Positions 1 through 64,000 of a stretch of DNA of 64,000 nt are shown one piece after another (position 1 is the first letter of the stretch; the number at the start of each line of letters is the position of its first letter). Position numbers and translations under genes: made by a program. Source of the stretch: Aquiflexum balticum DSM 16537 (GTDB taxonomy: Bacteria > Bacteroidota > Bacteroidia > Cytophagales > Cyclobacteriaceae); the NCBI RefSeq assembly GCF_900176595.1, contig NZ_LT838813.1, positions 1,674,001 to 1,738,000 of the forward strand, in the 5' to 3' direction. The notes below the pieces were generated by a model. That model saw only the letters and a list, made by a program, of their open reading frames with translations. It did no database searches and was not told where the DNA came from.

Positions 1-2
1 GA

Positions 3-755
3 GAAATATTATTTATCCCTGCAGGAAGATCAACAAACATTTCTTTTGGACAGCAAGGCAAAAAGAATGATATTAACAATGAAAGTTTTGTTGACAATAA
101 AAGGAAGTACCTTCAAACTATCAGCTTTAAGGACATTAAGAGCTTAGAAGAAGACTGTCTGACTATAATCAATTTTGAAGCAAAAGTATTTGATGTAGTC
201 AATTTTTTCCATTCCCTAGGAATTCCTCCTTTTGTGATTCGATTCAATGATAGGATAGCCTCTATTGTGGAAGATATCGTAAAAGAATCAGAACAGAATA
301 CCCCCGGTAAGGAAAGAGTTATCAAGATTCATACTGAATTATTGGTAATTGAGATCGTTCGACATATTCTGAAGAATAGGCTGTTTGTGGAGGAATTATC
401 CACGAATAGTACTTACTTCAAAGATCCCCGCTTGATTGACCTTTTCAATTATATCAAAAGGAATATAGGTGGAGACCTGTCCAATAAGGTGCTGGCTAAA
501 GTTGCCAATGTATCTGAAGATTATGTGGGTCAATATTTCAAAATGCTCACCGGAATCAATCCACAGGATTATATTGAATATCAAAGAATGGAAGCAGCAG
601 TAGAATTGCTCAGGACTTCCAAAAAAAGTATCCGTGATATCGGAAAAGAAGTGGGTTATAAAGACACTGCTTACTTCTGCAGAAGATTTAAAATGATGTA
701 TGGATTGCCTGCCGGGAAAATGAGAAGAAGGGAATCTCTTATCAATGTACAATAA
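3..755 (+). CDS. AraC-family transcriptional regulator (5' partial)
   Basis: The reading frame is open from the left edge of the window, so the true start lies outside it and about 250 C-terminal residues are visible. The first visible residues (EILFIPAGRSTNISF) resemble the cupin-like sensing domain of AraC regulators. The last 100 residues form a double helix-turn-helix DNA-binding domain: the segment beginning VLAKVANVSEDYVGQYFK is the first helix-turn-helix, and IRDIGKEVGYKDTAYFCRRF is the characteristic second one. It is expected to be a cytoplasmic regulator. Its effector and targets cannot be told from sequence. It faces the carotenoid operon tail to tail, with a terminator in between, so a link to carotenoids is not implied. 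Family assignment is confident; function is unknown. Confidence 0.88.
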   Translation, partial: EILFIPAGRSTNISFGQQGKKNDINNESFVDNKRKYLQTISFKDIKSLEEDCLTIINFEAKVFDVVNFFHSLGIPPFVIRFNDRIASIVEDIVKESEQNTPGKERVIKIHTELLVIEIVRHILKNRLFVEELSTNSTYFKDPRLIDLFNYIKRNIGGDLSNKVLAKVANVSEDYVGQYFKMLTGINPQDYIEYQRMEAAVELLRTSKKSIRDIGKEVGYKDTAYFCRRFKMMYGLPAGKMRRRESLINVQ

Positions 756-778
756 ACCCTAATAGCCATTTTGACCTA

Positions 779-815
779 AAAACCCTCTTTTAGATATCAA
801 GGAGGGTTTTTTTAT
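779..815 (+). terminator. Rho-independent terminator after the AraC-type gene
   Basis: The arms AACCCTC and GAGGGTT enclose a short A/T-rich loop and are followed by a long T-run on the plus strand, 24 bases after the stop codon of the regulator. Confidence 0.75.
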
Positions 816-934
816 TTTTTACTCTCAATTAATCAACAATAAAAAACAGGTTCTCTACTGAAATTTCCAGCAGCGAAATAAATGCCTACTCAGATCAGAA
901 TACTTCTCTTTTCTGAAAATCAGTAAAATAGTTA

Positions 935-1642
935 CTAATTTTCAAGGGATTCTTTGGTTTTCCAAAGCCTCCACCAAGGAGTTCCGGGAGAATCATGATG
1001 CTCATAATGATATCCAAAAAAATAGCAGGAAATGAAAGCCCAAAGATGATTTTTTGATTGACTTCTGGAATGGTGTTTATTTTCCGATTCTCCTTTGTGG
1101 GGGAGATAAGTTCCGAAATAAAACAGCTGCAGGGTGGACAATATTGCAGGAACCATCCAAAATACAATCAGATTTTCAGTAGGTAAAAAAAGTTTAAGGA
1201 TATTGAATGTAACCGCCATCAAAAGAATCTGCCATATGGAAACGTACTGTTTAATAAAACTTAAATACCAAATCAAAAAGTTATCAGACGCATGGTAATC
1301 AGGGTCTTTGTCTGTAGCAACATATCGGTGATGTTCATGATGCTTGGGAAAAAGCCTCCAATAAAAATTATAAGAAAATAAAATTGCCGAAATCCAGCCT
1401 ATAGTATGATTGAGCTTCTTGTTTGAGGATACAATCCCGTGCATCGCATCATGGGCTGTGATAAATAAGCCCGTGTACAGGTGGGTTTGGATTAAAATGC
1501 CAAGGTAAGTTATTGGATTAGACCAGTTTAATTCCCATTGGAGGAGAAAAACCAATGAACCTAACCATAGAAAAATAATAATTAGGGAAATTATTACTCC
1601 TTTGGGGTCGACTGAATCATTATGATATTTTGAAGATTTCAC
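935..1642 (-). CDS. crtW: Beta-carotene 4-ketolase CrtW
   Basis: Integral membrane di-iron oxygenase that would add a 4-keto group to the beta-ionone ring of carotenoids. From the GTG start at 1642 the protein has 235 residues. The histidine motifs are HDAMHG (residues 64-69), HHEHH (101-105) and YHYEHH (211-216), with FGTYLPH just after residue 175, all typical of CrtW. The frame extends upstream to a GTG at 1714 inside ispH. I prefer 1642 because it leaves an N-terminus of the usual length and avoids overlap with ispH, which stops at 1672. Neither start has a clear ribosome binding site. It is the last gene of the sigma-crtI-crtB-crtYcd-ispH-crtW unit. A TACCTTTG box at 1647-1654, with TTTT 19 bases upstream, could be an internal promoter or chance. 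Confidence 0.88.
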   Translation of the reverse strand: MKSSKYHNDSVDPKGVIISLIIIFLWLGSLVFLLQWELNWSNPITYLGILIQTHLYTGLFITAHDAMHGIVSSNKKLNHTIGWISAILFSYNFYWRLFPKHHEHHRYVATDKDPDYHASDNFLIWYLSFIKQYVSIWQILLMAVTFNILKLFLPTENLIVFWMVPAILSTLQLFYFGTYLPHKGESENKHHSRSQSKNHLWAFISCYFFGYHYEHHDSPGTPWWRLWKTKESLEN

Positions 1643-1671
1643 TTTGCAAAGGTAGAAAAGAAATTGATTGA

Positions 1672-2517
1672 CTAAAAAGTCGCTATTTTTTCTTTCACCT
1701 GTTCCATCAACCACATGGGTGTGGAGGTAGCACCACAGATACCAACAGTATCGTTAATTCTAAACCATTCTTTGTCTACCTGTTCAGGATTGGAAACAAA
1801 ATAGGTGTCTGGATTTTTTTCTTTGCAGACATTGTAAAGAACTTTTCCATTTGAGGATTTAGTACCGCTGACAAAAATGATTTTATCAAACTTTTCGGCA
1901 AAGGACCGTAGTTCCTTATCTCTATTGGAAACTTGTCTACAAATGGTATCATTCGTATTGACTGTTATACCATTTTCCTTTAGGATATCCGTAATTTCAT
2001 AAAACTTGTCAGTACTTTTTGTGGTCTGACTGTATAAGGTTAAATTTTTAGGCAAGTTTGGTAAATCAAGTTCGCTGATATCCTGAAAGACGACTGCCTT
2101 ATTACTGGTCTGACCCAATAATCCAATTACTTCTGCGTGGCCATGCTTTCCATAGATATAAATTGTTTCATCTTTATCAAATGAATTTTTGATTCGGTTC
2201 TGCAATTTCAATACCACCGGGCAACTCGCATCGATCAAGGTAAGATTGTTGTTGATGGCCAATTCATAGGTAGAGGGTGGTTCACCATGCGCTCTGATCA
2301 GTACTTTTTCATTGAAAAGGGACTTTAATTCTTCATGATCGATTATTTTCAATCCTTTGCTGGTAAGCCGTTTCACTTCTTCATCATTGTGAACGATATC
2401 ACCCAAACAGTATAAATAACCTTGATCTTCAAGGATCTCTTCTGCCATTTCAATGGCATAGACTACTCCAAAACAGAAACCGGAATGCTGGTCGATATGT
2501 ACTTGCAGGTTCATCAT
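1672..2517 (-). CDS. ispH: 4-hydroxy-3-methylbut-2-enyl diphosphate reductase IspH
   Basis: Last enzyme of the MEP isoprenoid pathway, an iron-sulphur protein reducing HMBPP to IPP and DMAPP. The three cluster cysteines are visible in HSGFCFGV near the N-terminus, in DASCPVV in the middle and in GICGATSTP near the C-terminus. The catalytic-loop signatures IRAHGEPP and YGKHGHAEV are also present. The frame runs back to 2571 inside crtYcd, but the pair of ATG codons at 2517 and 2514 lies just after the crtYcd stop (2522) and gives the normal N-terminus (MMNLQVHIDQ). I take 2517. The gene sits inside the carotenoid operon, so precursor supply would rise with carotenoid synthesis. It is well conserved with no odd residues, and whether a second ispH exists elsewhere cannot be seen. 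Confidence 0.93.
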   Translation of the reverse strand: MMNLQVHIDQHSGFCFGVVYAIEMAEEILEDQGYLYCLGDIVHNDEEVKRLTSKGLKIIDHEELKSLFNEKVLIRAHGEPPSTYELAINNNLTLIDASCPVVLKLQNRIKNSFDKDETIYIYGKHGHAEVIGLLGQTSNKAVVFQDISELDLPNLPKNLTLYSQTTKSTDKFYEITDILKENGITVNTNDTICRQVSNRDKELRSFAEKFDKIIFVSGTKSSNGKVLYNVCKEKNPDTYFVSNPEQVDKEWFRINDTVGICGATSTPMWLMEQVKEKIATF

Positions 2518-2521
2518 AGCC

Positions 2522-3232
2522 TTATAAACTTTTGACAGTCTGAATTGTTTTGTTATTCTTAATGCGTTCATAAATACTAAGATTCATGAGCAATAAGGTC
2601 ATTGAATAAACGGTATCTTCTATCGGGATGGTCAAAATTCTTATGGAAAGATTCTCCAAATTATTATAAATCACCACAGGTTCATCAATAAAAGATCCGG
2701 TCAATATCCCATTTACGAAGAGAAACGGTATCAATGAAACGAAATAAGCTAAATAAAATCTTCCTAAGTATTTGGTCTGAAAGAGTATATAATGGATAGA
2801 TAACGTTGCACTTCCGACCAGAAAATTAACCGAAGTGTACCATTTGTCCAGATTCATGATTCCTATAAGGAAGAAAAATGGTATCAGCACCAATGTAAAA
2901 GGCTTGGCAAAACCACTGAGAATATCTTTTTTCACAAAATAATTCAGGACTTCATATATAAATATACAGGCAAAAGGGACGGTTAGGAAAAACAGCCATT
3001 CTTCCAAAGGCAATTCAAAAATGTATATACCTATGAGATAACGCGGATTAAACTCCCAAACGCCTATGATTGTAAACCAATGATCCCAGACCAGGAAAAA
3101 AAATCCGGTAATGATTATTGCTGGGAACAAGGCATACCATTTTTTTGCATATTGTACCCTGTGTTCAAATGAACGGATTAAAGGATACGAAATGGTGAGA
3201 ATATTCAGTATAAGGTAGAGGTACTTTTCCAT
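2522..3232 (-). CDS. crtYcd: Fused lycopene beta-cyclase, CrtYcd type
   Basis: Integral membrane lycopene cyclase of 236 residues that combines in one chain the two small halves found as CrtYc and CrtYd in actinobacteria. Each half carries the signature of the family: FNPRY with PLEEWLFF (residues 61-82), and IPIEDTVYSM (202-211). At least six hydrophobic segments are apparent. It would form beta-ionone rings on lycopene, giving gamma- and beta-carotene. Fusion-type cyclases of this kind are known from Algoriphagus and relatives. It begins 3 bases after the crtB stop and ends 4 bases before the ispH start, so it is certainly cotranscribed. Whether it cyclises one or both ends is not readable, but the presence of cruF suggests monocyclic products are made. 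Confidence 0.9.
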   Translation of the reverse strand: MEKYLYLILNILTISYPLIRSFEHRVQYAKKWYALFPAIIITGFFFLVWDHWFTIIGVWEFNPRYLIGIYIFELPLEEWLFFLTVPFACIFIYEVLNYFVKKDILSGFAKPFTLVLIPFFFLIGIMNLDKWYTSVNFLVGSATLSIHYILFQTKYLGRFYLAYFVSLIPFLFVNGILTGSFIDEPVVIYNNLENLSIRILTIPIEDTVYSMTLLLMNLSIYERIKNNKTIQTVKSL

Positions 3233-3235
3233 ATA

Positions 3236-4084
3236 TTAACCTAAACCGAGTTTCGTCCCAAAATAGGTCCCCAATAAAAGAGAGATTTTTCTTGAATTTG
3301 GAATTCTGACCCTTTGATGTGTAATAATTTCCGGTGGAAGTCTTTTGATTTTATCAAATAGCTTCTGATAATACAAATAGGCCACTTTTACCCCAAGTTT
3401 AGCACTCAAAGGTAATCTCCTGATCCCATCCAAAGCTTCGTCAAAATCATGCTGTATATCTTCCTCAATCAATATTTTTGCCGACTTGTCAAAAGTGTTA
3501 AAATCAACTCCAGGAAAATAAACTCTCCCTCTTTCTTCAAAATCACTTTTGATATCCCTCAAGAAATTCACTTTCTGGAAGGCAGACCCCAATTTACAGG
3601 CAGGCTTTCTTAAGCTTTCGTACATTTTTTGGTCCCCTTCACAAAAGACCCTTAAACACATCAGGCCCACCACCTCCGCTGAACCATAGATATATTCGTG
3701 GTATCTGGAATCATTGTAAGTTTTGAAATCAAGGTCCATTTCCATGCTTTTGAGAAAGGCCTCGATGAGATCAAGATCTATTTTGAATTGGTTGACAATC
3801 AGCTGAAAGGCATGAAGGACAGGATTGAGACTGATTCCATTTTCAATCGCTTCATAGGTATCTTTTTTGAATTCTTCCAGAAGCGCTTTCTTGTTTTTGT
3901 CATGAAAAGTGTCCACTATTTCATCTGCATAGCGCACAAATCCATAAATGGCGTAAATTGGTAAATGTAGCTTCTTATCCAGTGTTTTGATCCCCAACGT
4001 AAAACTTGTGCTATACTTTTGGGTGATCAATTTACTACATTCCAAAGTAGTTTGGTCATAGAGCAGTTTTGGATCCATCCCCAT
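3236..4084 (-). CDS. crtB: Phytoene synthase CrtB
   Basis: Condenses two geranylgeranyl diphosphate molecules to phytoene, the first committed step of carotenoid synthesis. The 282-residue length is usual. The two Mg2+-binding aspartate motifs of the squalene/phytoene synthase family are present: DEIVD at residues 54-58 within YGFVRYADEIVDTF, and RDIKSD (176-181) followed by FEERGRVYFP. ATG codons lie at 4084 and two codons later; either could be used. It starts 18 bases after the crtI stop and is followed 3 bases on by crtYcd. The enzyme is expected to be membrane-associated. No GGPP synthase gene is in the window to supply its substrate. Confidence 0.95.
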   Translation of the reverse strand: MGMDPKLLYDQTTLECSKLITQKYSTSFTLGIKTLDKKLHLPIYAIYGFVRYADEIVDTFHDKNKKALLEEFKKDTYEAIENGISLNPVLHAFQLIVNQFKIDLDLIEAFLKSMEMDLDFKTYNDSRYHEYIYGSAEVVGLMCLRVFCEGDQKMYESLRKPACKLGSAFQKVNFLRDIKSDFEERGRVYFPGVDFNTFDKSAKILIEEDIQHDFDEALDGIRRLPLSAKLGVKVAYLYYQKLFDKIKRLPPEIITHQRVRIPNSRKISLLLGTYFGTKLGLG

Positions 4085-4102
4085 AATTTACAATTTTTTT
4101 AT

Positions 4103-5581
4103 TTAATTATTATCTTTATCAACCTCTTTTGCTACAACATGTCCGGAAATCAATGTAGGCGGAACTCCTGGTCCCGGCACAGTTAATTGTCCGGTGTAAT
4201 ATAAGTTTTTCACTTTTTTACTTTTCAAAGAGGGTTTAAGAATTGCTGTCTGAAACAGTGTATTTGCTAATCCGTAGGCATTTCCTTTAAAGGCATTATA
4301 GTCCGATTTGAAATCACTATGTGCGTAGGAACGTTTATAAATAATATGGCTTCTGATCTCTTGCCCTGTAAGTTTTTCCAACCTGTCCATCACCATGTGA
4401 AAATATTTCTCCCTGATTTCTTCTCCATCTTCCAAGTCAGGTGCCAATGGAATTAAAATTACCAGATTTTCTTTTCCTTCCGGTGCTACAGAAGGGTCTG
4501 TTATAGAGGCCGCCGATAGATAAAAAAGAGGCCTTTCCGGCCATCTTGGATTTTTATAGATAGCATCTGCATGGGGGCCCATTTGTTCATCGAAAAACAA
4601 ACAGTGGTGGGTAAGATTATCCAATTTCTTATCTACACCCAAGTAAAATAACAGAGAAGAGGGGGCCATGACTCGCTTGTCCCAGTATTTTTCATCATAA
4701 TTCCTGTATTGAGGAGTCAGCAACTGACTGTCTACATGATGGTAATCTGCTCCTGCCACCACGATATCCGTATCAAAGCTTTCTCCGCTTTTCAATACCA
4801 CTCTTTTGGCCACACCGTTACTGACTTCAATTTGTGACACATCAGCTCCAAGATGTATTTTAACACCTTTTTCTTCAGCAAGAGTCACCATTCCTTTGAC
4901 AATTTCATGCATGCCGCCCATAGGATACCAGGTTCCTAAAACGATATCGGCATAATTCATAAGACTGTATAAAGCAGGAATGTTTTCGGCCATTTCACCC
5001 AAAAAAATAACTGGAAATTCCATCAGGCGGATAATATTTTCATCTTTAAAAAATTTTCTAACATGTTTGGACATGGATTGGAATACATCCATCCTTATGA
5101 CATCTGCCAATAATCCCGGACTTGTAAATTCAAAAATCGATCTGCTTGGTCTATATACCAGGTCCTGAATCCCGACTTTATATTTGTAAGCCGCCTGTTT
5201 CAAAAACTCATCAAGTTTTGGTCCTACACCGGGTTCCATACTTTCCATCAGATCTCTGAACTTCTCGAAATTAGCAGGTATGGGTACAAATTGGTTCTCA
5301 CCGAAAATTACCGTATAGGATGGGTCAAGCCTTATCAGGTTATAATAATCTGATGGCTTTTTTCCAAAATGTCCAAAATAGGAATCAAATACATCAGGCA
5401 TCCAATACCAGCTTGGCCCCATATCAAAAACAAAACCCTCGGCTTCGAACTTTCTTGCTCTACCTCCGGGGGTTGTATTTTTTTCTAGAAGAGTTACCTG
5501 ATATCCTAGGTGTGCCAAATGTGTTGCTGCTGATAGGCCTGCAAAACCAGCACCTATTACTACAACATTTTTACCGGGCAT
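4103..5581 (-). CDS. crtI: Phytoene desaturase CrtI
   Basis: FAD-dependent desaturase converting phytoene stepwise to lycopene. The 492-residue length fits. The N-terminus has the dinucleotide-binding GAGFAG (residues 10-15), followed by LLEKNTTPGGRARKF. The C-terminal signature LYYTGQLTVPGPGVPPTLIS is the bacterial CrtI carotenoid-desaturase motif. The gene follows the sigma factor by 5 bases and precedes crtB by 18, in a compact operon. It is the only desaturase of this family in the window. The 3,4-desaturase (CrtD) needed for flexixanthin-type carotenoids is not here, so either another locus supplies it or the product is less desaturated. The assignment as CrtI rather than CrtD rests on position next to crtB and overall similarity. 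Confidence 0.93.
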   Translation of the reverse strand: MPGKNVVVIGAGFAGLSAATHLAHLGYQVTLLEKNTTPGGRARKFEAEGFVFDMGPSWYWMPDVFDSYFGHFGKKPSDYYNLIRLDPSYTVIFGENQFVPIPANFEKFRDLMESMEPGVGPKLDEFLKQAAYKYKVGIQDLVYRPSRSIFEFTSPGLLADVIRMDVFQSMSKHVRKFFKDENIIRLMEFPVIFLGEMAENIPALYSLMNYADIVLGTWYPMGGMHEIVKGMVTLAEEKGVKIHLGADVSQIEVSNGVAKRVVLKSGESFDTDIVVAGADYHHVDSQLLTPQYRNYDEKYWDKRVMAPSSLLFYLGVDKKLDNLTHHCLFFDEQMGPHADAIYKNPRWPERPLFYLSAASITDPSVAPEGKENLVILIPLAPDLEDGEEIREKYFHMVMDRLEKLTGQEIRSHIIYKRSYAHSDFKSDYNAFKGNAYGLANTLFQTAILKPSLKSKKVKNLYYTGQLTVPGPGVPPTLISGHVVAKEVDKDNN

Positions 5582-5586
5582 ATATT

Positions 5587-6099
5587 TTAGTTTTTGTGTC
5601 TGTACACATGCAGATCGTCTTTTAAAATCTTTCTGGCAATATGTATTCTATTTTTAACAGTTCCAATTGGAATATCTAATTTTTCAGCGATTTCGTGATA
5701 TTTAAAACCCTTATAATGCATCATAAAGGGAACTTTATAAACATCTTCAAGGCCATCAATGGCTGAATAAATATCATCCATTGTAAAATCTCCGAAAGCA
5801 TTGTTTTCAATTAAAATGTCACCGGAATTGATATAATGCAAATTATCTGTTGTATCTACAAAAGTACCTCTTCTTACCATTTTTTGATAGTTGGTGATAA
5901 AAGTATTTTTCATTATGGTATACAACCAGGCTTTTAGATTTGTGCCTTCTGTAAATTTATCTTTATTGGTAAAAGCCTTGACCATGGTATCCTGAAGCAA
6001 GTCATTTGCATCATCCATATCTCTGGTAAGCTTAAGTGCAAATGGCTTTAGCGAACTTGATAATTTGTTAAGCGAGTAACTGAATTCTAGAGTTGTCAT
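5587..6099 (-). CDS. ECF-type RNA polymerase sigma factor of the carotenoid operon
   Basis: A 170-residue ECF sigma-70 protein. Region 2 is seen in the segment with LTRDMDDANDLLQDTMVKAF and LKAWLYTIMKN. Region 4 is seen near the C-terminus as YHEIAEKLDIPIGTVKNRIH, a helix-turn-helix for -35 recognition. An upstream in-frame ATG at 6132 is ruled out, because the -7 promoter element (6121-6128) would fall inside the coding sequence; the ATG at 6099 fits. No anti-sigma factor gene is adjacent. It is first in the operon and only 5 bases from crtI, so its level rises with the enzymes. By inference it directs polymerase to further genes, possibly unlinked carotenoid or stress genes, or to its own operon. 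Confidence 0.88.
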   Translation of the reverse strand: MTTLEFSYSLNKLSSSLKPFALKLTRDMDDANDLLQDTMVKAFTNKDKFTEGTNLKAWLYTIMKNTFITNYQKMVRRGTFVDTTDNLHYINSGDILIENNAFGDFTMDDIYSAIDGLEDVYKVPFMMHYKGFKYHEIAEKLDIPIGTVKNRIHIARKILKDDLHVYRHKN

Positions 6100-6110
6100 G
6101 GCTTTTTGTT

Positions 6111-6191
6111 TTTGTTTAAACAAATGTAACATTCATTAAACAAAATGCAAACATTTTGTCTAATTATTTTTCATTTTTATTAAACAAAATA
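6111..6191. promoter_or_regulatory. Operator array of TTARACAAARTG half-sites over the crt promoter
   Basis: A near-perfect inverted repeat has arms TTAAACAAAATG (6136-6147) and CATTTTGTCTAA (6152-6163), 11 of 12 bases matching. The arms are separated by CAAA, which is the -33 element of the promoter on the other strand. Further half-sites are TTAAACAAATG at 6116-6126, inside the 14-bp palindrome TTTGTTTAAACAAA (6111-6124) over the -7 element, and TTAAACAAAATA at 6180-6191. A fifth half-site, TTAGACAAAGTG, lies at 6281-6292 on the minus strand. Spacings of the plus-strand copies are 20 and 44 bases, about two and four helical turns. The adjacent MerR protein is the obvious candidate to bind here; that is inference. 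Confidence 0.7.
6121..6151 (-). promoter_or_regulatory. Promoter of the sigma-crtIB-crtYcd-ispH-crtW operon
   Basis: Reading the minus strand, TTTG (6151-6148) is followed after exactly 19 bases by TACATTTG (6128-6121). This is a perfect match to the Bacteroidota housekeeping promoter TTTG-N19-TAnnTTTG. The expected transcription start is near 6114, 15 bases before the ATG at 6099. Confidence 0.8.
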
Positions 6192-6256
6192 AAGCCTTGA
6201 TAATAAAAAATATTTGAAATTTTTGAAAAATAAGGCTTTGAGTTCGAATTAGGCAC

Positions 6257-6286
6257 AAAAAAAGTGAAAATCTTAATTTTCACTTT
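6257..6286 (-). terminator. Terminator after the merR-like gene
   Basis: The arms AAAGTGAAAAT (6261-6271) and ATTTTCACTTT (6276-6286) pair perfectly over a CTTA loop and continue into a T-run on the minus strand. It separates the cruF-crtZ-merR unit from the sigma-crt promoter. Confidence 0.8.
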
Positions 6287-6319
6287 GTCTAATATTTTTT
6301 CAAAAAGATAAAACTGAAT

Positions 6320-7216
6320 TTACTTTTCAATGGTGACCTCTTCCATCTCTTCAAGGTATTCTCTCACTTGACGTATATAATTCAGGGATTTTACATTTTT
6401 GGGCAACTTTATATCCTGTCCGACTATTTGATAGCCCGAAACAATAATCTTTGCATTGTTGAATCTTTCAGATAGTACATCAATATATTCCTGAACATTC
6501 TCAGCACTTGGGGAAGTGGTAATTACAGTCATTAAGTATTCAGGTTGATGTAAATTATAAACCGAATCCAGATCATCATCAGGAGTACTCTGCCCCAAAT
6601 AGATAACTTTATGGCCTTTCAGTTTGATCAGGTAAGCAGCAAAAAGAATGGAGATTTCATGATGTTCGCCTTCGGGTAAATAAAGAAGGAATTTTTTACC
6701 ACCGCCTTTATATATCTGAGCATCTATTGCGACAATAAGTTTTTGTCTGATCAGATTACTAATGAAATGTTCCTGAGCAGGATTGATAGCGCCGGTTTGC
6801 CAAAGTACACCGATTTTGGACATGAAAGGATAAATGATATTAAGCATCGTCTGCTCAAACCCGATTTTCAAAATATTGGTAGAAAGTACCTTATCGAACC
6901 TTTCCTCATCCATTTCGACCATGCAGATAGTGAGGGCATTTATCTGATCGTCATGCGTAAGGGTTTTTTCTGTCAGTTTAATGACTTCCTCTTTCATCTC
7001 AACACCAGACATTCCGGCTATCTTGCTGATCTTGTATCCATTGTCATTGAGCAATGCAACATTCAGGATCAACTTTAGGTCTGCATCATCATAAAACCTG
7101 ATATTGGTATCCGTTCTTTTCGGCAATAACAGATTATATCTTTGTTCCCAAATTCGCAAAGTATGGGCTTTTATTCCTGAAAGCTGCTCGAGATCTTTAA
7201 TTGAATAAGTACTCAC
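6320..7216 (-). CDS. MerR-family regulator with B12-binding domain (CarH/LitR-like photoreceptor candidate)
   Basis: A 298-residue cytoplasmic repressor candidate. Residues 1-70 form a MerR winged helix-turn-helix (SIKDLEQLSGIKAHTLRIWE). Residues 90-165 match the four-helix cap of B12 photoreceptors and contain W139 and E149-H150, which reproduce the Wx9EH motif that caps adenosylcobalamin in CarH. Residues 175-290 form a Rossmann-like cobalamin-binding domain with EHHEIS at 184-189 in place of the usual ExHxxG, so the cobalt-ligand His (186) is kept but the final Gly is Ser. The start is GTG at 7216, sharing one base with the crtZ stop (TAGTG), so translation is coupled. By family knowledge, light would break the cobalamin bond and release the crt promoter; ligand use here is unproven. 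Confidence 0.85.
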   Translation of the reverse strand: MSTYSIKDLEQLSGIKAHTLRIWEQRYNLLLPKRTDTNIRFYDDADLKLILNVALLNDNGYKISKIAGMSGVEMKEEVIKLTEKTLTHDDQINALTICMVEMDEERFDKVLSTNILKIGFEQTMLNIIYPFMSKIGVLWQTGAINPAQEHFISNLIRQKLIVAIDAQIYKGGGKKFLLYLPEGEHHEISILFAAYLIKLKGHKVIYLGQSTPDDDLDSVYNLHQPEYLMTVITTSPSAENVQEYIDVLSERFNNAKIIVSGYQIVGQDIKLPKNVKSLNYIRQVREYLEEMEEVTIEK

Positions 7217-7659
7217 TATTTTTTTAATTTAAAATATTTCTTTGGTACCCAAAACAAACCGAAAGAGACGGCATCATTTTTTTTGTTTGTGGCGTGATGA
7301 GCCTGATGGGCCTGAAAAATTCCCAACAGGAATTTACTTTTAGGTCTCTCAAACCATTTGATTCTTCTGTGAACCAGAACATCATGAATAATGAAGTAGC
7401 TGATACCATAAATGCTTATTCCAACTCCCATCCAAAAGCGATAATCCAACTTATCAACTCCCAGAAATATCAATAAAACTGCAATACTACCGAACATCAA
7501 TGAAAACAAATCATTGAGTTCGAAAAATGTTTTTGAGGGCTCATGATGGGTTTTGTGGATTCCCCATAAAGGACCATGCATAATATATTTATGAATGAAC
7601 CATCCTGAGAATTCCATTACAGCAAATCCCAGTATTATAAATATAATTGCGTACATCAT
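7216..7659 (-). CDS. crtZ: Beta-carotene 3-hydroxylase CrtZ
   Basis: Membrane di-iron hydroxylase of 147 residues that adds the 3-hydroxyl group to beta-rings. Histidine clusters of the fatty acid hydroxylase superfamily are in place: HKYIMH (23-28), HKTHH (35-39), HDVLVH (92-97) and HQAHH (118-122). Three to four hydrophobic segments are seen. It overlaps the start of the merR-like gene by one base and follows cruF by 48 bases. Together with CrtW it would give 3-hydroxy-4-keto end groups. Two ATG codons stand at 7659 and 7656. Length and motifs are normal. Confidence 0.92.
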   Translation of the reverse strand: MMYAIIFIILGFAVMEFSGWFIHKYIMHGPLWGIHKTHHEPSKTFFELNDLFSLMFGSIAVLLIFLGVDKLDYRFWMGVGISIYGISYFIIHDVLVHRRIKWFERPKSKFLLGIFQAHQAHHATNKKNDAVSFGLFWVPKKYFKLKK

Positions 7660-7707
7660 TAGGTTAACTTTTTAAGATGCGGAATGTTTTAGATTGTTTT
7701 TCAGAAT

Positions 7708-8391
7708 TTAAACAATAAAATTTAAAATGATAAAGAATGCAATCAGATTGATCAATAGGAACGATGAAATGGGGTTTCCCTTTTGAAATGATGCCTTCCG
7801 GAATATCAAATGTATCAGATAGCCAACTGCCAACCAACCAATGTAATTGGAAAGCGGTATTTCATTCATTTCCCAAGACCAAAAATCCAATTTCATGGCG
7901 ACAGGTTCAATCAAGAAATCTATCCCTACCATCAATCCTGCGCCCAAAGCTGCAGCCAACCAATTATTTTTGATTTTTTTGGAAAATAAATTACCGGTAA
8001 GGTAAACCAGCAACAACCAATTCACTCCAATCATAAGCGGCACTTCAAATAGTTGAATGCCCAGAACAGTGCCATACCGGTAGTTTCCAAAAGGGAATCC
8101 TGTATGTACTCCCAAAACTTCCGATCCATATCCAATAAGGAATGCCGAAATTGCAAAAAAACTGAAAGATTTATTCCAATCTGAATGAAATAGGACCAAT
8201 ATCCCCAAACTTAGCAGTAAATGGAAGGGTGTCATAATTTGAAAAAATGGTCTCAAATTCGGAATAGACATCCCAATGATTCCCACCAGATGAAAAATGA
8301 AAATAATAAATTTAAAAAGAGAGGCTCTTTTTTCCTGTATTTTCTGAAGATTTGTAAACACTGATATATTTTCTGTTTTGCTATAAGGCAT
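7708..8391 (-). CDS. cruF: Carotenoid 1',2'-hydratase CruF (DUF422 family)
   Basis: A 227-residue multi-spanning membrane protein with about six hydrophobic segments. The conserved stretch GYGSEVLGVHTGFPFGNY (residues 88-105) and the acidic IDFLIEPVA segment mark the CruF family, which hydrates the psi end of gamma-carotene or lycopene to a 1'-hydroxy group. This indicates that monocyclic carotenoids, such as deoxyflexixanthin or flexixanthin, are made. It is first in the cruF-crtZ-merR unit and divergent from the DUF4286 gene. The reaction specificity is inferred from the family and from the neighbouring cyclase, ketolase and hydroxylase. Confidence 0.85.
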   Translation of the reverse strand: MPYSKTENISVFTNLQKIQEKRASLFKFIIFIFHLVGIIGMSIPNLRPFFQIMTPFHLLLSLGILVLFHSDWNKSFSFFAISAFLIGYGSEVLGVHTGFPFGNYRYGTVLGIQLFEVPLMIGVNWLLLVYLTGNLFSKKIKNNWLAAALGAGLMVGIDFLIEPVAMKLDFWSWEMNEIPLSNYIGWLAVGYLIHLIFRKASFQKGNPISSFLLINLIAFFIILNFIV

Positions 8392-8426
8392 GTTCAGTGA
8401 ACGATTATGGAAGTAACAATGCTGAA

Positions 8427-8450
8427 TTTAACAACATGAACCTATATTTG
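8427..8450. promoter_or_regulatory. Possible control sites between cruF and the DUF4286 gene
   Basis: TTTAACAACATG (8427-8438) matches the crt operator half-site TTAAACAAAATG at 10 of 12 positions. A perfect TAnnTTTG box (TATATTTG, 8443-8450) points toward the plus-strand gene at 8495, but has no TTTG at the proper -33 distance. Both could be chance in A/T-rich DNA. Confidence 0.3.
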
Positions 8451-8494
8451 TTCCTACTTGAAAGCGACAAAAATAAAAATAAAACAAGAATAAT

Positions 8495-8800
8495 ATGATT
8501 TTATATAACGTAACTGTCAATATTGAAAAAGAATTCGAATTGGACTGGGTTAATTGGATGAAAGAAACCCATATCCCGGATGTGCTTGCCACAGGAATGT
8601 TTTTGGAAAACAGATTCTACAAAATATTGCATGAATCAGAAGATGGCAGTGCAAATTACTCTGTTCAATATTTTGCCGAATCCATGGAGAAAATCATCGA
8701 TTATCAAAATAATTATGCTCAAAAGCTTCAGGAGGATGTATCCATAAAGTTTCAGGATAAATTCGTCGTATTCCGGACCCTCCTTGAAACTGTGGAATAG
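8495..8800 (+). CDS. DUF4286 family protein
   Basis: A 101-residue soluble protein matching the DUF4286 pattern of Bacteroidota: an N-terminal YNVTVNIEKE strand, the W-containing DWVNWMKETHIPDVLATG segment and a ferredoxin-like alpha/beta composition ending in RTLLETVE. Its function is unknown. It starts 103 bases from the divergent cruF gene and is followed after 61 bases by tag on the same strand, so the two may be cotranscribed. No signal peptide or membrane segment is seen. Confidence 0.85.
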   Translation: MILYNVTVNIEKEFELDWVNWMKETHIPDVLATGMFLENRFYKILHESEDGSANYSVQYFAESMEKIIDYQNNYAQKLQEDVSIKFQDKFVVFRTLLETVE

Positions 8801-8861
8801 TTTCATTGCTTATTTCAATTTTCCTCTACCCATAAAACCTTAAATTGCGGTAAAAAAAGAA

Positions 8862-9452
8862 ATGGCCTCAGAACAAAAAACCGTTAAATTCCGCTGCCCT
8901 TGGTGTTTGGGCTTCGAGCAATATGTCAGATACCATGATGAAGAATGGGGAGTTCCTGTTTTTGATGACCAAAAACAATTTGAATTTTTGATTTTAGAAA
9001 GTGCGCAAGCAGGGTTGAGTTGGTCAACAATATTGAAAAAAAGAGAGGGTTACCGGAAAGCTTTTGCGGATTTTGATTACAGAATAGTGGCAGATCTGCC
9101 TGAAGGATATATTCAGGAGCTTTTACAAGACCCAAAAATTATTAGAAATCAGCTTAAAATCAGAGCTGCAATCAATAATGCCCAAAGGTTTATGGAAATC
9201 CAATCCGAATTCGGGAAATTTTCAGATTATATCTGGGATTTTGTGGACGGCAAACCGATCCAGAATAAATGGAAGGAGCTTTCCCAAGTGCCTGCCACTT
9301 CAGAGATTTCTGACAAATTATCCAAAGATCTCAAAAAAAGGGGATTTAAATTTTTAGGGAGCACCATAGTTTATGCACATATGCAGGCAACAGGACTTGT
9401 TAATGACCATTTAGTGGATTGTTGGAGACATAGAGAAGTTGGCGGAAATTAA
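8862..9452 (+). CDS. tag: DNA-3-methyladenine glycosylase I (Tag)
   Basis: Base-excision repair enzyme removing 3-methyladenine from alkylated DNA. The zinc-snap residues of the Tag family are all present with the standard spacing: Cys12 and His25 at the N-terminus (RCPWC ... YHDEEWG), and His183 and Cys187 at the C-terminus (NDHLVDCWRH). The conserved AQAGLSW motif lies near residue 50. The protein has 196 residues, which is typical. It follows DUF4286 by 61 bases. Downstream lies an inverted-repeat element instead of a simple terminator. Confidence 0.95.
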   Translation: MASEQKTVKFRCPWCLGFEQYVRYHDEEWGVPVFDDQKQFEFLILESAQAGLSWSTILKKREGYRKAFADFDYRIVADLPEGYIQELLQDPKIIRNQLKIRAAINNAQRFMEIQSEFGKFSDYIWDFVDGKPIQNKWKELSQVPATSEISDKLSKDLKKRGFKFLGSTIVYAHMQATGLVNDHLVDCWRHREVGGN

Positions 9453-9470
9453 TCGTGGACGGTTTAAAAA

Positions 9471-9668
9471 ATGTCCGATGACCGATGACCGATGAGAACT
9501 TGTAAAAAAACTTCAGACTTCTGCCCAAAACGAGAGAAAGCTGAAGTTATATTTATTAGATCATTTTATTATCAATCGACGCAATCCTAGGAGTAACTTT
9601 CCCTCAAAGTTCAGAATATAGTCTAATGCTTCAAATGAACCTTATAACTTTCATCGGTCATTGGACAT
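9471..9668. repeat. Intergenic inverted-repeat element with GACCGATGACCGATG core
   Basis: The left arm ATGTCCGATGACCGATGA (9471-9488) and the right arm TCATCGGTCATTGGACAT (9651-9668) are reverse complements at 17 of 18 positions and bound a 198-bp block. The left arm continues as a tandem repeat of the 7-mer GACCGAT. Inside lies a smaller hairpin, AACTTCAG (9509-9516) with CTGAAGTT (9541-9548). No reading frame is apparent. It fills most of the 270-base gap between tag and the next gene and resembles a decayed MITE-like or REP-like element. Confidence 0.6.
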
Positions 9669-9721
9669 CATTTTCTGAATTTATGATTCAATCATATTGT
9701 CAAATATCCAGAGATCTATTT

Positions 9722-10465
9722 TTACTTTACAGGAGTGTAGGCATCTTTATACCTGGTCCATATTTCATAAATAGGATTTCCGGTTGAACTGACTCCTGTA
9801 TGATGCCATTCCCCATCTATCAATTCATAATCAAAGCTCAAGCTTGCTCCGACTCTTGAATCGTCTCTTGAGAAGAATTCTATATTTTCTACATACTTCC
9901 CGTTTTCGGCAGTATATGTTCCTCCGCCAGTACCCATAAATTCCTTTGTGCCGGAGTTAAATGCAATCCACTGGAATCTGCCTCCGCTAAGTATTTTGAC
10001 TGTTCTCCTGTCTCCGGGGGTGCTCCTTGAAATTTCTCCGTCCCTTTTTCTTCCTGTAAATACCCAATTGGCAGTCAGGTCGTCTTTCTTTTCACTTACC
10101 TTTTCCCAAATTTCAACCAATGTCTGTCCCTGAATTTCAGCAGAAATCACCATTTTATTATCTCCCATGTCCATATTAAACACGGTTGTTTCTCCCACAG
10201 ATTCAGGTTTCATGGTAAAGAAATCAAGAATTTCCTGGTAAACATTTCCATTCAGCAAAAATTCACCGCCCCCAGCACCAACAAATTTATTAGTGCCTAC
10301 TTCTTTTGCTCCAAAAGAAAAATAACCATCCTGATAAATTTTTATATATTCTTCATTTATCATCGCTTTTCCATTTTGATGGGTCATTTTCCATGCTCCT
10401 TCAATAGATTGTGCAAATGACAACCCGGGCAACATCATGAATAGCAATACCAATATTTTTTTCAT
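9722..10465 (-). CDS. Secreted protein with two copies of a beta-rich domain, unknown function
   Basis: A 247-residue protein with a clear N-terminal signal peptide (MKKILVLLFMMLPGLSFAQS). The mature part is an internal duplication. Residues about 21-125 and 131-241 share the series [A/N]W-[K/V], DG/GG-[Y/R]F, GTxxFxGxGGG, [Y]xExIxFF, S-V-G and a closing [V/Y]EIW. The spacing suggests two small lipocalin-like beta barrels in tandem. I recognise no family function. It is expected in the periplasm or outer membrane. The gene stands alone, convergent with tag and divergent from the Rieske gene 20 to 50 bases away. A role in binding a small hydrophobic molecule would be a guess only. Confidence 0.7.
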   Translation of the reverse strand: MKKILVLLFMMLPGLSFAQSIEGAWKMTHQNGKAMINEEYIKIYQDGYFSFGAKEVGTNKFVGAGGGEFLLNGNVYQEILDFFTMKPESVGETTVFNMDMGDNKMVISAEIQGQTLVEIWEKVSEKKDDLTANWVFTGRKRDGEISRSTPGDRRTVKILSGGRFQWIAFNSGTKEFMGTGGGTYTAENGKYVENIEFFSRDDSRVGASLSFDYELIDGEWHHTGVSSTGNPIYEIWTRYKDAYTPVK

Positions 10466-10515
10466 AAGGAGTTTATGTTAGGTTTATGCTCGAATTTACC
10501 ATTTTCTATTCGCTT

Positions 10516-10836
10516 ATGAAAACCTTTGTACTAGGAGATAATAAAGAACAGGTATTGGAACTTATCCCTAATAAAAAAATCAAAACAGTTCAACTAGGAG
10601 CTACCAAAGTATGTGTGACAAGAGATGGAGAAGAATTTTTTGTTTTTGAAACTCTTTGCCCTCACAGAAAGGCTTCCTTGAACCAAGGTTTTATCAATGG
10701 TATGCAAGAGGTCGTGTGCCATTTGCACGAATATAGATTTGACCTGAGAACAGGTCAGGTTACTTCAGGAAGTTGTCCTGACCTCAAAATATTCCAATCT
10801 GAACTGACAGAAAATGGGCTGAAAATCCAAATATAG
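10516..10836 (+). CDS. Rieske [2Fe-2S] ferredoxin-like protein
   Basis: A small cytoplasmic electron carrier of about 106 residues. The two Rieske ligand motifs are complete: CPHRKA (Cys-x-His) and CHLHEYRFD (Cys-x2-His), as in the small subunits of nitrite reductase-type and ring-hydroxylating systems. A frame extension gives a start at 10486, but the ATG at 10516 (MKTFVLGDNKEQ) fits the family better. It has no adjacent oxygenase or reductase, so its partner is unknown. It converges with csaA and the stop codons are only a few bases apart. Confidence 0.85.
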   Translation: MKTFVLGDNKEQVLELIPNKKIKTVQLGATKVCVTRDGEEFFVFETLCPHRKASLNQGFINGMQEVVCHLHEYRFDLRTGQVTSGSCPDLKIFQSELTENGLKIQI

Positions 10837-10840
10837 GCAT

Positions 10841-11176
10841 CTAATGGAGTTTTGATCCATTCGGGACAATTTGGTCTGAAGTGGCAAGTACTACCTGTCC
10901 GGTACCGTCATCAAAACCTGTGACCAAAACCTCTGACATAAAATCCGCGATTTGCTTGGGAGCAAAATTACAAACACAGATAACTTGCTTACCTTTCAGT
11001 TCTTCAGGAGAGTATAAATCTCTGATTTGGGCAGAAGATTTTTTTACCCCCAACTGACCCAAATCTATCCAAAGTTTAAAGGCAGGTTTTCTGGTTTTTT
11101 CGAAAATTTCGGCACGAATTATCGTCCCTATTCTGATGTCAACTTTAGTGAAATCATTGAAGTCAATCGTTTGCAT
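10841..11176 (-). CDS. csaA: tRNA-binding domain protein, CsaA type
   Basis: A 111-residue OB-fold protein of the CsaA/EMAP-II-like tRNA-binding family. The sequence reads [16 protein letters not shown] near the start, then the conserved [18 protein letters not shown] block and VICVCNFAP. These proteins bind tRNA and have been described as secretion-associated chaperones in Bacillus. The frame is open upstream to 11287, but the ATG at 11176 (MQTIDFNDF) gives the normal family length and removes overlap with the divergent gene at 11250. Confidence 0.88.
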
Positions 11177-11249
11177 TGATATAAATTTTTTATAACTTTG
11201 GAAACTTAGCTGAAAATTTTCAGTTATACCTAATAGACCTATATCGCAA

Positions 11250-11627
11250 ATGATTAAATCAACCAAAATTTCTTCAAAGGGCATCAAATCATTACCATTT
11301 TTAGGATTGTTTTGTCTTTTTTTGAGTTTTGCTTCTTTTGCACAAAATGAAAGGGACAGAAATATCCCGGATATGCCACGGAATATTGACGCTCCGAACC
11401 ATTTCGAAAATTCTGAATCAAGCGCTTTGGAACCAAAGACAGAAAATTTTCAAAAACAATCAGTTGCTCCTGCTCGCAATATTCAACAGTCAAATAATTT
11501 AAATCCTGTAAAGAAAGAACCTTCTATCTATAAAGAAGGAGGGGAGAAAGAAATGAGAAAAGAGGGAATGTCCACGCTTTCCTTTAATTTGTTTTTATAT
11601 ATCGTGGACAAATTCAAAGAAGATTAA
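11250..11627 (+). CDS. Small exported protein of unknown function
   Basis: A 125-residue protein with a hydrophobic signal segment ([19 protein letters not shown], about residues 14-32), then a low-complexity, charged and Asn/Pro/Lys-rich mature part, and a short hydrophobic patch near the end ([10 protein letters not shown]). I recognise no domain. It diverges from csaA and ends before a strong bidirectional terminator. It is a real-looking gene because of the signal peptide and the terminator, but its function is unknown. Confidence 0.55.
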
Positions 11628-11654
11628 ATGCAAATACCTATAAACTTCAAATGA

Positions 11655-11682
11655 AAAAAGAGGCTGAGTGGCCTCTTTTTTT
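11655..11682. terminator. Bidirectional terminator between convergent genes
   Basis: The 10-bp perfect arms AAAAAGAGGC (11655-11664) and GCCTCTTTTT (11671-11680) enclose TGAGTG. A-run and T-run flanks allow it to work for both the gene ending at 11627 and the methyltransferase gene ending at 11690. Confidence 0.85.
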
Positions 11683-11689
11683 TATGGTA

Positions 11690-12226
11690 TTACTTCAAAA
11701 TATTCATTTTAACAGCGAAATCCCAAATTGCTATACCCATTGACACGGAAATATTAAGAGAGTGCTTGGTGCCAAGCTGCGGGATTTCAATAATATGATC
11801 ACTCAGTTTGATCACTTCTTCTTCTACTCCAAAGACCTCATTGCCAAAAACCAGTGCATATTTCAAATCTTTGTCAGGAATAAATTCATTCAAATTTGTG
11901 CTTTGATCTACTTGTTCAAATGCGCAAATCAAATATCCATCTGATTTCAGATAATCTATGGCCTCCTTTGTGGAGGCAAAATATCTCCATGAAACTGACT
12001 CCGTTGCCCCTAAGGCCGTCTTTTGGATTTCTTTGTGGGGAGGTTGACCAGTAATCCCGCAGAGGAGAATCTTTTCAACCAGAAAAGCATCGGAAGTTCT
12101 GAAGGCTGAACCCACATTATTGAGGCTTCTTACATTATCCAAAACGATAACTATAGGAGATTTTCTGACTTCTTTAAATTCCTCCACCGATAGCCGGTTG
12201 AGTTCATCCATGTTTAATTTTCTCAT
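11690..12226 (-). CDS. SpoU/TrmH-family RNA methyltransferase
   Basis: A 178-residue SAM-dependent 2'-O-methyltransferase of the SPOUT (trefoil knot) class. Motif 1 is VLDNVRSLNNVGSAFRTSDA with the catalytic Asn-Arg. The knot-forming motifs 2 and 3 are LVFGNEVFGV and IPQLGTKHSLNISVSMGIA. The target is tRNA or rRNA and cannot be fixed from sequence. It is divergent from mutS with an 85-base shared upstream region. Confidence 0.9.
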   Translation of the reverse strand: MRKLNMDELNRLSVEEFKEVRKSPIVIVLDNVRSLNNVGSAFRTSDAFLVEKILLCGITGQPPHKEIQKTALGATESVSWRYFASTKEAIDYLKSDGYLICAFEQVDQSTNLNEFIPDKDLKYALVFGNEVFGVEEEVIKLSDHIIEIPQLGTKHSLNISVSMGIAIWDFAVKMNILK

Positions 12227-12311
12227 GTGGTTTTGTTTCCCTTTCGATATCTTTTAATTTCAGGCTTTCAATGAATTCAAAATTAACATAAAGATTTAAT
12301 AAGGGGACAAA

Positions 12312-14924
12312 ATGGCCAAAGTGAAGGAAAAGGAAGTGAAAGAAACTCCCTTGATGAAACAATACAATGCCATCAAAGCCAAACATCCTGGGGCATTGTT
12401 GCTTTTTAGGGTTGGGGATTTTTATGAGACCTTCGGTGAAGATGCCGTGGTTGCTTCCAAGGTATTGGATATCGTTCTGACCAAAAGAGCCAATGGCGCA
12501 GCTTCACATATTGAATTGGCCGGATTTCCGCACCATTCTCTTGACACCTATCTTCCAAAGCTTGTCAGGGCCGGAAACAGGGTTGCCATTTGTGATCAAT
12601 TGGAAGACCCGAAAGAAGTCAAAGGAATAGTGAAAAGAGGGGTCACCGAATTGGTGACGCCAGGACTTTCATTCAATGATAACGTTCTCGACAAAAGAAA
12701 AAACAATTACCTGGCCTCAATTTATTTTGGCAAGGAAGTACTGGGAATTGCTTTTTTGGATTTGTCCACCGGTGAATTTATGTGTGCCGAAGGTTTACAG
12801 CCTTATATTGAGAAGCTTTTGCAGAGTTTTAGCCCATCGGAGGTAATCTATTCCAAATCTAACAAATCAAGGGCACAGGAGTTGCTGAAAGACCAATATA
12901 GCACCTTTCACTGTGAAGATTGGGTATTCCAATATGACTATACTTACGAAAAACTCACCAAACATTTTGAAACCAATAATTTGAAAGGTTTCGCCATTGA
13001 GAACCTTGAATATGGCATAGTGGCAGCAGGTGCAGTTTTGTATTATCTCGAAGAGACAGAACACAATGAAGTCAGGCATATTTCTTCCATTTCCCGGATT
13101 GCAGAGGAAAAATATGTGTGGTTGGACAAGTTCACAATCCGCAACCTGGAATTGGTATACCCTCAGCAAGAAGGGGGAATACCATTAATCAATATCCTCG
13201 ACCAAACTGTGACCCCTATGGGTTCAAGGATGATGAGAAAATGGCTTGTCCTGCCTCTCAAAGAAAAGGAACTCATCGAAGAAAGACTTCGGGTAGTGGA
13301 ATACTTTTTTGAAGAAGAAGAACTCAGGGAAGGTATTCTCGCTAATCTTAAACAAATAGGTGATTTGGAGAGACTGATCTCAAAAGTAGCGGTGGGAAGG
13401 ATCAATCCAAGGGAAATGAATCAGCTCAAAAAAGCGCTTAAAATTACTGTTCCCATCAAGACGGCACTTGAATCTTCTAAAAGTGAATCGCTCAAAAAAC
13501 TTGCTGACCGGATCAATGCTTGTCAATTCCTTCTTGAAAAAATAGATCGGGAATTACAGGAGGATGCTCCTATGCTTATCCATCAGGGCGGAATTATAAA
13601 ATCAGGCGTAGATGCTGATCTTGACGAATACAGAGGATTGGCCAATACCGGTAAAGATTTTCTCATCTCCATGCAGCAGCGGGAAGTTCAGCGAACTGGT
13701 ATTTCTTCATTAAAGGTAGCTTTCAATAAAGTCTTTGGGTATTATCTCGAAGTGACCAATTCCCATAAGGACAAAGTCCCACTGGAATGGATCAGAAAAC
13801 AAACCCTGGTCAATGCGGAAAGGTATATCACTCCGGAACTGAAAGAATATGAGGAAAAAATTCTGAACGCAGAAGAACGTATGATTGCCATAGAGCAAAA
13901 GTATTTTATGGCATTGGTGCAGGATGCAGCTGAATATGTCTCCCAAATCCAACAAAACGCTCGGGTCTTGGCTACTGTTGATTGCCTTTTATCATTCGCC
14001 TTTGTTGCAAAAAATAATAATTATTGTAAACCTAAGATTGCAGATACTGATTCCCTTGAAATCAAAGATGGAAGACATGCTGTAATTGAGAAGCAACTGC
14101 CTGTGGGAGAGCATTATGTTCCCAATGATATCTACCTTGACAACCAAAGCCAACAGATTATCATCATTACAGGTCCTAATATGGCCGGTAAATCAGCTTT
14201 GTTGAGGCAAACTGCCCTGATAGTCCTTATGGCACAAATGGGAAGTTTTGTTCCGGCCTCCTATGCCAGAATAGGTATCATTGACAAAGTCTTTACCCGA
14301 GTAGGTGCATCAGATAATCTTGCCAAGGGAGAATCCACATTTATGGTGGAAATGACAGAAACTGCCAGTATCTTAAACAACCTATCTGATCGGAGTTTGG
14401 TATTGATGGATGAAATCGGGCGGGGGACTTCCACTTATGATGGGATCTCCATAGCTTGGTCTATTGTAGAATTTTTGCACAACCATCCCAAATTCAGGGC
14501 AAAAACACTTTTTGCCACCCATTATCATGAACTCAATCAATTGGCTGATGATTTTCCTAAAATCAAAAACTTCAATGTATCTGTTAAGGAAGTCGGAAAC
14601 AAAGTGATATTCATGAGAAAATTAAAAGAAGGTGGAAGTGAACATAGTTTTGGTATACATGTAGCCCAGATGGCTGGAATGCCCAATCCTATCGTACTCA
14701 GGGCCTCTGAAATCATGGGGCATCTTGAAAAAGATAAGGCAATGAATGCTTCCAAAGATAAGATCAAAGATATGCCCAAGAATAATTACCAGCTCAGTCT
14801 ATTTGATTTGGATCCAAAATTCAAGGAAACCCAGGAAATGTTGGAAAATATAGATATCAATACCATTTCACCTATCGAGGCCTTGATAAAACTCAATGAG
14901 ATCAAGAAAAAATTGGAGAAGTGA
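12312..14924 (+). CDS. mutS: DNA mismatch repair ATPase MutS
   Basis: An 870-residue mismatch-recognition protein. The mismatch-wedge motif is at residues 36-39 (DFYE within GDFYETFGEDA). The connector, core and clamp domains follow. The C-terminal ATPase has Walker A GPNMAGKS at about residue 621, Walker B VLMDEIGRGTSTYDG and the ATHYHEL motif. The C-terminal end contains an SLFDLDP-like clamp-binding peptide. The start is supported by AAGGGG a few bases upstream of the ATG. Length and motifs are normal. It is followed by 317 bases holding only the tRNA promoter and leader. Confidence 0.97.
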   Translation: MAKVKEKEVKETPLMKQYNAIKAKHPGALLLFRVGDFYETFGEDAVVASKVLDIVLTKRANGAASHIELAGFPHHSLDTYLPKLVRAGNRVAICDQLEDPKEVKGIVKRGVTELVTPGLSFNDNVLDKRKNNYLASIYFGKEVLGIAFLDLSTGEFMCAEGLQPYIEKLLQSFSPSEVIYSKSNKSRAQELLKDQYSTFHCEDWVFQYDYTYEKLTKHFETNNLKGFAIENLEYGIVAAGAVLYYLEETEHNEVRHISSISRIAEEKYVWLDKFTIRNLELVYPQQEGGIPLINILDQTVTPMGSRMMRKWLVLPLKEKELIEERLRVVEYFFEEEELREGILANLKQIGDLERLISKVAVGRINPREMNQLKKALKITVPIKTALESSKSESLKKLADRINACQFLLEKIDRELQEDAPMLIHQGGIIKSGVDADLDEYRGLANTGKDFLISMQQREVQRTGISSLKVAFNKVFGYYLEVTNSHKDKVPLEWIRKQTLVNAERYITPELKEYEEKILNAEERMIAIEQKYFMALVQDAAEYVSQIQQNARVLATVDCLLSFAFVAKNNNYCKPKIADTDSLEIKDGRHAVIEKQLPVGEHYVPNDIYLDNQSQQIIIITGPNMAGKSALLRQTALIVLMAQMGSFVPASYARIGIIDKVFTRVGASDNLAKGESTFMVEMTETASILNNLSDRSLVLMDEIGRGTSTYDGISIAWSIVEFLHNHPKFRAKTLFATHYHELNQLADDFPKIKNFNVSVKEVGNKVIFMRKLKEGGSEHSFGIHVAQMAGMPNPIVLRASEIMGHLEKDKAMNASKDKIKDMPKNNYQLSLFDLDPKFKETQEMLENIDINTISPIEALIKLNEIKKKLEK

Positions 14925-15093
14925 GTAGCAAAACAATCCAAAATCGATTTGGAATAAAATTATCTGGTTAGTCTTTTGTTCGCTTTGTTGACAATTTGAA
15001 AATTAACTTGCCCAATCTATTTTGATTAATGGACTGATTATCAATTTGGAAAATCTGAGTCATGGGAATAAACAAATTTTTTGATGGTTGCTT

Positions 15094-15124
15094 TTTGCAT
15101 ATTTCAAAAACTGCTTTACCTTTG
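15094..15124 (+). promoter_or_regulatory. Promoter of the tRNA-Gly/tRNA-Leu operon
   Basis: TTTG (15094-15097) is followed after exactly 19 bases by TACCTTTG (15117-15124), a perfect TTTG-N19-TAnnTTTG promoter. The expected start near 15131 lies upstream of both tRNA genes. The rest of the 14925-15241 gap holds only the tRNA-Gly fragment described separately. Confidence 0.8.
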
Positions 15125-15175
15125 CACACACAAAAGACGAAGATGTAAGGTCATCGGCTTGATTTAATGAAAAAT

Positions 15176-15222
15176 GCGAGAGTAGTTCATCCATGATAGC
15201 TATCGGGAGGTAGATCTCAACC
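15176..15222 (+). pseudogene. Truncated tRNA-Gly copy interrupted in the D-loop
   Basis: GCGAGAGTAGTTCA (15176-15189) matches the first 14 bases of the intact tRNA-Gly at 13 positions. After a 19-base insertion containing GATAGCTATC, the segment GGTAGATCTCAACC (15209-15222) matches its continuation GGTAGAGCACGACC at 11 of 14. No anticodon or T arm follows. It lies in the transcribed leader of the operon. Confidence 0.55.
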
Positions 15223-15241
15223 GCAAATTGAAATAATGAAT

Positions 15242-15314
<73 letters not shown>

Positions 15315-15317
15315 CAA

Positions 15318-15339
15318 AAAGCCCTTGAAAAAGGGCTTT
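15318..15339 (+). terminator. Hairpin after tRNA-Gly
   Basis: The arms AAAGCCCTT and AAGGGCTTT close a GAAA tetraloop. It lies between the tRNA-Gly and tRNA-Leu genes, so it is either a partial terminator or a processing signal. Confidence 0.6.
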
Positions 15340-15377
15340 GCTGTTTAAAAGTAAAATATACTCTAGCAGTAGAGTAA

Positions 15378-15461
15378 GCCGGGATGGTGGAATAGGTAGA
15401 CACGCAAGACTTAAAATCTTGTGGCTTCACGGCCGTGCGGGTTCGATTCCCGCTCCTGGTA
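15378..15461 (+). tRNA. tRNA-Leu (TAA anticodon)
   Basis: An 84-base class II tRNA. The acceptor stem is GCCGGGA/TCCTGGT. The anticodon loop CTTAAAA has TAA at 15412-15414. There is a long variable arm (GTGGCTTCACGGCCGT) and the T arm GCGGG-TTCGATT-CCCGC. No CCA is encoded. Confidence 0.95.
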
Positions 15462-15465
15462 CTTA

Positions 15466-15493
15466 AAAGTCGCTCAAAAGGCGGCTTTTTTTG
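15466..15493 (+). terminator. Terminator of the tRNA operon
   Basis: The arms AAAGTCGC (15466-15473) and GCGGCTTT (15481-15488) pair with one G-T pair and are followed by a T-run. Confidence 0.75.
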
Positions 15494-15560
15494 TTTTATA
15501 TCGATAATTGTTAAGTTTCTTTGCCACATTCATGGATGTAAAAATTCATTTCACTTTTTA

Positions 15561-15584
15561 TTTGATTCCCCGTACCTGGTACTT
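15561..15584 (+). repeat. Imperfect copy of the tRNA-Leu 3' end
   Basis: This 24-base stretch ends in CCTGGTACTT and matches the tRNA-Leu 3' end plus flank (15442-15464) in 20 of 24 aligned columns. It lies about 100 bases beyond the tRNA and upstream of the Fic gene. It could be an attachment-site remnant or the tail of a lost tRNA-Leu gene. Confidence 0.5.
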
Positions 15585-15630
15585 CTGATTTTGAATAATT
15601 TAGGACTTATCAATTCTTATCAATATAAAC

Positions 15631-15702
15631 AACATTAAAAGCTAAATAAAGTAGAACATTAAAAGCTAAAAATAGTAAAACATTAAAAGCTAAAACCTAT
15701 AT
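15631..15702 (+). repeat. Three 24-bp direct repeats upstream of the Fic gene
   Basis: The 16-base core AACATTAAAAGCTAAA occurs perfectly at 15631, 15655 and 15679, giving an exact 24-base period. The array ends at a TAnnTTTG box (TATATTTG, 15698-15705) just before the gene. No TTTG stands 19 bases upstream of that box, as the repeats occupy its place. It looks like an operator, probably for the gene's own AbiEi-like N-terminus. Confidence 0.7.
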
Positions 15703-15720
15703 TTGTTGAAAAGGAAATTC

Positions 15721-17259
15721 ATGGCAACACCTTCAGAAAAACTTGCTGAATCTCTCGATATTTTGAAAGATATACATGGAACAGGAACTGTGGCAATAAA
15801 ATCATCTGATTTGACTCGTACCCATAGAGAACGTTTAATAAAAGCAGGGTTTCTGAAGGAAATAATTCGTGGGTGGTACATCACAACAAGACCTGACGAA
15901 ACTACTGGTGAAAGCACCTCATGGTTTACTTCTTTTTGGGATTTCATAGCAGCCTATTTGCAAGAACGGTTTGGTGATAACTGGAGCCTTTCGCCTGAAC
16001 AGTCTGTAATTTTGCATGCTGGAAATTTGACTGTTCCAAGACAACTCCTTGTCAGGTCCCCCCAAGCACGCAATCAAATCACAACCTTGCCTTATGAAAC
16101 ATCTATTTTTGAAACCAGAGCAACAATAGCCAGCTCCAAAGAAGTGGAAAAAAACAGTCATGGACTGAAGCTGTTTTCATTGGCATCTGCATTGGTAAAT
16201 TGTTCAGAACCTTTTTACCGAAACAATCCAACTGAGACACGCACAGCATTAGCAACTTTTCGGGATGCATCGGAAATTTTACAAATCCTATTAGAAGGTG
16301 GACATAGTGTGGTTGCAGGAAGAATTGCAGGTGCTTTCCGAAATATAGGAAGAGAAAGAATTGCACATGACATTCTTTCCGGTATGCGCTCAGCAGGCTA
16401 TCAAGTTAGCGAGAATGACCCCTTTCAAGATCCAAGTCCCTTTTCTATCCCACCCCGTCAAATATCTCCTTTCGTAAACCGAATGCGGCTAATGTGGCAT
16501 TCAATGAGGGAGCCAATCATTAAAATTTTTCCCTCTGACCCTGGACAGCCAAAAGACATAGAACACTACCTTAAACTGGTTTCTGATAATTTCGTGAATG
16601 ACGCCTACAATTCCCTATCCATTGAGGGCTACCGTGTCTCGGAGGAATTAATAGAAAAAATAAGGAGCGGACAATGGCAACCTGAACAAAATGATAGCGA
16701 TCGACAACAGAGGGATGCACTAGCTGCAAAAGGCTATTGGGAGGCATTTCAACTGGTCAAAAAAGGAGTCGAAGCTGTACTGAAAGAAGAAAATTCAGGA
16801 ACCATCGCAGATCAGCAACATCAAAATTGGTACAGAGCGCTTTTTTCACCAAGTGTCACAGCTGGCATTATTAAAGCTTCTGATTTAGCAGGGTATAGAA
16901 ATCAGCCTGTTTACATAAGGAGGTCCAAACATGTCCCTCCAAATTCCGACGCAGTAAAAGACTTGATGCATGAATTTTTTGACCTGCTTACAAAAGAACC
17001 AAATGCAGCAGTCCGTGTGGTATTAGGTCATTTCATTTTCGTATATATCCATCCCTACATTGATGGCAATGGTCGGATTGCCCGCTTTTTGATGAACTTG
17101 TTTATGGCTTCGGGAGGATATCCTTGGTTGATAATACCATTGGCAAAAAGAAATGAATATATGAGTGCATTGGAAGTCGCGAGTACTCAAGGAAACATAG
17201 GCCCTTTTGCATCTTTTCTGGCGGAATTAATAGTTGAACAAGATAATAAAATCAATTAA
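15721..17259 (+). CDS. Fic-domain protein fused to an AbiEi-like antitoxin/DNA-binding region
   Basis: A 512-residue protein. Residues about 5-55 resemble the AbiEi winged helix (RERLIKAGFLKEIIRGWYI). Residues 90-230 resemble the rest of AbiEi-type antitoxins (SPEQSVILHAGNLTVP, then VVAGRIAGAFRNIGR). Residues 290-510 form a Fic domain with HPYIDGNGRIAR at 444-455, the full AMP-transferase signature. SLSIEG at 298-303 fits the class II inhibitory helix (S/T)xxxE(G/N), so the enzyme should be self-restrained. ATG 15721 is chosen because AAAGGA stands just upstream; the TTG further upstream lies in the -7 box. Fic enzymes AMPylate protein targets; the target here is unknown. It stands alone next to tRNA-Leu, suggesting past transfer. 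Confidence 0.85.
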   Translation: MATPSEKLAESLDILKDIHGTGTVAIKSSDLTRTHRERLIKAGFLKEIIRGWYITTRPDETTGESTSWFTSFWDFIAAYLQERFGDNWSLSPEQSVILHAGNLTVPRQLLVRSPQARNQITTLPYETSIFETRATIASSKEVEKNSHGLKLFSLASALVNCSEPFYRNNPTETRTALATFRDASEILQILLEGGHSVVAGRIAGAFRNIGRERIAHDILSGMRSAGYQVSENDPFQDPSPFSIPPRQISPFVNRMRLMWHSMREPIIKIFPSDPGQPKDIEHYLKLVSDNFVNDAYNSLSIEGYRVSEELIEKIRSGQWQPEQNDSDRQQRDALAAKGYWEAFQLVKKGVEAVLKEENSGTIADQQHQNWYRALFSPSVTAGIIKASDLAGYRNQPVYIRRSKHVPPNSDAVKDLMHEFFDLLTKEPNAAVRVVLGHFIFVYIHPYIDGNGRIARFLMNLFMASGGYPWLIIPLAKRNEYMSALEVASTQGNIGPFASFLAELIVEQDNKIN

Positions 17260-17443
17260 GTGGTGTAAAATGGTGGAGTGAACTGAATTTTCGTCTAAAT
17301 GAATATTAAAATCTGTAGAGAATGATGTTGAATTGAGCCCATCAAAATCAGTAAGAAAAGATAGAAATTCACGTTCTTTTGCATCCTTTCTCCTTTCATA
17401 AAATGCTGCTTTGTTAGCCTTTTCAAATCTTATATATTTCAGT

Positions 17444-19687
17444 ATGAAATTAACCCTTTGGATTTTCATCCTTTTGCTTCCTATTGTAACACATGGACAA
17501 AACCAACTTGCAGTTGTAGATAAGCTTACCAAAAAGCCAATCCCTGGAGTAGTTGTAAAAATTCAGGGTCAAAGTAATCAGATCTCTGATTCCAGCGGTG
17601 AAATATCCCTAAACATAATTAATCCCACACTGCTTGTTTTTTCACATATTTCCTATGAAAGTCTTTCAATTTTAGTTCAGCCTGATGAAAATCTTTCTGT
17701 AGAATTGGTGCCTGCCCTCAGTTCGCTCAATGAAGTGGTGGTGGTTGGATTTGAATCAGAACGTAGTCTTGTTCACCAAGCCGGGTCAATCAGTAAAATC
17801 TTTGAACATGAATTATACAGGTTCAATGAAAACTCAGTATTGAGTGCTTTTAATACCAAACCCGGTATTCGTGTGGAAGAAAGGGCACCGGGCAGTTATA
17901 GGGTGTCTATCAGGGGCAGTTCATTAAGATCTCCTTTCGGGGTTCGGAATGTGAAAGTTTATTGGAACGACATACCTTTTACCTCTCCTGATGGAACCAC
18001 TGCATTGAATATTCTGGATCTTTCCAATATCCAAAATACAGAAATAATCAAAGGCCCTGCAGGCAGTATTTATGGGGCAGGAAACGGAGGCGTAATTAGC
18101 CTGGAGAGCAGAAAAACAGTTTCTGAAAATTGTTTTTCCTCCGATTTGGGTATAGGAGATTTTGGGTTATTAAGATACCGGTTGGGAATAGATCAGAAAA
18201 TAGAAAAGGGGGGAATCAATGCCTCATACGTGCATCAAAAATCTGATGGCTATAGAGAGCACAACGCCTTGGACAGGAAAGTTTTCCAACTTGCATTGCA
18301 CGCCAACCCAAGTGAGAAGCAATCCCTATCCACACAGATTCTCTATTCAGACTTGTTTTATCAGATTCCGGGAGCACTTAATCAAGCACAGGTTGATGAG
18401 GACAGAACGCAAGCGCGACCGGGGTCTGTTGCCCAGAACAGTTCTATTGCACAAAAAACGCTGTATGGAACCTTTTCACATAAAATTGATCTAGGAGAAA
18501 AATGGAATAATTCCACGGCAGTCTACGTCAACACTACGGACTTTGAAAACCCATTTATATTGGACTATAAAAAAGAAACAGCATTCAGCTATGGGGGACG
18601 TTCCAAATTTTCTTATAAAGATACATGGGGCAAAATTCCTGTTCAGATAGTCGCAGGCGGGGAATATCAATATGGAAAAACATTGGCCCAAAATTTCGGG
18701 AACCGTCAGGGGCAGGCAGATACCATAAGGTTCAGTGATGATTTGGTAACAACTCAGGCTTTTTTGTTTCAGCAAATTGAAATAGAATGGACGCAAAAAG
18801 TCTTAATGACGCTCGGGCTAAGTCAAAATTTCGGAAGGTATGATATCAATAGAACTGTGGACGCTTCGCGAAATGACCCTTCGTCCAATTCCAAGGTTTT
18901 TGATCCTAACATTATTCCAAGATTGGCATTGGTATACAAAATCAATAACAGTTCGGGAGTTCACGGTAGTATCAGTTCAGGTTTTTCTCCTCCGACCATA
19001 GCCGAGGTGAGGACAAATGAGGGAAGTATTAATCTGGATCTGGAAGCTGAAAGGGGAGTGAATTATGAATTGGGATACAGAGGTACATTCGGAATTCTCA
19101 ATATTGATGTTGCTGCGTTCTATTTTAAACTGGACCAGACTATCACCACATTTACCAATCCAGAGGGTGTGGTGCTTTTTAGAAATGCCGGACAAACGGA
19201 TCAAAAAGGTCTGGAAGTCAATTTAGACTATGCCCTTTTCAGAAGCCAAAGCACCTTGGTTCAGGAAGTCAAACTCAATCACGCATTTACCGGTCATTAT
19301 TTTCGCTTTTCAGATTTTGAAAGTGGAGGAAATGATTTTTCGGGAAATCAACTTACCGGAGTTTCACCAAATATTCTGGTCAATCTACTTGATATTAAAA
19401 CCAAATTGGGTTTCTATTTCAATGTTACACACCAATTCGTAGATAGGATACCTCTGAATGATGCCAACACGGTATTTCAAGATCCATATAATCTCGTGGG
19501 GGGCCGATTTGGTTGGAGAAATACAGTGGGGAGCAAATGGGATTTTGAGGCCTATGGTGGAGTTGACAATCTTCTTGATGAAGATTATAGTCTGGGAAAT
19601 GACCTAAACGCATTTGCCAATAGATTTTTCCAACCTGCTCCCGGGATTAACTGGTATGGTGGAGTAAAAGTAGGATTCAGGTATTGA
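17444..19687 (+). CDS. TonB-dependent outer membrane receptor
   Basis: A 747-residue outer-membrane transporter from the ATG at 17444. It has a signal peptide (WIFILLLPIVTHGQ). A carboxypeptidase-like regulatory domain spans about residues 20-95. The plug follows (SVLSAFNTKPGIRVEERAPG ... VSIRGSSLRSPFGVRN ... IEIIKGPAGS-like segment), then a 22-strand-type barrel rich in alternating aromatics that ends in GFRY. The substrate is probably a metal chelate or similar small ligand, but nothing around it identifies one. The upstream ATG at 17411 would add residues before the signal peptide. It has no SusD-like partner and is followed by a terminator. Confidence 0.9.
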   Translation: MKLTLWIFILLLPIVTHGQNQLAVVDKLTKKPIPGVVVKIQGQSNQISDSSGEISLNIINPTLLVFSHISYESLSILVQPDENLSVELVPALSSLNEVVVVGFESERSLVHQAGSISKIFEHELYRFNENSVLSAFNTKPGIRVEERAPGSYRVSIRGSSLRSPFGVRNVKVYWNDIPFTSPDGTTALNILDLSNIQNTEIIKGPAGSIYGAGNGGVISLESRKTVSENCFSSDLGIGDFGLLRYRLGIDQKIEKGGINASYVHQKSDGYREHNALDRKVFQLALHANPSEKQSLSTQILYSDLFYQIPGALNQAQVDEDRTQARPGSVAQNSSIAQKTLYGTFSHKIDLGEKWNNSTAVYVNTTDFENPFILDYKKETAFSYGGRSKFSYKDTWGKIPVQIVAGGEYQYGKTLAQNFGNRQGQADTIRFSDDLVTTQAFLFQQIEIEWTQKVLMTLGLSQNFGRYDINRTVDASRNDPSSNSKVFDPNIIPRLALVYKINNSSGVHGSISSGFSPPTIAEVRTNEGSINLDLEAERGVNYELGYRGTFGILNIDVAAFYFKLDQTITTFTNPEGVVLFRNAGQTDQKGLEVNLDYALFRSQSTLVQEVKLNHAFTGHYFRFSDFESGGNDFSGNQLTGVSPNILVNLLDIKTKLGFYFNVTHQFVDRIPLNDANTVFQDPYNLVGGRFGWRNTVGSKWDFEAYGGVDNLLDEDYSLGNDLNAFANRFFQPAPGINWYGGVKVGFRY

Positions 19688-19697
19688 CAAAAAAATT

Positions 19698-19735
19698 GGG
19701 GATAAAAAATGAAATTTATTATCCCCTATATTTTT
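19698..19735 (+). terminator. Terminator after the TonB-dependent receptor
   Basis: The arms GGGGATAA (19698-19705) and TTATCCCC (19719-19726) are followed by an A/T-rich stretch with TTTTT. It begins about 10 bases after the stop codon. Confidence 0.65.
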
Positions 19736-19794
19736 ATCAAAAAACCGTGAAAAAAATACCTTATTGTTAATTCAAATTTACGCCTTAGGGAATT

Positions 19795-19828
19795 ACCAAA
19801 AAATACCCTGTTTACGGTATTTTTTGGT
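19795..19828. repeat. 13-bp perfect inverted repeat
   Basis: ACCAAAAAATACC (19795-19807) and GGTATTTTTTGGT (19816-19828) pair perfectly around an 8-base loop. It lies between two convergent genes, where it may end transcription from the minus strand. The rest of 19736-19997 shows no gene. Confidence 0.6.
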
Positions 19829-19997
19829 TAAAATGAGCATTTTTTTATCAAATATTGGACAAGGCTTGAACCTTAAGACCAGATTTTACTAATAATCACT
19901 TAAAATATAAAGTGCAAATCAAGAGAAAGTGGATGTCGGGTTTTCAAAAAGTATTCGTTCAATGAACTCAGATTCCTTTGACAAAATGAAATTGGCT

Positions 19998-20747
19998 TTA
20001 GTTTTGAGCTAAAACCAATTGCTGTTCAAGTAATCTTCTGAGGACAACAATCCGCTCTGAGGGATATAAAATTTCTGCTGCCTTGGCTTTTTCATAAGCC
20101 AAATTGTAAGCAGCTTGATTGTTTAAAAAAATAGCCCTATTGAAATATTCAAGTCCCTTTAACTGTCTAATATTTATTGCCCTGTAAATAGATGGCTGAA
20201 TCAGGCTTTTTATTGGGATATCTTTTGGATCAAGGTATAAATTGGATTGCTTAGAATCTTTCTCCACATTTTTCAGATAGGCCGTAACCTCTTCCTCATG
20301 CGTGAGATAACCGTTTTCATCCGTAGATTCAAGAACAATCAATTGATTAGCTAATCTGACTTTTATAAAAACATGGTAGGATGTTTCGATGATTTCATAA
20401 TCAAATTCATAATAGTCTAAAAATGATGCCATAAGTAAAGATCCACTGACACAGTCAAATTTACCTGTTTCAATAAGTTCATTTATAGAAGCATATTGGT
20501 TATAATCGTATAAAAGATGCAATTGGCTCCTATAAAACAGCCTCCTTAAAAATTCCTCGCTTTTCTCAAACCTTTGAAAATCTTTTTCAATTTTTTTCTT
20601 CAATTTTTGGAATTTTGGACTGACAGTTCCCCAATGATCAATAAATTCTTTAGATGAAAAATCCAAATCTTCCTTTGAATCCAATGCTAATACATATCCG
20701 GGAATGGATAATTGTAGCATCAAAAAAAAGAAAATTAACCGCTTCAT
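19998..20747 (-). CDS. Exported transglutaminase-like protein
   Basis: A 249-residue protein with a signal peptide (LIFFFLMLQLSIPGYVLA). The middle has a possible Cys-His-acid triad in the order of transglutaminase-like folds: GKFDCVSGSLLMASFLDYY, then TSYHVFIKV, then LVLESTDENG. The C-terminal 60 residues are helical and TPR-like (FNRAIFLNNQAAYNLAYEKAKAAEILYP). It could act on peptides in the periplasm, but no substrate is implied by the context. It is transcribed away from the 956-residue receptor, whose terminator lies upstream. Confidence 0.65.
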   Translation of the reverse strand: MKRLIFFFLMLQLSIPGYVLALDSKEDLDFSSKEFIDHWGTVSPKFQKLKKKIEKDFQRFEKSEEFLRRLFYRSQLHLLYDYNQYASINELIETGKFDCVSGSLLMASFLDYYEFDYEIIETSYHVFIKVRLANQLIVLESTDENGYLTHEEEVTAYLKNVEKDSKQSNLYLDPKDIPIKSLIQPSIYRAINIRQLKGLEYFNRAIFLNNQAAYNLAYEKAKAAEILYPSERIVVLRRLLEQQLVLAQN

Positions 20748-20799
20748 GTCTCAATGTTAATAAATTGTTAAGCTAAATTAACATTTAATTAATATTAAA

Positions 20800-20833
20800 A
20801 CAAAAAAAAACCTCCGCTTTCTCGGCGGAGGTT
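20800..20833 (-). terminator. Terminator after the 956-residue TonB-dependent receptor
   Basis: The arms AACCTCCGC (20809-20817) and GCGGAGGTT (20825-20833) form a G/C-rich hairpin that runs into TTTTTTTTT on the minus strand. Confidence 0.88.
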
Positions 20834-20863
20834 AAAAATTTTAAAGTTTTACTAAATATTTGA

Positions 20864-23734
20864 TTACCAAATAGTATATCTAAAACGAAGTGCTATTCTT
20901 CTTCCTGGTCTGAAACTGGTAAATATTTCATCTTCTGCACCATACATTCTAAAGGTCTCCTGTCTTAAATCATCCAATAGGTTGGTAACATTAAAAGTGG
21001 TTTGGATCCTATCATTTTTTCCCCATGTCTTGTTAATGTTCAGATTAAGAGAGTGGAATGGAACAGTGTAAGTATCTGTTCTATTGCCAAATCCCACAAA
21101 AGTAAGGGTAGGTCCCTGTACGTTATAGAATACTCCTGCCTCTAATCCGGATACCATACTATTATATGAAAACCCAAAATTGATGATATATGGGGCTTGA
21201 CCTGCCATTTGTCTGGTCCTTCCTACAACTTCACCTTCTCTGGCTGTCAACTCTCTGGATCTGAATTCTGACTCAGCCATATCAATGGATGACTCTACAA
21301 AAGTCAGGTTTGTATTGAAAAAGAAGTTTTCCAACTTTGGTGAAAACATGGAAAGTGATTTTCTAACTTCCAATTCAACCCCAAGAACAGTTCCATCTCC
21401 AACATTTCTAGGCTGAAAAGCTCCAGGGTCTGACAGGAATTGGACCATTTCAATAGGATTATCAAAAGTTTTATAAAATACACTTCCTGATATAATCTCG
21501 CTACGTTGCAGGAATTTTTCCCATCTCAGATCAAGATTATTGATTCTTGTTGCTTGAAGGTTTCCATCCCAAAGAATCTCAGTCCCTCCATTCGTTGTTT
21601 CAGGAAAAAGCGATCCAACAAATGACCTTCCGGTAAGGGGATCCAAAATCTCAGCAAATGAAAGCTCTTTGAAAGATGGTCTGGCGATTGTCCTGGATGC
21701 AGCTAAACGGATGTTTTGATTGGTTCCCACAGATTGAACCAAATTTACAGTTGGGAAGAAATCCAGATCATCCAAGACTTTCTCATTATCAAATACTATT
21801 GTATTTGTTTGGTTGGTTCCGGTATAAAACTGCTCATATTTCTCAACTCTCAGACCTACAATCGCCCTTAAATTGGTGAAAGGGTTAAATTCGGTGGAAA
21901 CATAGCCTGCTTTATTATTCAGATTGGCATTGAATTGATTTGGATTGATCGGAATAAATGTGGGATCATATCTGATACCGTTTCTATTGGTTGATGAAAA
22001 GAGGTTTTCCTCGAGCAAAACACGGTTGGGGTCACCATCAAAAACAGTATTTCCGGTATTGAATTGAAAATCCTCTATCAAAAAATCCCTGTTTTTATAT
22101 ACATAGGCAGCTCCAAATCTTATTTTTGCTGCTCTTCCTGCCATCAGGTAATCCTTTGAGATATCAAAATTTCCAAAAAGATTTTCTTCTTCCAAATTTC
22201 TCCAAATTCGGGTAGGCAATCCTACTTCCGTCCCGATTGTATTTTCAGGGACCCTGAATCTGGTTATTCTCACATCCGGATCTTCAATAGTGGATTTCGT
22301 AGGTGACACTTTCCAATCGAATTGCCACTTTCTGTTTTTTGTATAGTGTGATCCTGTAAGCAAAAGGTTCATCATTGACTTTTCGCTGTATTCGATATTA
22401 TATTGATCAGCTTCGAATTCTGCACCTAGGTTTGTATTCACGAAATTGAATTGGCCCACTTTTGACTCTCCACTTTGCAGCCTTAGAAAGTTCAATTTGA
22501 TTTTGGTGAAATCAGACTTATAAGCAATCCCTGCTATTCCACCCAGCAAAACGCTGTTTGCAGTGTAATTTCCTTTCGATTTTTCCAAAGCCTCTAATTC
22601 AGTATCAGAAGCATCTCTTGGCTTACCATATAAATTGAATTCAGCATCCTGAAAAAACTGGGTTTCATTTCTATATGTGAAGGCAAGGTTATATCCAAAT
22701 TTCTTGTTTTTGATGTTAAACTGGTCACCAATGGAATAACCCATTGCAAAATCCATAGGACTGGTTTTTGCAGTTCCGCCCAAGGTTGGATTAAAGTCTC
22801 TTAAAATGGTTTGGAAAAGCTGACCTCTTTCTGAATTTGGGTTACCCACAACTTCTGCAAACTGTGGAATATCATCAATTCCCTGCGTAGGTATGGTCCT
22901 TGTCCCATCATCAAATCCCAACCAATCTTTACTTCCACCTGCTATTGCTAAAGAATTATTCTTAAAATGCATATTTGGATTATATCCGCCCGTGAAACTG
23001 ACTACTTGGGTTTTTTCTTCGGGAAAATCCTTAGTTTCAATATTCACTATTCCTCCTGTAAAATCCGCAGGCAATTCAGCAGTAAATGATTTGGACACAA
23101 TGATATTATCGATCACGTTCGTTGGAAAAATATCCATTTGTATGGTGTTCCTATCAGGATCTAGACCAGGTACTTCAACTCCATTGAGGATGGTTTTGGT
23201 ATATCTGTCCCCCAAACCTCTGATATAAACATATTTCCCACCTTCAACTGAAACTCCTGTTACTCTTTTGATAGCTGCGGCTGCGTCACCATCCCCGATT
23301 TGGCGGAAGGTGGCATTTGAAATCCCGTCAAGAAGATTCGCGGAATTTCTTTTGACACTCATCAAGGCAGCTTCTGTTGTTCGTATTGCCTCAGCAGAAA
23401 CTGTTACAGTCTCTAAATCAGAAGTAAACTCTGACATTTTTATTGTCTCAAACAAAGCTACTTTCCCAGGTCCCACTTCTACATTACTTATTTCAATAGT
23501 ATTGTATGAAATAAATGAAATTTTAAGGGAATAAGTACCTGGATCAACTTGTATTTCAAATTGCCCATCGAAGTCGGTTACAGCCCCTGTTTGGGATTCT
23601 ACCACAAGCACCGCAACACCGAACAACGGTTCACCGGTACCTTCATCATAGATAGTGCCTCTGATAGTCCCTTTTTGCGCAAAAGCGTATATGCTTAGAA
23701 AAAGGGAAAGTGAGGTAATTAGTATTTTTTTCAT
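20864..23734 (-). CDS. Large TonB-dependent outer membrane receptor
   Basis: A 956-residue receptor. It has a signal peptide (ILITSLSLFLSIYAFAQ). A carboxypeptidase-like domain (GTIRGTIYDEGTGEPLFGVAV to about residue 105) is followed by a plug with AAAIKRVTGVSVEGGKYVYI and RGLGDRYTKTILNGVEVPG. The large barrel ends in RIALRFRYTIW with a terminal aromatic. It lies 97 bases downstream of a beta-helix lipoprotein gene on the same strand, an arrangement reminiscent of a receptor with a surface partner, though not SusCD. A terminator separates the two, so expression ratios may differ. The ligand is unknown. Confidence 0.92.
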   Translation of the reverse strand: MKKILITSLSLFLSIYAFAQKGTIRGTIYDEGTGEPLFGVAVLVVESQTGAVTDFDGQFEIQVDPGTYSLKISFISYNTIEISNVEVGPGKVALFETIKMSEFTSDLETVTVSAEAIRTTEAALMSVKRNSANLLDGISNATFRQIGDGDAAAAIKRVTGVSVEGGKYVYIRGLGDRYTKTILNGVEVPGLDPDRNTIQMDIFPTNVIDNIIVSKSFTAELPADFTGGIVNIETKDFPEEKTQVVSFTGGYNPNMHFKNNSLAIAGGSKDWLGFDDGTRTIPTQGIDDIPQFAEVVGNPNSERGQLFQTILRDFNPTLGGTAKTSPMDFAMGYSIGDQFNIKNKKFGYNLAFTYRNETQFFQDAEFNLYGKPRDASDTELEALEKSKGNYTANSVLLGGIAGIAYKSDFTKIKLNFLRLQSGESKVGQFNFVNTNLGAEFEADQYNIEYSEKSMMNLLLTGSHYTKNRKWQFDWKVSPTKSTIEDPDVRITRFRVPENTIGTEVGLPTRIWRNLEEENLFGNFDISKDYLMAGRAAKIRFGAAYVYKNRDFLIEDFQFNTGNTVFDGDPNRVLLEENLFSSTNRNGIRYDPTFIPINPNQFNANLNNKAGYVSTEFNPFTNLRAIVGLRVEKYEQFYTGTNQTNTIVFDNEKVLDDLDFFPTVNLVQSVGTNQNIRLAASRTIARPSFKELSFAEILDPLTGRSFVGSLFPETTNGGTEILWDGNLQATRINNLDLRWEKFLQRSEIISGSVFYKTFDNPIEMVQFLSDPGAFQPRNVGDGTVLGVELEVRKSLSMFSPKLENFFFNTNLTFVESSIDMAESEFRSRELTAREGEVVGRTRQMAGQAPYIINFGFSYNSMVSGLEAGVFYNVQGPTLTFVGFGNRTDTYTVPFHSLNLNINKTWGKNDRIQTTFNVTNLLDDLRQETFRMYGAEDEIFTSFRPGRRIALRFRYTIW

Positions 23735-23781
23735 AAATGAATTTTTTTACAGCACGTCGAACATATTTGAGATAAAAAAAT

Positions 23782-23817
23782 AAATAGTAGAGGCTATTGC
23801 ATTAGCCTCTACTATTT
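23782..23817 (-). terminator. Strong hairpin between the lipoprotein and receptor genes
   Basis: The 15-bp perfect arms AAATAGTAGAGGCTA (23782-23796) and TAGCCTCTACTATTT (23803-23817), with a T-rich tract following on the minus strand. It sits 15 bases after the lipoprotein stop. Confidence 0.88.
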
Positions 23818-23831
23818 TTAAAGATTAAATT

Positions 23832-25337
23832 TTATTTTAAAGCATTAAGATTTCCTGCTACTGCGGTCCAAGACCATCCTGCAAAAGCTGCTTTTGTGGC
23901 ACCAATTGTATTTTGATGTAGCGCGACATCGGAAGCATGCACGTGGGTTCCGTTCCTGAATACTGTGGTTAGCAATACACCTGCAGGTGAGGTAACTTCC
24001 AATGAATTGAAGGCTAATGCACCACTTGCAAAATTTGCCAAAGACTTGTCTCCACTTACAGACAAATCACCTCTACCACCATTTACAGCCGGATCTGTGA
24101 AACCGAAGAAATAAATATTTTCAAATGTGCCATTGGCACCATCTCTGAAATCGCCTAATTCCGCGACAGCATTTCCAATCACCGTACCATTCTTAACAGT
24201 ATGCCCGTCAATCATAGAACCTTCAGGTCCATCAATTTCCAAAGCATGGTCAGTTTCTGTACCGCAGATAACTATGAAGTTGTCTAGAGTTCCTGCCCAA
24301 GCCTGATCAGTATCGATGGCATCATCTCCAGCATTCCATACAATAACATTTTTTACATCTACTGTTCCTCCAAACCATTCTACACCATCATCCTGATTGG
24401 CAATGACCTCTACATTCTCAATAACTGTGGCAGAACCCACACCACCTAGGGTCAATCCATTGATTTCATTTCCTTCACCGATATTGGCACCACCATGTCG
24501 GATAGAAATGAATTTAATCACACCGGAATTGTCGTCAGGAATATTTCCACCATACAATCCGTTTGTATCAGATGGTGGTATACCTTCAATCTGTACTTCA
24601 GTGACATCACCTGCAAAAGAACCTGGTGCTCTTCCCAATACAATCAATCCACCCCAAAGTCCATTTATAGTGGGATCAAGATTTGGACTTGCTACCATTC
24701 CTGATTCAATTTCATCAGCAACAGAGGTAAAAATAATAGGTGCACTAGCAGTTCCATTAGCGAAGATTTTTCCACCTCTAGCTACAATTAGCGCTGTAGC
24801 ATTTGGCCCTGAACCAACTTCTCCTTTGATTACAGTGCCAGCTTCAATCGTCAATTCTCCTCCAGATACAATGAAAATCCTTCCACCGAGAACATAGGTT
24901 TTATCAGCTGTCCAAGTAACTTTTCCTGAAATATTACTTGTAACTCTCACTGTCGTCTCAGCAGCTTGAACTGTCAATACATGGGTGACTTTAGCTGAAG
25001 ATCCATCTCTATCAGTGGCAGTGAACTCAAATACAAGGTTTTTACCGGCATCTGCAGGAGTTGCAGTGTAGGAAAATACCTGTTGTACCGAAGGTTCACC
25101 ATTAAGAGTAACATTGGCAATGGATGTTCCATCTTTGGTAATTGAGAATGAAGCCAAGCCGTCTTGAGCTGTTATCGTAGCAGTTACTGGACCAACTGTC
25201 CCTCCCGCTGGAATGGTCTCTGTTGGCGGAATACCTGAAATTGTTACAGGATTATTCGGCTCCGGATCATCAGTACAGCTTGCAAAGACCATGACCATGG
25301 CCGCCAGCACTAGAAGATTGGAATAAATTTTTTGCAT
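23832..25337 (-). CDS. Surface lipoprotein with Ig-like domain and right-handed beta-helix
   Basis: A 501-residue protein with a lipoprotein signal peptide (LLVLAAMVMVFASC; Cys about 20, followed by TDDPEP). Residues about 30-125 form a beta-sandwich or cadherin-like domain (FEFTATDRDGSSAKVTHVLTVQ). The remainder is a series of short beta rungs (GGELTIEAGTVIKGE, GLWGGLIVLG, IKFISIRHGG, IENVEVIANQDDGVEWFGG, VKNVIVWNAGDDAIDTD) typical of parallel beta-helix proteins. The Asp-rich turns could bind calcium. The context suggests it works with the receptor downstream, capturing a substrate at the cell surface. This is inference, and enzymatic activity is not evident. Confidence 0.78.
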   Translation of the reverse strand: MQKIYSNLLVLAAMVMVFASCTDDPEPNNPVTISGIPPTETIPAGGTVGPVTATITAQDGLASFSITKDGTSIANVTLNGEPSVQQVFSYTATPADAGKNLVFEFTATDRDGSSAKVTHVLTVQAAETTVRVTSNISGKVTWTADKTYVLGGRIFIVSGGELTIEAGTVIKGEVGSGPNATALIVARGGKIFANGTASAPIIFTSVADEIESGMVASPNLDPTINGLWGGLIVLGRAPGSFAGDVTEVQIEGIPPSDTNGLYGGNIPDDNSGVIKFISIRHGGANIGEGNEINGLTLGGVGSATVIENVEVIANQDDGVEWFGGTVDVKNVIVWNAGDDAIDTDQAWAGTLDNFIVICGTETDHALEIDGPEGSMIDGHTVKNGTVIGNAVAELGDFRDGANGTFENIYFFGFTDPAVNGGRGDLSVSGDKSLANFASGALAFNSLEVTSPAGVLLTTVFRNGTHVHASDVALHQNTIGATKAAFAGWSWTAVAGNLNALK

Positions 25338-25480
25338 GATTAATAAAGTTTAGTAATTGTTTTTTGATTTACTGATGCAAATCTGGCCCAAAAAAAAATA
25401 GGAGTGATGTTTTAGAAATTATGCTTTTTTTAAAAAGTCAACACAAAATTTAATATTCCAATAACCTTCAAAACAAAAAA

Positions 25481-25504
25481 AAATCCTTAATTTCTTAAGG
25501 ATTT
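25481..25504 (-). terminator. Terminator after moxR
   Basis: The arms AAATCCTTAA and TTAAGGATTT enclose TTTC and run into a T-tract on the minus strand, 20 bases after the moxR stop. Confidence 0.8.
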
Positions 25505-25524
25505 GATTTAAATACCAATAGATG

Positions 25525-26496
25525 CTATTTCAATGTTACGGATTTGTTAATTGGTATTTTTTCCAAAAATATCTTTACCAAATCCCTTGTACTGATATTG
25601 TCAGCTTCCGCTTCATAATTAAGAATCAAGCGGTGATTAAGTACATCTTCAGCCACTGCTTTGATATCTTCGGGCAAAACATAATCCCTACCATCCATAT
25701 AGGCCACAGCCCTTGAAGCCAAATGAAGATTGATACTTGCTCTGGGAGAAACCCCAAACTGAATGTATTTGGCTTCTTCCTTCATCCCGTATTTTTCAGG
25801 AGACCTGGTCGCAAATACCAATTCAATGATGTAGTTTTCCAAAGGTTCGGCTATTTTGACTTCATTGATCTGATGGCGGATTGCAAAAATATCCTCTTTG
25901 GAAAGTACGGCATTGACCTCGGAGCTGAAGGACATATTGGCCATGCGGCGCATAACCTCCATTTCGTCTGATTTGGAAGGGTAATCTATATGTACCTTCA
26001 TCATAAATCTATCTACCTGTGCTTCCGGCAAGGGATAGGTTCCTTCTTGGTCTACAGGGTTCTGGGTAGCCAATACCAAAAAAGGTCTGTCTAACTGAAA
26101 AGTCGTTTCTCCAATAGTAACCTGCTTTTCCTGCATGGCCTCTAAGAGTGCAGATTGTACTTTGGCAGGAGACCTATTGACCTCATCCGCCAATATGATG
26201 TTGGCGAAAATGGGCCCTTTTTTGACCTCAAAGCTTGCCTCCTGCTGATTGTAAATCATCGTACCCACGAGATCTGATGGTAGTAAATCGGGGGTAAACT
26301 GAATTCTTTTGAAATCAAGATGTAAAACTCTGGCCAGGGTGTTTACCGTCAATGTCTTCGCCAACCCTGGTACACCTTCCAATAGAATATGGCCATTGGT
26401 AAATAACCCAATCAACAACCTATTGACCATACGGTCTTGGCCTACTACTACTTTTTTAACTTCTTCGATGACCTGTTGGATCTTGTCCTGATGCAT
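25525..26496 (-). CDS. MoxR-type AAA+ ATPase
   Basis: A 323-residue cytoplasmic AAA+ chaperone-like ATPase. Walker A is GVPGLAKT, Walker B is ILADEVNRSP, and sensor 1 is FLVLATQNPVDQEGTYPLPEAQVDRF. The C-terminal lid has VSPRASINLHLASRA. MoxR proteins usually sit with DUF58 and von Willebrand factor A genes and help assemble or activate protein complexes. Here no such partner is adjacent: the downstream neighbour is a lipoprotein gene behind a terminator, and 359 bases upstream contain only repeats. The target is unknown. Confidence 0.92.
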   Translation of the reverse strand: MHQDKIQQVIEEVKKVVVGQDRMVNRLLIGLFTNGHILLEGVPGLAKTLTVNTLARVLHLDFKRIQFTPDLLPSDLVGTMIYNQQEASFEVKKGPIFANIILADEVNRSPAKVQSALLEAMQEKQVTIGETTFQLDRPFLVLATQNPVDQEGTYPLPEAQVDRFMMKVHIDYPSKSDEMEVMRRMANMSFSSEVNAVLSKEDIFAIRHQINEVKIAEPLENYIIELVFATRSPEKYGMKEEAKYIQFGVSPRASINLHLASRAVAYMDGRDYVLPEDIKAVAEDVLNHRLILNYEAEADNISTRDLVKIFLEKIPINKSVTLK

Positions 26497-26517
26497 GGAA
26501 TATTTTTAATTTATTAT

Positions 26518-26706
26518 TTGAAATATTGAAATAAGGTTGATATACAGTTGAAATATGAGCTTGTCCGCCGTGGCGGATAGAAATAGCGTTGAGATAAATT
26601 GAAATAAAACTCTTTAATCAATCGTATTTTTCAAATTCAGAGTGATTCCAATGCCTTACGTCTTGTGTTTCACATCTCACTTCTTATATCTCACGTCTTA
26701 AGTCTC
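26518..26706. repeat. Decayed short tandem repeats and a small palindrome upstream of moxR
   Basis: TTGAAATA occurs at least four times between 26518 and 26606, with degenerate copies between them. The palindrome TCCGCC-GT-GGCGGA lies at 26564-26577. A second tandem series with unit like TCTCACnTCTTA spans about 26655-26706. No reading frame is convincing in 26497-26855, and no strong promoter box was found. Confidence 0.5.
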
Positions 26707-26855
26707 TTTAAAGAGGGCTAAATTATAACAAAATACCCTTTATCCCAATTTCTGTTTTTTCTTAATTGATGGATGGTAGGAATTGACAGAAATTTACCTT
26801 GCTGCATATCTGAAATACCTTGAGAAAATTGTGTTGTTCAAGATTAGCCCCCCTA

Positions 26856-27452
26856 TCACTTTTTGAGTTTTATATTCAATAACCTGTACAGTTCCTCTTT
26901 TTCATATTCCCTTATTTCTCCTACATCCATGCCTTCAATTTCCAAAGATTCCACAGACCACCTGACCAATCTCAATGTGGGTAATCCTACTGCTGCGGTC
27001 ATTTTCCGAACCTGACGGTTTTTACCTTCTATCAGTTTGAGTTCGATCCAAGAATCCGGAACGGACTTTCTATATCGAATGGGTGGATTTCTTTCAGGTA
27101 ATATTGGAGGTTGCTGTAAATGCTTTGCAAAAGCCTTTTTGGTCCGATAAATCTTACCATCAATAGTAATATCAACTCCGGATTCCAATAATTGAATGGC
27201 TTTAGCATCAGGAATCCCTTCGACCTGGGCCAAGTATGTCCTGATATGCCGAAACTTGGGGTCTAGCAGGTGATGGTTGAGCACTTTGTCATCAGTCAAT
27301 AAAAGTAAACCTTCTGAATCCTTATCCAATCTTCCTACTGGATATACTTCTTTGGGGAAGTCTGCAATGTCCTTCAAGGTATCCTTGTCCCCGGAAAACT
27401 GACTGAGAATTCCAAAAGGCTTGTAAATAACAAAATACCTGTAATTGGTCAT
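26856..27452 (-). CDS. rluE: 23S rRNA pseudouridine synthase, RluE/RsuA family
   Basis: A 198-residue enzyme converting a specific uridine in large-subunit rRNA to pseudouridine. The catalytic Asp lies in VGRLDKDSEGLLLLT. The other family motifs are FVIYKPFGILSQF at the start, and IELKLIEGKNRQVRKM with VGLPTLRLVR near the end. There is no S4 domain, as in RluE. The assignment to RluE rather than another short family member is by length and absence of S4. It is preceded by an inverted-repeat element and a tiny gene on the same strand. Confidence 0.88.
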   Translation of the reverse strand: MTNYRYFVIYKPFGILSQFSGDKDTLKDIADFPKEVYPVGRLDKDSEGLLLLTDDKVLNHHLLDPKFRHIRTYLAQVEGIPDAKAIQLLESGVDITIDGKIYRTKKAFAKHLQQPPILPERNPPIRYRKSVPDSWIELKLIEGKNRQVRKMTAAVGLPTLRLVRWSVESLEIEGMDVGEIREYEKEELYRLLNIKLKK

Positions 27453-27471
27453 TTAAGGGAAATATTTGTTT

Positions 27472-27551
27472 GAACCACAAAAGAAACTAAAGGTCACAAA
27501 AGATTCACTTCCGATTTATTATTATGTTCACTTATGAAGCTTTTGTGGTTC
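27472..27551. repeat. Intergenic inverted repeat with GAACCACAAAAG ends
   Basis: GAACCACAAAAG (27472-27483) and CTTTTGTGGTTC (27540-27551) are perfect reverse complements around 56 bases. CACAAAAG is repeated inside, after the left arm. It lies between the 58-residue protein gene and rluE. It looks like a small dispersed element. Confidence 0.6.
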
Positions 27552-27560
27552 TAAATTTTT

Positions 27561-27737
27561 TTAACTACCACAACCTATGCAGTCAAAATGGCTGTCAATA
27601 GGTTTGACGCCTTTCAGTTGCATTTCTAAATTATGGATTTGGTCCCTTGTTTCCATATCCTGAAACATGTCTCCTGTGAGATTGGATTTTAGATTTTCGA
27701 TTTCCTGCTCTATGGCAATTTTTTGTTCTGTACTCAT
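27561..27737 (-). CDS. 58-residue protein with coiled-coil and C-terminal CIGCGS
   Basis: A short gene with ATG at 27737 and TAA at 27561. The product begins MSTEQKIAIEQEIENLKSNL, is predicted to be helical for most of its length with heptad-like Leu/Ile spacing, and ends in HFDCIGCGS. The terminal CxxC pair in a fixed-looking tail suggests metal binding or a redox role. The frame is intact, has normal codon usage for the window and ends cleanly. I recall no named family with certainty. It lies in a 520-base gap that would otherwise look empty. Confidence 0.65.
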   Translation of the reverse strand: MSTEQKIAIEQEIENLKSNLTGDMFQDMETRDQIHNLEMQLKGVKPIDSHFDCIGCGS

Positions 27738-27947
27738 GACAAATGGATTAAGTTGTTAGCGATGGACAATATAAAAAAGTTCTGGAAAAAAATAGATCTC
27801 CTGATTCACAGATTGCAATTAATGTTAAATATTACCAGAATCAATATCTGTAATTTCAACCTTACTTTTAAAATCTAAAATCTTACTTTCCAAATGGTGG
27901 AACAATCTGTCCATATATTTTGTCAGTTAATTGAATCTTTAATCACC

Positions 27948-27955
27948 TATTTTTG
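27948..27955 (+). promoter_or_regulatory. Possible -7 element for the amidohydrolase gene
   Basis: TATTTTTG matches TAnnTTTG, 17 bases before the ATG at 27973. No TTTG stands at the -33 position, so support is weak. A Shine-Dalgarno-like AAAAGGA follows. Confidence 0.35.
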
Positions 27956-27972
27956 ACAAAAAGGAAAAAATC

Positions 27973-29106
27973 ATGGAAAAGGATACTCTTAAATCCCTTA
28001 TTGAATTCAGAAAAACCTTACATCAATTCCCGGAGATTTCCGGGGATGAAAAAGAAACTGCAAAAAGGGTTCTGAATTTTTTCGGTGATCTCAATCCGAC
28101 CAAAGTAATCCAAAAATTGGGCGGGCATGGCCTGGCTTTTGTTTTTGAAGGAAAAGAGGATGGCCCGGTTTCTCTCTACCGTTGTGAATTGGACGGTTTG
28201 CCTATCAAAGAAGAAAACAACATCAAACATATCAGTAAAGTACCAGGCAAATCCCATGTATGTGGACATGATGGCCATATGGCGATTATCAGCGGTTTGG
28301 GCATTCATCTTTCCAAAAATCCTCCATTAAAGGGGAAAGTCGTATTGTTGTTTCAACCGGCGGAAGAAACAGGTGCAGGAGCTGAAGCAGTCATCAAAGA
28401 TCCAAAGTTCAAAGCCATCAAACCGGATTTTGCTTTTGCCCTTCATAACCTTCCCACTTTTGAAAGCAAGCAGATTATTTTAAAAAAAGGAGCATTTGCA
28501 GCAGCATCTGTCGGGATGACCATTCATTTGAAAGGTAGAAATTCGCATTCAGCACATCCCGAAGCTGGCAATAGTCCGGCGGAAGCCATGGCCAAAACCA
28601 TAGTGGCTTTGGAAAGACTTCCTGATGCCATGAAAAAATTTAGTTTGGTGACCGTCATTCATGCCCAATTGGGTGAAATAGCTTTCGGCACTACACCTGG
28701 AGAGGCTAGTGTAAGGGCCACGCTCAGGGCTCATGAAAATGAAACGAGGGATTTGTTGGTTTCCTATGCTGAAAAGTTGGTAATAAAGATTGCCAAAGAA
28801 TATGGGCTTGAAGTTTCTTTTGAATACGTTGAGAGTTTTGCAGCCACGCACAATGACGAAGATGCCTGGAATCTTGGAAATGAAGCTGCAAAAAAACTAA
28901 AGCTCAGAACCAAACACATCCGCATACCTTTCAGATGGTCAGAGGATTTCGGACTTTTTTCAAGCCATACAAAAACCTTGCTTTTCGGATTGGGATCAGG
29001 AAAAAAACAACCTCAATTGCATGAACCTAACTTCGACTTCCCTGATGAACTCATTCCTGTTGGGGTGGATATGTTCAAAGAAATCACTAAGGAACTCCAC
29101 GGATAA
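27973..29106 (+). CDS. M20-family amidohydrolase (N-acyl amino acid hydrolase type)
   Basis: A 377-residue cytoplasmic metallohydrolase of peptidase family M20D, which cleaves N-acyl or indole-3-acetyl amino acids and related amides. Metal-binding motifs are SHVCGHDGHM (Cys/His ligands) and FQPAEETGAGAEAV. The dimerisation-domain segment GRNSHSAHPEAGNSPAEA is present, as is the C-terminal SEDFG. The start has AAAAGGA six bases upstream. It is a single gene, convergent with the desaturase gene 7 bases away. The substrate is not identifiable. Confidence 0.9.
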   Translation: MEKDTLKSLIEFRKTLHQFPEISGDEKETAKRVLNFFGDLNPTKVIQKLGGHGLAFVFEGKEDGPVSLYRCELDGLPIKEENNIKHISKVPGKSHVCGHDGHMAIISGLGIHLSKNPPLKGKVVLLFQPAEETGAGAEAVIKDPKFKAIKPDFAFALHNLPTFESKQIILKKGAFAAASVGMTIHLKGRNSHSAHPEAGNSPAEAMAKTIVALERLPDAMKKFSLVTVIHAQLGEIAFGTTPGEASVRATLRAHENETRDLLVSYAEKLVIKIAKEYGLEVSFEYVESFAATHNDEDAWNLGNEAAKKLKLRTKHIRIPFRWSEDFGLFSSHTKTLLFGLGSGKKQPQLHEPNFDFPDELIPVGVDMFKEITKELHG

Positions 29107-29113
29107 AGCAGGA

Positions 29114-30241
29114 CTAGGCTACCAATTCTCTTTCTCTCGATGTAAGTATGGGTTCAGCTATTTCCTCATTCCGACCTGCATTCTTTAAGAATAGATAATG
29201 AGATTTCAATGCACTCATAAAGGTGTCATTCTCATTATAAGGCAGATCAAATTCATGCGCAGTCTTTTTGACAATGTCTGAAATGGCGGGATAATGAATA
29301 TGACAGACTTTTGGAAACAGATGATGCTCCACCTGGAAGTTCAATCCTCCACACAGGAAAGCAGCAATTTTACTTTTCCTGGCAAAATTGGCAGTTGTCC
29401 GCATTTGATGTTCTGCCCATGATTCTTCAATATTCTCATTTTCTTTCGGATGGGGCATGTCTGTATCTTCAACCAAATGAGCCAATTGAAATACAAGACC
29501 CAGTACCAAACCTTCTGCAAAATTCATCACCAGGAAACCAATCATAAATTGCCACCAAGTGATGTCCATCACTAGCATCGGTATGACTATATAGATTCCA
29601 TAATACATCAACTTGTAAAAGAATAGGTTGAAATACTCTATTTTGGGATGGTTATTGACATGGGAGCCGATTTTTTTCTGAAAAAACTTGACGTAATCTT
29701 TTCTGAAAAACCATGAAAGAGAAGCCAAAGAATAAAGTGCGAATGAATAAATATGTTGATACCTGTGGAAAGGTTTCAAAGGCTCCTCAGGTGAAACCCT
29801 GACCATTCCCGGGGCAACATCCAAATCTCCATCGTGGCCGATTATATTGGTATAAGTATGATGCACCTTGTTATGTGTAATATTCCAAACATATACATTT
29901 GCTCCAATAAAATGGAAAATAAATCCAAGAGCCTTGTTTACCCAAGCATGTTTGGAATAAGAACCATGTAATGCATCATGGCAAACATTGAAACCTATAA
30001 ATGCCATATTCATCCCCAACATAATTGCCAGGAAGAAATTGACATAAGTGGGGAAAAACTCCAATAAAATCACAAAATATAAACCTATCCAGGAACCAAG
30101 ATATAGAACTGTTTTCCAAACCATTGCTGCATTCGCATTTTTGGAAATATTATTTTCATTGAAATATGTGTTAACTCTGTTTTTTATGGTTACAAAAAAC
30201 TGCGAATTCCCCTTGTCATTAAATCTGAGGGATTGGTTCAT
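29114..30241 (-). CDS. Membrane fatty acid desaturase (front-end/linoleoyl-CoA desaturase type)
   Basis: A 375-residue integral membrane di-iron desaturase. Its three histidine boxes are HDALHGSYSKH, HNKVHH and QVEHHLFP. The Gln in the third box (QxxHH) is characteristic of front-end delta-5/6-type enzymes. Four transmembrane segments are apparent. It has no cytochrome b5 domain, so an external electron donor is required. It would change membrane lipid unsaturation. It stands alone, with 150 bases to the MaoC gene on the same strand. Confidence 0.9.
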   Translation of the reverse strand: MNQSLRFNDKGNSQFFVTIKNRVNTYFNENNISKNANAAMVWKTVLYLGSWIGLYFVILLEFFPTYVNFFLAIMLGMNMAFIGFNVCHDALHGSYSKHAWVNKALGFIFHFIGANVYVWNITHNKVHHTYTNIIGHDGDLDVAPGMVRVSPEEPLKPFHRYQHIYSFALYSLASLSWFFRKDYVKFFQKKIGSHVNNHPKIEYFNLFFYKLMYYGIYIVIPMLVMDITWWQFMIGFLVMNFAEGLVLGLVFQLAHLVEDTDMPHPKENENIEESWAEHQMRTTANFARKSKIAAFLCGGLNFQVEHHLFPKVCHIHYPAISDIVKKTAHEFDLPYNENDTFMSALKSHYLFLKNAGRNEEIAEPILTSRERELVA

Positions 30242-30391
30242 AGGTATTATTTTTGAAATGGTAAGAAATTTATTATCGTGATCAGCTTAAAAAAATCTAC
30301 TTGGGGTGATTATTTTCAGTGTTTTCAGTCATGCTATAAAAGTGGTGAAATTAGTTTTCAATTCATAATTAATATGTAAATCTTGTAATAA

Positions 30392-30859
30392 TCAAGCTTC
30401 AAAATGATAGAGAAAGACCAAAACTCCTGTAAAAGCCGGTTTTTTTTGGTCCTTGATTTCCAATTTGACATTTACCTCCGCTTTAACGGTTCCTCTAAGA
30501 TTGACAACGTTTTTCAGATTGGCACTAAGCCTTACTTCATTATCAACCAAAACCGCTTGTGCAAAACGAAGGTTTTCAATGCCATAGTTGACCATCATTT
30601 TGAGGTTTTTGACATGGATGATCTGATCCCAAAGATAGGGGACCAAAGAAAGTGTCAGATAACCATGGGCAATGGTATCTCCAAAGGCCCCCTCATTTTT
30701 TGCCCTTTCGGGATCGGTATGGATCCATTGATGGTCAATGGTAGCATCAGCAAATTTATTGATCTGATCTTGGGTGATTGGATGATATTCGGAAACGCCC
30801 AATTCTTTACCTATATATTGTTCAAAATCCTCGAAGCTTTCAATAGTGATATGACTCAT
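30392..30859 (-). CDS. MaoC-like hot-dog enoyl-CoA hydratase
   Basis: A 155-residue hot-dog fold protein of the (R)-specific enoyl-CoA hydratase family. The catalytic Asp/His motif is FADATIDHQWIHTD, followed by AHGYLTLSLVP. It would hydrate trans-2-enoyl-CoA or -ACP, feeding beta-oxidation or hydroxyacid synthesis. It diverges from the methyltransferase gene with 78 bases between. There is no polyhydroxyalkanoate synthase in the window, so its pathway is open. Confidence 0.88.
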   Translation of the reverse strand: MSHITIESFEDFEQYIGKELGVSEYHPITQDQINKFADATIDHQWIHTDPERAKNEGAFGDTIAHGYLTLSLVPYLWDQIIHVKNLKMMVNYGIENLRFAQAVLVDNEVRLSANLKNVVNLRGTVKAEVNVKLEIKDQKKPAFTGVLVFLYHFEA

Positions 30860-30937
30860 GATATTTGGTGGTTTTTAAAAATTAAAGGTAAAGAAATCTG
30901 ATAAAATCACCTTATTTTGTTTTTTAAATAAACACAT

Positions 30938-31753
30938 ATGGACAATAGTTCACCTAAATATATTCATGGTTATCTTGAACAAGAGCAGGAAAGACTACGG
31001 GAACAGGCTTTGGTGATAGAAAGGCCCATCTACGACTATATTGATTTTTCAGAAGTCAATGAATTACTGGAAATAGGGAGTGGGGTAGGTGCTCAGACCG
31101 AAATCCTTCTGAGGAGATTTCCACATCTCCATATCACAGGTGTTGAATACGAATCCCGGCAAGTAAAAAAAGCCCTGGAAAACATGTCCAAGTTAGGATA
31201 TGATGAAAGAAAAGTGACATTTGTGCAGCAAGATGCCAAAAAACTTCATTTGGAGAAGCAGTATGATGCGGCATTTATCTGTTGGGTTTTAGAACATATT
31301 TCTGATCCTGTCAAAGTTTTGGTGAGTATGAAGCCATTTTTAAAACCTAATGCCAAAGTGTCCATTACAGAAGTATTCAACAGTACCTTCTATACTTATC
31401 CTGTGAAAAATGAAGTAATGGACTATTGGAAAATATACAACGAATATCAGGTTCAGATAGGCGGTGATCCACAGGTTGGGGTTAGATTGGGAGATCTCTT
31501 GGAAGAAGCAGGCTATCACCATATTGACTTAAGATCCGGTGGCTTTCATTTGGACAGCAGGCAACCGGAAGAAAAGAGCGTGGTTTTTAATTACTGGAAA
31601 AACCTGATGAGCAGCGGAGCGCCTTCCTTATTGGAAGAAGGACTGATTACCGAAAAACAAATTAAAGAAATGCAACAGGCTATGGACGACTTAAGGGAAA
31701 TGCCACACGCTGTTTTTTATTATAGATTTATACAGGCCACAGCCTTTGCTTAA
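30938..31753 (+). CDS. SAM-dependent methyltransferase, class I
   Basis: A 271-residue protein with a Rossmann-type SAM fold. Motif I is LLEIGSGVGAQTEILLRRFP, an acidic loop follows (ITGVEYE), then FVQQDAKKLH (motif II region) and FICWVLEHI (motif IV). The N-terminus has the odd opening SSPKYIHGYLEQEQERLREQ, which resembles methyltransferases acting on small molecules, but no substrate is recognisable. It precedes mtgA by 6 bases and is likely cotranscribed with it. Confidence 0.85.
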   Translation: MDNSSPKYIHGYLEQEQERLREQALVIERPIYDYIDFSEVNELLEIGSGVGAQTEILLRRFPHLHITGVEYESRQVKKALENMSKLGYDERKVTFVQQDAKKLHLEKQYDAAFICWVLEHISDPVKVLVSMKPFLKPNAKVSITEVFNSTFYTYPVKNEVMDYWKIYNEYQVQIGGDPQVGVRLGDLLEEAGYHHIDLRSGGFHLDSRQPEEKSVVFNYWKNLMSSGAPSLLEEGLITEKQIKEMQQAMDDLREMPHAVFYYRFIQATAFA

Positions 31754-31759
31754 GATACT

Positions 31760-32455
31760 ATGAAAGTGTTTAGATTTCTATTTAGGCTTGTTTTCAAAAT
31801 CATACTTTGGTTCTTCATTTTGAGCATTGGCTTTACAGTCCTTTATAGGTTTTTGCCTGTACCTATTACGCCTTTGATGGTAATCAGGCTTTGGGAACAG
31901 GCTTTTGACGAAAAAAAAGAAATGCGCCTATACAAGGATTGGGTTTCGATTTCCAAAATTTCAAAAAATGTCCCTCAGGCAGTAATCGCTGCCGAGGATC
32001 AAAAGTTTTTGGATCACAATGGTTTTGACTTGGCAGCAATGAAGACCGCATGGGAAAACAACCAAAAAGGAAAAAGAGTCAAGGGAGGGAGCACCATTTC
32101 ACAGCAAACTGCTAAAAACGTATTTCTGAGTCCCGCGAGGAATTTGATCAGAAAGGGATTAGAGGCATATTTTACTTTTTTAATGGAGCTGATTTGGAGT
32201 AAAGAGCGGATTATGGAGGTCTATCTCAATGTCATAGAAATGGGGGAGGGCATTTACGGGATTGAAGCTGCTGCCCAAACTTATTTCAATAAGCCCGCTG
32301 CAAAGCTTTCTAAACGAGAGGCAGCCCTGATAGCTGCAGTCCTGCCCAATCCAAGAAGATGGTCCCCCGCCAGACCGACCGCTTACATTTCAGGTCGGCA
32401 GGCATGGATATTGAGACAAATGAATAATTTGGAACAGGTGGAAATAGGGATTTGA
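31760..32455 (+). CDS. mtgA: Monofunctional peptidoglycan glycosyltransferase MtgA
   Basis: A 231-residue GT51 enzyme that polymerises lipid II into glycan strands at the outer face of the inner membrane. An N-terminal membrane anchor (LFRLVFKIILWFFILSIGF) is followed by the catalytic Glu motif AVIAAEDQKFLDHNGFD. The other GT51 motifs are GGSTISQQTAKN, RKGLEAYFTFLMEL and KERIMEVYLNVIEMGEGIYG. No penicillin-binding domain follows, as expected for MtgA. It converges on the GH3-type gene 19 bases away. Confidence 0.95.
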   Translation: MKVFRFLFRLVFKIILWFFILSIGFTVLYRFLPVPITPLMVIRLWEQAFDEKKEMRLYKDWVSISKISKNVPQAVIAAEDQKFLDHNGFDLAAMKTAWENNQKGKRVKGGSTISQQTAKNVFLSPARNLIRKGLEAYFTFLMELIWSKERIMEVYLNVIEMGEGIYGIEAAAQTYFNKPAAKLSKREAALIAAVLPNPRRWSPARPTAYISGRQAWILRQMNNLEQVEIGI

Positions 32456-32474
32456 TATCAATTTTATTTTTCCA

Positions 32475-33992
32475 TCAGATTAACTTCAGTACCTCTTCCA
32501 AATACTCTCTTGTATTAGAAAGCCTGGGCACTTTGTTTTGTCCACCGAGTTTCCCCTTTCCCCTTAGCCATTTTTCAAAAACCCCTACTTCCACAAAATG
32601 GATTTTGGGTGCTGTGAGGGCCAGGTCTTTGTACCTCTTGGCGTCGTAGTCTGAATTGATTTCTCTCAGCGTACTGTCCAGAATTTGACTGAATTTTTCA
32701 CGATCAGATGGCATTTTTTTAAATTCAATAATCCACTCATGTGCTCCCTTGCTTTTGGAATCGCCAAAATATACTGGAGCAGCTGTAAAATTTGTAATGA
32801 GGGCATCCGTCGATTCTGAAGCTGATTGAACTGCTTTCTCTGCATTTTCCACTATCACTTCCTCACCAAATGCATTGATAAAATGCTTGGTTCTTCCTGA
32901 AATCTTGAACCTGTAAGGGTTAGTATTGGTGAATTTGACAGTATCCCCGATTTTGTATCTCCAAAGTCCTCCGTTGGTTGAGATCAAAATGGCATAATTT
33001 TTCCCGATTTCTACTTCTGATAAAGAAATGACTTTTGGTTTTTCTTTTTCCCATTCTTCCAAAGGAATGAATTCATAAAAAATCCCATAATCCAGCATCA
33101 ACAATAATTCATCGGACTCCCTTTGATCCTGGATTCCAAAAAAACCTTCAGAAGCATTATAGGTTTCCACATACCTCATTTTGGCTGAAGGGATCAATTC
33201 CCTGAATAAATTCCTGTAAGGGCCAAAAGCCACTGCCCCATGAAAAAAAACTTCAAGGTTTGGCCAAACTTCTAAAATATTGCTTGCTCCTTTGAGTTCC
33301 ATGATCCTTTGGAGCAAAACAATGGTCCAAGTGGGCACACCGGAGATGCTTGTCACATTTTCATCCATGACTTCCAAAGCTGTTTTTTCAATTTTGGATT
33401 CCCATTCACTCATCAGCGCTATTTCCAGACTTGGCGTCCTGGCAAACTGTACCCATAAAGGCAGATTATGGGTAATCACTGCAGATATATCTCCTACCTG
33501 TATATCACTCTCATCATTCAGTGGGTTTTTTGCCAGACTTCCCCCTATCGTGAGACCTTTACCCGTAAATAGCTTACTTTCAGGATAGTTGTTTACATAT
33601 AAGGAAAGCATGTCTTTGCCCCCTTTGAAATGGCATTCTTCGAGAGATTCCTGGGATACAGGTATATATTTACTTCTGCTACCTGTGGTTCCAGAAGACT
33701 TTGAAAACCATTCTATATCCGTCGGCCAAATGACATTTTGTGTTCCTTTCATCGTTTTTTCGATATAGGGCTTCATTTGTTCATAGTCATGCACGGGGAC
33801 CTTTTCAGCAAAATCCTGATAAGATTGGATAGTCCCAAACTTATATTTCTTCCCGAATTCGGTTTTTTTTGCTGTTGTGATAAGTTCGTCAAAAATCTGG
33901 TTTTGAGACTCAATCGGGTATTTCATGAAATTCTGTATCTGACCTATACGGCTTTTGAATATCCAGGTCATAAAGGAGTTTACAACTTCCAT
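32475..33992 (-). CDS. GH3 auxin-responsive promoter family protein (acyl-adenylating enzyme)
   Basis: A 505-residue member of the GH3 family, ANL-type enzymes that adenylate a carboxylic acid and often join it to an amino acid. The ATP-binding motif SSGTTGSRSKYIPVS is clear. Other motifs are YNASEGFFGIQ and the C-terminal FRISGRTKHFINAFGEEV with the family's flexible lid. Bacterial GH3 proteins are common in Bacteroidota and their substrates are mostly unknown. Its ATG overlaps the lptB stop by one base (TGATG), so translation is coupled to lptB; whether that is functional is unclear. Confidence 0.9.
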   Translation of the reverse strand: MEVVNSFMTWIFKSRIGQIQNFMKYPIESQNQIFDELITTAKKTEFGKKYKFGTIQSYQDFAEKVPVHDYEQMKPYIEKTMKGTQNVIWPTDIEWFSKSSGTTGSRSKYIPVSQESLEECHFKGGKDMLSLYVNNYPESKLFTGKGLTIGGSLAKNPLNDESDIQVGDISAVITHNLPLWVQFARTPSLEIALMSEWESKIEKTALEVMDENVTSISGVPTWTIVLLQRIMELKGASNILEVWPNLEVFFHGAVAFGPYRNLFRELIPSAKMRYVETYNASEGFFGIQDQRESDELLLMLDYGIFYEFIPLEEWEKEKPKVISLSEVEIGKNYAILISTNGGLWRYKIGDTVKFTNTNPYRFKISGRTKHFINAFGEEVIVENAEKAVQSASESTDALITNFTAAPVYFGDSKSKGAHEWIIEFKKMPSDREKFSQILDSTLREINSDYDAKRYKDLALTAPKIHFVEVGVFEKWLRGKGKLGGQNKVPRLSNTREYLEEVLKLI

Positions 33993-34729
33993 CAGTTAAA
34001 TACCTTTCGTTTAAGTTCAAAATGTTGTCCAAGATATACTCTTCTGACCTGTTCATCTGCTGCCAATTCTTCTGCGGTTCCTGCTTTCAGTAATTTCCCT
34101 TCAAACATCAGGTATGCCCTGTCAGTAATGGACAAAGTCTCGTTGACATTGTGGTCTGTGATGAGAATTCCAATGTTTTTGGTTTTGAGTTTGGCTACAA
34201 TCCCTTGGATTTCTTCTACCGCAATCGGGTCTACCCCTGCAAACGGTTCATCCAGAAGCACGAATTTTGGATCTACTGCCAATGCCCGGGCAATTTCAGT
34301 TCTCCTTCTTTCCCCACCGGACAATACCATTCCCAGATTTTTTCGCACATGCGTCAAACTGAATTCTTCAAGTAGGCTTTCTGTTTTTTCCTTTCTTTCG
34401 GCTTTGGTAAGTTTGGTCATTTCCAGAACTGCAAGGATATTCTCCTCAACTGAGAGTTTCCTGAATACAGATGCTTCTTGGGCCAAATAACCGATTCCTA
34501 ATTTGGCCCTTCTGTACATGGGTAGTTTGGTGATATTCTGATCCTCCAAAAAAATCTGACCTTCGTTGGGTTGAATAAGGCCTACAATCATATAAAACGA
34601 GGTGGTTTTACCTGCGCCATTTGGTCCTAAAAGACCTACGATCTCTCCCTGTTCCACCTCAACGGAAATATTATTTACAACCTTTCGGCCTTTGTAAATC
34701 TTGATAAGGTTATCTGCCCTTAATTTCAT
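33992..34729 (-). CDS. lptB: LPS export ABC transporter ATPase LptB
   Basis: A 245-residue ATPase that powers lipopolysaccharide extraction from the inner membrane with LptFG. Walker A is [10 protein letters not shown], the ABC signature is [15 protein letters not shown] and Walker B is [13 protein letters not shown]. The switch His lies in ILITDHNV. The LptB-specific [17 protein letters not shown] stretch around the Q-loop is present. The downstream gene is a GH3-type enzyme, coupled by TGATG. LptFG and LptC are not adjacent here. Confidence 0.94.
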
Positions 34730-34810
34730 GTTTTTATAATTCGTTTTTCAATTGCCATTTGGAATCTGGGAATGATAATCGTTCTATTATATGTCTGTCA
34801 CTTGCGTCAT

Positions 34811-34831
34811 GCTTGTCTGCCTCAGGCAGGC
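34811..34831. repeat. Short palindromic REP-like element
   Basis: GCTTGTC leads into the arms CTGCCT (34817-34822) and AGGCAG (34824-34829). The same GCTTGTC prefix with a comparable palindrome occurs at 26559-26577. It lies in the 114-base gap between recJ and lptB. Confidence 0.5.
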
Positions 34832-34843
34832 TCGATTTCATAA

Positions 34844-36568
34844 TCAATCAAATTTTATGTCTTTCACGTAAAGCTGCAGGCTGCTGTTGTTCCTAAAAGT
34901 ATTCTCTCTGATCTCAAAAGCCAAATCAAATCGCATTTTTCGGTTGAGCATCTTGTAAATGATTTCATCCGGATAGATGTTCTTGTCGGCCATTCCAAAA
35001 GCGATACAAACAGGTTTCGTTTCCTGACCATCCTGCACGACGTTGAATCTCAGATGCTTGTCTTTGAGTATCCGGACATTTTCTGCATAGACCTGATTGA
35101 CACAGAAAATGGGTTCCGGATTTCCCGGGCCAAAAGGTGCCATTTGCTTTAATATATTGTAAAACTTATAGTTGATCTGATCCAGTAATATTTCATCATC
35201 GATTTCAAGGACAGGTTTCATGTGGATATCTGTTATCCTGGAACTGACCACTTCCTCAAATCTGGATTGGAATGCCGGTACATTGGCGACAGCCATGGTG
35301 AGACCCGCAGCATATTTATGACCTCCAAATTGCTCCAAGAGGTCACTGCATTCTGAGATTGCCTCATAGATATCAAAATCAAAAACTGACCTTGCACTTC
35401 CGGTTGCTTTGCTATTGGATTCAGTGAGAATGATAGTTGGCCTATAATATTTTTCAATACACCTTGAAGCAACAATTCCAATGACTCCTTTATGCCAATC
35501 CTCTTTGAAGAGAACGGTAGTTTTCATCTGCTTGACTTCTTCCATGCTCTGTATCATTGTCAAAGCTTCTTTGGTGATGTTCTCATCAAAGTTTTTCCTG
35601 GCGGCATTGACTGTATCTACAATTTCTGCCCGCGCCAGTGCATCTTCCAATTCTTTGGAAATCAATAATTCTACTGAGGCTTTGGCATGTTCCAATCTAC
35701 CCGAGGCGTTGATTCTGGGGCCGATTTTAAATACGATATCCGAGATTTCTATATCCTTTTCGATTTGACTTCTAAGTATCAAGGCTTTGATTCCAGGTCT
35801 TGGATTATTGTTGATTCTTTCCAGTCCATAAAATGTCAATACCCTGTTTTCTCCTGTGATCGGTACAATATCAGCAGCTATGCTGATGGCAAGCAGATCC
35901 AGATAAACCATGACTTTGGCAGGATCTTTTCCCTGAAAAACAGAAAAAGCCTGAATCAATTTAAAACCAACCCCACATCCACTCAGTTCTTTGTAAGGAT
36001 AAAGACAATCTTTTCTTTTTGGATCGAGAATGGCAACTGCAGGTGGTAGCTGCTCTCCTGGAGTATGGTGGTCACAAATAATAAAATCCACTCCCAATTC
36101 TTTCGCCAAAGTCACTTTTTCAATTGCTTTTATGCCGCAATCCAAAGAGACAATGAGTTGGAAATTGTTTTCAGCAGCATATCTCACTCCCCTTTCAGAA
36201 ATACCATAGCCCTCTTTATACCTATCAGGAATATAAAATTCCACATAGGGATAAAACTCCTTGAAATAACCATATGCCAATGCTACTGATGTGGTACCAT
36301 CCACATCGTAATCACCGTATATCAGAATTTTCTCTTCTTTTCTAATGGCTTCTGACAATCTTTCGACCGCCTTGTCCATATCCTTCATCAAAAATGGGTC
36401 ATGAAGTTTGTCAAGGTCAGGTCTGAAATAATCCTTTGCTTTTTGAAATGAATCCACCCCCCTGTTTACCAGCATATTGGCCAATGTCAGATTCACATTG
36501 ATTTCTTTTGCCAAGGATTCAGCCATTTCCAAATCCGCCTTTTCTCTGATCATCCATTTATACTCCAT
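34844..36568 (-). CDS. recJ: Single-strand-specific 5'-3' exonuclease RecJ
   Basis: A 574-residue DHH-family nuclease used in recombination and mismatch repair. The phosphoesterase motifs are IYGDYDVDGTTSVAL, VSLDCGIKA, ICDHHTPGE (the DHH motif) and LDPKRKDCLYPYKELSGCGVGFKLIQ. The C-terminal DHHA1 part has GHKYAAGLTM. The OB-fold follows, with PFGPGNPEPIF. Length is normal. It is separated by a gap from lptB on one side and by a YceI-gene terminator on the other. Confidence 0.95.
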   Translation of the reverse strand: MEYKWMIREKADLEMAESLAKEINVNLTLANMLVNRGVDSFQKAKDYFRPDLDKLHDPFLMKDMDKAVERLSEAIRKEEKILIYGDYDVDGTTSVALAYGYFKEFYPYVEFYIPDRYKEGYGISERGVRYAAENNFQLIVSLDCGIKAIEKVTLAKELGVDFIICDHHTPGEQLPPAVAILDPKRKDCLYPYKELSGCGVGFKLIQAFSVFQGKDPAKVMVYLDLLAISIAADIVPITGENRVLTFYGLERINNNPRPGIKALILRSQIEKDIEISDIVFKIGPRINASGRLEHAKASVELLISKELEDALARAEIVDTVNAARKNFDENITKEALTMIQSMEEVKQMKTTVLFKEDWHKGVIGIVASRCIEKYYRPTIILTESNSKATGSARSVFDFDIYEAISECSDLLEQFGGHKYAAGLTMAVANVPAFQSRFEEVVSSRITDIHMKPVLEIDDEILLDQINYKFYNILKQMAPFGPGNPEPIFCVNQVYAENVRILKDKHLRFNVVQDGQETKPVCIAFGMADKNIYPDEIIYKMLNRKMRFDLAFEIRENTFRNNSSLQLYVKDIKFD

Positions 36569-36658
36569 ATGGCTAAATTAGTAAAGTACGGTGCCAAAAT
36601 TAACAATCACTTGCCAAATATTTTGTTTTGCTAATTTTAAGTAGCTTCAAAATTAAAA

Positions 36659-36685
36659 AGGCTGCCCCAAGAAAAGGGACAGCCT
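36659..36685 (-). terminator. Terminator after the YceI-like gene
   Basis: The arms AGGCTGCCCC (36659-36668) and GGGACAGCCT (36676-36685), with one mismatch, lead into TTTTT on the minus strand. Confidence 0.8.
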
Positions 36686-36715
36686 GAAATGGATTATGGT
36701 AATTTCTTTAAGATT

Positions 36716-37312
36716 TTATTGATTCAAAGCAACCAACTTTACCTCAAGGCTTACATCATCATAAATCAACTTGTCAGCAAGATTTTCAAAATAATTGCCA
36801 GATCTGTATTTGATGTCAAACTTGGTGCGGTCAAAAACAATACTGGCTGTTGCGATGATTTGGTCTCCCTGTACATCTAATTTTGCCGGGAAAGTGACCG
36901 GATTGCTAATTCCTTTGATTTTCAAGTCTCCAGTGATCTGATAATCTTGGCCATTAGATGTTTTGGCTTCTGTGATTTTAAATGACGATTTATTGAATTT
37001 TTCCACAGAAAAGAAATCATCAGACTTTAAGTGATTGGTCAATCTTGCATTTGAATTGGCATCTGTAATATCCTCTACAGTAATGGTTGTCATGTCCAGT
37101 TCAAAAGATCCGCCTTTGATTTTTCCGTTCTGATAATCTAACATGGCATCTGAAATCTGGACTTTTCCATAGTGTTCACCTGAGACTTTTTTTGCATTCC
37201 AGGTTACAGTGCTTTCGGATTTGTTGACAACAGCGCCAAGTTCTTTTTTTGAATCAATTAATACTGATGAAAATATCAGTGAGATAAAGGAAATAATTGT
37301 AATTAGTTTCAT
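36716..37312 (-). CDS. YceI-family periplasmic protein
   Basis: A 198-residue protein from the ATG at 37312, with a signal segment (LITIISFISLIFSSVL) followed by a lipocalin-like YceI barrel. Typical YceI features are SESTVTWNAKKVSGEHYGKV, GGSFELDMTTITVED, LKSDDFFSVEKFNKSSF, and ITGDLKIKGISNPVTFPA. The family binds isoprenoid-type lipids such as octaprenyl-pyrophosphate derivatives; that is family knowledge. A start at 37384 would put 24 residues before the signal peptide and lies in an upstream hairpin, so it is rejected. Confidence 0.9.
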   Translation of the reverse strand: MKLITIISFISLIFSSVLIDSKKELGAVVNKSESTVTWNAKKVSGEHYGKVQISDAMLDYQNGKIKGGSFELDMTTITVEDITDANSNARLTNHLKSDDFFSVEKFNKSSFKITEAKTSNGQDYQITGDLKIKGISNPVTFPAKLDVQGDQIIATASIVFDRTKFDIKYRSGNYFENLADKLIYDDVSLEVKLVALNQ

Positions 37313-37339
37313 TGTTGATTTGGTTTGGAGTAAATGTAA

Positions 37340-37364
37340 AAGAGAGGTTTTGAAAACCTCTCTT
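37340..37364 (-). terminator. Hairpin between the sortilin-like gene and the YceI gene
   Basis: The 12-bp arms AAGAGAGGTTTT and AAAACCTCTCTT form a near-perfect palindrome 57 bases downstream of the large gene's stop codon, followed by TTTA on the minus strand. Confidence 0.65.
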
Positions 37365-37421
37365 ATAGACTCATTTATTAACAAAAAGTTTAATCCAACT
37401 TTCTGATTTTTATTTAAGATT

Positions 37422-40400
37422 TCAATTTATGATTACCCCAGGCAGGTTTTGCGCCTTAAATTTTTCATTGTATTGTTTGATGTCATTTTCTATCAGCACT
37501 TTCAAATCGGATTTATATCCCGCCCATTCTTTATCCAAATCAGCCAACCTTTGCTTTGAACCTGCGGTCAACCGTGGGTCATGCACATCCACAGTGCCCT
37601 TAAGATCAAAGTATTGGGCATTTAGCTGGCTTGGGAAATTGATGACATCCTGGAAATTGCCTTGGCGTGTTTCCACCAATTTTGCTTCCCAGTCAACCAA
37701 CTTCTGGATCAGATCCTGACCGGCTTGGTAAAGTTCTTTTGCATCTTCTTTTTCCTTCAGTAAAGAATTATGGTGTTCAATCTGACTTTTCACTTTGCGC
37801 ATATCATTGACTGATTGATGGATATCAGTCAGGGATACAGCAACTTTTTCCAGCAATGCCTGTTGCGAAGCCCAATCCTGTGGGCTGATATTTTTGAGAT
37901 TTGGATCTTGAACAACCTCTATTTCAGTTTCTGAAACAGTGTCTTTGTAACTCAACCTTGCTTTGTACTTACCCGGGGCAACACGGTGTCCACTATAATC
38001 ACCGTAAACAAAGGCATTGGGAATGGGCAATAATGTTTCCCCTCTGAAATTCCATGCAAATCTGTTCAACCCTTTTTTGGATGGGATTACTTGTGCAGGA
38101 GATGGGCCACCCGAAAAAGGTTTGAAATTCTCATCCTTAATCGAGGAATAGGATCGGATAACCTTTCCTGACTTGTCCAGAATTTCTAAAGTAACTTCAA
38201 GCGAATCCACTTCTTCAGGCAAGTAGTAATCCAATATCACACCTGTAGCCGGATTCTCGCCGATACCGGGAGGGAGGTCCACCCATGAGGGAATGAATCC
38301 TTCATATTTGTAGGTTGGCTTTGGTGTAAATATTTTCAAGCCGGAAAAATTCCCCTTGGACTGTTGCAATGCACTTAAGTCATCCAAAATCCAAAACGCT
38401 CTTCCTGCGGTAGAAACAACCATATCATTGTCCGCAAAGGCAATGTCAGTAATGGGAACAACGGGGAGATTCAACTGGAGTTTTTGCCAATTGGTGCCAC
38501 CATTAAAAGAAACATAAAATCCCCTTTCAGCTCCTCCATATAAAAGATCTTTTACTTTTCGGTCTTCTCTGATGACCTTGATAAAATCGTCTTTGTCCAC
38601 TCCGGCATCAATTTTTGACCATGTTTTTCCATAGTCAGTGGTTTTGTATGACATATTGGAAAAATCGTTGAATTTGTATCGGGTGGCTGCGATAAAAGCA
38701 GTTCCTTTCTCATGTGAAGAAATTTCAATGGATTGGATAAGGCTTTCAGGAAGTCCTGCAGGGGTGATGTTTTCCCAGGTTTTCCCGCCATCCTTGGTGA
38801 TATGAACAAGACCACAATCACTTCCGGTATAGATCACTCCTTTTTCATGAATGGATTCAATGACATAGCTTAAGGTGTTGTAGTTCTCGCCACCGGCACC
38901 CTCATTGGTGATAGGTGCTCCGCCCGGACCTTGTTTTGATTCCTCATTTCTGGTCAGGTCAGGACTGATTTCCTCCCAAGATAAGCCTCCATCAGTTGTT
39001 TTGAAGAGGATATTTCCACCATGATAAATGGTATTATAATCATGGGGAGAAGCGATAATAGGAGCATTCCAATTGAAGCGGTATTTCATATCCTTGGCAT
39101 TATAAGCAAGGATATTGGCAGGATATTGCCGGATATCTTTGCTGTGACCATCTTGGGTATTGAGAACATCAATAATTCCCTGATAACAGCCGCCATAGAG
39201 TAGAACAGGATTTTTGGGATCAAAGGCAATAAAAGCAGATTCACAACCGGGACCGATAAACCAATCTTTATCCGTCAGTCCAATGTTGTTGTTCCTGCTG
39301 GCAATAACCAATGAAGTATTGTCCTGCTGTCCTGCATAAATCTTGTAAGGAAAGCCTTCATCCACATTTACCCTATAAAATTGGGCAGAAGGCTGGTTGT
39401 CTTGTGTAGACCAACTTTTAGCCCCATCAAAAGTGATTTCAGCACCGCCATCATCTCCCAGAATCATATTTGATGGGTTTTTGGGATTGATCCAAAGATC
39501 ATGGGTATCACCATGTCGGACCGGTACTGCTGAAAAATTTTTGCCACCATCTATTGATTTTGTCAGAGGTGCATTCATCACATAAACTACATCGGCATTT
39601 ACTGGATCAGCTTCTACTTCCATATAATACCAAGACCTTGAAGTCAACAATTGATTGTTGGTCATATGTGCCCATGTCTCCCCGCCATTGTCTGAGCGAT
39701 ACACACCGGCAACCGATTTTTCAGCTTCCACAATGGCATATACTCTTTCTGAATTTGCCCTGGATACACTTACACCGATTTTCCCCATTTCCTCAGGAAG
39801 GCCACTGTTGATTTTTGTCCAAGTATCTCCGCCATCCACAGATTTCCAAATGCCACAACCTGCACCACCGCTTTGTACCTGCCAAGGTAACCTGCGGTAT
39901 TCCCAAGTAGCCGCATATAGAATTCTGGGATTATTAAAATCCATACTCAATGATGAAGCTCCGGTGTTTTGATCAACATACAATACTTTATTCCAGGTAT
40001 TGCCTCCGTCTGTACTTTTATAGATCCCCCTTTCTTCATTGGGCCCATGGGCTGCACCTTGGGCAGCTACAAATACAATATCAGGATTACTGGGATGGAC
40101 AATAACATCTGAAATATGCCTTGTCATTTCCAGACCCATGTTTTTCCAGGTCTTGCCTCCATCAGTTGATTTGTATACACCATCTCCGTAAGAGGTCATC
40201 ACGCCACGGATGGCATGTTCTCCCATGCCTACATAAATCACATTTGGGTCAGATTCACTGACTGCAATTGCTCCAACAGATCCGGTTTTGAAAAAGCCAT
40301 CTGAAATGTTGTGCCATGAGATTCCGGCATTGTCAGTTTTCCAAAGACCGCCCCCTGTATAACCTACCAAAAATGACAGGTCATTGTTTGGTATACCGGA

Positions 40401-40568
40401 AACAGCACCTGATCTGCCTCCACGGAATGGCCCAATATTCCGCCATTCGAGTCCATGATATAGTTCCGCATCAAATGTCGGGGTAGGAATGGCAGCGGAT
40501 TTCCCCCTTTGGGAAAAGGAAGGATAAGACATGAACAGAATCATGCCAAATAAAATCAGTTTTTTCAT
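37422..40568 (-). CDS. Large exported sortilin/VPS10-like BNR-repeat protein
   Basis: A 1048-residue protein with a signal peptide ([17 protein letters not shown]). Residues about 40-700 hold many BNR/Asp-box-type repeats ([59 protein letters not shown]), which fold as one or two large beta-propellers like sortilin or exo-glycosidases. Residues about 780-900 form a beta domain ([20 protein letters not shown]), and the end is helical ([20 protein letters not shown]). Paralogues are numerous in Bacteroidota. Annotated homologues are called glycosyl hydrolases, but I see no catalytic dyad and its substrate is not known. It may act in the periplasm. Confidence 0.85.
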
Positions 40569-40702
40569 TGTAAAGGTTGGTTAATTGGTGTTTTGAATTT
40601 GGTGAAAAAAGTTCAGAAAGAATAATAGAGTTGTTTGAATCGGAGGATAATTTTTTTGGATAGCGCTGCTTTCTCTTTTGAAATTTCTTTCAAATTCGAC
40701 AA

Positions 40703-40786
40703 AACCGCCTAATTCATATAAATTGCGCTGGTTAAACCGCCTAATTTATATAAATTGCGCTGGTCAACCAGCCTAATTAACACAAA
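40703..40786 (+). repeat. Tandem 31-32 bp repeats directly upstream of an AAA ATPase gene
   Basis: AACCGCCTAATT begins units at 40703 and 40735. A third, truncated AACCAGCCTAATT starts at 40766. The first two units continue as ATATAAATTGCGCTGGT. The palindrome GCTGGT-CA-ACCAGC spans the junction of units two and three. The array ends at the ATG (40787), so it covers the promoter and leader. It resembles an operator. Confidence 0.65.
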
Positions 40787-41920
40787 ATGGAATTTAAACG
40801 ATATCTTCAAGACAGATTGGAATCCCAAATCGGTAAGCAAAAAGTGCTGATGTTGTATGGCAGTAGAAGAACAGGAAAAACTACTATAATCGGAAATATA
40901 CATCAAAACCACCTAGAGGAGTCATTAATTTTATTGGGTGAGGATATTCAAGTGGCTGAATTACTTCAGTTACGTACTGTGGCAAATTATCGCCAACTCA
41001 TTGGTGAAAAGAAACTGGTAATCATAGATGAAGCGCAAGCAGTTCCTAATATTGGGAAAATCCTAAAGCTAATGATAGACAATGTGAAAGGTATCACTAT
41101 TATTGCCACCGGTAGCAGTAGTCTGGATTTGGTCAATGATGCAGGGGAACCTTTGGTCGGCAGGCAAAAAGAATATCAACTATTCCCCTTAGCACAAACC
41201 GAATTTGGCAAATCCGAAAATCTTTTGGAAACTGTCAACAAACTTTCCGAAAGGTTGATTTATGGTAGTTATCCTGAATTGACACAGATGGACAGCCTTG
41301 ATGAGAAGGAGGAGTATCTCAAATCCATGGTAAATTCATATCTTCTCAAAGATTTATTGGCTTTGACTAATATAAAAGGATCTGATATTTTGATCAAGTT
41401 GCTAAAACTGTTGGCTTGGCAGGTCGGAAGTCAAGTCAGTACGGTAGAACTTGGAAACAGCCTTCAGATCAATAAAGAGACCGTGGAAAGATATATGGAT
41501 TTGCTTTCAAAGGTCTTTATCATTTTTCCGTTGGGAGGATATAGTCAAAATCTTAGAAAAGAGGTCTCCAAGAGTAAGAAATGGTATTTCTATGACAATG
41601 GAATCCGAAATGCTCTCATCAATAATTTTAGCCCAATACACCTGAGAAATGATCTTGGGGCACTTTGGGAGCAATATTTCATTTATGAAAGAATAAAATT
41701 CAATGCATCACAAAACCATTATCCACAATATTATTTTTGGAGAACTTATGATGGGCAGGAATTGGATTTATTGGAAATAGATAGCCAACAACAGATGCAG
41801 TCATTTGAATGCAAATGGGGAAAATCAAAAGCAAAAGTTCCTGTTGCTTTTGCCAAAGCTTACCCAAATGCAAAGTGGGAATTGATTGAAAAGGGAAATT
41901 ACCTGGATTGGATTAGTTAA
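40787..41920 (+). CDS. AAA ATPase with C-terminal DUF4143 domain
   Basis: A 377-residue protein. The N-terminal P-loop ATPase (AAA_14) has Walker A GSRRTGKT (25-32), Walker B LVIIDEAQ (about 76-83) and the ATGSSSLDL sensor. A winged-helix segment follows at about 210-250 (VSTVELGNSLQINKETVERYMDLLSK). The C-terminal DUF4143 domain contains ALWEQYFIYERIKF, then YYFWRTYDGQELDLLEI and FECKWGKSKAKVP, resembling the PD-(D/E)xK nuclease pattern E...D...ExK. The family is widespread in mobile or accessory loci and has no settled role. It stands alone behind tandem repeats and looks horizontally mobile. Confidence 0.88.
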   Translation: MEFKRYLQDRLESQIGKQKVLMLYGSRRTGKTTIIGNIHQNHLEESLILLGEDIQVAELLQLRTVANYRQLIGEKKLVIIDEAQAVPNIGKILKLMIDNVKGITIIATGSSSLDLVNDAGEPLVGRQKEYQLFPLAQTEFGKSENLLETVNKLSERLIYGSYPELTQMDSLDEKEEYLKSMVNSYLLKDLLALTNIKGSDILIKLLKLLAWQVGSQVSTVELGNSLQINKETVERYMDLLSKVFIIFPLGGYSQNLRKEVSKSKKWYFYDNGIRNALINNFSPIHLRNDLGALWEQYFIYERIKFNASQNHYPQYYFWRTYDGQELDLLEIDSQQQMQSFECKWGKSKAKVPVAFAKAYPNAKWELIEKGNYLDWIS

Positions 41921-41993
41921 AAGGCATACAGTTTTAAAATTCATATAAAATATTATGATGTAGGTTTTATTTTAATAAATCTTAGATAACAAT

Positions 41994-43715
41994 TTAGTCT
42001 TTAACCACTCTAAAATGTTCCCAAACCTGATTGCTGCTTTTTATTCTAAGTATATAAACCCCTGAAGGCAGTTGCCCCATTTCAACTTTTTGATGGTTCC
42101 CATTTATCAAGAAAGAATCGATTTTCTGACCCATAGTATTATATAACTCAATCTGAGCTCCCGGATTCAAAAGATCAATTGTCAACAGATCATTTACAGG
42201 ATTGGGATAGATTTTGGGTTTCACCGGATTTTCTTCTCTGACTGATAAAATTACTAAATCCAATTCCTGAACTTTCACTTTTCTAAAAAAGGTGTTTCCC
42301 AATTCGATGCCCATGTCAAAAACTATTCTGGCATTGGGATCTGAAGGATCGCTCATCTTAAATACAGTGGAATATTCAAGATATTCATCGGTCAGTCGGG
42401 TAGTCTGAAAACCACTGTAACTGTTAAAAGGCGAGGAAGCCTTACCGATATAAGAAACAAGAGAAATATTGGGTTCCGACTTTGCTTCAAACGAGAACCT
42501 ATACATTTTGCCGTTCTCCAATGAGAGATTGCTCCTGACCAATTGCACATGCCAATTTTCAGTGCCTAAACGGGAAACAGCAGCCTGTAGGATTCCCTGA
42601 CTTCTTGAAAGGCCCGCCTGCCCATTCTGTTGGGTAAAAATATTCCAGCTGTCATTGGAATTTTCAAAATTGCTTTCGTAAATCGTGACCAAATGTGCCT
42701 CTCTGGGTTCAGGCATTTCATTGTGAAGTAGCGCATCCACCAAGGGTTGAATGTATTGGTTGTTTTGGGGGTTAAAAATCCCAAATCCAGCACTCCATTC
42801 CCAATAAGCCCAACTGAATCCTATTGATTCCAAATACCTGGCGACGAAAGTGGTCCACCTTACCCGCGACTCCATATCAGCCCGACTGTAAGCGCCAAAT
42901 TCTCCCATGTTGATAGGGATGTTCCTTTCTGAGGAAAATGAAATGAGAGGAGCTATTTCCTGTTCAATAGCCTCTCTTTCAAATTGTAGATCCAACCATT
43001 CGGTACCCAACCAATTCTGGGATTGATCTCCCACCCATTCCGCGCCCTGATGGGTAAAAGTAAAAGGGTTATAAAAATGGACTGTCACAATGATATTGTC
43101 ATCTTCAGGAGGATCCAATTGAAATATTCCTGCTACACCTCCAAACAAAGCAGTACCCATCATCACAGCCCTATTTGGGTTGGTTTTCCTGATTTCAACC
43201 AAAGCTTCAGCAAAATATTGATTCCATAATTCTGGAGTCAATTGATTGTGGGGCTCGTTCATGACCTCAAATAAAAGCACCTCTGGATAATCTTTGAAAA
43301 ATTCAGCTATTTGAATCCATTGAGCCAAAAACCTTTCCCTGTTCTGAGCAGGGTTTTGAAAAAGCGCATCATGGTGGTGCATATTAATAATGACCAAAAG
43401 GTCCTGTTCAATAGCTAAATCAACAACTTCCTTGATCCTGGCAAAAAAAACAGGATTGATGGTATAAGGCGGGGTCATTTGGGTTCTTGCAGGGGTATCC
43501 CACCGTATCGGAATCCGCACATGGTCAAAACCAAGTTCTTTTATCTGTTGAAAATAATCATTCCTGAAAGGATTGCCCCATTCTCCCTCGGTCGGAGCCT
43601 CGAACATATTTCCCATGTTCATACCCCTGCCGAGTTTTTGGTTCAGTTCAAAAACATCGGTTTGTCCTAGAGTATATAGGGGCAAAAATACAACCAGAAA
43701 GATCAACCATTTCAT
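41994..43715 (-). CDS. Secreted GH5 endoglucanase-type glycosidase with type IX sorting tail
   Basis: A 573-residue exported enzyme with a signal peptide (LIFLVVFLPLYTLGQ). The GH5 catalytic domain spans about residues 25-335: LGRGMNMGNMFEAP at the start, the acid/base motif FEVMNEPHNQL, and the nucleophile motif INMGEFGAYS. A beta-sandwich carbohydrate-binding-like module follows at about 345-485. The C-terminus is a type A T9SS sorting domain (IYPNPVNDLLTIDLL ... LPSGVYILRIKSS). It would cleave beta-1,4 glucan or mannan outside the cell. No polysaccharide utilisation genes (SusCD) are adjacent. Confidence 0.92.
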   Translation of the reverse strand: MKWLIFLVVFLPLYTLGQTDVFELNQKLGRGMNMGNMFEAPTEGEWGNPFRNDYFQQIKELGFDHVRIPIRWDTPARTQMTPPYTINPVFFARIKEVVDLAIEQDLLVIINMHHHDALFQNPAQNRERFLAQWIQIAEFFKDYPEVLLFEVMNEPHNQLTPELWNQYFAEALVEIRKTNPNRAVMMGTALFGGVAGIFQLDPPEDDNIIVTVHFYNPFTFTHQGAEWVGDQSQNWLGTEWLDLQFEREAIEQEIAPLISFSSERNIPINMGEFGAYSRADMESRVRWTTFVARYLESIGFSWAYWEWSAGFGIFNPQNNQYIQPLVDALLHNEMPEPREAHLVTIYESNFENSNDSWNIFTQQNGQAGLSRSQGILQAAVSRLGTENWHVQLVRSNLSLENGKMYRFSFEAKSEPNISLVSYIGKASSPFNSYSGFQTTRLTDEYLEYSTVFKMSDPSDPNARIVFDMGIELGNTFFRKVKVQELDLVILSVREENPVKPKIYPNPVNDLLTIDLLNPGAQIELYNTMGQKIDSFLINGNHQKVEMGQLPSGVYILRIKSSNQVWEHFRVVKD

Positions 43716-43760
43716 GGGAGTTAAGTTACAAAGTATAATTTATTTTCTAGTTAAAAAAAA

Positions 43761-44657
43761 TCAGACTTTCACTTTTTCTTTTTCCTTATACTCATTTTTC
43801 ACTCCTTCCAACAAACTTGGTCGCGTAAACATCATCGCGTAAGCCTCTTTCAGGGATTTGGATTTTCTGACGTCTTTTACAATATCAGACCATTCATGGA
43901 AGTTTAAGGTGATTGGATTGTAAGAATCCACCTGCTTGGTCAGTCCATAAATGGGTTGTTCTTTTTCTTCCATAAATGTCCCAAAAATCCTATCCCAGAT
44001 AATAAAGGTTGACCCATAGTTTTTATCTAGATATTGTTCATTGGTAGCATGATGAACCCGATGATGAGATGGGGTTACAAAGAAAAACTCAATAGGCTTG
44101 GGAAGCTTTTTAATGTATTCGGTGTGGATCCAAAATTGGTACAATACTGCCAATTGATGAACGATAAAAAATACTACCGGATGAAAACCGGCCAAGACCA
44201 CTGGAATAAAGAAAACAATTTTGATATGCTGGGTCCAACTGAGTCGGAAAGATACAGACCAATTATATTTTTTCGAATTGTGATGGGTTACATGGGTGGC
44301 CCACCAAAACCTGTTTTCATGGGCGATTCTATGGGCAACATATCTCCAAAAATCCAACCAAAATAAACAAAGGATATATGACCACCAGGTGTGTGGAATA
44401 GCCCAAGGGACTAGGTTATAGAAAAATAATATAATGCCAAAAGTCACCACTTTTATAGCAGCACTCATGCCTGCATTGACAAGTCCAATAAAGGTTGCTG
44501 TCAAGGTATCCTTACCATCATAATAATCTTTCTTGTCCTTATAGGAAAACAGCCATTCCAAAGCAACCAGAAAAATCATTATTGGTGTAGCAATAATGAT
44601 TAGATTTGGAAGGTCTAAGTTTACAATTTGCTCAAAAGTTATTTTTTCTTTTGCCAT
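43761..44657 (-). CDS. Sterol desaturase/fatty acid hydroxylase superfamily membrane protein
   Basis: A 298-residue di-iron membrane protein with about five hydrophobic segments. The histidine boxes are HRIAHENRFWWATHVTHH and PSHHRVHHATN, typical of the superfamily, with an additional HTEY between. Family members hydroxylate sterols, lipids or carotenoids. It is not near the carotenoid cluster and has lower resemblance to CrtZ, so an alkylglycerol or sterol-type substrate is as likely. The specific reaction is not determined. Confidence 0.85.
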   Translation of the reverse strand: MAKEKITFEQIVNLDLPNLIIIATPIMIFLVALEWLFSYKDKKDYYDGKDTLTATFIGLVNAGMSAAIKVVTFGIILFFYNLVPWAIPHTWWSYILCLFWLDFWRYVAHRIAHENRFWWATHVTHHNSKKYNWSVSFRLSWTQHIKIVFFIPVVLAGFHPVVFFIVHQLAVLYQFWIHTEYIKKLPKPIEFFFVTPSHHRVHHATNEQYLDKNYGSTFIIWDRIFGTFMEEKEQPIYGLTKQVDSYNPITLNFHEWSDIVKDVRKSKSLKEAYAMMFTRPSLLEGVKNEYKEKEKVKV

Positions 44658-44912
44658 AAAACCCTTACTCTGAAAATAATTTTTTTAAAACACTCAATTC
44701 AAAACCAAACACCTATAGGCTTAGAGTTTAAATTGAAAACAATTTCGAATTTACAGCTTTTTTACTTCATTAAAAAAGTAATGATTCAGGTTTCTTTTGA
44801 AGGATTCATAGAAATATTGACGTCTCTGAATTAAGATGCCACTTTATTAAAAACCGGAGTTTGGCTTATCCTTAGTGCCAAAATAGATTTTGGGATTTGC
44901 ATAATTGGTTTA

Positions 44913-45368
44913 TCAAAGCGCTTTTAAACCAGCTTCTGCAATCAATCCATCCTGGGCTGAAGTGACTCCTGAAATCCCTATTGCACCGACGCAGACACCA
45001 TCTTTGAAAATGGGTAATCCCCCTTCCACAGGTATTGCATTGGGCAACGAGAGGATATGAGTTCCACCGCTTTTTACCAAATCTTCAAAGACTTTGGTGG
45101 GCCTTTTGAAATAAACTGCCGACTTTCCTTTAGCCTGGGCGACCTCTACACTACCTATCTGCACACCATCCATTCTTCTTAGGTATATTAAGTGGCCTCC
45201 CCCATCTAATATTGCAATCACAACATTCCAATTTTCCTGACGGGCTTTTTCTTCAGCGGCATCTGCAATTCTCATGGCTTCCTCCAGATTCAAATAAGGT
45301 TGTACCTGTGCTTGGGCGATAGATATCAATGGAATTATTATCAGAAGAGATAGAATTAGCTTTTTCAT
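44913..45368 (-). CDS. GlcG/HbpS-family exported protein
   Basis: A 151-residue protein with a signal peptide (LILSLLIIIPLISIAQA) and the DUF336 (GlcG/HbpS) domain: LNLEEAMRIADAAEEKA, WNVVIAILDGGGHLIYLRRMD, then VEGGLPIFKDGVCVGAIGISG. Family members include haem-binding HbpS and the corrinoid adenosyltransferase PduO C-domain. The gene is alone and divergent from the Gfo/Idh/MocA gene. A role in haem or small-molecule binding in the periplasm is possible but not shown. Confidence 0.88.
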   Translation of the reverse strand: MKKLILSLLIIIPLISIAQAQVQPYLNLEEAMRIADAAEEKARQENWNVVIAILDGGGHLIYLRRMDGVQIGSVEVAQAKGKSAVYFKRPTKVFEDLVKSGGTHILSLPNAIPVEGGLPIFKDGVCVGAIGISGVTSAQDGLIAEAGLKAL

Positions 45369-45498
45369 TTATCTGAGTAGGTTAGATTAATTGGAAAGTA
45401 TTATTCCTAATTTAATTATTTTTTTGAAGCAATGCTCAAAAAGTCTTAAATTAAAAGTCCAACACAAATAATGACCAAAACTATAACCCCATCAAATC

Positions 45499-46602
45499 AT
45501 GAAAAACATCAGCAGAAGGGATACTATAAAGACATTAACCCTAGGCACGGGAATAAGTCTTTTTTCCCCACTTACTTTGGTATCCTGTAGCAACAAACCT
45601 AAAAAAGATAAGCTTGGAGTCGCTTTGGTCGGGTTGGGTTATTACAGTACAGATTTATTGGCTCCTGCTTTACAGCAGACGGAGCATTGCTATCTGGCAG
45701 GAATTGTTACCGGAACACCTTCTAAGGCAGAATCATGGAAATCAACATACAATATTCCCCAGAAAAACATTTACAACTATGAGAATATGGATAAGATAGC
45801 TGACAATCCGGATATCGATGTCATCTATATTGTTCTTCCTCCCTCAATGCATATGGAATATACCATCAAAGCTGCCCAGACCGGAAAGCATGTATGGTGC
45901 GAAAAACCTATGGCTGTAACTGTAGATGAATGTCAGGCCATGATTGATGCATGTAAAAAAAATAATGTATCGCTTTCTATTGGATACAGATGCCAACACG
46001 AACCCAATACACTGGAATATCAGCGTATAGTAAAAGAGGGCTTATTGGGTAAAGTCACCCAAGTGGATTGTGCTGCAGGATATCGGGAGGGCAGAACTGA
46101 CCATTGGAAACAAAAAAGAGAAATGGGCGGAGGTGTAATTTATGATATGGGTGTCTATGCCATTCAAGGGGCAAGATTAGGTTCGAATATGGAGCCTATT
46201 GCTGTGAACTCGGCCAAAGTCTGGACCGAGAGACCTGAAATTTATAAAGATGGCTTGGGTGAAATCGTGGAAGCTCAGCTTGAATTCCCAGGAGGAGTTA
46301 TAGGAAACATCAAAACTTCCTTTGCTGAAAACATTAACTTTTTAAATATTACCTGTGAAGAGGGTGTGATAGAAATGGCCCCATTCTCTGCTTATTCCGG
46401 AATTAAGGGTAAAAGCCCCCTTGGAGAAATCAACTTCCCCTATCAAGTACCATGGCAACAGGCCAATCAAATGGATATGGATTCCTTGGCCATAATAGGA
46501 GGAAAACCTATGCCTGTTCCCGGCGAAGAAGGCTTGCGGGATATCAGAATAGTACAGGCTATCCTAAAAAGTGCTGAAACCGGGCAGAGGGTAGAGATAT
46601 AA
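45499..46602 (+). CDS. Tat-exported Gfo/Idh/MocA-family oxidoreductase
   Basis: A 367-residue NAD(P)-dependent sugar oxidoreductase. The N-terminus is a twin-arginine signal (SRRDTIKTLTLGTGISLF) that ends in a lipobox-like LVSC (Cys30), so the protein is probably a lipoprotein exported folded with its cofactor. The Rossmann motif is GVALVGLGYYSTD, the family motif is WCEKPMAVT, and the substrate domain includes GGVIYDMGVYAIQGARL. It resembles glucose-fructose oxidoreductases. The sugar substrate is unknown. It converges on recG with an inverted repeat between them. Confidence 0.9.
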   Translation: MKNISRRDTIKTLTLGTGISLFSPLTLVSCSNKPKKDKLGVALVGLGYYSTDLLAPALQQTEHCYLAGIVTGTPSKAESWKSTYNIPQKNIYNYENMDKIADNPDIDVIYIVLPPSMHMEYTIKAAQTGKHVWCEKPMAVTVDECQAMIDACKKNNVSLSIGYRCQHEPNTLEYQRIVKEGLLGKVTQVDCAAGYREGRTDHWKQKREMGGGVIYDMGVYAIQGARLGSNMEPIAVNSAKVWTERPEIYKDGLGEIVEAQLEFPGGVIGNIKTSFAENINFLNITCEEGVIEMAPFSAYSGIKGKSPLGEINFPYQVPWQQANQMDMDSLAIIGGKPMPVPGEEGLRDIRIVQAILKSAETGQRVEI

Positions 46603-46606
46603 CCGG

Positions 46607-46691
46607 CCCACAGATTTCGCAAATATCCTCAGATCATAAAAATTTATAAATTAAAGAGAAGCCTTCTGCAAAAATCAACGAAATCTGTGGG
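46607..46691. repeat. Inverted repeat with CCCACAGATTTCG ends
   Basis: CCCACAGATTTCG (46607-46619) and CGAAATCTGTGGG (46679-46691) are perfect 13-base reverse complements around 59 bases, between the convergent Gfo/Idh/MocA and recG genes. It starts 4 bases after one stop codon and ends 5 bases before the other. Confidence 0.6.
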
Positions 46692-46696
46692 AGAGC

Positions 46697-48790
46697 TTAG
46701 GAAATCCTGCTCCAGTTGATTGCGTGCTTCTTCTGGTTTTTGATCTGTCTCAGAACCATGGTATTTTGAGGCTGGGATAGTTCCGGATCTTCCTGCAATA
46801 GCAGTTGGGCTGCATCTCTTGCCATAGTCAAAATAGGAGCATCTTTACTCAGGTCAGCAATCAATAGATCGGCTACTCCACTTTGCTGTGTTCCCATCAA
46901 ATCTCCTGGGCCACGTAATTTGAGGTCCACATCTGCAATCTCAAAACCATTATTGGTTCTCACCATGGTTTGCAGCCTTATCCGGCTGTCTTTGGATAAT
47001 TCATACTTGGTCATCAATATACAATAAGATTGATCTGCTCCTCTACCTACCCTACCCCGTAATTGATGCAATTGTGATAGACCAAATCGCTCTGCATTTT
47101 CAACAATCATCACCGAGGCATTGGGTACATTTACACCCACCTCAATAACCGTTGTGGCTACCATGATTTTTGTTTCTCCCTTTACAAAGCGCTGCATTTC
47201 AAAATCCTTGTCCATGGCCTTCATATTGCCATGCACAATGCTGATCGGAAATTCGGGAAATGCCCGACAGATACTTTCGTAGCCGTCCATCAGATTTTTT
47301 AAGTCTAACGTTTCGGATTCTTCAATTAAGGGATAAACCACATAAACTTGCCTTCCTTCCAGAATCTGCTTTCTTATAAAACCAAAAACCTTTAATCTGT
47401 CTTTGTCATAGCGATGTACTGTCTGTATGGGTTTTCGCCCTTTGGGCATTTCATCAATAACTGATATATCAAGGTCTCCATACAATGTCATAGCCAAGGT
47501 CCTGGGAATGGGCGTGGCTGTCATGACCAAGACATGGGGAAAATATTGCTCATTTTTTGCCCAAAGTTTGGCCCTTTGGGCCACACCGAAACGGTGCTGT
47601 TCATCCACGATCGCCAAACCAAGATTTTTGAATTGGACGATATCTTCCAATAGGGCATGGGTTCCGATAATAATATGCAAATCTCCAGAAAGCAACATTT
47701 CATGGATGATTTTCCGGGTAGACTTTTTGGTAGATCCTGTCAATAAAGCAATTCTCAAACCCATCAGATCAGCATACTCCTTTAACCCTTCATGATGCTG
47801 ATTGGCCAAAATCTCCGTCGGTGCCATCAAACAGGTCTGTGCCCCGGAACTGACAGCAATCAGAATACAGATAAATGCTACCATGGTCTTGCCACTACCC
47901 ACATCGCCTTGGATCAAGCGATTCATCTGTTTACCCGATTTCATATCCCCAAATGCTTCCCGGACCACTCTCTTTTGTGCCTCTGTCAGCTCGAATGGCA
48001 AATGTTCCTTATAAAATTTTGTGAGTAGTTCTGTTTGGTTGAGAATCTGTCCTTTTGACTTTTCAGTTCTGGTTAGTTTGAGTTTCAATAACCTCAACTG
48101 CACAAAGAAAAACTCTTCAAATTTCAATCTAAACCTCGCTTTTTGAAGAATTTCCGGATTTTCAGGAAAATGGATTTGTTTTAGAGCGATTTGTTTTGAA
48201 ATGAGGCTAAACCGTTGAATGATTTCCATTGGCAATGTTTCCTGAATCTGCGGGTAGGCTACTTGTACCAGACCCTCCATTATCCTTGAAATCCCTTTGG
48301 AATCCAAGTATTTTGCCCTCAGTTTTTCTGTGGTGGAGTAGACCGGTTGAAAGAAACTCTTTTCTTCCTGCACCTGAGAAAGCGGTTCCATTTCAGGGTG
48401 TGCAATACTGAATTTCCGGCCATATTTGTTGGGCTTGCCATAAAATACGAAGGCCGGTCCGATCAACAGTTTTTTGACAACCCATTGGATTCCTTTGAAC
48501 CAAGTGAGTTCCATTTCCCCGGTTTCATCATAAATGTAGGCTATTAACCGCTTTCTTCTGGCATCGCCTATGGTTTCTACCTTTCGGATCTTGGCAATGA
48601 CCTGGACATTTTCAAGATCCTCATTCAGCTCGATGATTTTGTAAAACTTGGTTCGGTCTTCGTATCGGAAAGGATAGTATTGCAGCAATTCCCCATAAGT
48701 AAAAATATTCAGCTCCTTATTGAACAAAGCAGCTTTCTGCGGACCCATGCCGCGGAGGTATTCTATTTTGGTATCGAAAAAAGAGGACAA
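46697..48790 (-). CDS. recG: ATP-dependent DNA helicase RecG
   Basis: A 697-residue branch-migration helicase for stalled forks and Holliday junctions. The N-terminal wedge/OB domain spans about residues 1-240. The helicase motifs are Walker A QGDVGSGKTMVAF, TGSTKKSTR, DEQHRFGVAQR (DExH), VMTATPIPRTLAM, and VATTVIEVGVNVPNASVMI followed by QLRGRVGRG. Length is normal. The start at 48790 gives the expected MSSFFDTKIEYLRGMGPQKA. It lies 15 bases downstream of a DUF4926 gene on the same strand, so it is probably cotranscribed with the toxin-antitoxin genes above it. Confidence 0.96.
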   Translation of the reverse strand: MSSFFDTKIEYLRGMGPQKAALFNKELNIFTYGELLQYYPFRYEDRTKFYKIIELNEDLENVQVIAKIRKVETIGDARRKRLIAYIYDETGEMELTWFKGIQWVVKKLLIGPAFVFYGKPNKYGRKFSIAHPEMEPLSQVQEEKSFFQPVYSTTEKLRAKYLDSKGISRIMEGLVQVAYPQIQETLPMEIIQRFSLISKQIALKQIHFPENPEILQKARFRLKFEEFFFVQLRLLKLKLTRTEKSKGQILNQTELLTKFYKEHLPFELTEAQKRVVREAFGDMKSGKQMNRLIQGDVGSGKTMVAFICILIAVSSGAQTCLMAPTEILANQHHEGLKEYADLMGLRIALLTGSTKKSTRKIIHEMLLSGDLHIIIGTHALLEDIVQFKNLGLAIVDEQHRFGVAQRAKLWAKNEQYFPHVLVMTATPIPRTLAMTLYGDLDISVIDEMPKGRKPIQTVHRYDKDRLKVFGFIRKQILEGRQVYVVYPLIEESETLDLKNLMDGYESICRAFPEFPISIVHGNMKAMDKDFEMQRFVKGETKIMVATTVIEVGVNVPNASVMIVENAERFGLSQLHQLRGRVGRGADQSYCILMTKYELSKDSRIRLQTMVRTNNGFEIADVDLKLRGPGDLMGTQQSGVADLLIADLSKDAPILTMARDAAQLLLQEDPELSQPQNTMVLRQIKNQKKHAINWSRIS

Positions 48791-48805
48791 TAGATATAAA
48801 TAGGA

Positions 48806-49027
48806 CTATTTGGGAGAATATTCCAATGAATGATGTAACAACAATAAATCATCAGCGGAAACAGAAAATTCGGCAATGGTCTCCCCATTTTTATCAGAAA
48901 ATTCCACTTCATAATCAACGTCTGAAAGAATTTCAACTATAGTTCCAACCTGGCCCGAAAGAACCCTGTGTTGTGGCATTTCTTTAAGTATCGCCACAGT
49001 ATCCAAAAGTTTAAACTTCTTTTCCAT
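48806..49027 (-). CDS. DUF4926 domain protein
   Basis: A 73-residue protein with the DUF4926 pattern: FKLLDTVAILKEMPQHRVLSG, then QVGTIVEILSDVDYEVEFSDKNG and a final DDLLLL segment, probably a small SH3-like beta barrel. It starts 6 bases after the DUF6883 gene, a pairing I have seen as typical for these two families. It is plausibly the neutralising partner of the DUF6883 protein. It ends 15 bases before recG. No activity is known. Confidence 0.85.
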   Translation of the reverse strand: MEKKFKLLDTVAILKEMPQHRVLSGQVGTIVEILSDVDYEVEFSDKNGETIAEFSVSADDLLLLHHSLEYSPK

Positions 49028-49033
49028 TACTTT

Positions 49034-49369
49034 TTACTTTTTTATATAACAACTTGTTAACCTTGGAAAACTTTCTCCTTCTTTAATGATCCATGCCGTA
49101 CAAACCTTAGCTTCTTTTTCAAATATAACAATTTTGATGTTTACTGAATACCTGATCCCAAAATGATCTTTTCCTCCCAAAGCAGCTTCCGAGGTGGGAA
49201 GCTTTCTTAATATTTCATTTTTTAGAATAGTAGCATGCTCTTTTGAAATATTTAAGGCTGATTTAAAAAGTCTTGCTTTATATTTTCCAATTGGATGGTC
49301 ATCATTTAAACAATACTCCGAAAGCTTTTTTAAATCAATATAGGCATTTGAAAAATTTGGGAGATGCAT
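49034..49369 (-). CDS. DUF6883 domain protein, possible toxin
   Basis: A 111-residue soluble protein with the DUF6883 pattern: LSEYCLNDDHPIGKYKARLFKSAL near the start, and IKIVIFEKEAKVCTAWIIKEGE, then PRLTSCYIK at the end. The domain is also found at C-termini of polymorphic toxins, which suggests that this free-standing form is a toxin, with DUF4926 as the antitoxin; that is inference. It begins 20 bases after yoeB and is followed 6 bases later by the DUF4926 gene. Confidence 0.8.
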   Translation of the reverse strand: MHLPNFSNAYIDLKKLSEYCLNDDHPIGKYKARLFKSALNISKEHATILKNEILRKLPTSEAALGGKDHFGIRYSVNIKIVIFEKEAKVCTAWIIKEGESFPRLTSCYIKK

Positions 49370-49389
49370 TTAATTCTTTGAGTTTTATT

Positions 49390-49647
49390 TTAATCGTAAT
49401 GAAACCGACATTTCGCAATCAGGACTTCATCATTCTTTACCTGATAAATCAATCTGTGTTCTTCATCTATTCTACGCGACCAAAACCCTGAATATTTGTA
49501 CTTAAGTGGTTCTGGTTTTCCAATTCCCGAAAAAGGATTTCTAGAAATATCCTTGAGAAGTTCATTTATTCGTTTGAGCTTCTTTTTATCGGTTTTTTGC
49601 CAATACAAATAATCTTCCCAGGACTCCTCAACGAAAACATATTTCAT
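49390..49647 (-). CDS. yoeB: YoeB-type mRNA interferase toxin
   Basis: An 85-residue ribosome-dependent mRNA endonuclease of the RelE fold. The catalytic residues Glu46, Arg65, His83 and Tyr84 stand at the same numbers as in E. coli YoeB (GIGKPE, DEEHR, CRFHYD), with the KYKYSGFWSRRI core. Its ATG overlaps the antitoxin stop by four bases (ATGA), so translation is coupled. It is active-looking with no broken residues. It would be neutralised by the YefM protein from the upstream gene. Confidence 0.95.
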   Translation of the reverse strand: MKYVFVEESWEDYLYWQKTDKKKLKRINELLKDISRNPFSGIGKPEPLKYKYSGFWSRRIDEEHRLIYQVKNDEVLIAKCRFHYD

Positions 49648-49898
49648 TCTTCAAGAAGACTTTTGCTATAGGAATTACCTTGTTTTAACTTTTCAATCGC
49701 TGAATCCAATCTTCTCTCATTTTCCTTTGATGAAAGTTCATGTTGAGTCGAAAGCAAAGAATTATATTCAGTCAAGGACATGATTACCACTCCTTTGTCC
49801 TTTCCACGATTGATAATTAGGGTTTCAAAATTCTCAGTAACCCTATCAAAATAACTTTTTATATCTTTTCTGAAATCTGAAATCGAAGTGCTTAACAT
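49644..49898 (-). CDS. yefM: YefM/Phd-type antitoxin
   Basis: An 84-residue antitoxin. The N-terminal Phd/YefM DNA-binding domain reads STSISDFRKDIKSYFDRVTENFETLIINRGKDKGVVIMSLTEYNSLLS, with the C-terminal part (SKENERRLDSAIEKLKQGNSYSK) expected to wrap the toxin. It is first in the operon and likely autorepresses with YoeB at the promoter described separately. A typical short antitoxin. Confidence 0.93.
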   Translation of the reverse strand: MLSTSISDFRKDIKSYFDRVTENFETLIINRGKDKGVVIMSLTEYNSLLSTQHELSSKENERRLDSAIEKLKQGNSYSKSLLEE

Positions 49899-49921
49899 GA
49901 CTTTAGTTATTATAAAATTAT

Positions 49922-49955
49922 GTACAAAATTACGTACAAAATATTGGTTTCCAAA
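49922..49955 (-). promoter_or_regulatory. Promoter and operator of the yefM-yoeB operon
   Basis: On the minus strand TTTG (49955-49952) is followed after exactly 19 bases by TAATTTTG (49932-49925), the Bacteroidota promoter. Two direct copies of GTACAAAAT (plus strand, 49922-49930 and 49934-49942, 12-base period) overlap the -7 region and are the likely YefM binding sites. The expected start is near 49918, about 20 bases before the ATG. Confidence 0.75.
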
Positions 49956-50080
49956 GCACTATTTAATCGTTTCCAAAAAGACAAGTTTCATTCAAAATAT
50001 TTACTTCTGCCATAATTGCTTGTCACAAAAAATTTTTTAACCAAATTTAGATTATATTCTGCTTTTTAATTGAAAACACC

Positions 50081-51895
50081 ATGAAACAACTATTCCTCTC
50101 CTTTCTAATCTTTCTGGTCTCTCTGACTTCTATAGCTCAAAAACAAAAGGCTGACAATCGTTTTGAAGGTCTTGACTCCGAACTAAATAAAGTCCTAGAA
50201 ACCTGGAATGCAGCTGGATTTGCCGTTGCTGTGGTTGAAAAAGACAAAATCATCTACTCCAAGGGTTTTGGCTACAAGGATTATGAAAATAAAATTCCAA
50301 TTACTCCAAACACACTTTTTGCCATCGGATCAAGTAGCAAGGCTTTCACTTCCGGGCTGTTGGGGATATTGAGGGAAGAAAAAAAATTGTCTTTTGATGA
50401 TAGTCCAAGCAAACATATCCCCGACCTTCGCTTTTACAATAATGAGATGAACAATCTGATAACCATCAAGGATATCATGACCCATAGAACTGGGCTTCCA
50501 AGACATGACCTGAGTTGGTATTTTTTCACTACCCAATCCCGGGATTCCTTAATGCAAAGAATTCAATATCAGGAACCATTTGCCAAACCTAGGGAAAATT
50601 GGTATTACAATAATTTCATGTTTTTGACCCAAGGAGTAATCGCCGAAAGAATAACAGGCAAAACCTGGGAAGAAAATATTCAGGAAAAGTTTTTTGATCC
50701 CTTGGAGATGAAAACAAGCAATGCTGTAATCACAGGCCTGAAAAACGGCAAAGATGCATCCTTTGGCTACGAAGTAAAAAACGATTCCATCATCAAAAAG
50801 ATGGACTATTATGACATTGCCGCTATGGGTCCTGCCGGGAGTATCAACAGCAATGTCAATGAAATGTCCAATTGGCTGATCACATGGATCAATGGAGGAA
50901 AATTTAAAGGCAACCAAATCCTGCCTGAAGCCTATGTCAAAGAAGCCATGAGTCCACAAATGATAATGGCAAACAGTATCCCTGACAAAGAATTTCCGGA
51001 TATGCATATCAGTACTTATGGCTACGGATGGATGGTTTCTTCCTATAAAGGACATTACAGGGTGGAACATGGAGGAAATATTAACGGATTCTCTGCGAAT
51101 GCAGCATTTTTCCCGATGGATAGTATTGGAATTGTGGTCTTGTCCAATCAAAATGGCTCTCCGATTCCCGGGATTGTCAGAAATATAATCAGTGATAGAT
51201 TACTGAAAGTAGATAAAACTGATTGGAATAAAGTACAAAAAGAAAAAGCTGATGAAGCCAAAAAGCAAGCTTCAGCAAGTCAGGAACAAACCACTTCAAT
51301 TCAGAAAAAGGGTACCAAAACCTCTCATCTTCTTGCTGAATTTACCGGAGATTATATCCACCCGGGATATGGAAAGATAGCTATTCAATTTGAAAGAGAC
51401 TCCCTTTTTGCAAGTACCCCCTATCAAAAAGTCTGGTTAAAGCATTTCCATTATAATATCTTTTCTTTGGTGGGTATGGAAAAGGGAAAGGTTGATACCA
51501 CTACGGTTTCTCCCATGCAGTTCAATTTCAGAATCAATAATATGGGAGAAATTGCTTCTCTTTCGTTCAAAGCTGAACCAATGGTGGATGCCATAGAATT
51601 CAAGCGTACGCCCAAAGAAGTTGCTTTGGAAAAAGAAACCTTGGAAAAATATACAGGGGATTATGACTTGGGCGGACAGGTTGCTAAATTTTATTTAAAA
51701 GAAGGAAATGAGAATACGCTTTTCCTTTTTGTGGCAGGTCAACCCGAATATGAGTTACTCTCCTTAGGACAGCACAAATTTGCATTAAAAATAGCAGATG
51801 GTTATACAGTTGAATTCAAAGAGGAGAGCAACGGCAAATTTCAGCAAGCAGTTTTCGTTCAGCCTAACGGCACATTCAAAGCGGAGAGAAAATAA
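50081..51895 (+). CDS. Exported serine hydrolase of the class C beta-lactamase/PBP family
   Basis: A 604-residue protein with a signal peptide (LFLSFLIFLVSLTSIAQ). The serine hydrolase domain (about 30-385) has the SxxK motif SSSKAF, a YxN motif (YYNN), and a terminal VEHGGN (the H/KxG box). The last 180 residues are two lipocalin-like DUF3471 beta domains (AEFTGDYIHPGYGKIAIQFER, TLEKYTGDYDLGGQVAKFY). These proteins act as peptidases or esterases in the periplasm; resistance is not implied. It stands alone. Confidence 0.9.
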   Translation: MKQLFLSFLIFLVSLTSIAQKQKADNRFEGLDSELNKVLETWNAAGFAVAVVEKDKIIYSKGFGYKDYENKIPITPNTLFAIGSSSKAFTSGLLGILREEKKLSFDDSPSKHIPDLRFYNNEMNNLITIKDIMTHRTGLPRHDLSWYFFTTQSRDSLMQRIQYQEPFAKPRENWYYNNFMFLTQGVIAERITGKTWEENIQEKFFDPLEMKTSNAVITGLKNGKDASFGYEVKNDSIIKKMDYYDIAAMGPAGSINSNVNEMSNWLITWINGGKFKGNQILPEAYVKEAMSPQMIMANSIPDKEFPDMHISTYGYGWMVSSYKGHYRVEHGGNINGFSANAAFFPMDSIGIVVLSNQNGSPIPGIVRNIISDRLLKVDKTDWNKVQKEKADEAKKQASASQEQTTSIQKKGTKTSHLLAEFTGDYIHPGYGKIAIQFERDSLFASTPYQKVWLKHFHYNIFSLVGMEKGKVDTTTVSPMQFNFRINNMGEIASLSFKAEPMVDAIEFKRTPKEVALEKETLEKYTGDYDLGGQVAKFYLKEGNENTLFLFVAGQPEYELLSLGQHKFALKIADGYTVEFKEESNGKFQQAVFVQPNGTFKAERK

Positions 51896-52042
51896 TTTAA
51901 CTTCTTTACTTTGAAAATTAAGTTCTTGGATTGAAAAACCTTTAAAAACTTAAATTCTTGAAAATCCAATTTAATCTGTTCAAATGTGATTTTCCTCAAT
52001 TTTATTTTTTAATTTAAAGAGATTTTAATCTAAACTACTCTT

Positions 52043-53368
52043 ATGTCTGCTATTCACAGAGGATTAACCGTGACGGTTATTGTTAAGGAAGAAAAGCTGA
52101 GCGAGATCAATGTGCTTTTGGAAGAGTATAATCTACATTCCAAAAATCATCAGGAAGATTACCATGTTCAAATGCCCAGCACTTTTTTTATCAGTTGGCT
52201 GACGCTTCCTTCCCAATTTTATGCAGAAAAAGAGCAGCTTCCCGCGAGGATTATTTTATTGACGAGTTATGTAGGAAATAAGAAAAGGCATCTAAATGAA
52301 TTGGTTGCCTTTATGGGATCAAAATTAAAAGCAGTATTTGCTTTTAGCGAGGAGTTTAAATCAACTGCAAATGATAATGAGGGATTGGTTAAGTTTTTGA
52401 ACCAAAAAAGCATTTTCAACACATTTTATTCAGGTTTCAAATTCATAAAGACCCAAGATGTCAAAAAAGAGCTAGACCTCAGAAACAAGGTGTTTGATTA
52501 TCTAAATTCCAAAAGGGAAGAACCGGGTTTTAGCTATCAAAGCCCTGAAGAAATTAAAGAGCAGATAGAAAATTTTGTAAAAAAGGAAGATGCTACAAAA
52601 TGGGCTGAGGTGGGACTGAAAAGTTTGAAGACGGATAAGTTCAATATGCTTACACCACTTTACATTTTCGGTTTGGTGATGGCTACTTCCATAATTTTTT
52701 TAATTCTTTCCATATTTATGAAGCCCTCATTCTTATTTTGGATCGGCTTGATTTTTCCTGTGTTTCTTATTGGACTGATCATCTTATTTTTATTGCTGAG
52801 AATCAATGAAAACAATCCCCACATTCCCAATAAACCTGTTTCAGATGATTGGATCAGGAATATTGTTCTTAGGGAGAATAATACTGTGATCAATGAAATG
52901 ACAGTGATAGCACCATTGAAAAAAGGACTGATCCGGAGAATTTTTCTCGGAGTTTCTTTAAGATTGGTCTATCTGATCAGGTTTTTTTCCTACATCCCGA
53001 CAGTACATACCGCGCGGTGGTTACAGATGGATAGCGGAAAAAGATTGGTATTCATAGCCACTTTTGACAATCTCTCAGAAGCATATGCCCATGATTTTGT
53101 GGATAGTGAAAACCGGACCAGAAACATGGCGGTGATTTTCAGCCATGCGGCAGGGTTTCCGGCCACTACCTGGCTGGTAAAGAAAAGTTACAATCATAGG
53201 AGTGAATATATGAAAGGGGTAAGGGCACATCAAAAAATCACCCAGTTTTGGTACACCTTCAATACTGATCTCAGTGTGGAAAATCTCAAGACCAACCGCA
53301 AGTTTAGGGAGGGTTTGTTCAAGAAAATGAGTGCGGATGAAATCAGGGAATGGCTTTTAACTATCTAA
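52043..53368 (+). CDS. Membrane protein with two predicted alpha/beta lobes, first gene of a peroxidase cluster
   Basis: A 441-residue protein with two hydrophobic segments in the middle (about residues 207-228 and 235-252). Both soluble halves carry a pattern of W, then a strand with a run of hydrophobics, then a helix: SWLTLPSQFY with ILLTSYVGNKKRHLNELVAF in the N-half, and ARWLQMDSGKRLVFIATFDNLSEAYAHDFVD in the C-half. This suggests a pair of ferredoxin-like (dimeric alpha/beta-barrel type) domains related to the DyP fold. No catalytic residue is recognised. It ends 3 bases before the DyP peroxidase start, so is surely cotranscribed. It may hold the haem proteins at the membrane. Confidence 0.65.
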   Translation: MSAIHRGLTVTVIVKEEKLSEINVLLEEYNLHSKNHQEDYHVQMPSTFFISWLTLPSQFYAEKEQLPARIILLTSYVGNKKRHLNELVAFMGSKLKAVFAFSEEFKSTANDNEGLVKFLNQKSIFNTFYSGFKFIKTQDVKKELDLRNKVFDYLNSKREEPGFSYQSPEEIKEQIENFVKKEDATKWAEVGLKSLKTDKFNMLTPLYIFGLVMATSIIFLILSIFMKPSFLFWIGLIFPVFLIGLIILFLLLRINENNPHIPNKPVSDDWIRNIVLRENNTVINEMTVIAPLKKGLIRRIFLGVSLRLVYLIRFFSYIPTVHTARWLQMDSGKRLVFIATFDNLSEAYAHDFVDSENRTRNMAVIFSHAAGFPATTWLVKKSYNHRSEYMKGVRAHQKITQFWYTFNTDLSVENLKTNRKFREGLFKKMSADEIREWLLTI

Positions 53369-53371
53369 ATA

Positions 53372-54790
53372 ATGGCACTTGAATTAAATGACATGCAAGG
53401 CTTGTTGATAAGGGGATTTGGTAACCTTCAGGGGGCCCAATATGTATTGCTGAATTTTTCTGATGCTGTCCAGGCAAAAGGTTATTTAAAAGAGCTTTTC
53501 CCATTAATCACTCCGGCAAATGAAAAACCTACTGATCATGCCCTTCAAGTTGCTTTTACTTACGAAGGCATTTCCTTTCTCCAAATGCCTGTGGAAGGTT
53601 TGGAAAGTTTTTCAAGGGAATTTAGAGAAGGGATGACAGATACCCATCGTCAGTTTGTTCTAGGCGACAGTGGGGACAATGACCCTAAAAACTGGGAATG
53701 GGGGAGTCCTGATAAGGATGTTATCCACATGCTTTTGATGGTTTTTTCAGAAAACAATGAAACTTTGGTTGAAAAACTGAAAACTGAAAAAGACAGGGCT
53801 GACAAGTATGGGGTAAATGTCCTGCATTCATTACCTTCCGGATTTTTGCAAAACCATAAAGAGCATTTTGGATTCAGAGATGACATTTCAAGACCGATTA
53901 TTGAAGAATTGGTGGATAATCCCGAAAAAATAACCGGAATTACTTTTCCTGCAGGTGAATTTATCATGGGTTACAAAAACCTATATGATGAATTTTCTCC
54001 TGCACCAAAACTCCCAAAGGAATATGATAAAAATGATTTACTCCCTCTTTGCCCCGAAGAACCTGGTCTTAAGGATTTTGGGAAAAACGGAACCTATCTG
54101 ATTTTCCGCCAATTGGAACAAGATGTATTTACATTCTGGGAATTTCTCAAAAACCAAAGTAAGTCTGAAGAAGAAGCCATTAAAATTGCCAGCAAAATGG
54201 TTGGCAGATGGCCGGACGGTTCTCCGCTTACTTTGTGCCCGGTCAAAAATGACCCTGAATTATCCATATCCAATAATTTTGGCTTTTGGGAGGAAGATAA
54301 AGCCGGATTGAAATGTCCCATTGGTTCTCATATCAGAAGAACAAATCCAAGAGATCATTTGGTGACGGAAAAAACCAAAAAGGATTCTGCAGAAATGGCC
54401 TCCAAACATAGAATGATCAGAAAAGGTAGACCCTATGGAAATCCCGTGACTGATGACCTTAATCCTGTGGATTTGATGTCACTGTCCAAGGATGATGAAA
54501 AGAGAGGATTACATTTTATCTGTCTGGTGACGGATATACGAAGGCAGTTCGAATTTGTACAGAACAATTGGGTCAACTTCCACAAGTTTGGGGGTTTGGA
54601 CCATGATGCTGATCCCATAATCGGTAACCATTTCCAAAATTCAGAAGTAATCACGGATGAATTCAGCATTCCTGATTATCCGGTGAAAAGGAAAATCAAG
54701 AATCTGCCCAATTTTACCATTACCAAAGGCGGAAGCTATTTCTTCATTCCTGGTCTGAAAGCAATTCAATTCCTGGCAAATCATGAATAA
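53372..54790 (+). CDS. DyP-type haem peroxidase
   Basis: A 472-residue cytoplasmic or membrane-associated peroxidase. The family motif is at residues 163-175 (KEHFGFRDDISRP): the catalytic Asp170 is kept, but the usual Gly of GxxDG is Asp171. The haem ligand is His320 (CPIGSHIRRTNPRD), and the distal Arg is in TDIRRQFEFVQNNW. The class resembles the large DyP enzymes. There is no Tat or other signal peptide, and no encapsulin cargo tail is recognised. It overlaps the catalase-family gene by 8 bases. It would oxidise an organic substrate with peroxide; the substrate is unknown. Confidence 0.88.
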   Translation: MALELNDMQGLLIRGFGNLQGAQYVLLNFSDAVQAKGYLKELFPLITPANEKPTDHALQVAFTYEGISFLQMPVEGLESFSREFREGMTDTHRQFVLGDSGDNDPKNWEWGSPDKDVIHMLLMVFSENNETLVEKLKTEKDRADKYGVNVLHSLPSGFLQNHKEHFGFRDDISRPIIEELVDNPEKITGITFPAGEFIMGYKNLYDEFSPAPKLPKEYDKNDLLPLCPEEPGLKDFGKNGTYLIFRQLEQDVFTFWEFLKNQSKSEEEAIKIASKMVGRWPDGSPLTLCPVKNDPELSISNNFGFWEEDKAGLKCPIGSHIRRTNPRDHLVTEKTKKDSAEMASKHRMIRKGRPYGNPVTDDLNPVDLMSLSKDDEKRGLHFICLVTDIRRQFEFVQNNWVNFHKFGGLDHDADPIIGNHFQNSEVITDEFSIPDYPVKRKIKNLPNFTITKGGSYFFIPGLKAIQFLANHE

Positions 54791-55748
54791 CAGCATAGAC
54801 GAAAAAGAAGAAAAAGAAATTCAGGAAATCATTCAGACCATGAAAAGATTCCTATCTGATACTTACCCAAAAGGTAATATCAAAAGGAATTTTCATCCCA
54901 AGATGCATGGATGTCTGAAAGGAACTTTGGAAATCCGGAATGATCTACCGGATACACTTAAGCAAGGTCTTTTCAAGTCACCCAATACCTATGAAGTCTG
55001 GCTGCGGTTCTCTAATGCACCCCCAAAAATCCAATCTGATAAAAGCAGTTCTGGAAGAGGCTTGGCCATTAAAGTGTTGAATGTCCCAGGAACGGTTATT
55101 GAAGAAGATCCTATTGGTGTCAATTGTCAAAATTTTTTGATGACCACCAGCCCCATACTTTCCGCGGGAAGTATCAGGTTATACAACAAGGCTATCAAAG
55201 CAATCCTCTTTGGCTGGAAAAGACAGTTGGTTTTTGCATTGAATCCATTGCATTGGCGCAGTTTATTTCTCACTTTAAAGCATTCCAAAAAGCACGATAA
55301 TCTACTGGCACAAAAATATTTTTCAGGAGGAGCGTTCAGGTTCGGTCCTGATCAATTTGTCAAATTTGTCTTAGAACCCCATAATTCAAATTTGGGCTAT
55401 ACCTTGGGAAAACCAAAAACTGATAATTTTCTGCGCGAACAGCTTAAAGCCGATCTCAAATCCTGCCAACATGGATTTACCATTTATGTGCAAGTACATG
55501 AAAATGATAAAACCGAACCATTGGAAGATACCTCTGTAGAATGGAAAAAAGAGGGGGTACCTGTAGCAGATTTATGGATACCTGCCCAGGATTTTGATTT
55601 TGAAGAGCGGAATAAATTCGGTGAGGCACTTTCATTTTCCCCTTGGGCCTGTTTGGAAGACCATGAACCCATTGGCGGCATCAACCGCGCGAGAAGGTTG
55701 GTTTATAAAGAGCTTGCCGAACTGCGAAAAACCGAAAACTCAGTCTAG
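54783..55748 (+). CDS. Catalase-family haem protein (allene oxide synthase/SrpA-like)
   Basis: A 321-residue member of the small catalase-related group. It lacks the long arms of true catalases. The distal His42 is in HPKMHGCLKG. The C-terminus has RRLVYKELAELR, where Tyr308 and Arg304 fit the RxxxY haem ligand motif. Catalase-related proteins of this size include fatty acid hydroperoxide-metabolising enzymes such as allene oxide synthase, so lipid hydroperoxide use is a reasonable but unproven idea. It overlaps DyP by 8 bases and converges with the FAD oxidase gene, overlapping it by 9 bases. Confidence 0.83.
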   Translation: MNNSIDEKEEKEIQEIIQTMKRFLSDTYPKGNIKRNFHPKMHGCLKGTLEIRNDLPDTLKQGLFKSPNTYEVWLRFSNAPPKIQSDKSSSGRGLAIKVLNVPGTVIEEDPIGVNCQNFLMTTSPILSAGSIRLYNKAIKAILFGWKRQLVFALNPLHWRSLFLTLKHSKKHDNLLAQKYFSGGAFRFGPDQFVKFVLEPHNSNLGYTLGKPKTDNFLREQLKADLKSCQHGFTIYVQVHENDKTEPLEDTSVEWKKEGVPVADLWIPAQDFDFEERNKFGEALSFSPWACLEDHEPIGGINRARRLVYKELAELRKTENSV

Positions 55749-57644
55749 TATGTTTTTAATGAAAGGATTGGTAAATGTTTCTCCCCCAAATATTGCCTGA
55801 TGCCTTTTCCAATCCTCATAGTGCGGAAATGCCCTTTCTACCATTTCCTTTGACCATGGCAGTAAAGATAGCCCCCAATGAGGCACTGCTCCGATTTCCA
55901 ATAATTCAGCCTCAATCCTTTTCATTAAAGAAATGGTACCGGTAACTCCCTTCACACTTACAACTTCTATCATACACATATCTGACTTGTTCATCATAGA
56001 AAAATACCCCGGACAGTGCTTGACATAGCGCAGAGAAAAAGGTGCTGCCAAATAATGGCCATAGGCTTTAGCTTCTTCACAAACCTTGGTGATCACGTCA
56101 ACCGCTTCAAAGGCCTTTTCTATTTCAAAACCAAATTCAATGGCATAGCCATAAAATTTCAGTTCTCCGAGTCCCTGATCCAGAACCTTGTAAGAAACAT
56201 CTTCAAATCCACCACCTTTTTTGGCATGATCTTCCAAGCGGGCAAGGGAATTGTTGGTCATTCTTGGAATATTTTGGCTGTTTCTGTTAAAAACCCAAGG
56301 GGATAGTCTTCCCGATATGGAAATTCCTGATACGAAGGAAGAAAGGTAATTTCTTTCCCTTTTTGCAATAGGTGGCACCTCACAGGATTCCGCATAATCT
56401 CTGGTAGTTAGCAAACACTTCCTTGATGGATTTTCTTCTGTTTCGTCAATATATGGATTGATAAGCACTTCAAAATTGCGGTTGGAATTGATAAAGATGT
56501 AAAGGTCTCCCTCCAGCATTTTGGCTTTCAAGGTTTCCCATTCCCAAATTACCCGTTCCTCATACAACTTGTAAGATTTCTGCACTTCCACAATCAATGA
56601 AAATACCAACCCCATAGAACCTACGCCTACCATCACGGCATTAAAAGTATCATCATCCTGAATCAGTTGGATGTCATGTTTTTGGACTTCCGGATCTGCC
56701 AAAAACAATTCCGGATCAGTGATCCCATTGGTTGGTTCCACTCTATATGCTTTGGATCCTTTCCCTACAAGTGTCATTGACTTTACCATTCCCGGAAGAG
56801 GACCCAATCCTATTCCCGATCCATGGGTAGATGTAGCAATTGCCCCTGATATTGCCTGAATGCTGGATCCGCCCTTGTTCATCAGTGCCAAGCCATCTTT
56901 TTCCAAGGCTGTGATCAATTGGTGCACTTTTGTTCCACCACTGGTTTCAAATAGAAAGTGTTTTTCTTTCGATTTTACATTTCTGAAATTGACATCCACA
57001 TCAAATCCATTTAAAAATTCAGGTTTGATAAATTGCTCAGCTTTACGCTGTGTCAGGTTTAAATTATGCGTGCAGACAATAAAATCTTCAGATTGAGCAA
57101 TAGGGGTAAGGGCATGTCCTGAACCAATGGCACGGATCTTCCGGCCTTCAGCTTCGGCATAGGAAATTATTTCTTTTACTTCTTCCAGACCTTTATAATC
57201 ATAATTCCCCCATTGTTCGGATATGGCTTCAAATTTACTATGACTTCCGCTTCCCGGTACAAAGATTTTCAATGGTTCAGAGGCATGGTTCCCATACCAA
57301 TTGCTCCATTGCTGACGAAAGGGAAAATCTTTTTCGTAGGTTTTGCTGTAGGATAGTTCCTCATCAAAAGACAAAATAACCTTTTCATGAATCGGGGAAT
57401 CCTTATTGAGACGGTTTTCGATAATCCTGCGTACAAACCTTGGCTTCACTACTGTATTGATCCGCTTTACCCATTGGAGACGCTTTTCTCTTGTACAATG
57501 ATGGGTAAGTGTTTCATCCAAGTCCTCTATTCTGTCGGGCAAGTTTTTTTGGTTGAAAATAACTGCGGTTAATAACCTCGTAATTACCCAGACAACTGAT
57601 ACGTTATCTTTCTTTTTTTCGATCCATGCGGCATAAAGAAACAT
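55740..57644 (-). CDS. FAD-linked oxidase of the aldonolactone oxidase type
   Basis: A 634-residue flavoprotein. The first 110 residues are an extra domain that I cannot name. The FAD-binding PCMH-type domain spans about residues 145-330, with RAIGSGHALTPIAQSE and GSSIQAISGAIATSTHGSG, whose Thr-His may bind flavin covalently. The C-terminus is like D-arabinono-1,4-lactone oxidase, with the HWG motif (VPHWGLSLLPW). Such enzymes reduce oxygen to hydrogen peroxide, which would feed the peroxidase and catalase-family proteins next to it. It is convergent with them and overlaps the catalase-family gene by 9 bases. Start 57644 is preferred. Confidence 0.85.
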   Translation of the reverse strand: MFLYAAWIEKKKDNVSVVWVITRLLTAVIFNQKNLPDRIEDLDETLTHHCTREKRLQWVKRINTVVKPRFVRRIIENRLNKDSPIHEKVILSFDEELSYSKTYEKDFPFRQQWSNWYGNHASEPLKIFVPGSGSHSKFEAISEQWGNYDYKGLEEVKEIISYAEAEGRKIRAIGSGHALTPIAQSEDFIVCTHNLNLTQRKAEQFIKPEFLNGFDVDVNFRNVKSKEKHFLFETSGGTKVHQLITALEKDGLALMNKGGSSIQAISGAIATSTHGSGIGLGPLPGMVKSMTLVGKGSKAYRVEPTNGITDPELFLADPEVQKHDIQLIQDDDTFNAVMVGVGSMGLVFSLIVEVQKSYKLYEERVIWEWETLKAKMLEGDLYIFINSNRNFEVLINPYIDETEENPSRKCLLTTRDYAESCEVPPIAKRERNYLSSFVSGISISGRLSPWVFNRNSQNIPRMTNNSLARLEDHAKKGGGFEDVSYKVLDQGLGELKFYGYAIEFGFEIEKAFEAVDVITKVCEEAKAYGHYLAAPFSLRYVKHCPGYFSMMNKSDMCMIEVVSVKGVTGTISLMKRIEAELLEIGAVPHWGLSLLPWSKEMVERAFPHYEDWKRHQAIFGGETFTNPFIKNILD

Positions 57645-57777
57645 TGCTACAACTTATTTTAAGGTTAATAAAAATATCTATAAAAAGTAACCTTAATATT
57701 GAATAAATCAAAATAAGTATAGCGCTTTCTTCAAAATTTAAAAAATTTAATTCATTAAAAATCAGTGGGATCTGGAA

Positions 57778-60045
57778 TTATTTCTGGTTTTTTGATAAGG
57801 CTTTACTCATCTCTTCGACTACCTGCAGGGCATTTTCTTTGGTAAAAATCAAAGGGGGCTTTGTTTTCAGCACACTGTCTTTGGGACCATCGGTACTTAT
57901 AAGTATGAATTGTTCTCTCAATTTATTTTTGATGGTTTTGGCCAGCAGTGGATCTTCCTCCTTTGTGCCCGGTTTAACCAAATCCACGCCAAGGAATAAA
58001 CCTGAACCCCTGACATCCCCGATGCAATCATGATTTTTTTGAAGCTCCAAGAATAAGGACTTGTAGTAATTCCCTACCACTTTGGCATTTTCCTGCAAAC
58101 CTTCTTCCTCCATGACTTCCAAAACTGCCAAACCTATGGCGCAAGAAACCGGATTACCTCCAAAAGAACTGAAAAACTCTACTCCCTTTTCAAAAGACTC
58201 CGCAACTTCTTGGTTACAGACTACAGCTCCCATTGGATGGCCATTTCCCATTGGCTTGCCCAAGATCACCATATCCGGCACCACAGCATGCTGCTCAAAT
58301 CCCCAAAAATAATCCCCAACCCTTCCAAAACCGGTTTGCACCTCATCCGAAATACAAAGTCCTCCTTGGGCACGAACAGCCGCATACACTTCCCGCAAAT
58401 ATCCTGGAGCCAGAGGTATTTGTCCGCCGCAACCCACAATGGGTTCAGCTATAAATGCTGCGATCGGCATTTGGAAATTGTTTATTAATCCTTTGGCCTC
58501 CTTGGCATACGCCATTCCTGATTTTTCGCTTTCACCGGCGTATTTTCCTCGATAAGCATCAGGAATTGGAACTTTCAGGATATTTTCTTTTTTGCCCTGC
58601 CCTTTGGGATTGTTAAACTTATAATCTGAAATATCAATGGAAATCTGGGTATTCCCATGGTAGCCATGCTCAACCACGGCTATCCCCTCTCTTTGGGTAT
58701 GCCACTTTGCCATTCGGACGGCCAAATCACTGGCCGCACTGCCTGAATTCACAAAGAAAACCCTGTTCAAAGATGATGGAAACTTCGCGAACAATTTCTC
58801 CGCATATTCAGGCAAAAGGTCATAAAGATATCGGGTATTGGTATTGAGCTTGGCCATTTGTCTTTGCCCCGCTTCGACAACCTTGGGATGGGAATGCCCT
58901 ACATGGGGAATATTATTGTATGCATCCAAGAAAGTATTTCCATAGGCATCATACATGTATTGGAAAGCGGCCCTTTCCATTTTGATTGGATTATTATAGC
59001 TGACGGATAAAATGCTGCTTAGGTATTGATTACGGTAAATCAGGCTATCTTCCAGTGAAAGCACCTTTTTCTTAGGCAAACCAGCCACTTCCCTGAATCT
59101 ATTCTCCGCTTCAATAGGATTGATTTTCAGCCAACCATAAAGCATTTTCCAGGCATTTTCTTCACTGACAGAGGCATAGGCGTTTTCAGGATTAGTTTTT
59201 CTGGCATGGGCCGAATTACACACACTGGAACATAACCTTGCCGCAATCAGGTAATACAGTGCTTCCAATTCTTTTTCTTCAAGAGAAATTACGGATTGGT
59301 AACCCTTTAATACCTCCACACCCCATTCCAAATAATTATCTTTGTCGTAAGCGGCATAAGTCATGGCAACTGCCAGCTCCTGAAGAAAAGGTGCATAGGC
59401 AAGATCGCCGAAATCAATCAATGCCAAATCCTTGTTTTCTTTGAGGAGGATATTCCATTCATTCGCATCATTGTAAATAATGGATTTGCGCAGGCTTGGC
59501 AGAATAGGTCTGACATTTTCTTCGAATTGTTGGAGGAAATATTGGACAAGGCTTATGTCCTTTGCAGATGGAATATCTTCCAAATAATCCCTGATAAACT
59601 CTGGATATTGGATATGCCATTCCCATTTTCTGGATTGGATAGGGTAGTTTTTTAATCGTGAAAGTTCCTTATCCAATTCTCCCAAAAAGTTACCTAAGGA
59701 GTAATATTGTTCTTTTTCTGTTTTTGTATTTCCCAAAAAACTGCCTTCCAAAAAAGACAAAAGCCTTATAATTTGGGATTTTCCATTAACTTCAACAACA
59801 TCAACATGGTTACCGGATAGAAATGGTACTGGGGTTGGAATTCTGCCTTCAAATTTTTGTTGCAGAACCAATAAAATATCGGTTTCAGCTTGGACCAAAT
59901 CAAATGTGTCCAAAGAATAGGGATAGGTTTTTAGAATGAATTTTCCTTCTTCGGTATTCATCAAATAATTGGCATTGTCATAGCCATTCAACCGTTTGAT
60001 TTCAAGGAAATGAAAATCAATCCGGGTCTTAATCCATTCTTCCAT
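57778..60045 (-). CDS. Fused APH-type kinase and class III PLP phospho-lyase (hydroxylysine kinase/phospho-lyase type)
   Basis: A 755-residue bifunctional protein. Residues about 1-330 are an aminoglycoside phosphotransferase-like kinase with [11 protein letters not shown] (catalytic Asp) and ALIDFGDL (metal-binding DFG). Residues about 335-750 are a class III aminotransferase-fold PLP enzyme with the Schiff-base Lys in [15 protein letters not shown] and conserved DEVQTGFGR. In vertebrates the kinase (HYKK) and phospho-lyase (AGXT2L-type) are separate proteins that remove 5-hydroxylysine or ethanolamine phosphate; here they are one chain. It should phosphorylate a small amino alcohol and cleave the phosphate ester to release phosphate and ammonia. 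The M23 module found in some fusions is absent. Confidence 0.85.
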
Positions 60046-60138
60046 TTAAAAGATTTTGATTAGGCACAAGTTCCAAAAAATTATAGAATAAAATACTCCC
60101 CATTCGGATAATTTGGAAAGACAAATTTCATCCTGATT

Positions 60139-60588
60139 TCATTTATGCTCCAAATTCATGTGCCGGTATATCCCTGACAATACAATGATGCATACAGTCA
60201 GCATGGCTAAAGCAAGGCTTATCAATAGAAATGAAATAATACCTTCAACAAACGCACTTCCTTCCTGGCCTCCTGCAATTGGCATCATTTTACCGGAACC
60301 TGTAATTGCGGCTATCAAAACGGCAATAAAATTGGCGAAACTGCCATATAGGCTTAGCCAGAAAGCTGTTTTTAGCCAAAAAGCAGACACTTCTATTTTG
60401 GCCCAAATCAAACCGAGTGCTACCAATAAAATACCATTCATAACTCCTTCTAGGTGCGTGGTTAAACCCATTCTTGGATTGGCCATTAATGGGATAAACA
60501 ATCCGACTAAAAGGCCAAGAAAAAATAATAACACTCCAAAAAAGAGTAAGCGGTTAGTTTGAAACTTTTTTACATTTGATTCTTCCAT
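60139..60588 (-). CDS. Small four-helix membrane protein, hydroxylaminobenzene mutase-like
   Basis: A 149-residue membrane protein with four hydrophobic segments. The stretch LLVGLFIPLMANPRMGLTTHLEGVMNGILL with the conserved HLEGVMNG motif marks the family that includes bacterial hydroxylaminobenzene mutase (HabA) and proteins often annotated as hydrogenases. The mutase rearranges hydroxylaminobenzene to 2-aminophenol in nitrobenzene degraders; nothing else for such degradation is in the window. It is a single gene with 94 bases to the fused kinase/phospho-lyase gene. Confidence 0.75.
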   Translation of the reverse strand: MEESNVKKFQTNRLLFFGVLLFFLGLLVGLFIPLMANPRMGLTTHLEGVMNGILLVALGLIWAKIEVSAFWLKTAFWLSLYGSFANFIAVLIAAITGSGKMMPIAGGQEGSAFVEGIISFLLISLALAMLTVCIIVLSGIYRHMNLEHK

Positions 60589-60759
60589 AAATGTTGGGTT
60601 TAGGGTGGTAAAAATTCAAATTATTAATTTATGCTTAGAAAACAAAAAAAATATATCTATTTGAAAAACAGCATATTGGGGAACACTGATCTAACAAAAT
60701 GCACACATTAAATCTTTTGAAAAGACCCAGATTCTATTTTGATCCAATACAAAACCAAT

Positions 60760-61581
60760 TTACAATTTCTGGCAATTAGGGCAGAAATATACTGCCCCGC
60801 CCATATAGGATTCTTTTTCTATTTTTCCGCCACATTTTGGACAGGGTAGATCCAAGGTGATTTTTGAAAGAATGGTTTTGTATCCTCCATTTTTCCCAAA
60901 AAGATCTTTCTCGGTGTCCCTTCCCCCAAGGTCAGTCATTTTCTTGAGTGTGATTTTAAGGCTGTTAAATAAATCTTTCTTTTCCAATTCACTCAAACTG
61001 GATTTCTTTCGTTTGGGATGTATGCCGGCATTGAAAAGAATGTCCTGCAATACCCCATTTCCCAGGCCAGGTATCCTTTGCTCAGTAGCCAACAAAGCTT
61101 TGGCTGACAGATCCTTTGCCGAATCAAGAATTCCCTGAAAAACTTTTTCATTAAAGGCTTCATCCAATGGAGAAATCGCATTCAAGCTACCTATATGGTA
61201 TTTATTGTTGAATTTCCCCAGATAGGCCATAATCCCCCCATACATGGCTACTGTAAAAACCAGGCAACTCCCATCTTCAAAAACCAACAGTAACTGATGC
61301 TTGGTAGGGGCTTCTTTGAAATTGGAATAATACCGCATATTCACTCCATCGCTTATAGAAACACTCACATTTCCATCAAAATAGATGTCCACAATCATTC
61401 CATGTCCTTGCGTGGATTGTACAGTTCTTCCTTCCAGAAGTTTTGGGTAATCTTTGGGATCGCCTTCGTACCATGCCATTTTATGAACATGGGTGGACGG
61501 AATGACCTTGGCCAATTTTTTGCCAGTCAGAATTTGGGATGCCTGTAAACTCAGCGTTTTGGATTCAGGGATTTCTATCAT
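60760..61581 (-). CDS. Fpg/Nei-family DNA glycosylase-like protein lacking the catalytic proline
   Basis: A 273-residue protein of the Fpg/Nei family. It has the helix-two-turns-helix region (LLATEQRIPGLGNGVLQDILFNAGIHP) and the C-terminal zinc finger (CPKCGG ... FCPNCQ). The N-terminus after Met is IEIPESKTL instead of PELPEVET. The Pro nucleophile is therefore Ile, though the Glu after it is kept. In true Fpg/Nei the N-terminal Pro makes the Schiff base, so this protein should lack normal glycosylase/lyase chemistry. I see no alternative start that restores Pro. It follows the PHP phosphatase gene by 17 bases. Confidence 0.85.
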   Translation of the reverse strand: MIEIPESKTLSLQASQILTGKKLAKVIPSTHVHKMAWYEGDPKDYPKLLEGRTVQSTQGHGMIVDIYFDGNVSVSISDGVNMRYYSNFKEAPTKHQLLLVFEDGSCLVFTVAMYGGIMAYLGKFNNKYHIGSLNAISPLDEAFNEKVFQGILDSAKDLSAKALLATEQRIPGLGNGVLQDILFNAGIHPKRKKSSLSELEKKDLFNSLKITLKKMTDLGGRDTEKDLFGKNGGYKTILSKITLDLPCPKCGGKIEKESYMGGAVYFCPNCQKL

Positions 61582-61598
61582 TATCAGCTTAATTTAAA

Positions 61599-62462
61599 TT
61601 ACCAATGAATTCCATTAACATCAAAAGGCATAGCCTGCCATGAGTTATTTTTCAAGACCATTAGCTCTTTAAACCCAAGGTGTTTTAAGAGTACAGCAGT
61701 ATTTTTATATTCCCCTATGATTTCTTTTGATTGATGTGCATCGGAATTGAGGCAAATCGGAATGCCAAATTTCTTCAACAACCTTAGTCCCAATTCACCT
61801 GGATAGGTCTCCGAAGCCCTTTTTTTATACAATCCCCGGGTATTTACCTCTGCTATCACGCCGGATTTTGCGGCAACTTCCAATGCCTGTTTCACAAGGT
61901 CCTGATACCATGTTGCATTCTCATCGAAAAAAAGCCGGTGATGGTTTTGCATTTTTATTTTATCCAGATGACCCAGGATGGTTGGGCAATCCTTTTCCAG
62001 CATTTGGACGGTGTATTCAAAATACTTTTCCAACACTTTTCGGATATCATTGCCAAAAATCTCTTCCAGTCCTTTTTCAAAAGTCATCAATGGTCCGTCA
62101 ATTTCCCATGGCATCCCATCTTCAAAAGCATCTACAAAGTGGACAGAACCTATGGAATAATCCAGGTCAAGATTATCCACCCACTTTTTGATAACTCCTG
62201 ATTGCTGGGGAAAATAATCAATTTCCAAGCTTTTGTATATTTCTATTTGTCCGAAGTATTTTTCGCCAGCGGCCTGGATATCCTTTAAATAAGCAGGGAT
62301 ATCTTTCTCTTTCATTGACCATTTGTTTTCAAATGAAACAGGACTATGGGAGGAAAAACCCAAACTGACGACACCCTCGATTATACCTTGTTGAACGTGG
62401 GTTTCAATCTCTTCCACCCCATCGCAATATTTACAGTGATTATGGTAATTGGTCCAAGTCAT
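61599..62462 (-). CDS. PHP-family histidinol-phosphatase (HisJ type)
   Basis: A 287-residue metal-dependent phosphatase with the PHP motifs YHNHCKYCDG at the start, GFSSHSPVSFENKWSM, SLEIDYFPQQS, DYSIGSVHFVDAFE, LGHLDKIKMQN and CLNSDAHQ. These supply the metal ligands of the HisJ family, which removes phosphate from histidinol phosphate. No other histidine synthesis gene is in the window, so other phosphate-ester substrates remain possible. It sits 29 bases after the SDR gene and 17 before the Fpg-like gene. Confidence 0.88.
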   Translation of the reverse strand: MTWTNYHNHCKYCDGVEEIETHVQQGIIEGVVSLGFSSHSPVSFENKWSMKEKDIPAYLKDIQAAGEKYFGQIEIYKSLEIDYFPQQSGVIKKWVDNLDLDYSIGSVHFVDAFEDGMPWEIDGPLMTFEKGLEEIFGNDIRKVLEKYFEYTVQMLEKDCPTILGHLDKIKMQNHHRLFFDENATWYQDLVKQALEVAAKSGVIAEVNTRGLYKKRASETYPGELGLRLLKKFGIPICLNSDAHQSKEIIGEYKNTAVLLKHLGFKELMVLKNNSWQAMPFDVNGIHW

Positions 62463-62491
62463 CGTAGTTAATTTTTTTATTATTGACTATT

Positions 62492-63262
62492 TCAACTGAT
62501 CTCTTTTTTTGCAATCCTGCTTATCAAAGGAATTTCAATCCATAAGGGCAAAATTTTGATCAAAAGCCAAAGCATTGGGTTGACAACAATTTCTGCCTTC
62601 TTTTCAAAAAGTTGTCTAATGCACTTTTCGGCAAGGACATCAGGTTCTAAAATAAAAAATTTTCCATAATACCCTTTTTCAGTCCTTTCCATAACCTCTT
62701 TGTTGGTATGAATAGGGCCGGGATTCACAACACTGACTGAAACGCTTGTCCCCTTTAGTTCCTGATTCAGACCTCTTGAAAAAGAATAAATAAATGACTT
62801 GGATGCCGGATATACTGTTTTGAAACCTATGGGTAAATAAGCTGCCAAGCTCGAAATGTTTAAAATGTATGCCTCATGTTGTTTTAAAAGATTTGGAAGA
62901 AGCTGATGGGTCAGGACGGTGGTTGTGACAATATTCAGCTTTAAAATTTTATTGATGTAATCAATATCCACATCCGTAATCTTTTTTGAACCGCCGGTAC
63001 CTACATTGTTGATCAGGATAAAAATTTCATGATTCTGGTTTAACCACTTTGCCAGGTCAATCACATTTTGATAAACCGATAGATCTGTTTCATAGAATTT
63101 TGAATCTACCGAATATTTTTCTTTCAATTCCTCACAGAAATCCTGAAGTCCGTTGTTTGGTCTGCTTACCAAAATGGTATTGATTTTCCTTTTTGAAAGT
63201 TCTAGAGCAAAAGCTTTTCCTAAACCCTGCCTTGCGCCTGTAATCAGTGCATATTGTCCCAT
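62492..63262 (-). CDS. Short-chain dehydrogenase/reductase
   Basis: A 256-residue SDR starting at MGQYALITGARQGLGKAF (ATG at 63262; an upstream ATG at 63295 is less likely). It has the NAD(P)-binding TGxxxGxG motif, NNVG, the catalytic Ser in LNISSLAAYLP and Tyr/Lys in YPASKSF. The C-terminus (LLIKILPLW) resembles the membrane-linked SDRs acting on lipids or steroids. It may head a three-gene unit with the PHP and Fpg-like genes, but the three products do not suggest one pathway. Confidence 0.88.
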   Translation of the reverse strand: MGQYALITGARQGLGKAFALELSKRKINTILVSRPNNGLQDFCEELKEKYSVDSKFYETDLSVYQNVIDLAKWLNQNHEIFILINNVGTGGSKKITDVDIDYINKILKLNIVTTTVLTHQLLPNLLKQHEAYILNISSLAAYLPIGFKTVYPASKSFIYSFSRGLNQELKGTSVSVSVVNPGPIHTNKEVMERTEKGYYGKFFILEPDVLAEKCIRQLFEKKAEIVVNPMLWLLIKILPLWIEIPLISRIAKKEIS

Positions 63263-63371
63263 ATTTGTTGCCAAAAGATAATTATTGAATTGCAATAATT
63301 TTTTATATCAGGCGATTGATACAAAAATTTCTACCGGTAAAGTACAAAAATGGAAAATAAACATCAATTCC

Positions 63372-63806
63372 TCACAAACTCCCCTCGTACGCATACACCA
63401 AAAACCACCTGTTGCCCAGGAGTTCAAACCTTCGCTTGGATGAAAAATTGGTGCCTTCAATCCACAGAGTCTGTTCAAAGTATTTTTTCTTAAGCTTGAC
63501 TTTGGTCTTGAAGCGGGTGGAATCGACCTGATAGATTCTTGTCCGCATCAATTCCCAATTGTCGGCAGTCCAAGGCAATTCATCCATTCCTTCTAACCTT
63601 AATCCCTGTAATGGAAAAATTATTCTTGACATTTGAAAAGCTGAGTCAGCGTGAAATCTCTCATAAAAAACAGGGAACTCTTCCGGAGGACTTCCTTTGA
63701 TTTTGGACATGCCTGTAGGTTTTCGTTGGCTAAAACCATCAGTAACAATGAAAATTGTAAATAATAACACCAAAATAGCCAACTCTTGCCTACAGTGATT
63801 ATTCAT
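63372..63806 (-). CDS. Small exported protein of unknown function (DUF4348-like)
   Basis: A 144-residue protein with a hydrophobic N-terminal segment (LAILVLLFTIFIVTDGFS), probably a signal peptide or anchor. The rest has a pattern FYERFHADSAFQMSRIIFPLQG, then WELMRTRIYQVDSTRFKTKVKL and a final FLVYAYEGSL, which resembles DUF4348 proteins of Bacteroidota. No function is known. It stands alone upstream of the SDR gene. Beyond it, 63807-64000 shows no gene. Confidence 0.6.
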   Translation of the reverse strand: MNNHCRQELAILVLLFTIFIVTDGFSQRKPTGMSKIKGSPPEEFPVFYERFHADSAFQMSRIIFPLQGLRLEGMDELPWTADNWELMRTRIYQVDSTRFKTKVKLKKKYFEQTLWIEGTNFSSKRRFELLGNRWFLVYAYEGSL

Positions 63807-64000
63807 TCGGAAGGTGGTTTAAGAAACCTTGGGTGACATTTATATACGTAGAAAAACCTCCTCATATACAAAACTTGCCATTTAAATATATCTGCAAAAT
63901 CTATAACAAAAATGAGATTGTCAAGTACTTACACCAAATATCCGTTTGATTTAGGTAGTGAATTCTGAATTGTTCTTTTTTTTTAGTCTCAGGACCATTT

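Follow-up and report, generated by a model that had tools for sequence, protein, structure and literature searches.

The carotenoid locus of Aquiflexum balticum

The genome of A. balticum DSM 16537 is a single contig of 5.99 Mb, in which the window (the whole stretch of 64 kb analysed here) lies. On the minus strand, the gene order is CruF-like, crtZ-like, MerR, a 220-bp gap, ECF sigma factor, crtI, crtB-like, lycopene cyclase, ispH and crtW-like, with the following window coordinates.

8391-7708, minus: CruF-like gene, upstream of merR (the upstream genes span 7216-8391)
7659-7216, minus: crtZ-like gene, fatty-acid-hydroxylase family, upstream of merR
6320-7216, minus: CarH/LitR-like MerR protein, probable repressor with B12-binding domains
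5587-6099, minus: ECF-type sigma factor, first gene of the putatively regulated operon, ATG at 6099
5581-4103, minus: crtI (the downstream crt genes span 935-5581)
4084-3236, minus: crtB-like gene
3232-2522, minus: lycopene cyclase domain protein
2571-1672, minus: ispH
1714-935, minus: crtW-like gene

The ECF and crt genes were treated as one transcript, which is an assumption. An ECF gene lies downstream of the MerR gene in 24 of the 30 best loci (own locus included; 1.5 kb examined) and within 4 kb of it in 42 of 80 named loci. The closest named relatives of the MerR protein, which are at most 80% identical to it, come mostly from Algoriphagus and other Cyclobacteriaceae-type records.

The palindrome and the promoter elements

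The features of the merR-ECF gap, all on the minus strand, are listed below; half-sites are denoted A to E.

6284-6292, minus: lone half-site E (TTAGACAAA), 148 bp upstream of C
6257-6286, minus: predicted merR intrinsic terminator, 11-bp perfect stem and T run, fold z -1.55
6155-6188, minus: unit A-B, TTTGTTTAA-N16-TTAGACAAA (A 6180-6188, B 6155-6163), upstream of the -33 element
6136-6163, minus: palindrome formed by the adjoining half-sites B and C (N10), with the -33 TTTG at its centre
6148-6151, minus: -33 element TTTG, between B and C
6111-6144, minus: unit C-D, TTTGTTTAA-N16-TTAAACAAA (C 6136-6144 in the promoter spacer, D 6111-6119)
6121-6128, minus: -7 element TACATTTG, between C and D

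A first-pass annotation had placed a TTTG-N19 promoter before the ECF gene and an operator palindrome on its -33 element. The coordinates agree with both: TTTG (6151 to 6148) precedes the -7 box TACATTTG (6128 to 6121) by N19, and the palindrome TTAGACAAAATG-TTTG-CATTTTGTTTAA (6163 to 6136) has arms matched at 11 of 12 positions and the -33 TTTG exactly at its centre. TTTG and TAnnTTTG are what we take to be the Bacteroidota promoter consensus. Additional half-sites proposed by that annotation could be located as A, D and E, but none of them truly covers the -7 box; the site assigned there is more plausibly D (TTAAACAAA), which follows immediately downstream of -7. The string CATTTGTTTAA, considered as a separate half-site over the -7 box, was rejected as a composite, its TTTG belonging to the -7 box and its TTAA to D.

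Across the 5.99-Mb genome, the half-site TTARACAAARTG is matched exactly 10 times and its reversed control 9 times. A single site is thus at chance level, and the idea that lone TTARACAAARTG sites in other parts of the genome form a regulon was discarded. Three of the 10 matches fall in one 157-bp stretch at the crt promoter. Half-sites with up to two mismatches showed no excess across the whole window (43 observed, 49 expected). The arrangement TTARACAAA-N4..16-TTTGTYTAA was found once in the genome and not in the control.

A 34-bp unit occurring twice at the crt promoter

We found two copies of a 34-bp inverted repeat, TTTGTYTAA-N16-TTARACAAA, at the crt promoter and take this repeat as the predicted operator unit; A to C and B to D are each 44 bp apart. 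When spacings from N10 to N22 were allowed, three places were found in the A. balticum genome, all with N16 (control, one place); the third lies 28 bp before an operon of 6-pyruvoyl-tetrahydropterin synthase (PTPS), GTP cyclohydrolase I (folE) and SDR genes. What is repeated, here and in other genomes, is the N16 pair and not the N10 palindrome; the palindrome is the junction of two predicted operators. It had been put forward as the operator itself, a reading that does not agree with the single units elsewhere, which are N16 or N17 pairs and not N10 pairs. The palindrome recurs in related crt promoters, with the N10 junction in 20 of 66 upstream regions and its centring on the -33 element conserved. 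Tandem 11-bp repeats of the CarH type were not found inside the units (inspection by eye of the Aquiflexum crt promoter).

In a scan of these 66 crt upstream regions with a threshold of at least 8/9 per half-site, the N16 pair was present in 47 and N17 in 11, and A to C and B to D stood at 44 bp in 21 regions each, whereas no spacing count exceeded 2 in 200 mononucleotide shuffles. A four-site array scoring at least 30/36 was observed in 40 regions, 28 of which have the exact 16-10-16 geometry. In these 28 arrays, TTG occurs at offsets 3-5 of the B-C gap in 25 and TAnnTTTG at offset 7 of the C-D gap in 24. Their half-site columns are 88-99% identical, compared with 64-72% in the spacers and 53% in the flanks, a contrast that is partly built in because the rows were chosen by half-site match. 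For a fairer count, 122 unique related promoters (their collection is described below) were anchored on C-D alone. B (at least 7/9) was found exactly at C-19 in 79 promoters and within 1 bp of it in up to 94; A occupied C-44 itself in 85, a number that rises to at most 104 when a shift of 1 bp is allowed. At other offsets, R-type sites averaged 0.6 (maximum 2) and F-type sites 1.8 (maximum 5). TAnnTTTG lies at C+16, inside the C-D unit, in 92 of the 122, with 4 more at +1 and none at -2, -1 or +2, and TTG occupies offsets 3-5 of the 10 nt preceding C in 100. Distant relatives often keep C-D as the only unit. These counts support a fixed register, in the order A, B, -33, C, -7, D, in which the predicted half-sites interleave with the promoter elements.

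One possible explanation is that the MerR protein acts as a classical activator, sitting on the 19-bp spacer at half-site C and untwisting it for the polymerase. Its MerR fold, the N19 spacer and the position of C within it would all suit such a role. However, N19 is a usual spacer of Bacteroidota promoters and classical MerR dyads do not reach 34 bp in length; furthermore, the half-sites flank both promoter elements and extend over the start region, an arrangement that suits blocking, and the nearest solved relatives of the protein are CarH repressors. Activation is thus quite improbable, and promoter occlusion is the best reading of the predicted mode of repression. The first-pass annotation had proposed that repressor and polymerase compete directly for the -33 element; the interleaving of sites and promoter agrees with competition, but the predicted cover extends over -33, -7 and the start region, and is not confined to -33.

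Association of the unit with a CarH-like MerR protein

Of 98 relatives, 54 have exact units (N16 or N17), whereas the reversed control occurs in 2. The MerR protein is encoded in 82 of the 98, and all 54 unit carriers are among them; none of the 16 relatives without MerR has the unit (Fisher 4e-7, a P value that overstates the association because related genomes are not independent). The other 28 MerR-carrying relatives have no exact unit. Across the phylum, exact units occur in 42 of 395 genomes (reversed control, 6). A MerR or B12-domain match at E of 0.001 or lower was obtained in 336 of the 395, mostly weak, and all 42 unit carriers fall among the 72 genomes with a strong MerR match, that is, about 1e-45 or better, a limit chosen by hand from the match list. 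In five of the phylum genomes (G118, G264, G338, G408 and G434), the unit lies about 90-130 bp past the end of the MerR match and contains TACATTTG or TATATTTG. MerR was the only regulator examined for co-occurrence with the units.

The half-site TTARACA contains TnnACA, which, according to excerpts of PMC9304148 and PMC8156234, is the core of the known CarH repeats, whose operators overlap -35 and -10. An alternative possibility could be that another DNA-binding protein, or the ECF sigma factor itself, recognises TTTGTYTAA/TTARACAAA and that MerR is a mere neighbour. The ECF gene is just as near, and of the 65 unit sites surveyed (see below) 28 precede an ECF sigma gene. Yet every unit carrier in both genome sets also has the MerR protein, the units stand directly before merR at 3 of the 65 sites and before non-ECF genes at about 30, and the half-site carries the CarH core; another binder therefore appears rather improbable. 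The earlier suggestion that the adjacent MerR/CarH protein is the repressor holds as far as the predicted binder is concerned, given the exceptionless co-occurrence, the TnnACA core and the adjacency, and the protein encoded at 6320-7216 probably acts on the units as a repressor.

The protein has an N-terminal MerR helix-turn-helix domain (PF13411, E 3e-15, residues 4-69) and a C-terminal B12-binding helical bundle (PF02607, above the cut-off), and its Rossmann B12 domain scores below the cut-off (PF02310, 26.5 vs 32.1). It is not a member of the NCBIfam CarH equivalog NF052513 (94.5 bits vs a cut-off of 400). By sequence and fold, its best solved relative is CarH of Thermus thermophilus (TtCarH; PDB 5C8D and 5C8E, whole-chain TM about 0.6; pLDDT of the model, 89). 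With CarH of T. thermophilus and Bacillus megaterium and with LitR it shares the MerR and B12 domains and the motifs W-x9-EH (W139-x9-E149-H150) and E-x-H (E184-x-H186), as well as an operator that overlaps a carotenoid promoter and has the half-site core TnnACA. Among the 80 named relatives, W139 is present in 80, E149 in 77 and H150 in 72. The lower axial histidine (His177 of TtCarH) corresponds to H186, which is His in 69 of the 80 and Gln in 11. The genome also encodes a cobalamin adenosyltransferase (PF01923). We suppose that the protein works like CarH, as a CarH/LitR-like B12-dependent photoreceptor in the broad sense, with a presumed dependence on adenosylcobalamin and light.

His132 of TtCarH, which ligates cobalt after light, is absent; the position is Q140 here and Q, L, V, I or M, never His, in the 80 relatives. 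According to excerpts of PMC10442372, the source also for the cobalt ligation, the H132A protein largely stays tetrameric after light, although a contrary earlier report is noted in the same paper. With His132 absent and the lower His missing in 11 of 80 relatives, light switching may proceed in another way, or some of these proteins may do without B12. Identity with MliR, a MerR-like regulator of Bacteroidota, was considered and rejected, MliR having no effector domain in the excerpts of PMC9478572. The 11 relatives with Gln (L090, L091, L098, L104, L107, L112-L115, L118 and L120) belong to records titled Saprospiraceae, Lewinella or Lewinellaceae, and none has an ECF neighbour; this group is a candidate for a B12-independent branch.

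A distal half-site in helical phase

E adjoins the predicted merR terminator, and a 12-base match there (6281-6292) runs into the terminator's 5' arm. The terminator was missed by a scan whose rule requires three G-C pairs. Among 42 named MerR-ECF loci, 20 have a site in the orientation of E at most 90 nt from the merR stop, compared with 2.4 on average and no more than 8 in shuffles. In a first look at 32 loci, the distances from E to the array clustered modulo 11, and 100 promoters, drawn from the 215 of 390 family genomes with the ECF, were therefore added; the resulting 142 intergenic regions gave 127 unique ones, of which 122 have the C-D unit.

E was found within 60 nt of the merR stop in 90 of the 122 promoters and not in the other 32. 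The 90 distances from E to C form clusters near 126, 137, 148 and 159 bp, with 22 at 125-127, 25 at 136-139, 25 at 146-150 and 4 at 158-160 bp; the remaining 14 are 82, 83, 92 (twice), 97, 110, 122, 134 (twice), 162, 171, 213, 269 and 307 bp. The resultant length R of the E-to-C distances is 0.77 at a period of 11 bp and reaches its best value, 0.78, at 11.1 bp, compared at 11 bp with 0.54 for E to the ATG, 0.35 for the merR stop to C at the same loci and 0.09 for stop to C at the 32 loci without E. The loci added after the first look gave 0.78 (n = 57; stop to C, 0.43) and the earlier ones 0.76 (n = 33; stop to C, 0.25). In a jitter null computed before the final re-anchoring, none of 2000 replicates reached the observed R at n = 81, 63 or 33; at n = 13, R at 11 bp was 0.65 and the best period 13.0. 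Within 2.5 bp of the phase lie 82 of 89 E sites (45% expected), and 7 are out of phase. The T run of the terminator is less phased than E (0.49, n = 84, vs 0.78), although two words in this region also show phasing (R 0.70-0.71). We rejected the possibility that E is a mere piece of the terminator, because the stems vary but TTAAACAA is retained, and because the phasing of E is stronger than that of the T run.

The E loci come from related genomes in which many distances are inherited, and the phasing might thus be an accident of shared ancestry and A/T-rich sequence. However, in 79 nearest-neighbour pairs the E-to-C distances differ by 0-3 bp in 31, by 4-9 bp in only 3 and by 10-14 bp in 24 (the others by 20-22 bp in 4, 25-27 in 2, 32-34 in 5, 43-46 in 3 and more in 7). 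Furthermore, a FastTree phylogeny of merR/ECF DNA requires at least 12 changes of phase class, and the later-added loci agree with the earlier ones. Such an accident is very unlikely, and selection on helical phase is the natural reading of the pattern.

Two separated predicted operators in helical phase, as in DNA-looping repressors, were observed, and the phasing of the distal E suggests a looping-type signature. The main alternative to a loop is a continuous assembly of repressor on one face of the DNA in an 11-bp register; a related possibility is that E limits read-through or regulates merR. The known CarH repeats are 11 bp long (excerpts of PMC9304148), the 44 bp of A-C and B-D equal 4 times 11, and tandem same-direction sites stand 21 bp apart after the merR stop in some relatives. 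On the other hand, hardly any half-sites of either type, R or F, stand in the stretch preceding A (C offsets -80 to -47; means of 0.6 and 1.8 of 122), and the phasing of the T run is weaker than that of E. Taken together, we regard these explanations as possible but rather unlikely. The loop, if formed, would be special to crt and not general, since no consistent distal phased half-site was found at the single-unit promoters (PTPS, rhodopsin and others) among the 65 unit sites. The tandem sites mentioned above, two half-sites directly after the merR stop, were seen in the Algoriphagus-like records L048, L051, L052 and L056.

Proposed mechanism and known systems

We consider it probable that a CarH/LitR-like repressor blocks the ECF-crt promoter in the dark through the two units and contacts E as well. 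In the dark, presumably with adenosylcobalamin, the MerR protein would bind the 34-bp inverted repeats, and the two tandem units, 44 bp apart, would place four half-sites in alternation with the promoter elements. Because of this alternation, bound repressor would cover the region contacted by RNA polymerase and block initiation: filling A to D, it would hide -33, -7 and the start. The same oligomer may also reach E, whole helical turns away (about 11.1 bp per turn); a DNA loop of 126-159 bp would be the simplest means, and this contact would strengthen repression. Under light, the complex would come apart, and the ECF sigma and carotenoid genes would be released.

Several known systems resemble parts of this scheme. 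In Lac- and Gal-type loops, an auxiliary operator lies about 90-160 bp away, with helical phasing near 11 bp in vivo; however, these repressors and the Aquiflexum MerR belong to unrelated families, and the loop here is a prediction from the phasing of sequences. In Streptomyces, the LitR-LitS system combines a LitR-type regulator, a neighbouring ECF sigma factor and crt genes, under actinobacterial promoters. The operators of T. thermophilus and B. megaterium CarH consist of three or four tandem 11-bp direct repeats (excerpts of PMC9304148), whereas the Aquiflexum arrangement is predicted to have inverted N16 pairs, an N10 junction, two units in 44-bp tandem and a phased distal half-site, and the protein lacks the equivalent of TtCarH His132. 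As the geometry is unlike the direct-repeat sites of the solved CarH-DNA complex, it offers a test of the plasticity of CarH assembly. CarA of Myxococcus xanthus is similar in having an operator of about 55 bp that overlaps -35, is bound cooperatively by two dimers and has been described as containing inverted repeats, but neither a TTTGTYTAA-N16-TTARACAAA motif nor a phased distal site is described for CarA in the excerpts of PMC8156234 and PMC9304148. In the part of the open-access literature inspected on the motif, on CarH/LitR control in Bacteroidota and on CarH loops, we found no report of this operator and no example of a looped operator for the CarH family. For a Chryseobacterium with light-induced carotenoids, excerpts of PMC7064467 state that no car or lit operon was found and leave the regulator open. 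The helical phasing of E is a directly testable prediction.

Targets of the unit in related genomes

We examined 65 unique unit sites, comprising the three of A. balticum and most of the relatives' sites among those listed; the target was defined as a divergent gene within 300 bp of the unit, with priority to named families. The targets were an ECF sigma factor at 28 sites, PTPS at 14, rhodopsin at 5, fasciclin at 5, merR at 3 and flavin reductase at 2, with crtI, photolyase and SDR at one each, other genes at 3 and none at 2. The 28 ECF targets were assigned by blastp to the Aquiflexum ECF, without a check of the crt neighbours one by one, and Pfam was run on one representative each for rhodopsin, fasciclin, flavin reductase, photolyase and PTPS. 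Some units face a second gene: many PTPS sites have a YkuD-type gene beside them, and 4 rhodopsin sites have a gyrase-B-like gene (judged by sequence, without Pfam).

This set of targets fits a light or photo-oxidative stress regulon. Light would also release the single-unit targets, that is, the pterin/folE operon here and rhodopsin, photolyase and others in relatives. Through an operator motif tied to one protein family, the light regulons of many environmental Bacteroidota, rhodopsin included, would become readable from sequence. Only tentatively do we extend the scheme to a light-gated repression loop in Bacteroidota, in which an oligomeric CarH-like repressor connects E, beside the terminator of the repressor gene, with the double operator, the B12 photocycle is non-canonical and the regulon (rhodopsin, photolyase, pterin) is widespread; this combination is possible but falls somewhat short of being probable.

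The microbial rhodopsin genes with the 34-bp unit upstream form one cluster and occur in five relatives (L159, L175, L189, L192 and L143). Another five of the 65 sites (L162, L127, L132, L168 and L174) have no recognised light-related target; these could be chance occurrences or unrecognised members of the regulon. Near the own PTPS-folE-SDR operon, there is an ORF of 151 amino acids (L126:4019-4474) with no Pfam match, and a flavin-reductase gene follows it. A DUF4286 gene (8495-8800 of the window) is divergent from the CruF-crtZ-merR genes, and in one relative (L185) an ORF that resembles it by eye adjoins an N17 unit and merR.

What the first reader, a model, noticed from the sequence alone, without database searches (positions are those of the whole stretch)
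52043..57644. Redox gene cluster joining DyP peroxidase, catalase-family protein, FAD oxidase and a new membrane protein
Three genes overlap or lie within 3 bases; the fourth converges with 9 bases of overlap. An FAD oxidase would make peroxide, which DyP could use and the catalase-family protein could consume or divert to hydroperoxide chemistry. The membrane protein is unknown. The set could be a lipid-oxidation or signalling pathway that has not been described.
Basis: partly seen in the sequence, partly recalled or inferred. Interest (0 to 1): 0.7.

Follow-up and report, generated by a model that had tools for sequence, protein, structure and literature searches.

The report
Membrane-anchored two-heme lipid-oxidation module
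A marine-type bacterium carries a tightly kept gene set in which a previously unnamed membrane protein always travels with a DyP peroxidase and often with a second heme enzyme (catalase-like or P450), which looks like a new bacterial way of making oxidised lipids and would give DyP peroxidases a physiological role that can be tested.

Summary
The four genes are real and laid out as described. They are not a chance neighbourhood. In 196 genomes of the family, all 26 close DyP homologues sit next to the membrane protein, 25 of 26 also have the catalase-like gene, and the FAD gene occurs only in genomes that have the set. In 80 loci from at least seven phyla the membrane protein directly precedes DyP wherever sequence continues (76 of 76). 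Fusions exist: membrane protein–DyP, catalase-like–membrane protein, and single P450–membrane protein–DyP chains in three Alphaproteobacteria. The catalase-like protein and the P450 never occur together (36 and 20 of 80 loci), so they look like alternatives. The membrane protein is a new family: two homologous ferredoxin-like (ABM-type) domains around a hydrophobic hairpin. The catalase-like protein keeps the heme residues and folds closest to a mycobacterial catalase-related protein and coral allene oxide synthase. The distant form of the set shares a giant kinase with a lipoxygenase–coral-AOS-like operon of the same genome. Best reading: a membrane-bound, peroxide-driven lipid (hydroperoxide) oxidation module in the slot usually held by lipoxygenase or dioxygenase. 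The grouping is established; the chemistry is inferred and untested.

The parts
52043..53368 (+). Membrane protein (MEM), 441 aa: two homologous ferredoxin-like/ABM-type domains (about 4-135 and 278-410) separated by a hydrophobic hairpin (about 196-258). New family.
   Evidence: ORF; no Pfam/NCBIfam hit; AF2 pLDDT 83.7; best fold 9lmn WhiE-ORFI Z 13.5; internal duplication hhalign prob 98-99.5; R298, H322, W326, D342, Y348, D351, W403 97-100% conserved in 94 homologues.
53372..54790 (+). DyP-type heme peroxidase (DYP), 472 aa, closest solved relative D. radiodurans DyP (class C/V)
   Evidence: distal Asp170 (98%), distal Arg246 (99%), proximal His320 (all sequences with a letter there) in 100 homologues.
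54783..55748 (+). Catalase-related heme protein (CAT), 321 aa; not a full-length catalase
   Evidence: AF2 pLDDT 89.5; closest folds 3e4y and 1u5u (coral allene oxide synthase) Z 28 against 25-26 for catalases; R35, H38, R75, S77, R304, Y308, R315 in 62 of 62 homologues.
55740..57644 (-). VAO/ALO-type flavoprotein oxidase (FAD), 634 aa, with an unassigned N-terminal ~140 aa
   Evidence: PF01565 + PF04030; nearest PDB xylitol/alditol oxidase and GALDH; His177 and gatekeeper Gly258 invariant.

Best explanation
The set is a membrane-associated, peroxide-driven lipid-oxidation module. Steps, with status: (1) MEM is a membrane-inserted scaffold: its two ferredoxin-like halves pair on one face of the membrane, the hairpin anchors them, and it holds DyP and the second heme enzyme together (shown: gene linkage, fusions; predicted: fold; inferred: topology and complex). 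(2) The FAD oxidase makes H2O2 close by (inferred from Gly258/His177; substrate unknown, perhaps a small polyol- or lactone-like compound). (3) DyP uses peroxide to oxidise a hydrophobic substrate held at MEM, most likely an unsaturated lipid, giving a lipid radical or hydroperoxide (inferred). (4) The catalase-related protein, or in other bacteria a P450, rearranges, reduces or cleaves that hydroperoxide (inferred from their exchange for one another, their folds, and the same pairing in coral, cyanobacterial and fungal oxylipin enzymes). (5) In the paralogous form of the set, the product may be sensed by a giant kinase encoded next door (inferred).
For: Linkage: 26/26 strong DyP hits next to MEM, 25/26 with CAT, FAD only in genomes with the set; MEM then DYP in 76/76 informative loci from many phyla. 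Fusions: MEM-DyP (L089, L108), CAT-MEM (L137), P450-MEM-DyP of 1423-1620 aa in Novosphingobium, Pararhizobium and Sulfitobacter. CAT and P450 mutually exclusive, 0 of 80. P450s keep the axial Cys and ExxR, but the Alphaproteobacterial ones have lost the acid (some also the alcohol) of the O2-activating I-helix pair, as expected of enzymes fed with ready-made peroxides. Hydrophobic-substrate hints: CAT fused to a START-like domain, patatin lipase and cholesterol-oxidase-like GMC neighbours, MEM hairpin. A kinase homologous over ~1,470 aa stands beside MEM-DyP-CAT (own genome L052 included) and beside 5 of 6 LOX loci. Two KatG genes cover bulk H2O2 removal. Precedents: cyanobacterial dioxygenase + catalase-related lyase and fungal DOX-CYP fusions (PMC13049297); coral AOS-LOX (PMC5617202).
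Against: No enzyme assay, expression data or metabolite. DyP forming lipid hydroperoxides is not known to me. Most P450s outside Alphaproteobacteria keep an acid followed by Thr or Asn in the I-helix, typical of monooxygenases. The window's own cluster has no kinase, lipase or START domain; those come from related loci. The FAD protein's nearest solved relatives act on sugar-like compounds. Whether these bacteria hold suitable unsaturated lipids was not examined.
Confidence: 0.48

Rival explanations
1. Peroxide or lipid-peroxide detoxification at the membrane: DyP and CAT remove H2O2 and organic hydroperoxides formed by damage or by the neighbouring oxidase; no dedicated product.
For: DyP and catalase-related proteins both consume peroxides; the mycobacterial catalase-related protein 3e4y is the closest fold; the genome has no PF00199 catalase.
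Against: Two KatG genes are present; the set is rare and patchy (23 of 196 genomes), unlike general stress genes; P450 replaces CAT; it comes with its own predicted peroxide-making oxidase.
Confidence: 0.17
2. Tailoring pathway for a specialised metabolite or pigment (polyketide, carotenoid or flexirubin type): MEM works as an ABM-type polyketide-modifying domain, DyP and CAT/P450 oxidise the product.
For: MEM's best folds are polyketide ABM proteins WhiE-ORFI (Z 13.5) and Abx(+)O (Z 10.3); P450s and FAD/GMC oxidases are usual tailoring enzymes; beta-carotene is a reported DyP substrate (PMC10820274).
Against: No synthase, ketosynthase or terpene gene beside the window set; START-like fusion and shared kinase with a LOX operon point to lipids.
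Confidence: 0.17
3. Sterol/hopanoid-type membrane lipid oxidation: the flavin oxidases act directly on a polycyclic lipid and the heme enzymes continue.
For: GMC partner best matches a cholesterol oxidase model, though far under its cut-off (150 of 850 bits); START-like fusion.
Against: The window FAD protein matched alditol oxidase/GALDH and no cholesterol oxidase in the PDB sequences.
Confidence: 0.08
4. Heme or iron handling: IsdG-like ABM fold plus DyP (EfeB-like) extract iron from heme.
For: IsdG/IsdI appear among weak MEM fold matches (Z about 3.5-3.9); the DyP family includes EfeB (own knowledge).
Against: No iron transporter among the neighbouring genes examined; the EfeB-type model scores only 12.5 of 428 bits; does not explain CAT/P450 exchange or the FAD oxidase.
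Confidence: 0.04

Closest known systems
Coral allene oxide synthase-lipoxygenase and cyanobacterial dioxygenase + catalase-related hydroperoxide lyase pairs
   Same: A catalase-related heme enzyme tied to an oxidising partner; same minimal catalase fold (Z 28 to 1u5u), same distal His, Arg and proximal Tyr pattern.
   Different: The partner is a DyP on a membrane ABM scaffold instead of LOX or a COX-like dioxygenase; activity unknown.
Fungal dioxygenase-P450 (DOX-CYP) fusions
   Same: A heme peroxidase-type module joined to a P450 in one chain, as in the P450-MEM-DyP proteins found here.
   Different: DyP is unrelated to the COX-like peroxidase domain; a membrane ABM module lies between; the P450 comes first.
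Class C/V DyP peroxidases (D. radiodurans DyP, 8re2/8re3)
   Same: Closest solved sequence (E 3e-85); Asp, Arg, His triad kept.
   Different: Here the DyP is always paired with MEM; GFRDD or GFRDG in the distal motif.
Tandem ABM/SchA-like polyketide proteins (WhiE-ORFI 9lmn, Abx(+)O 9ltx)
   Same: Two ferredoxin-like domains packed as an internal pseudo-dimer (Z 13.5 and 10.3).
   Different: MEM has a hydrophobic membrane hairpin between the domains and no detectable sequence family.
VAO/ALO flavoprotein oxidases (alditol/xylitol oxidase, GALDH)
   Same: FAD domain, His177 motif, HWG motif, gatekeeper Gly.
   Different: About 140 extra N-terminal residues; HWGL instead of HWxK; substrate unknown.

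Membership tests
Monofunctional heme catalase (PF00199) | Full-length catalase domain recognised by the family model | tested here: not met
   Window CAT (321 aa) has no Pfam hit; homologues reach the model only over the N-terminal ~70-100 residues.
Monofunctional heme catalase (PF00199) | Distal His, Ser, Asn and proximal RxxxY | tested here: inconclusive
   R35/H38, S77, R304/Y308, R315 in 62 of 62; the Asn148 position is not conserved (window may have N114, most homologues P/E/A), alignment there uncertain.
Catalase-related allene oxide synthase / hydroperoxide lyase family | Catalase-core fold with heme residues, short protein | tested here: met
   AF2 pLDDT 89.5; Z 28.0, rmsd 3.0 over 287 residues to 1u5u, tied with 3e4y.
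Catalase-related allene oxide synthase / hydroperoxide lyase family | Activity on fatty-acid hydroperoxides | not testable with these tools
   Needs enzyme assay.
DyP-type peroxidase | Distal Asp in GxxDG, distal Arg, proximal His | tested here: met
   D170 98%, R246 99%, H320 in all sequences with a letter; fifth motif position G/D/S; DrDyP uses Asp189, Arg248, His324 (PMC10820274).
DyP-type peroxidase | Family model score | tested here: inconclusive
   TIGR01413 90.4 bits against cut-off 100.5; PF20628 just over its cut-off, 20.8 against 20.
VAO/ALO flavoprotein oxidase | FAD-binding 4 + ALO domains | tested here: met
   PF01565 42.5 and PF04030 34.9 bits, both over cut-off.
VAO/ALO flavoprotein oxidase | Oxidase-type gatekeeper residue (Gly rather than Ala) | tested here: met
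   Gly258 aligns with the changed residue of the GALDH A113G variant and is invariant in 27 sequences.
ABM / dimeric alpha+beta barrel proteins | Two ferredoxin-like domains pairing into a barrel | tested here: met
   MEM model: Z 13.5 to 9lmn over 226 residues spanning both halves; N and C halves homologous. No sequence-level link to a named family.
Lipoxygenase pathway | Lipoxygenase encoded together with the catalase-like gene | tested here: not met
   LOX in 7 of 196 genomes, only 2 of which have the set; in the own genome LOX has its own coral-AOS-like gene elsewhere.

The most novel reading that the evidence does not exclude
MEM-DyP is a new type of lipid-oxygenating machine, a bacterial counterpart of lipoxygenase and cyclooxygenase built from a DyP peroxidase on a membrane ABM scaffold, with catalase-related or P450 modules as interchangeable product-shaping partners (in some bacteria all in one chain of about 1,450 residues), making signalling lipids read by a kinase.
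Probability: 0.25. Interest if true: 0.93.

Novelty: new variant of a known kind. Interest (0 to 1): 0.76.

Why it matters
The physiological substrates of DyP peroxidases are an open question (stated in PMC10820274). Here one DyP group has a constant membrane partner and a choice of second heme enzyme, which narrows the question to a testable one. If right, bacteria have an oxylipin-type system that does not need lipoxygenase, found across many phyla, and three natural P450-membrane-DyP fusion enzymes are ready for assay.

Tried and rejected
Profile comparison of MEM with DyP to see whether MEM is a degenerate DyP: no similarity (probability 0.1). Defence system: no PADLOC hit for the four proteins. 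Lipoxygenase as the general partner of CAT: rejected, 2 of 7 LOX genomes carry the set where about 0.8 is expected by chance. Animal-type heme dioxygenase (PF03098) in the own genome: none, but the control rang nowhere, so uninformative. Own-genome P450: none. First phylum-wide MEM search gave mostly chance hits to long membrane proteins and was not used. Literature: 10 searches found no paper describing a MEM-DyP pair, a P450-DyP fusion or this gene set; only open-licence papers were searched. Distance matrices of MEM, DYP and CAT correlate strongly (Spearman 0.90-0.92, with FAD 0.55-0.66), but shared ancestry alone can give this, so it is not used as proof of interaction.

Full report
What is there. 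The window lies in a complete 5.99 Mb genome (G000) whose nearest relatives for this locus are Cyclobacteriaceae such as Lunatibacter and Cyclobacterium. Four genes fill 52043-57644: MEM (+), DYP (+), CAT (+) and FAD (-), with 3 bases between the first two, 8 bases of overlap between the next two and 9 bases of convergent overlap at the end. The flanking genes are not part of it: neither the beta-lactamase-like gene upstream nor the aminotransferase downstream recurs beside the set in relatives.

Is it more than chance. In 196 genomes of the family, MEM has 26 true places in 23 genomes (the weak G407 hit covers only a membrane stretch of a 1,051-residue frame). A DyP profile finds 26 strong places and these are the same 26 loci. 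The CAT profile finds 25 strong places, all of them in these loci. The FAD profile finds 13 strong places (all with E reported as 0), all in genomes with the set, 12 of them beside it. Order and strand of MEM-DYP-CAT are constant in the 15 close loci, the window's own included. A second, more distant form exists, also in the window's own genome (L052): MEM-DYP followed by a convergent CAT gene that in most copies carries an extra C-terminal Polyketide_cyc2 (START/SRPBCC-like, lipid-transport) domain.

Beyond the family. A scan of about 85,000 species' genomes with the MEM alignment gave 80 loci in Bacteroidota, Myxococcota, Gemmatimonadota, Armatimonadota, Planctomycetota, Verrucomicrobiota and Proteobacteria. 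DYP follows MEM in 76; in the other four the contig stops within about 130 bases of the MEM frame. Fusions confirm the link: MEM-DyP in L089 and L108, CAT-MEM in L137, and P450-MEM-DyP single chains of 1443, 1423 and 1620 aa on plasmids of Novosphingobium, Pararhizobium and Sulfitobacter.

Interchange of the second heme enzyme. Within about 6 kb of MEM, 36 loci carry CAT and 20 carry a P450; none has both. Treating loci as independent, the chance of no overlap is 5e-7; collapsing by hand to about 62 lineages it is about 6e-5; neither value is corrected for phylogeny, and 24 loci show neither enzyme, several of them on short contigs. All 24 P450 sequences examined keep the axial Cys and ExxR. 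In the Alphaproteobacterial ones the I-helix acid-alcohol pair is altered (GGPPQ or G-x-x-PT); most others keep an acid followed by Thr or Asn. Catalase-related enzymes and self-sufficient P450s are the two known kinds of hydroperoxide-transforming partners of lipoxygenases and heme dioxygenases (PMC13049297; PMC5617202).

The proteins. CAT: AF2 model pLDDT 89.5; nearest structures are the 33-kDa catalase-related protein of M. avium paratuberculosis and coral allene oxide synthase, both Z 28, against 25-26 for true catalases. Arg35, His38, Arg75, Ser77, Arg304, Tyr308 and Arg315 are present in all 62 homologues; their spacing matches cAOS (R64/H67 and Y353/R360) and catalase. The distal Asn position is not conserved and its alignment is uncertain. 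DYP: nearest D. radiodurans DyP, E 3e-85; Asp170, Arg246 and His320 conserved. FAD: nearest alditol oxidase and GALDH; Gly258 stands where the GALDH A113G variant 8qnc differs from wild type, and His177 fits the covalent-FAD motif; that this Gly permits O2 reaction is established knowledge of the VAO family, not tested here. MEM: AF2 pLDDT 83.7 shows two ferredoxin-like domains and a hydrophobic segment of about 60 residues between them (shorter, about 30-40 residues, in the distant form); the two domains are homologous and pack like tandem ABM proteins. Because the halves pair, both should lie on one side of the membrane; positive residues flank the hairpin, which suggests the cytoplasmic side (inference). 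The C-terminal domain holds most of the invariant residues (Arg298, His322, Trp326, Asp342, Tyr348, Asp351, Trp403), so it may bind a ligand or be catalytic.

A parallel operon in the same genome. Outside the window, at G000:C1 about 1572-1581 kb, lie a lipoxygenase (nearest 5ek8, E 1.7e-98), a 363-aa protein whose only PDB matches are coral allene oxide synthase entries (E 1.9e-59) and a 1765-aa Ser/Thr kinase-AAA-GAF-histidine kinase protein. Kinases of the same build, about 30-36% identical over about 1,470 residues, stand beside all ten loci of the distant MEM-DYP-CAT form (L051-L060, the own-genome copy L052 included), beside a number of loci found in other groups, and beside 5 of 6 LOX loci. 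So MEM-DyP-CAT and LOX-(AOS-like) occupy the same place relative to one kinase type. How many such kinases the genomes carry elsewhere was not counted. The 363-aa protein keeps the distal His motif but not the proximal Tyr, so its activity is uncertain.

How it most likely works. An oxidase provides H2O2; a DyP held on a membrane scaffold oxidises a lipid; a catalase-related enzyme or a P450 converts the resulting hydroperoxide; in some bacteria a kinase senses the result. Shown: the gene grouping, the fusions, the exchange of CAT for P450 and the conserved residues. Predicted: the folds. Inferred: substrate, product, direction of peroxide flow, topology, complex. Detoxification is less likely because two KatG genes exist, the set is patchy and it brings its own oxidase. 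A pigment or polyketide pathway remains possible because of MEM's ABM fold.

Novelty. No family model covers MEM, and no paper found in ten full-text searches of open-licence literature describes the set or the P450-DyP fusion. It works like known two-enzyme oxylipin systems but is not shown to be one; it is filed as a new variant of that kind, with a more radical reading kept open.

Noticed in passing
L159 (G000:C1:1565000-1582000): 7062-9269, 9281-10372, 10385-15682: Outside the window, same genome: operon of a lipoxygenase, a protein related to coral allene oxide synthase (E 1.9e-59) and a giant kinase; the same trio recurs in L167, L168 and L169. The AOS-like protein lacks the proximal heme Tyr in the complete copies examined.
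   Followed up: partly
L148:3943-8274, L150:3889-8160, L147:4054-8916: Single-chain P450-MEM-DyP proteins of 1423-1620 aa on Alphaproteobacterial plasmids, annotated only as 'cytochrome P450' or 'Dyp-type peroxidase'.
   Followed up: yes
L115, L121-L123, L127, L128, L140: P450-cluster neighbours of 701-728 aa in these loci; in the two scanned (L123, L128) a GST-like domain precedes the P450 domain.
   Followed up: partly
L101, L107, L126, L135: SnoaL-like gene between DYP and CAT and a TIR (SIR2-like in L107) gene downstream in four loci; weak similarity to defence TIR proteins.
   Followed up: no
window 57778-60045 (-): APH-type kinase domain fused to a class III aminotransferase, directly beyond the FAD gene; not conserved with the cluster.
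   Followed up: no
window 50081-51895 (+): Class C beta-lactamase-like serine hydrolase with a DUF3471 domain, upstream of MEM; not conserved with the cluster.
   Followed up: no
FAD protein, residues 1-140 (window 57225-57644, -): Highly conserved N-terminal region with no convincing Pfam match; function unknown.
   Followed up: no
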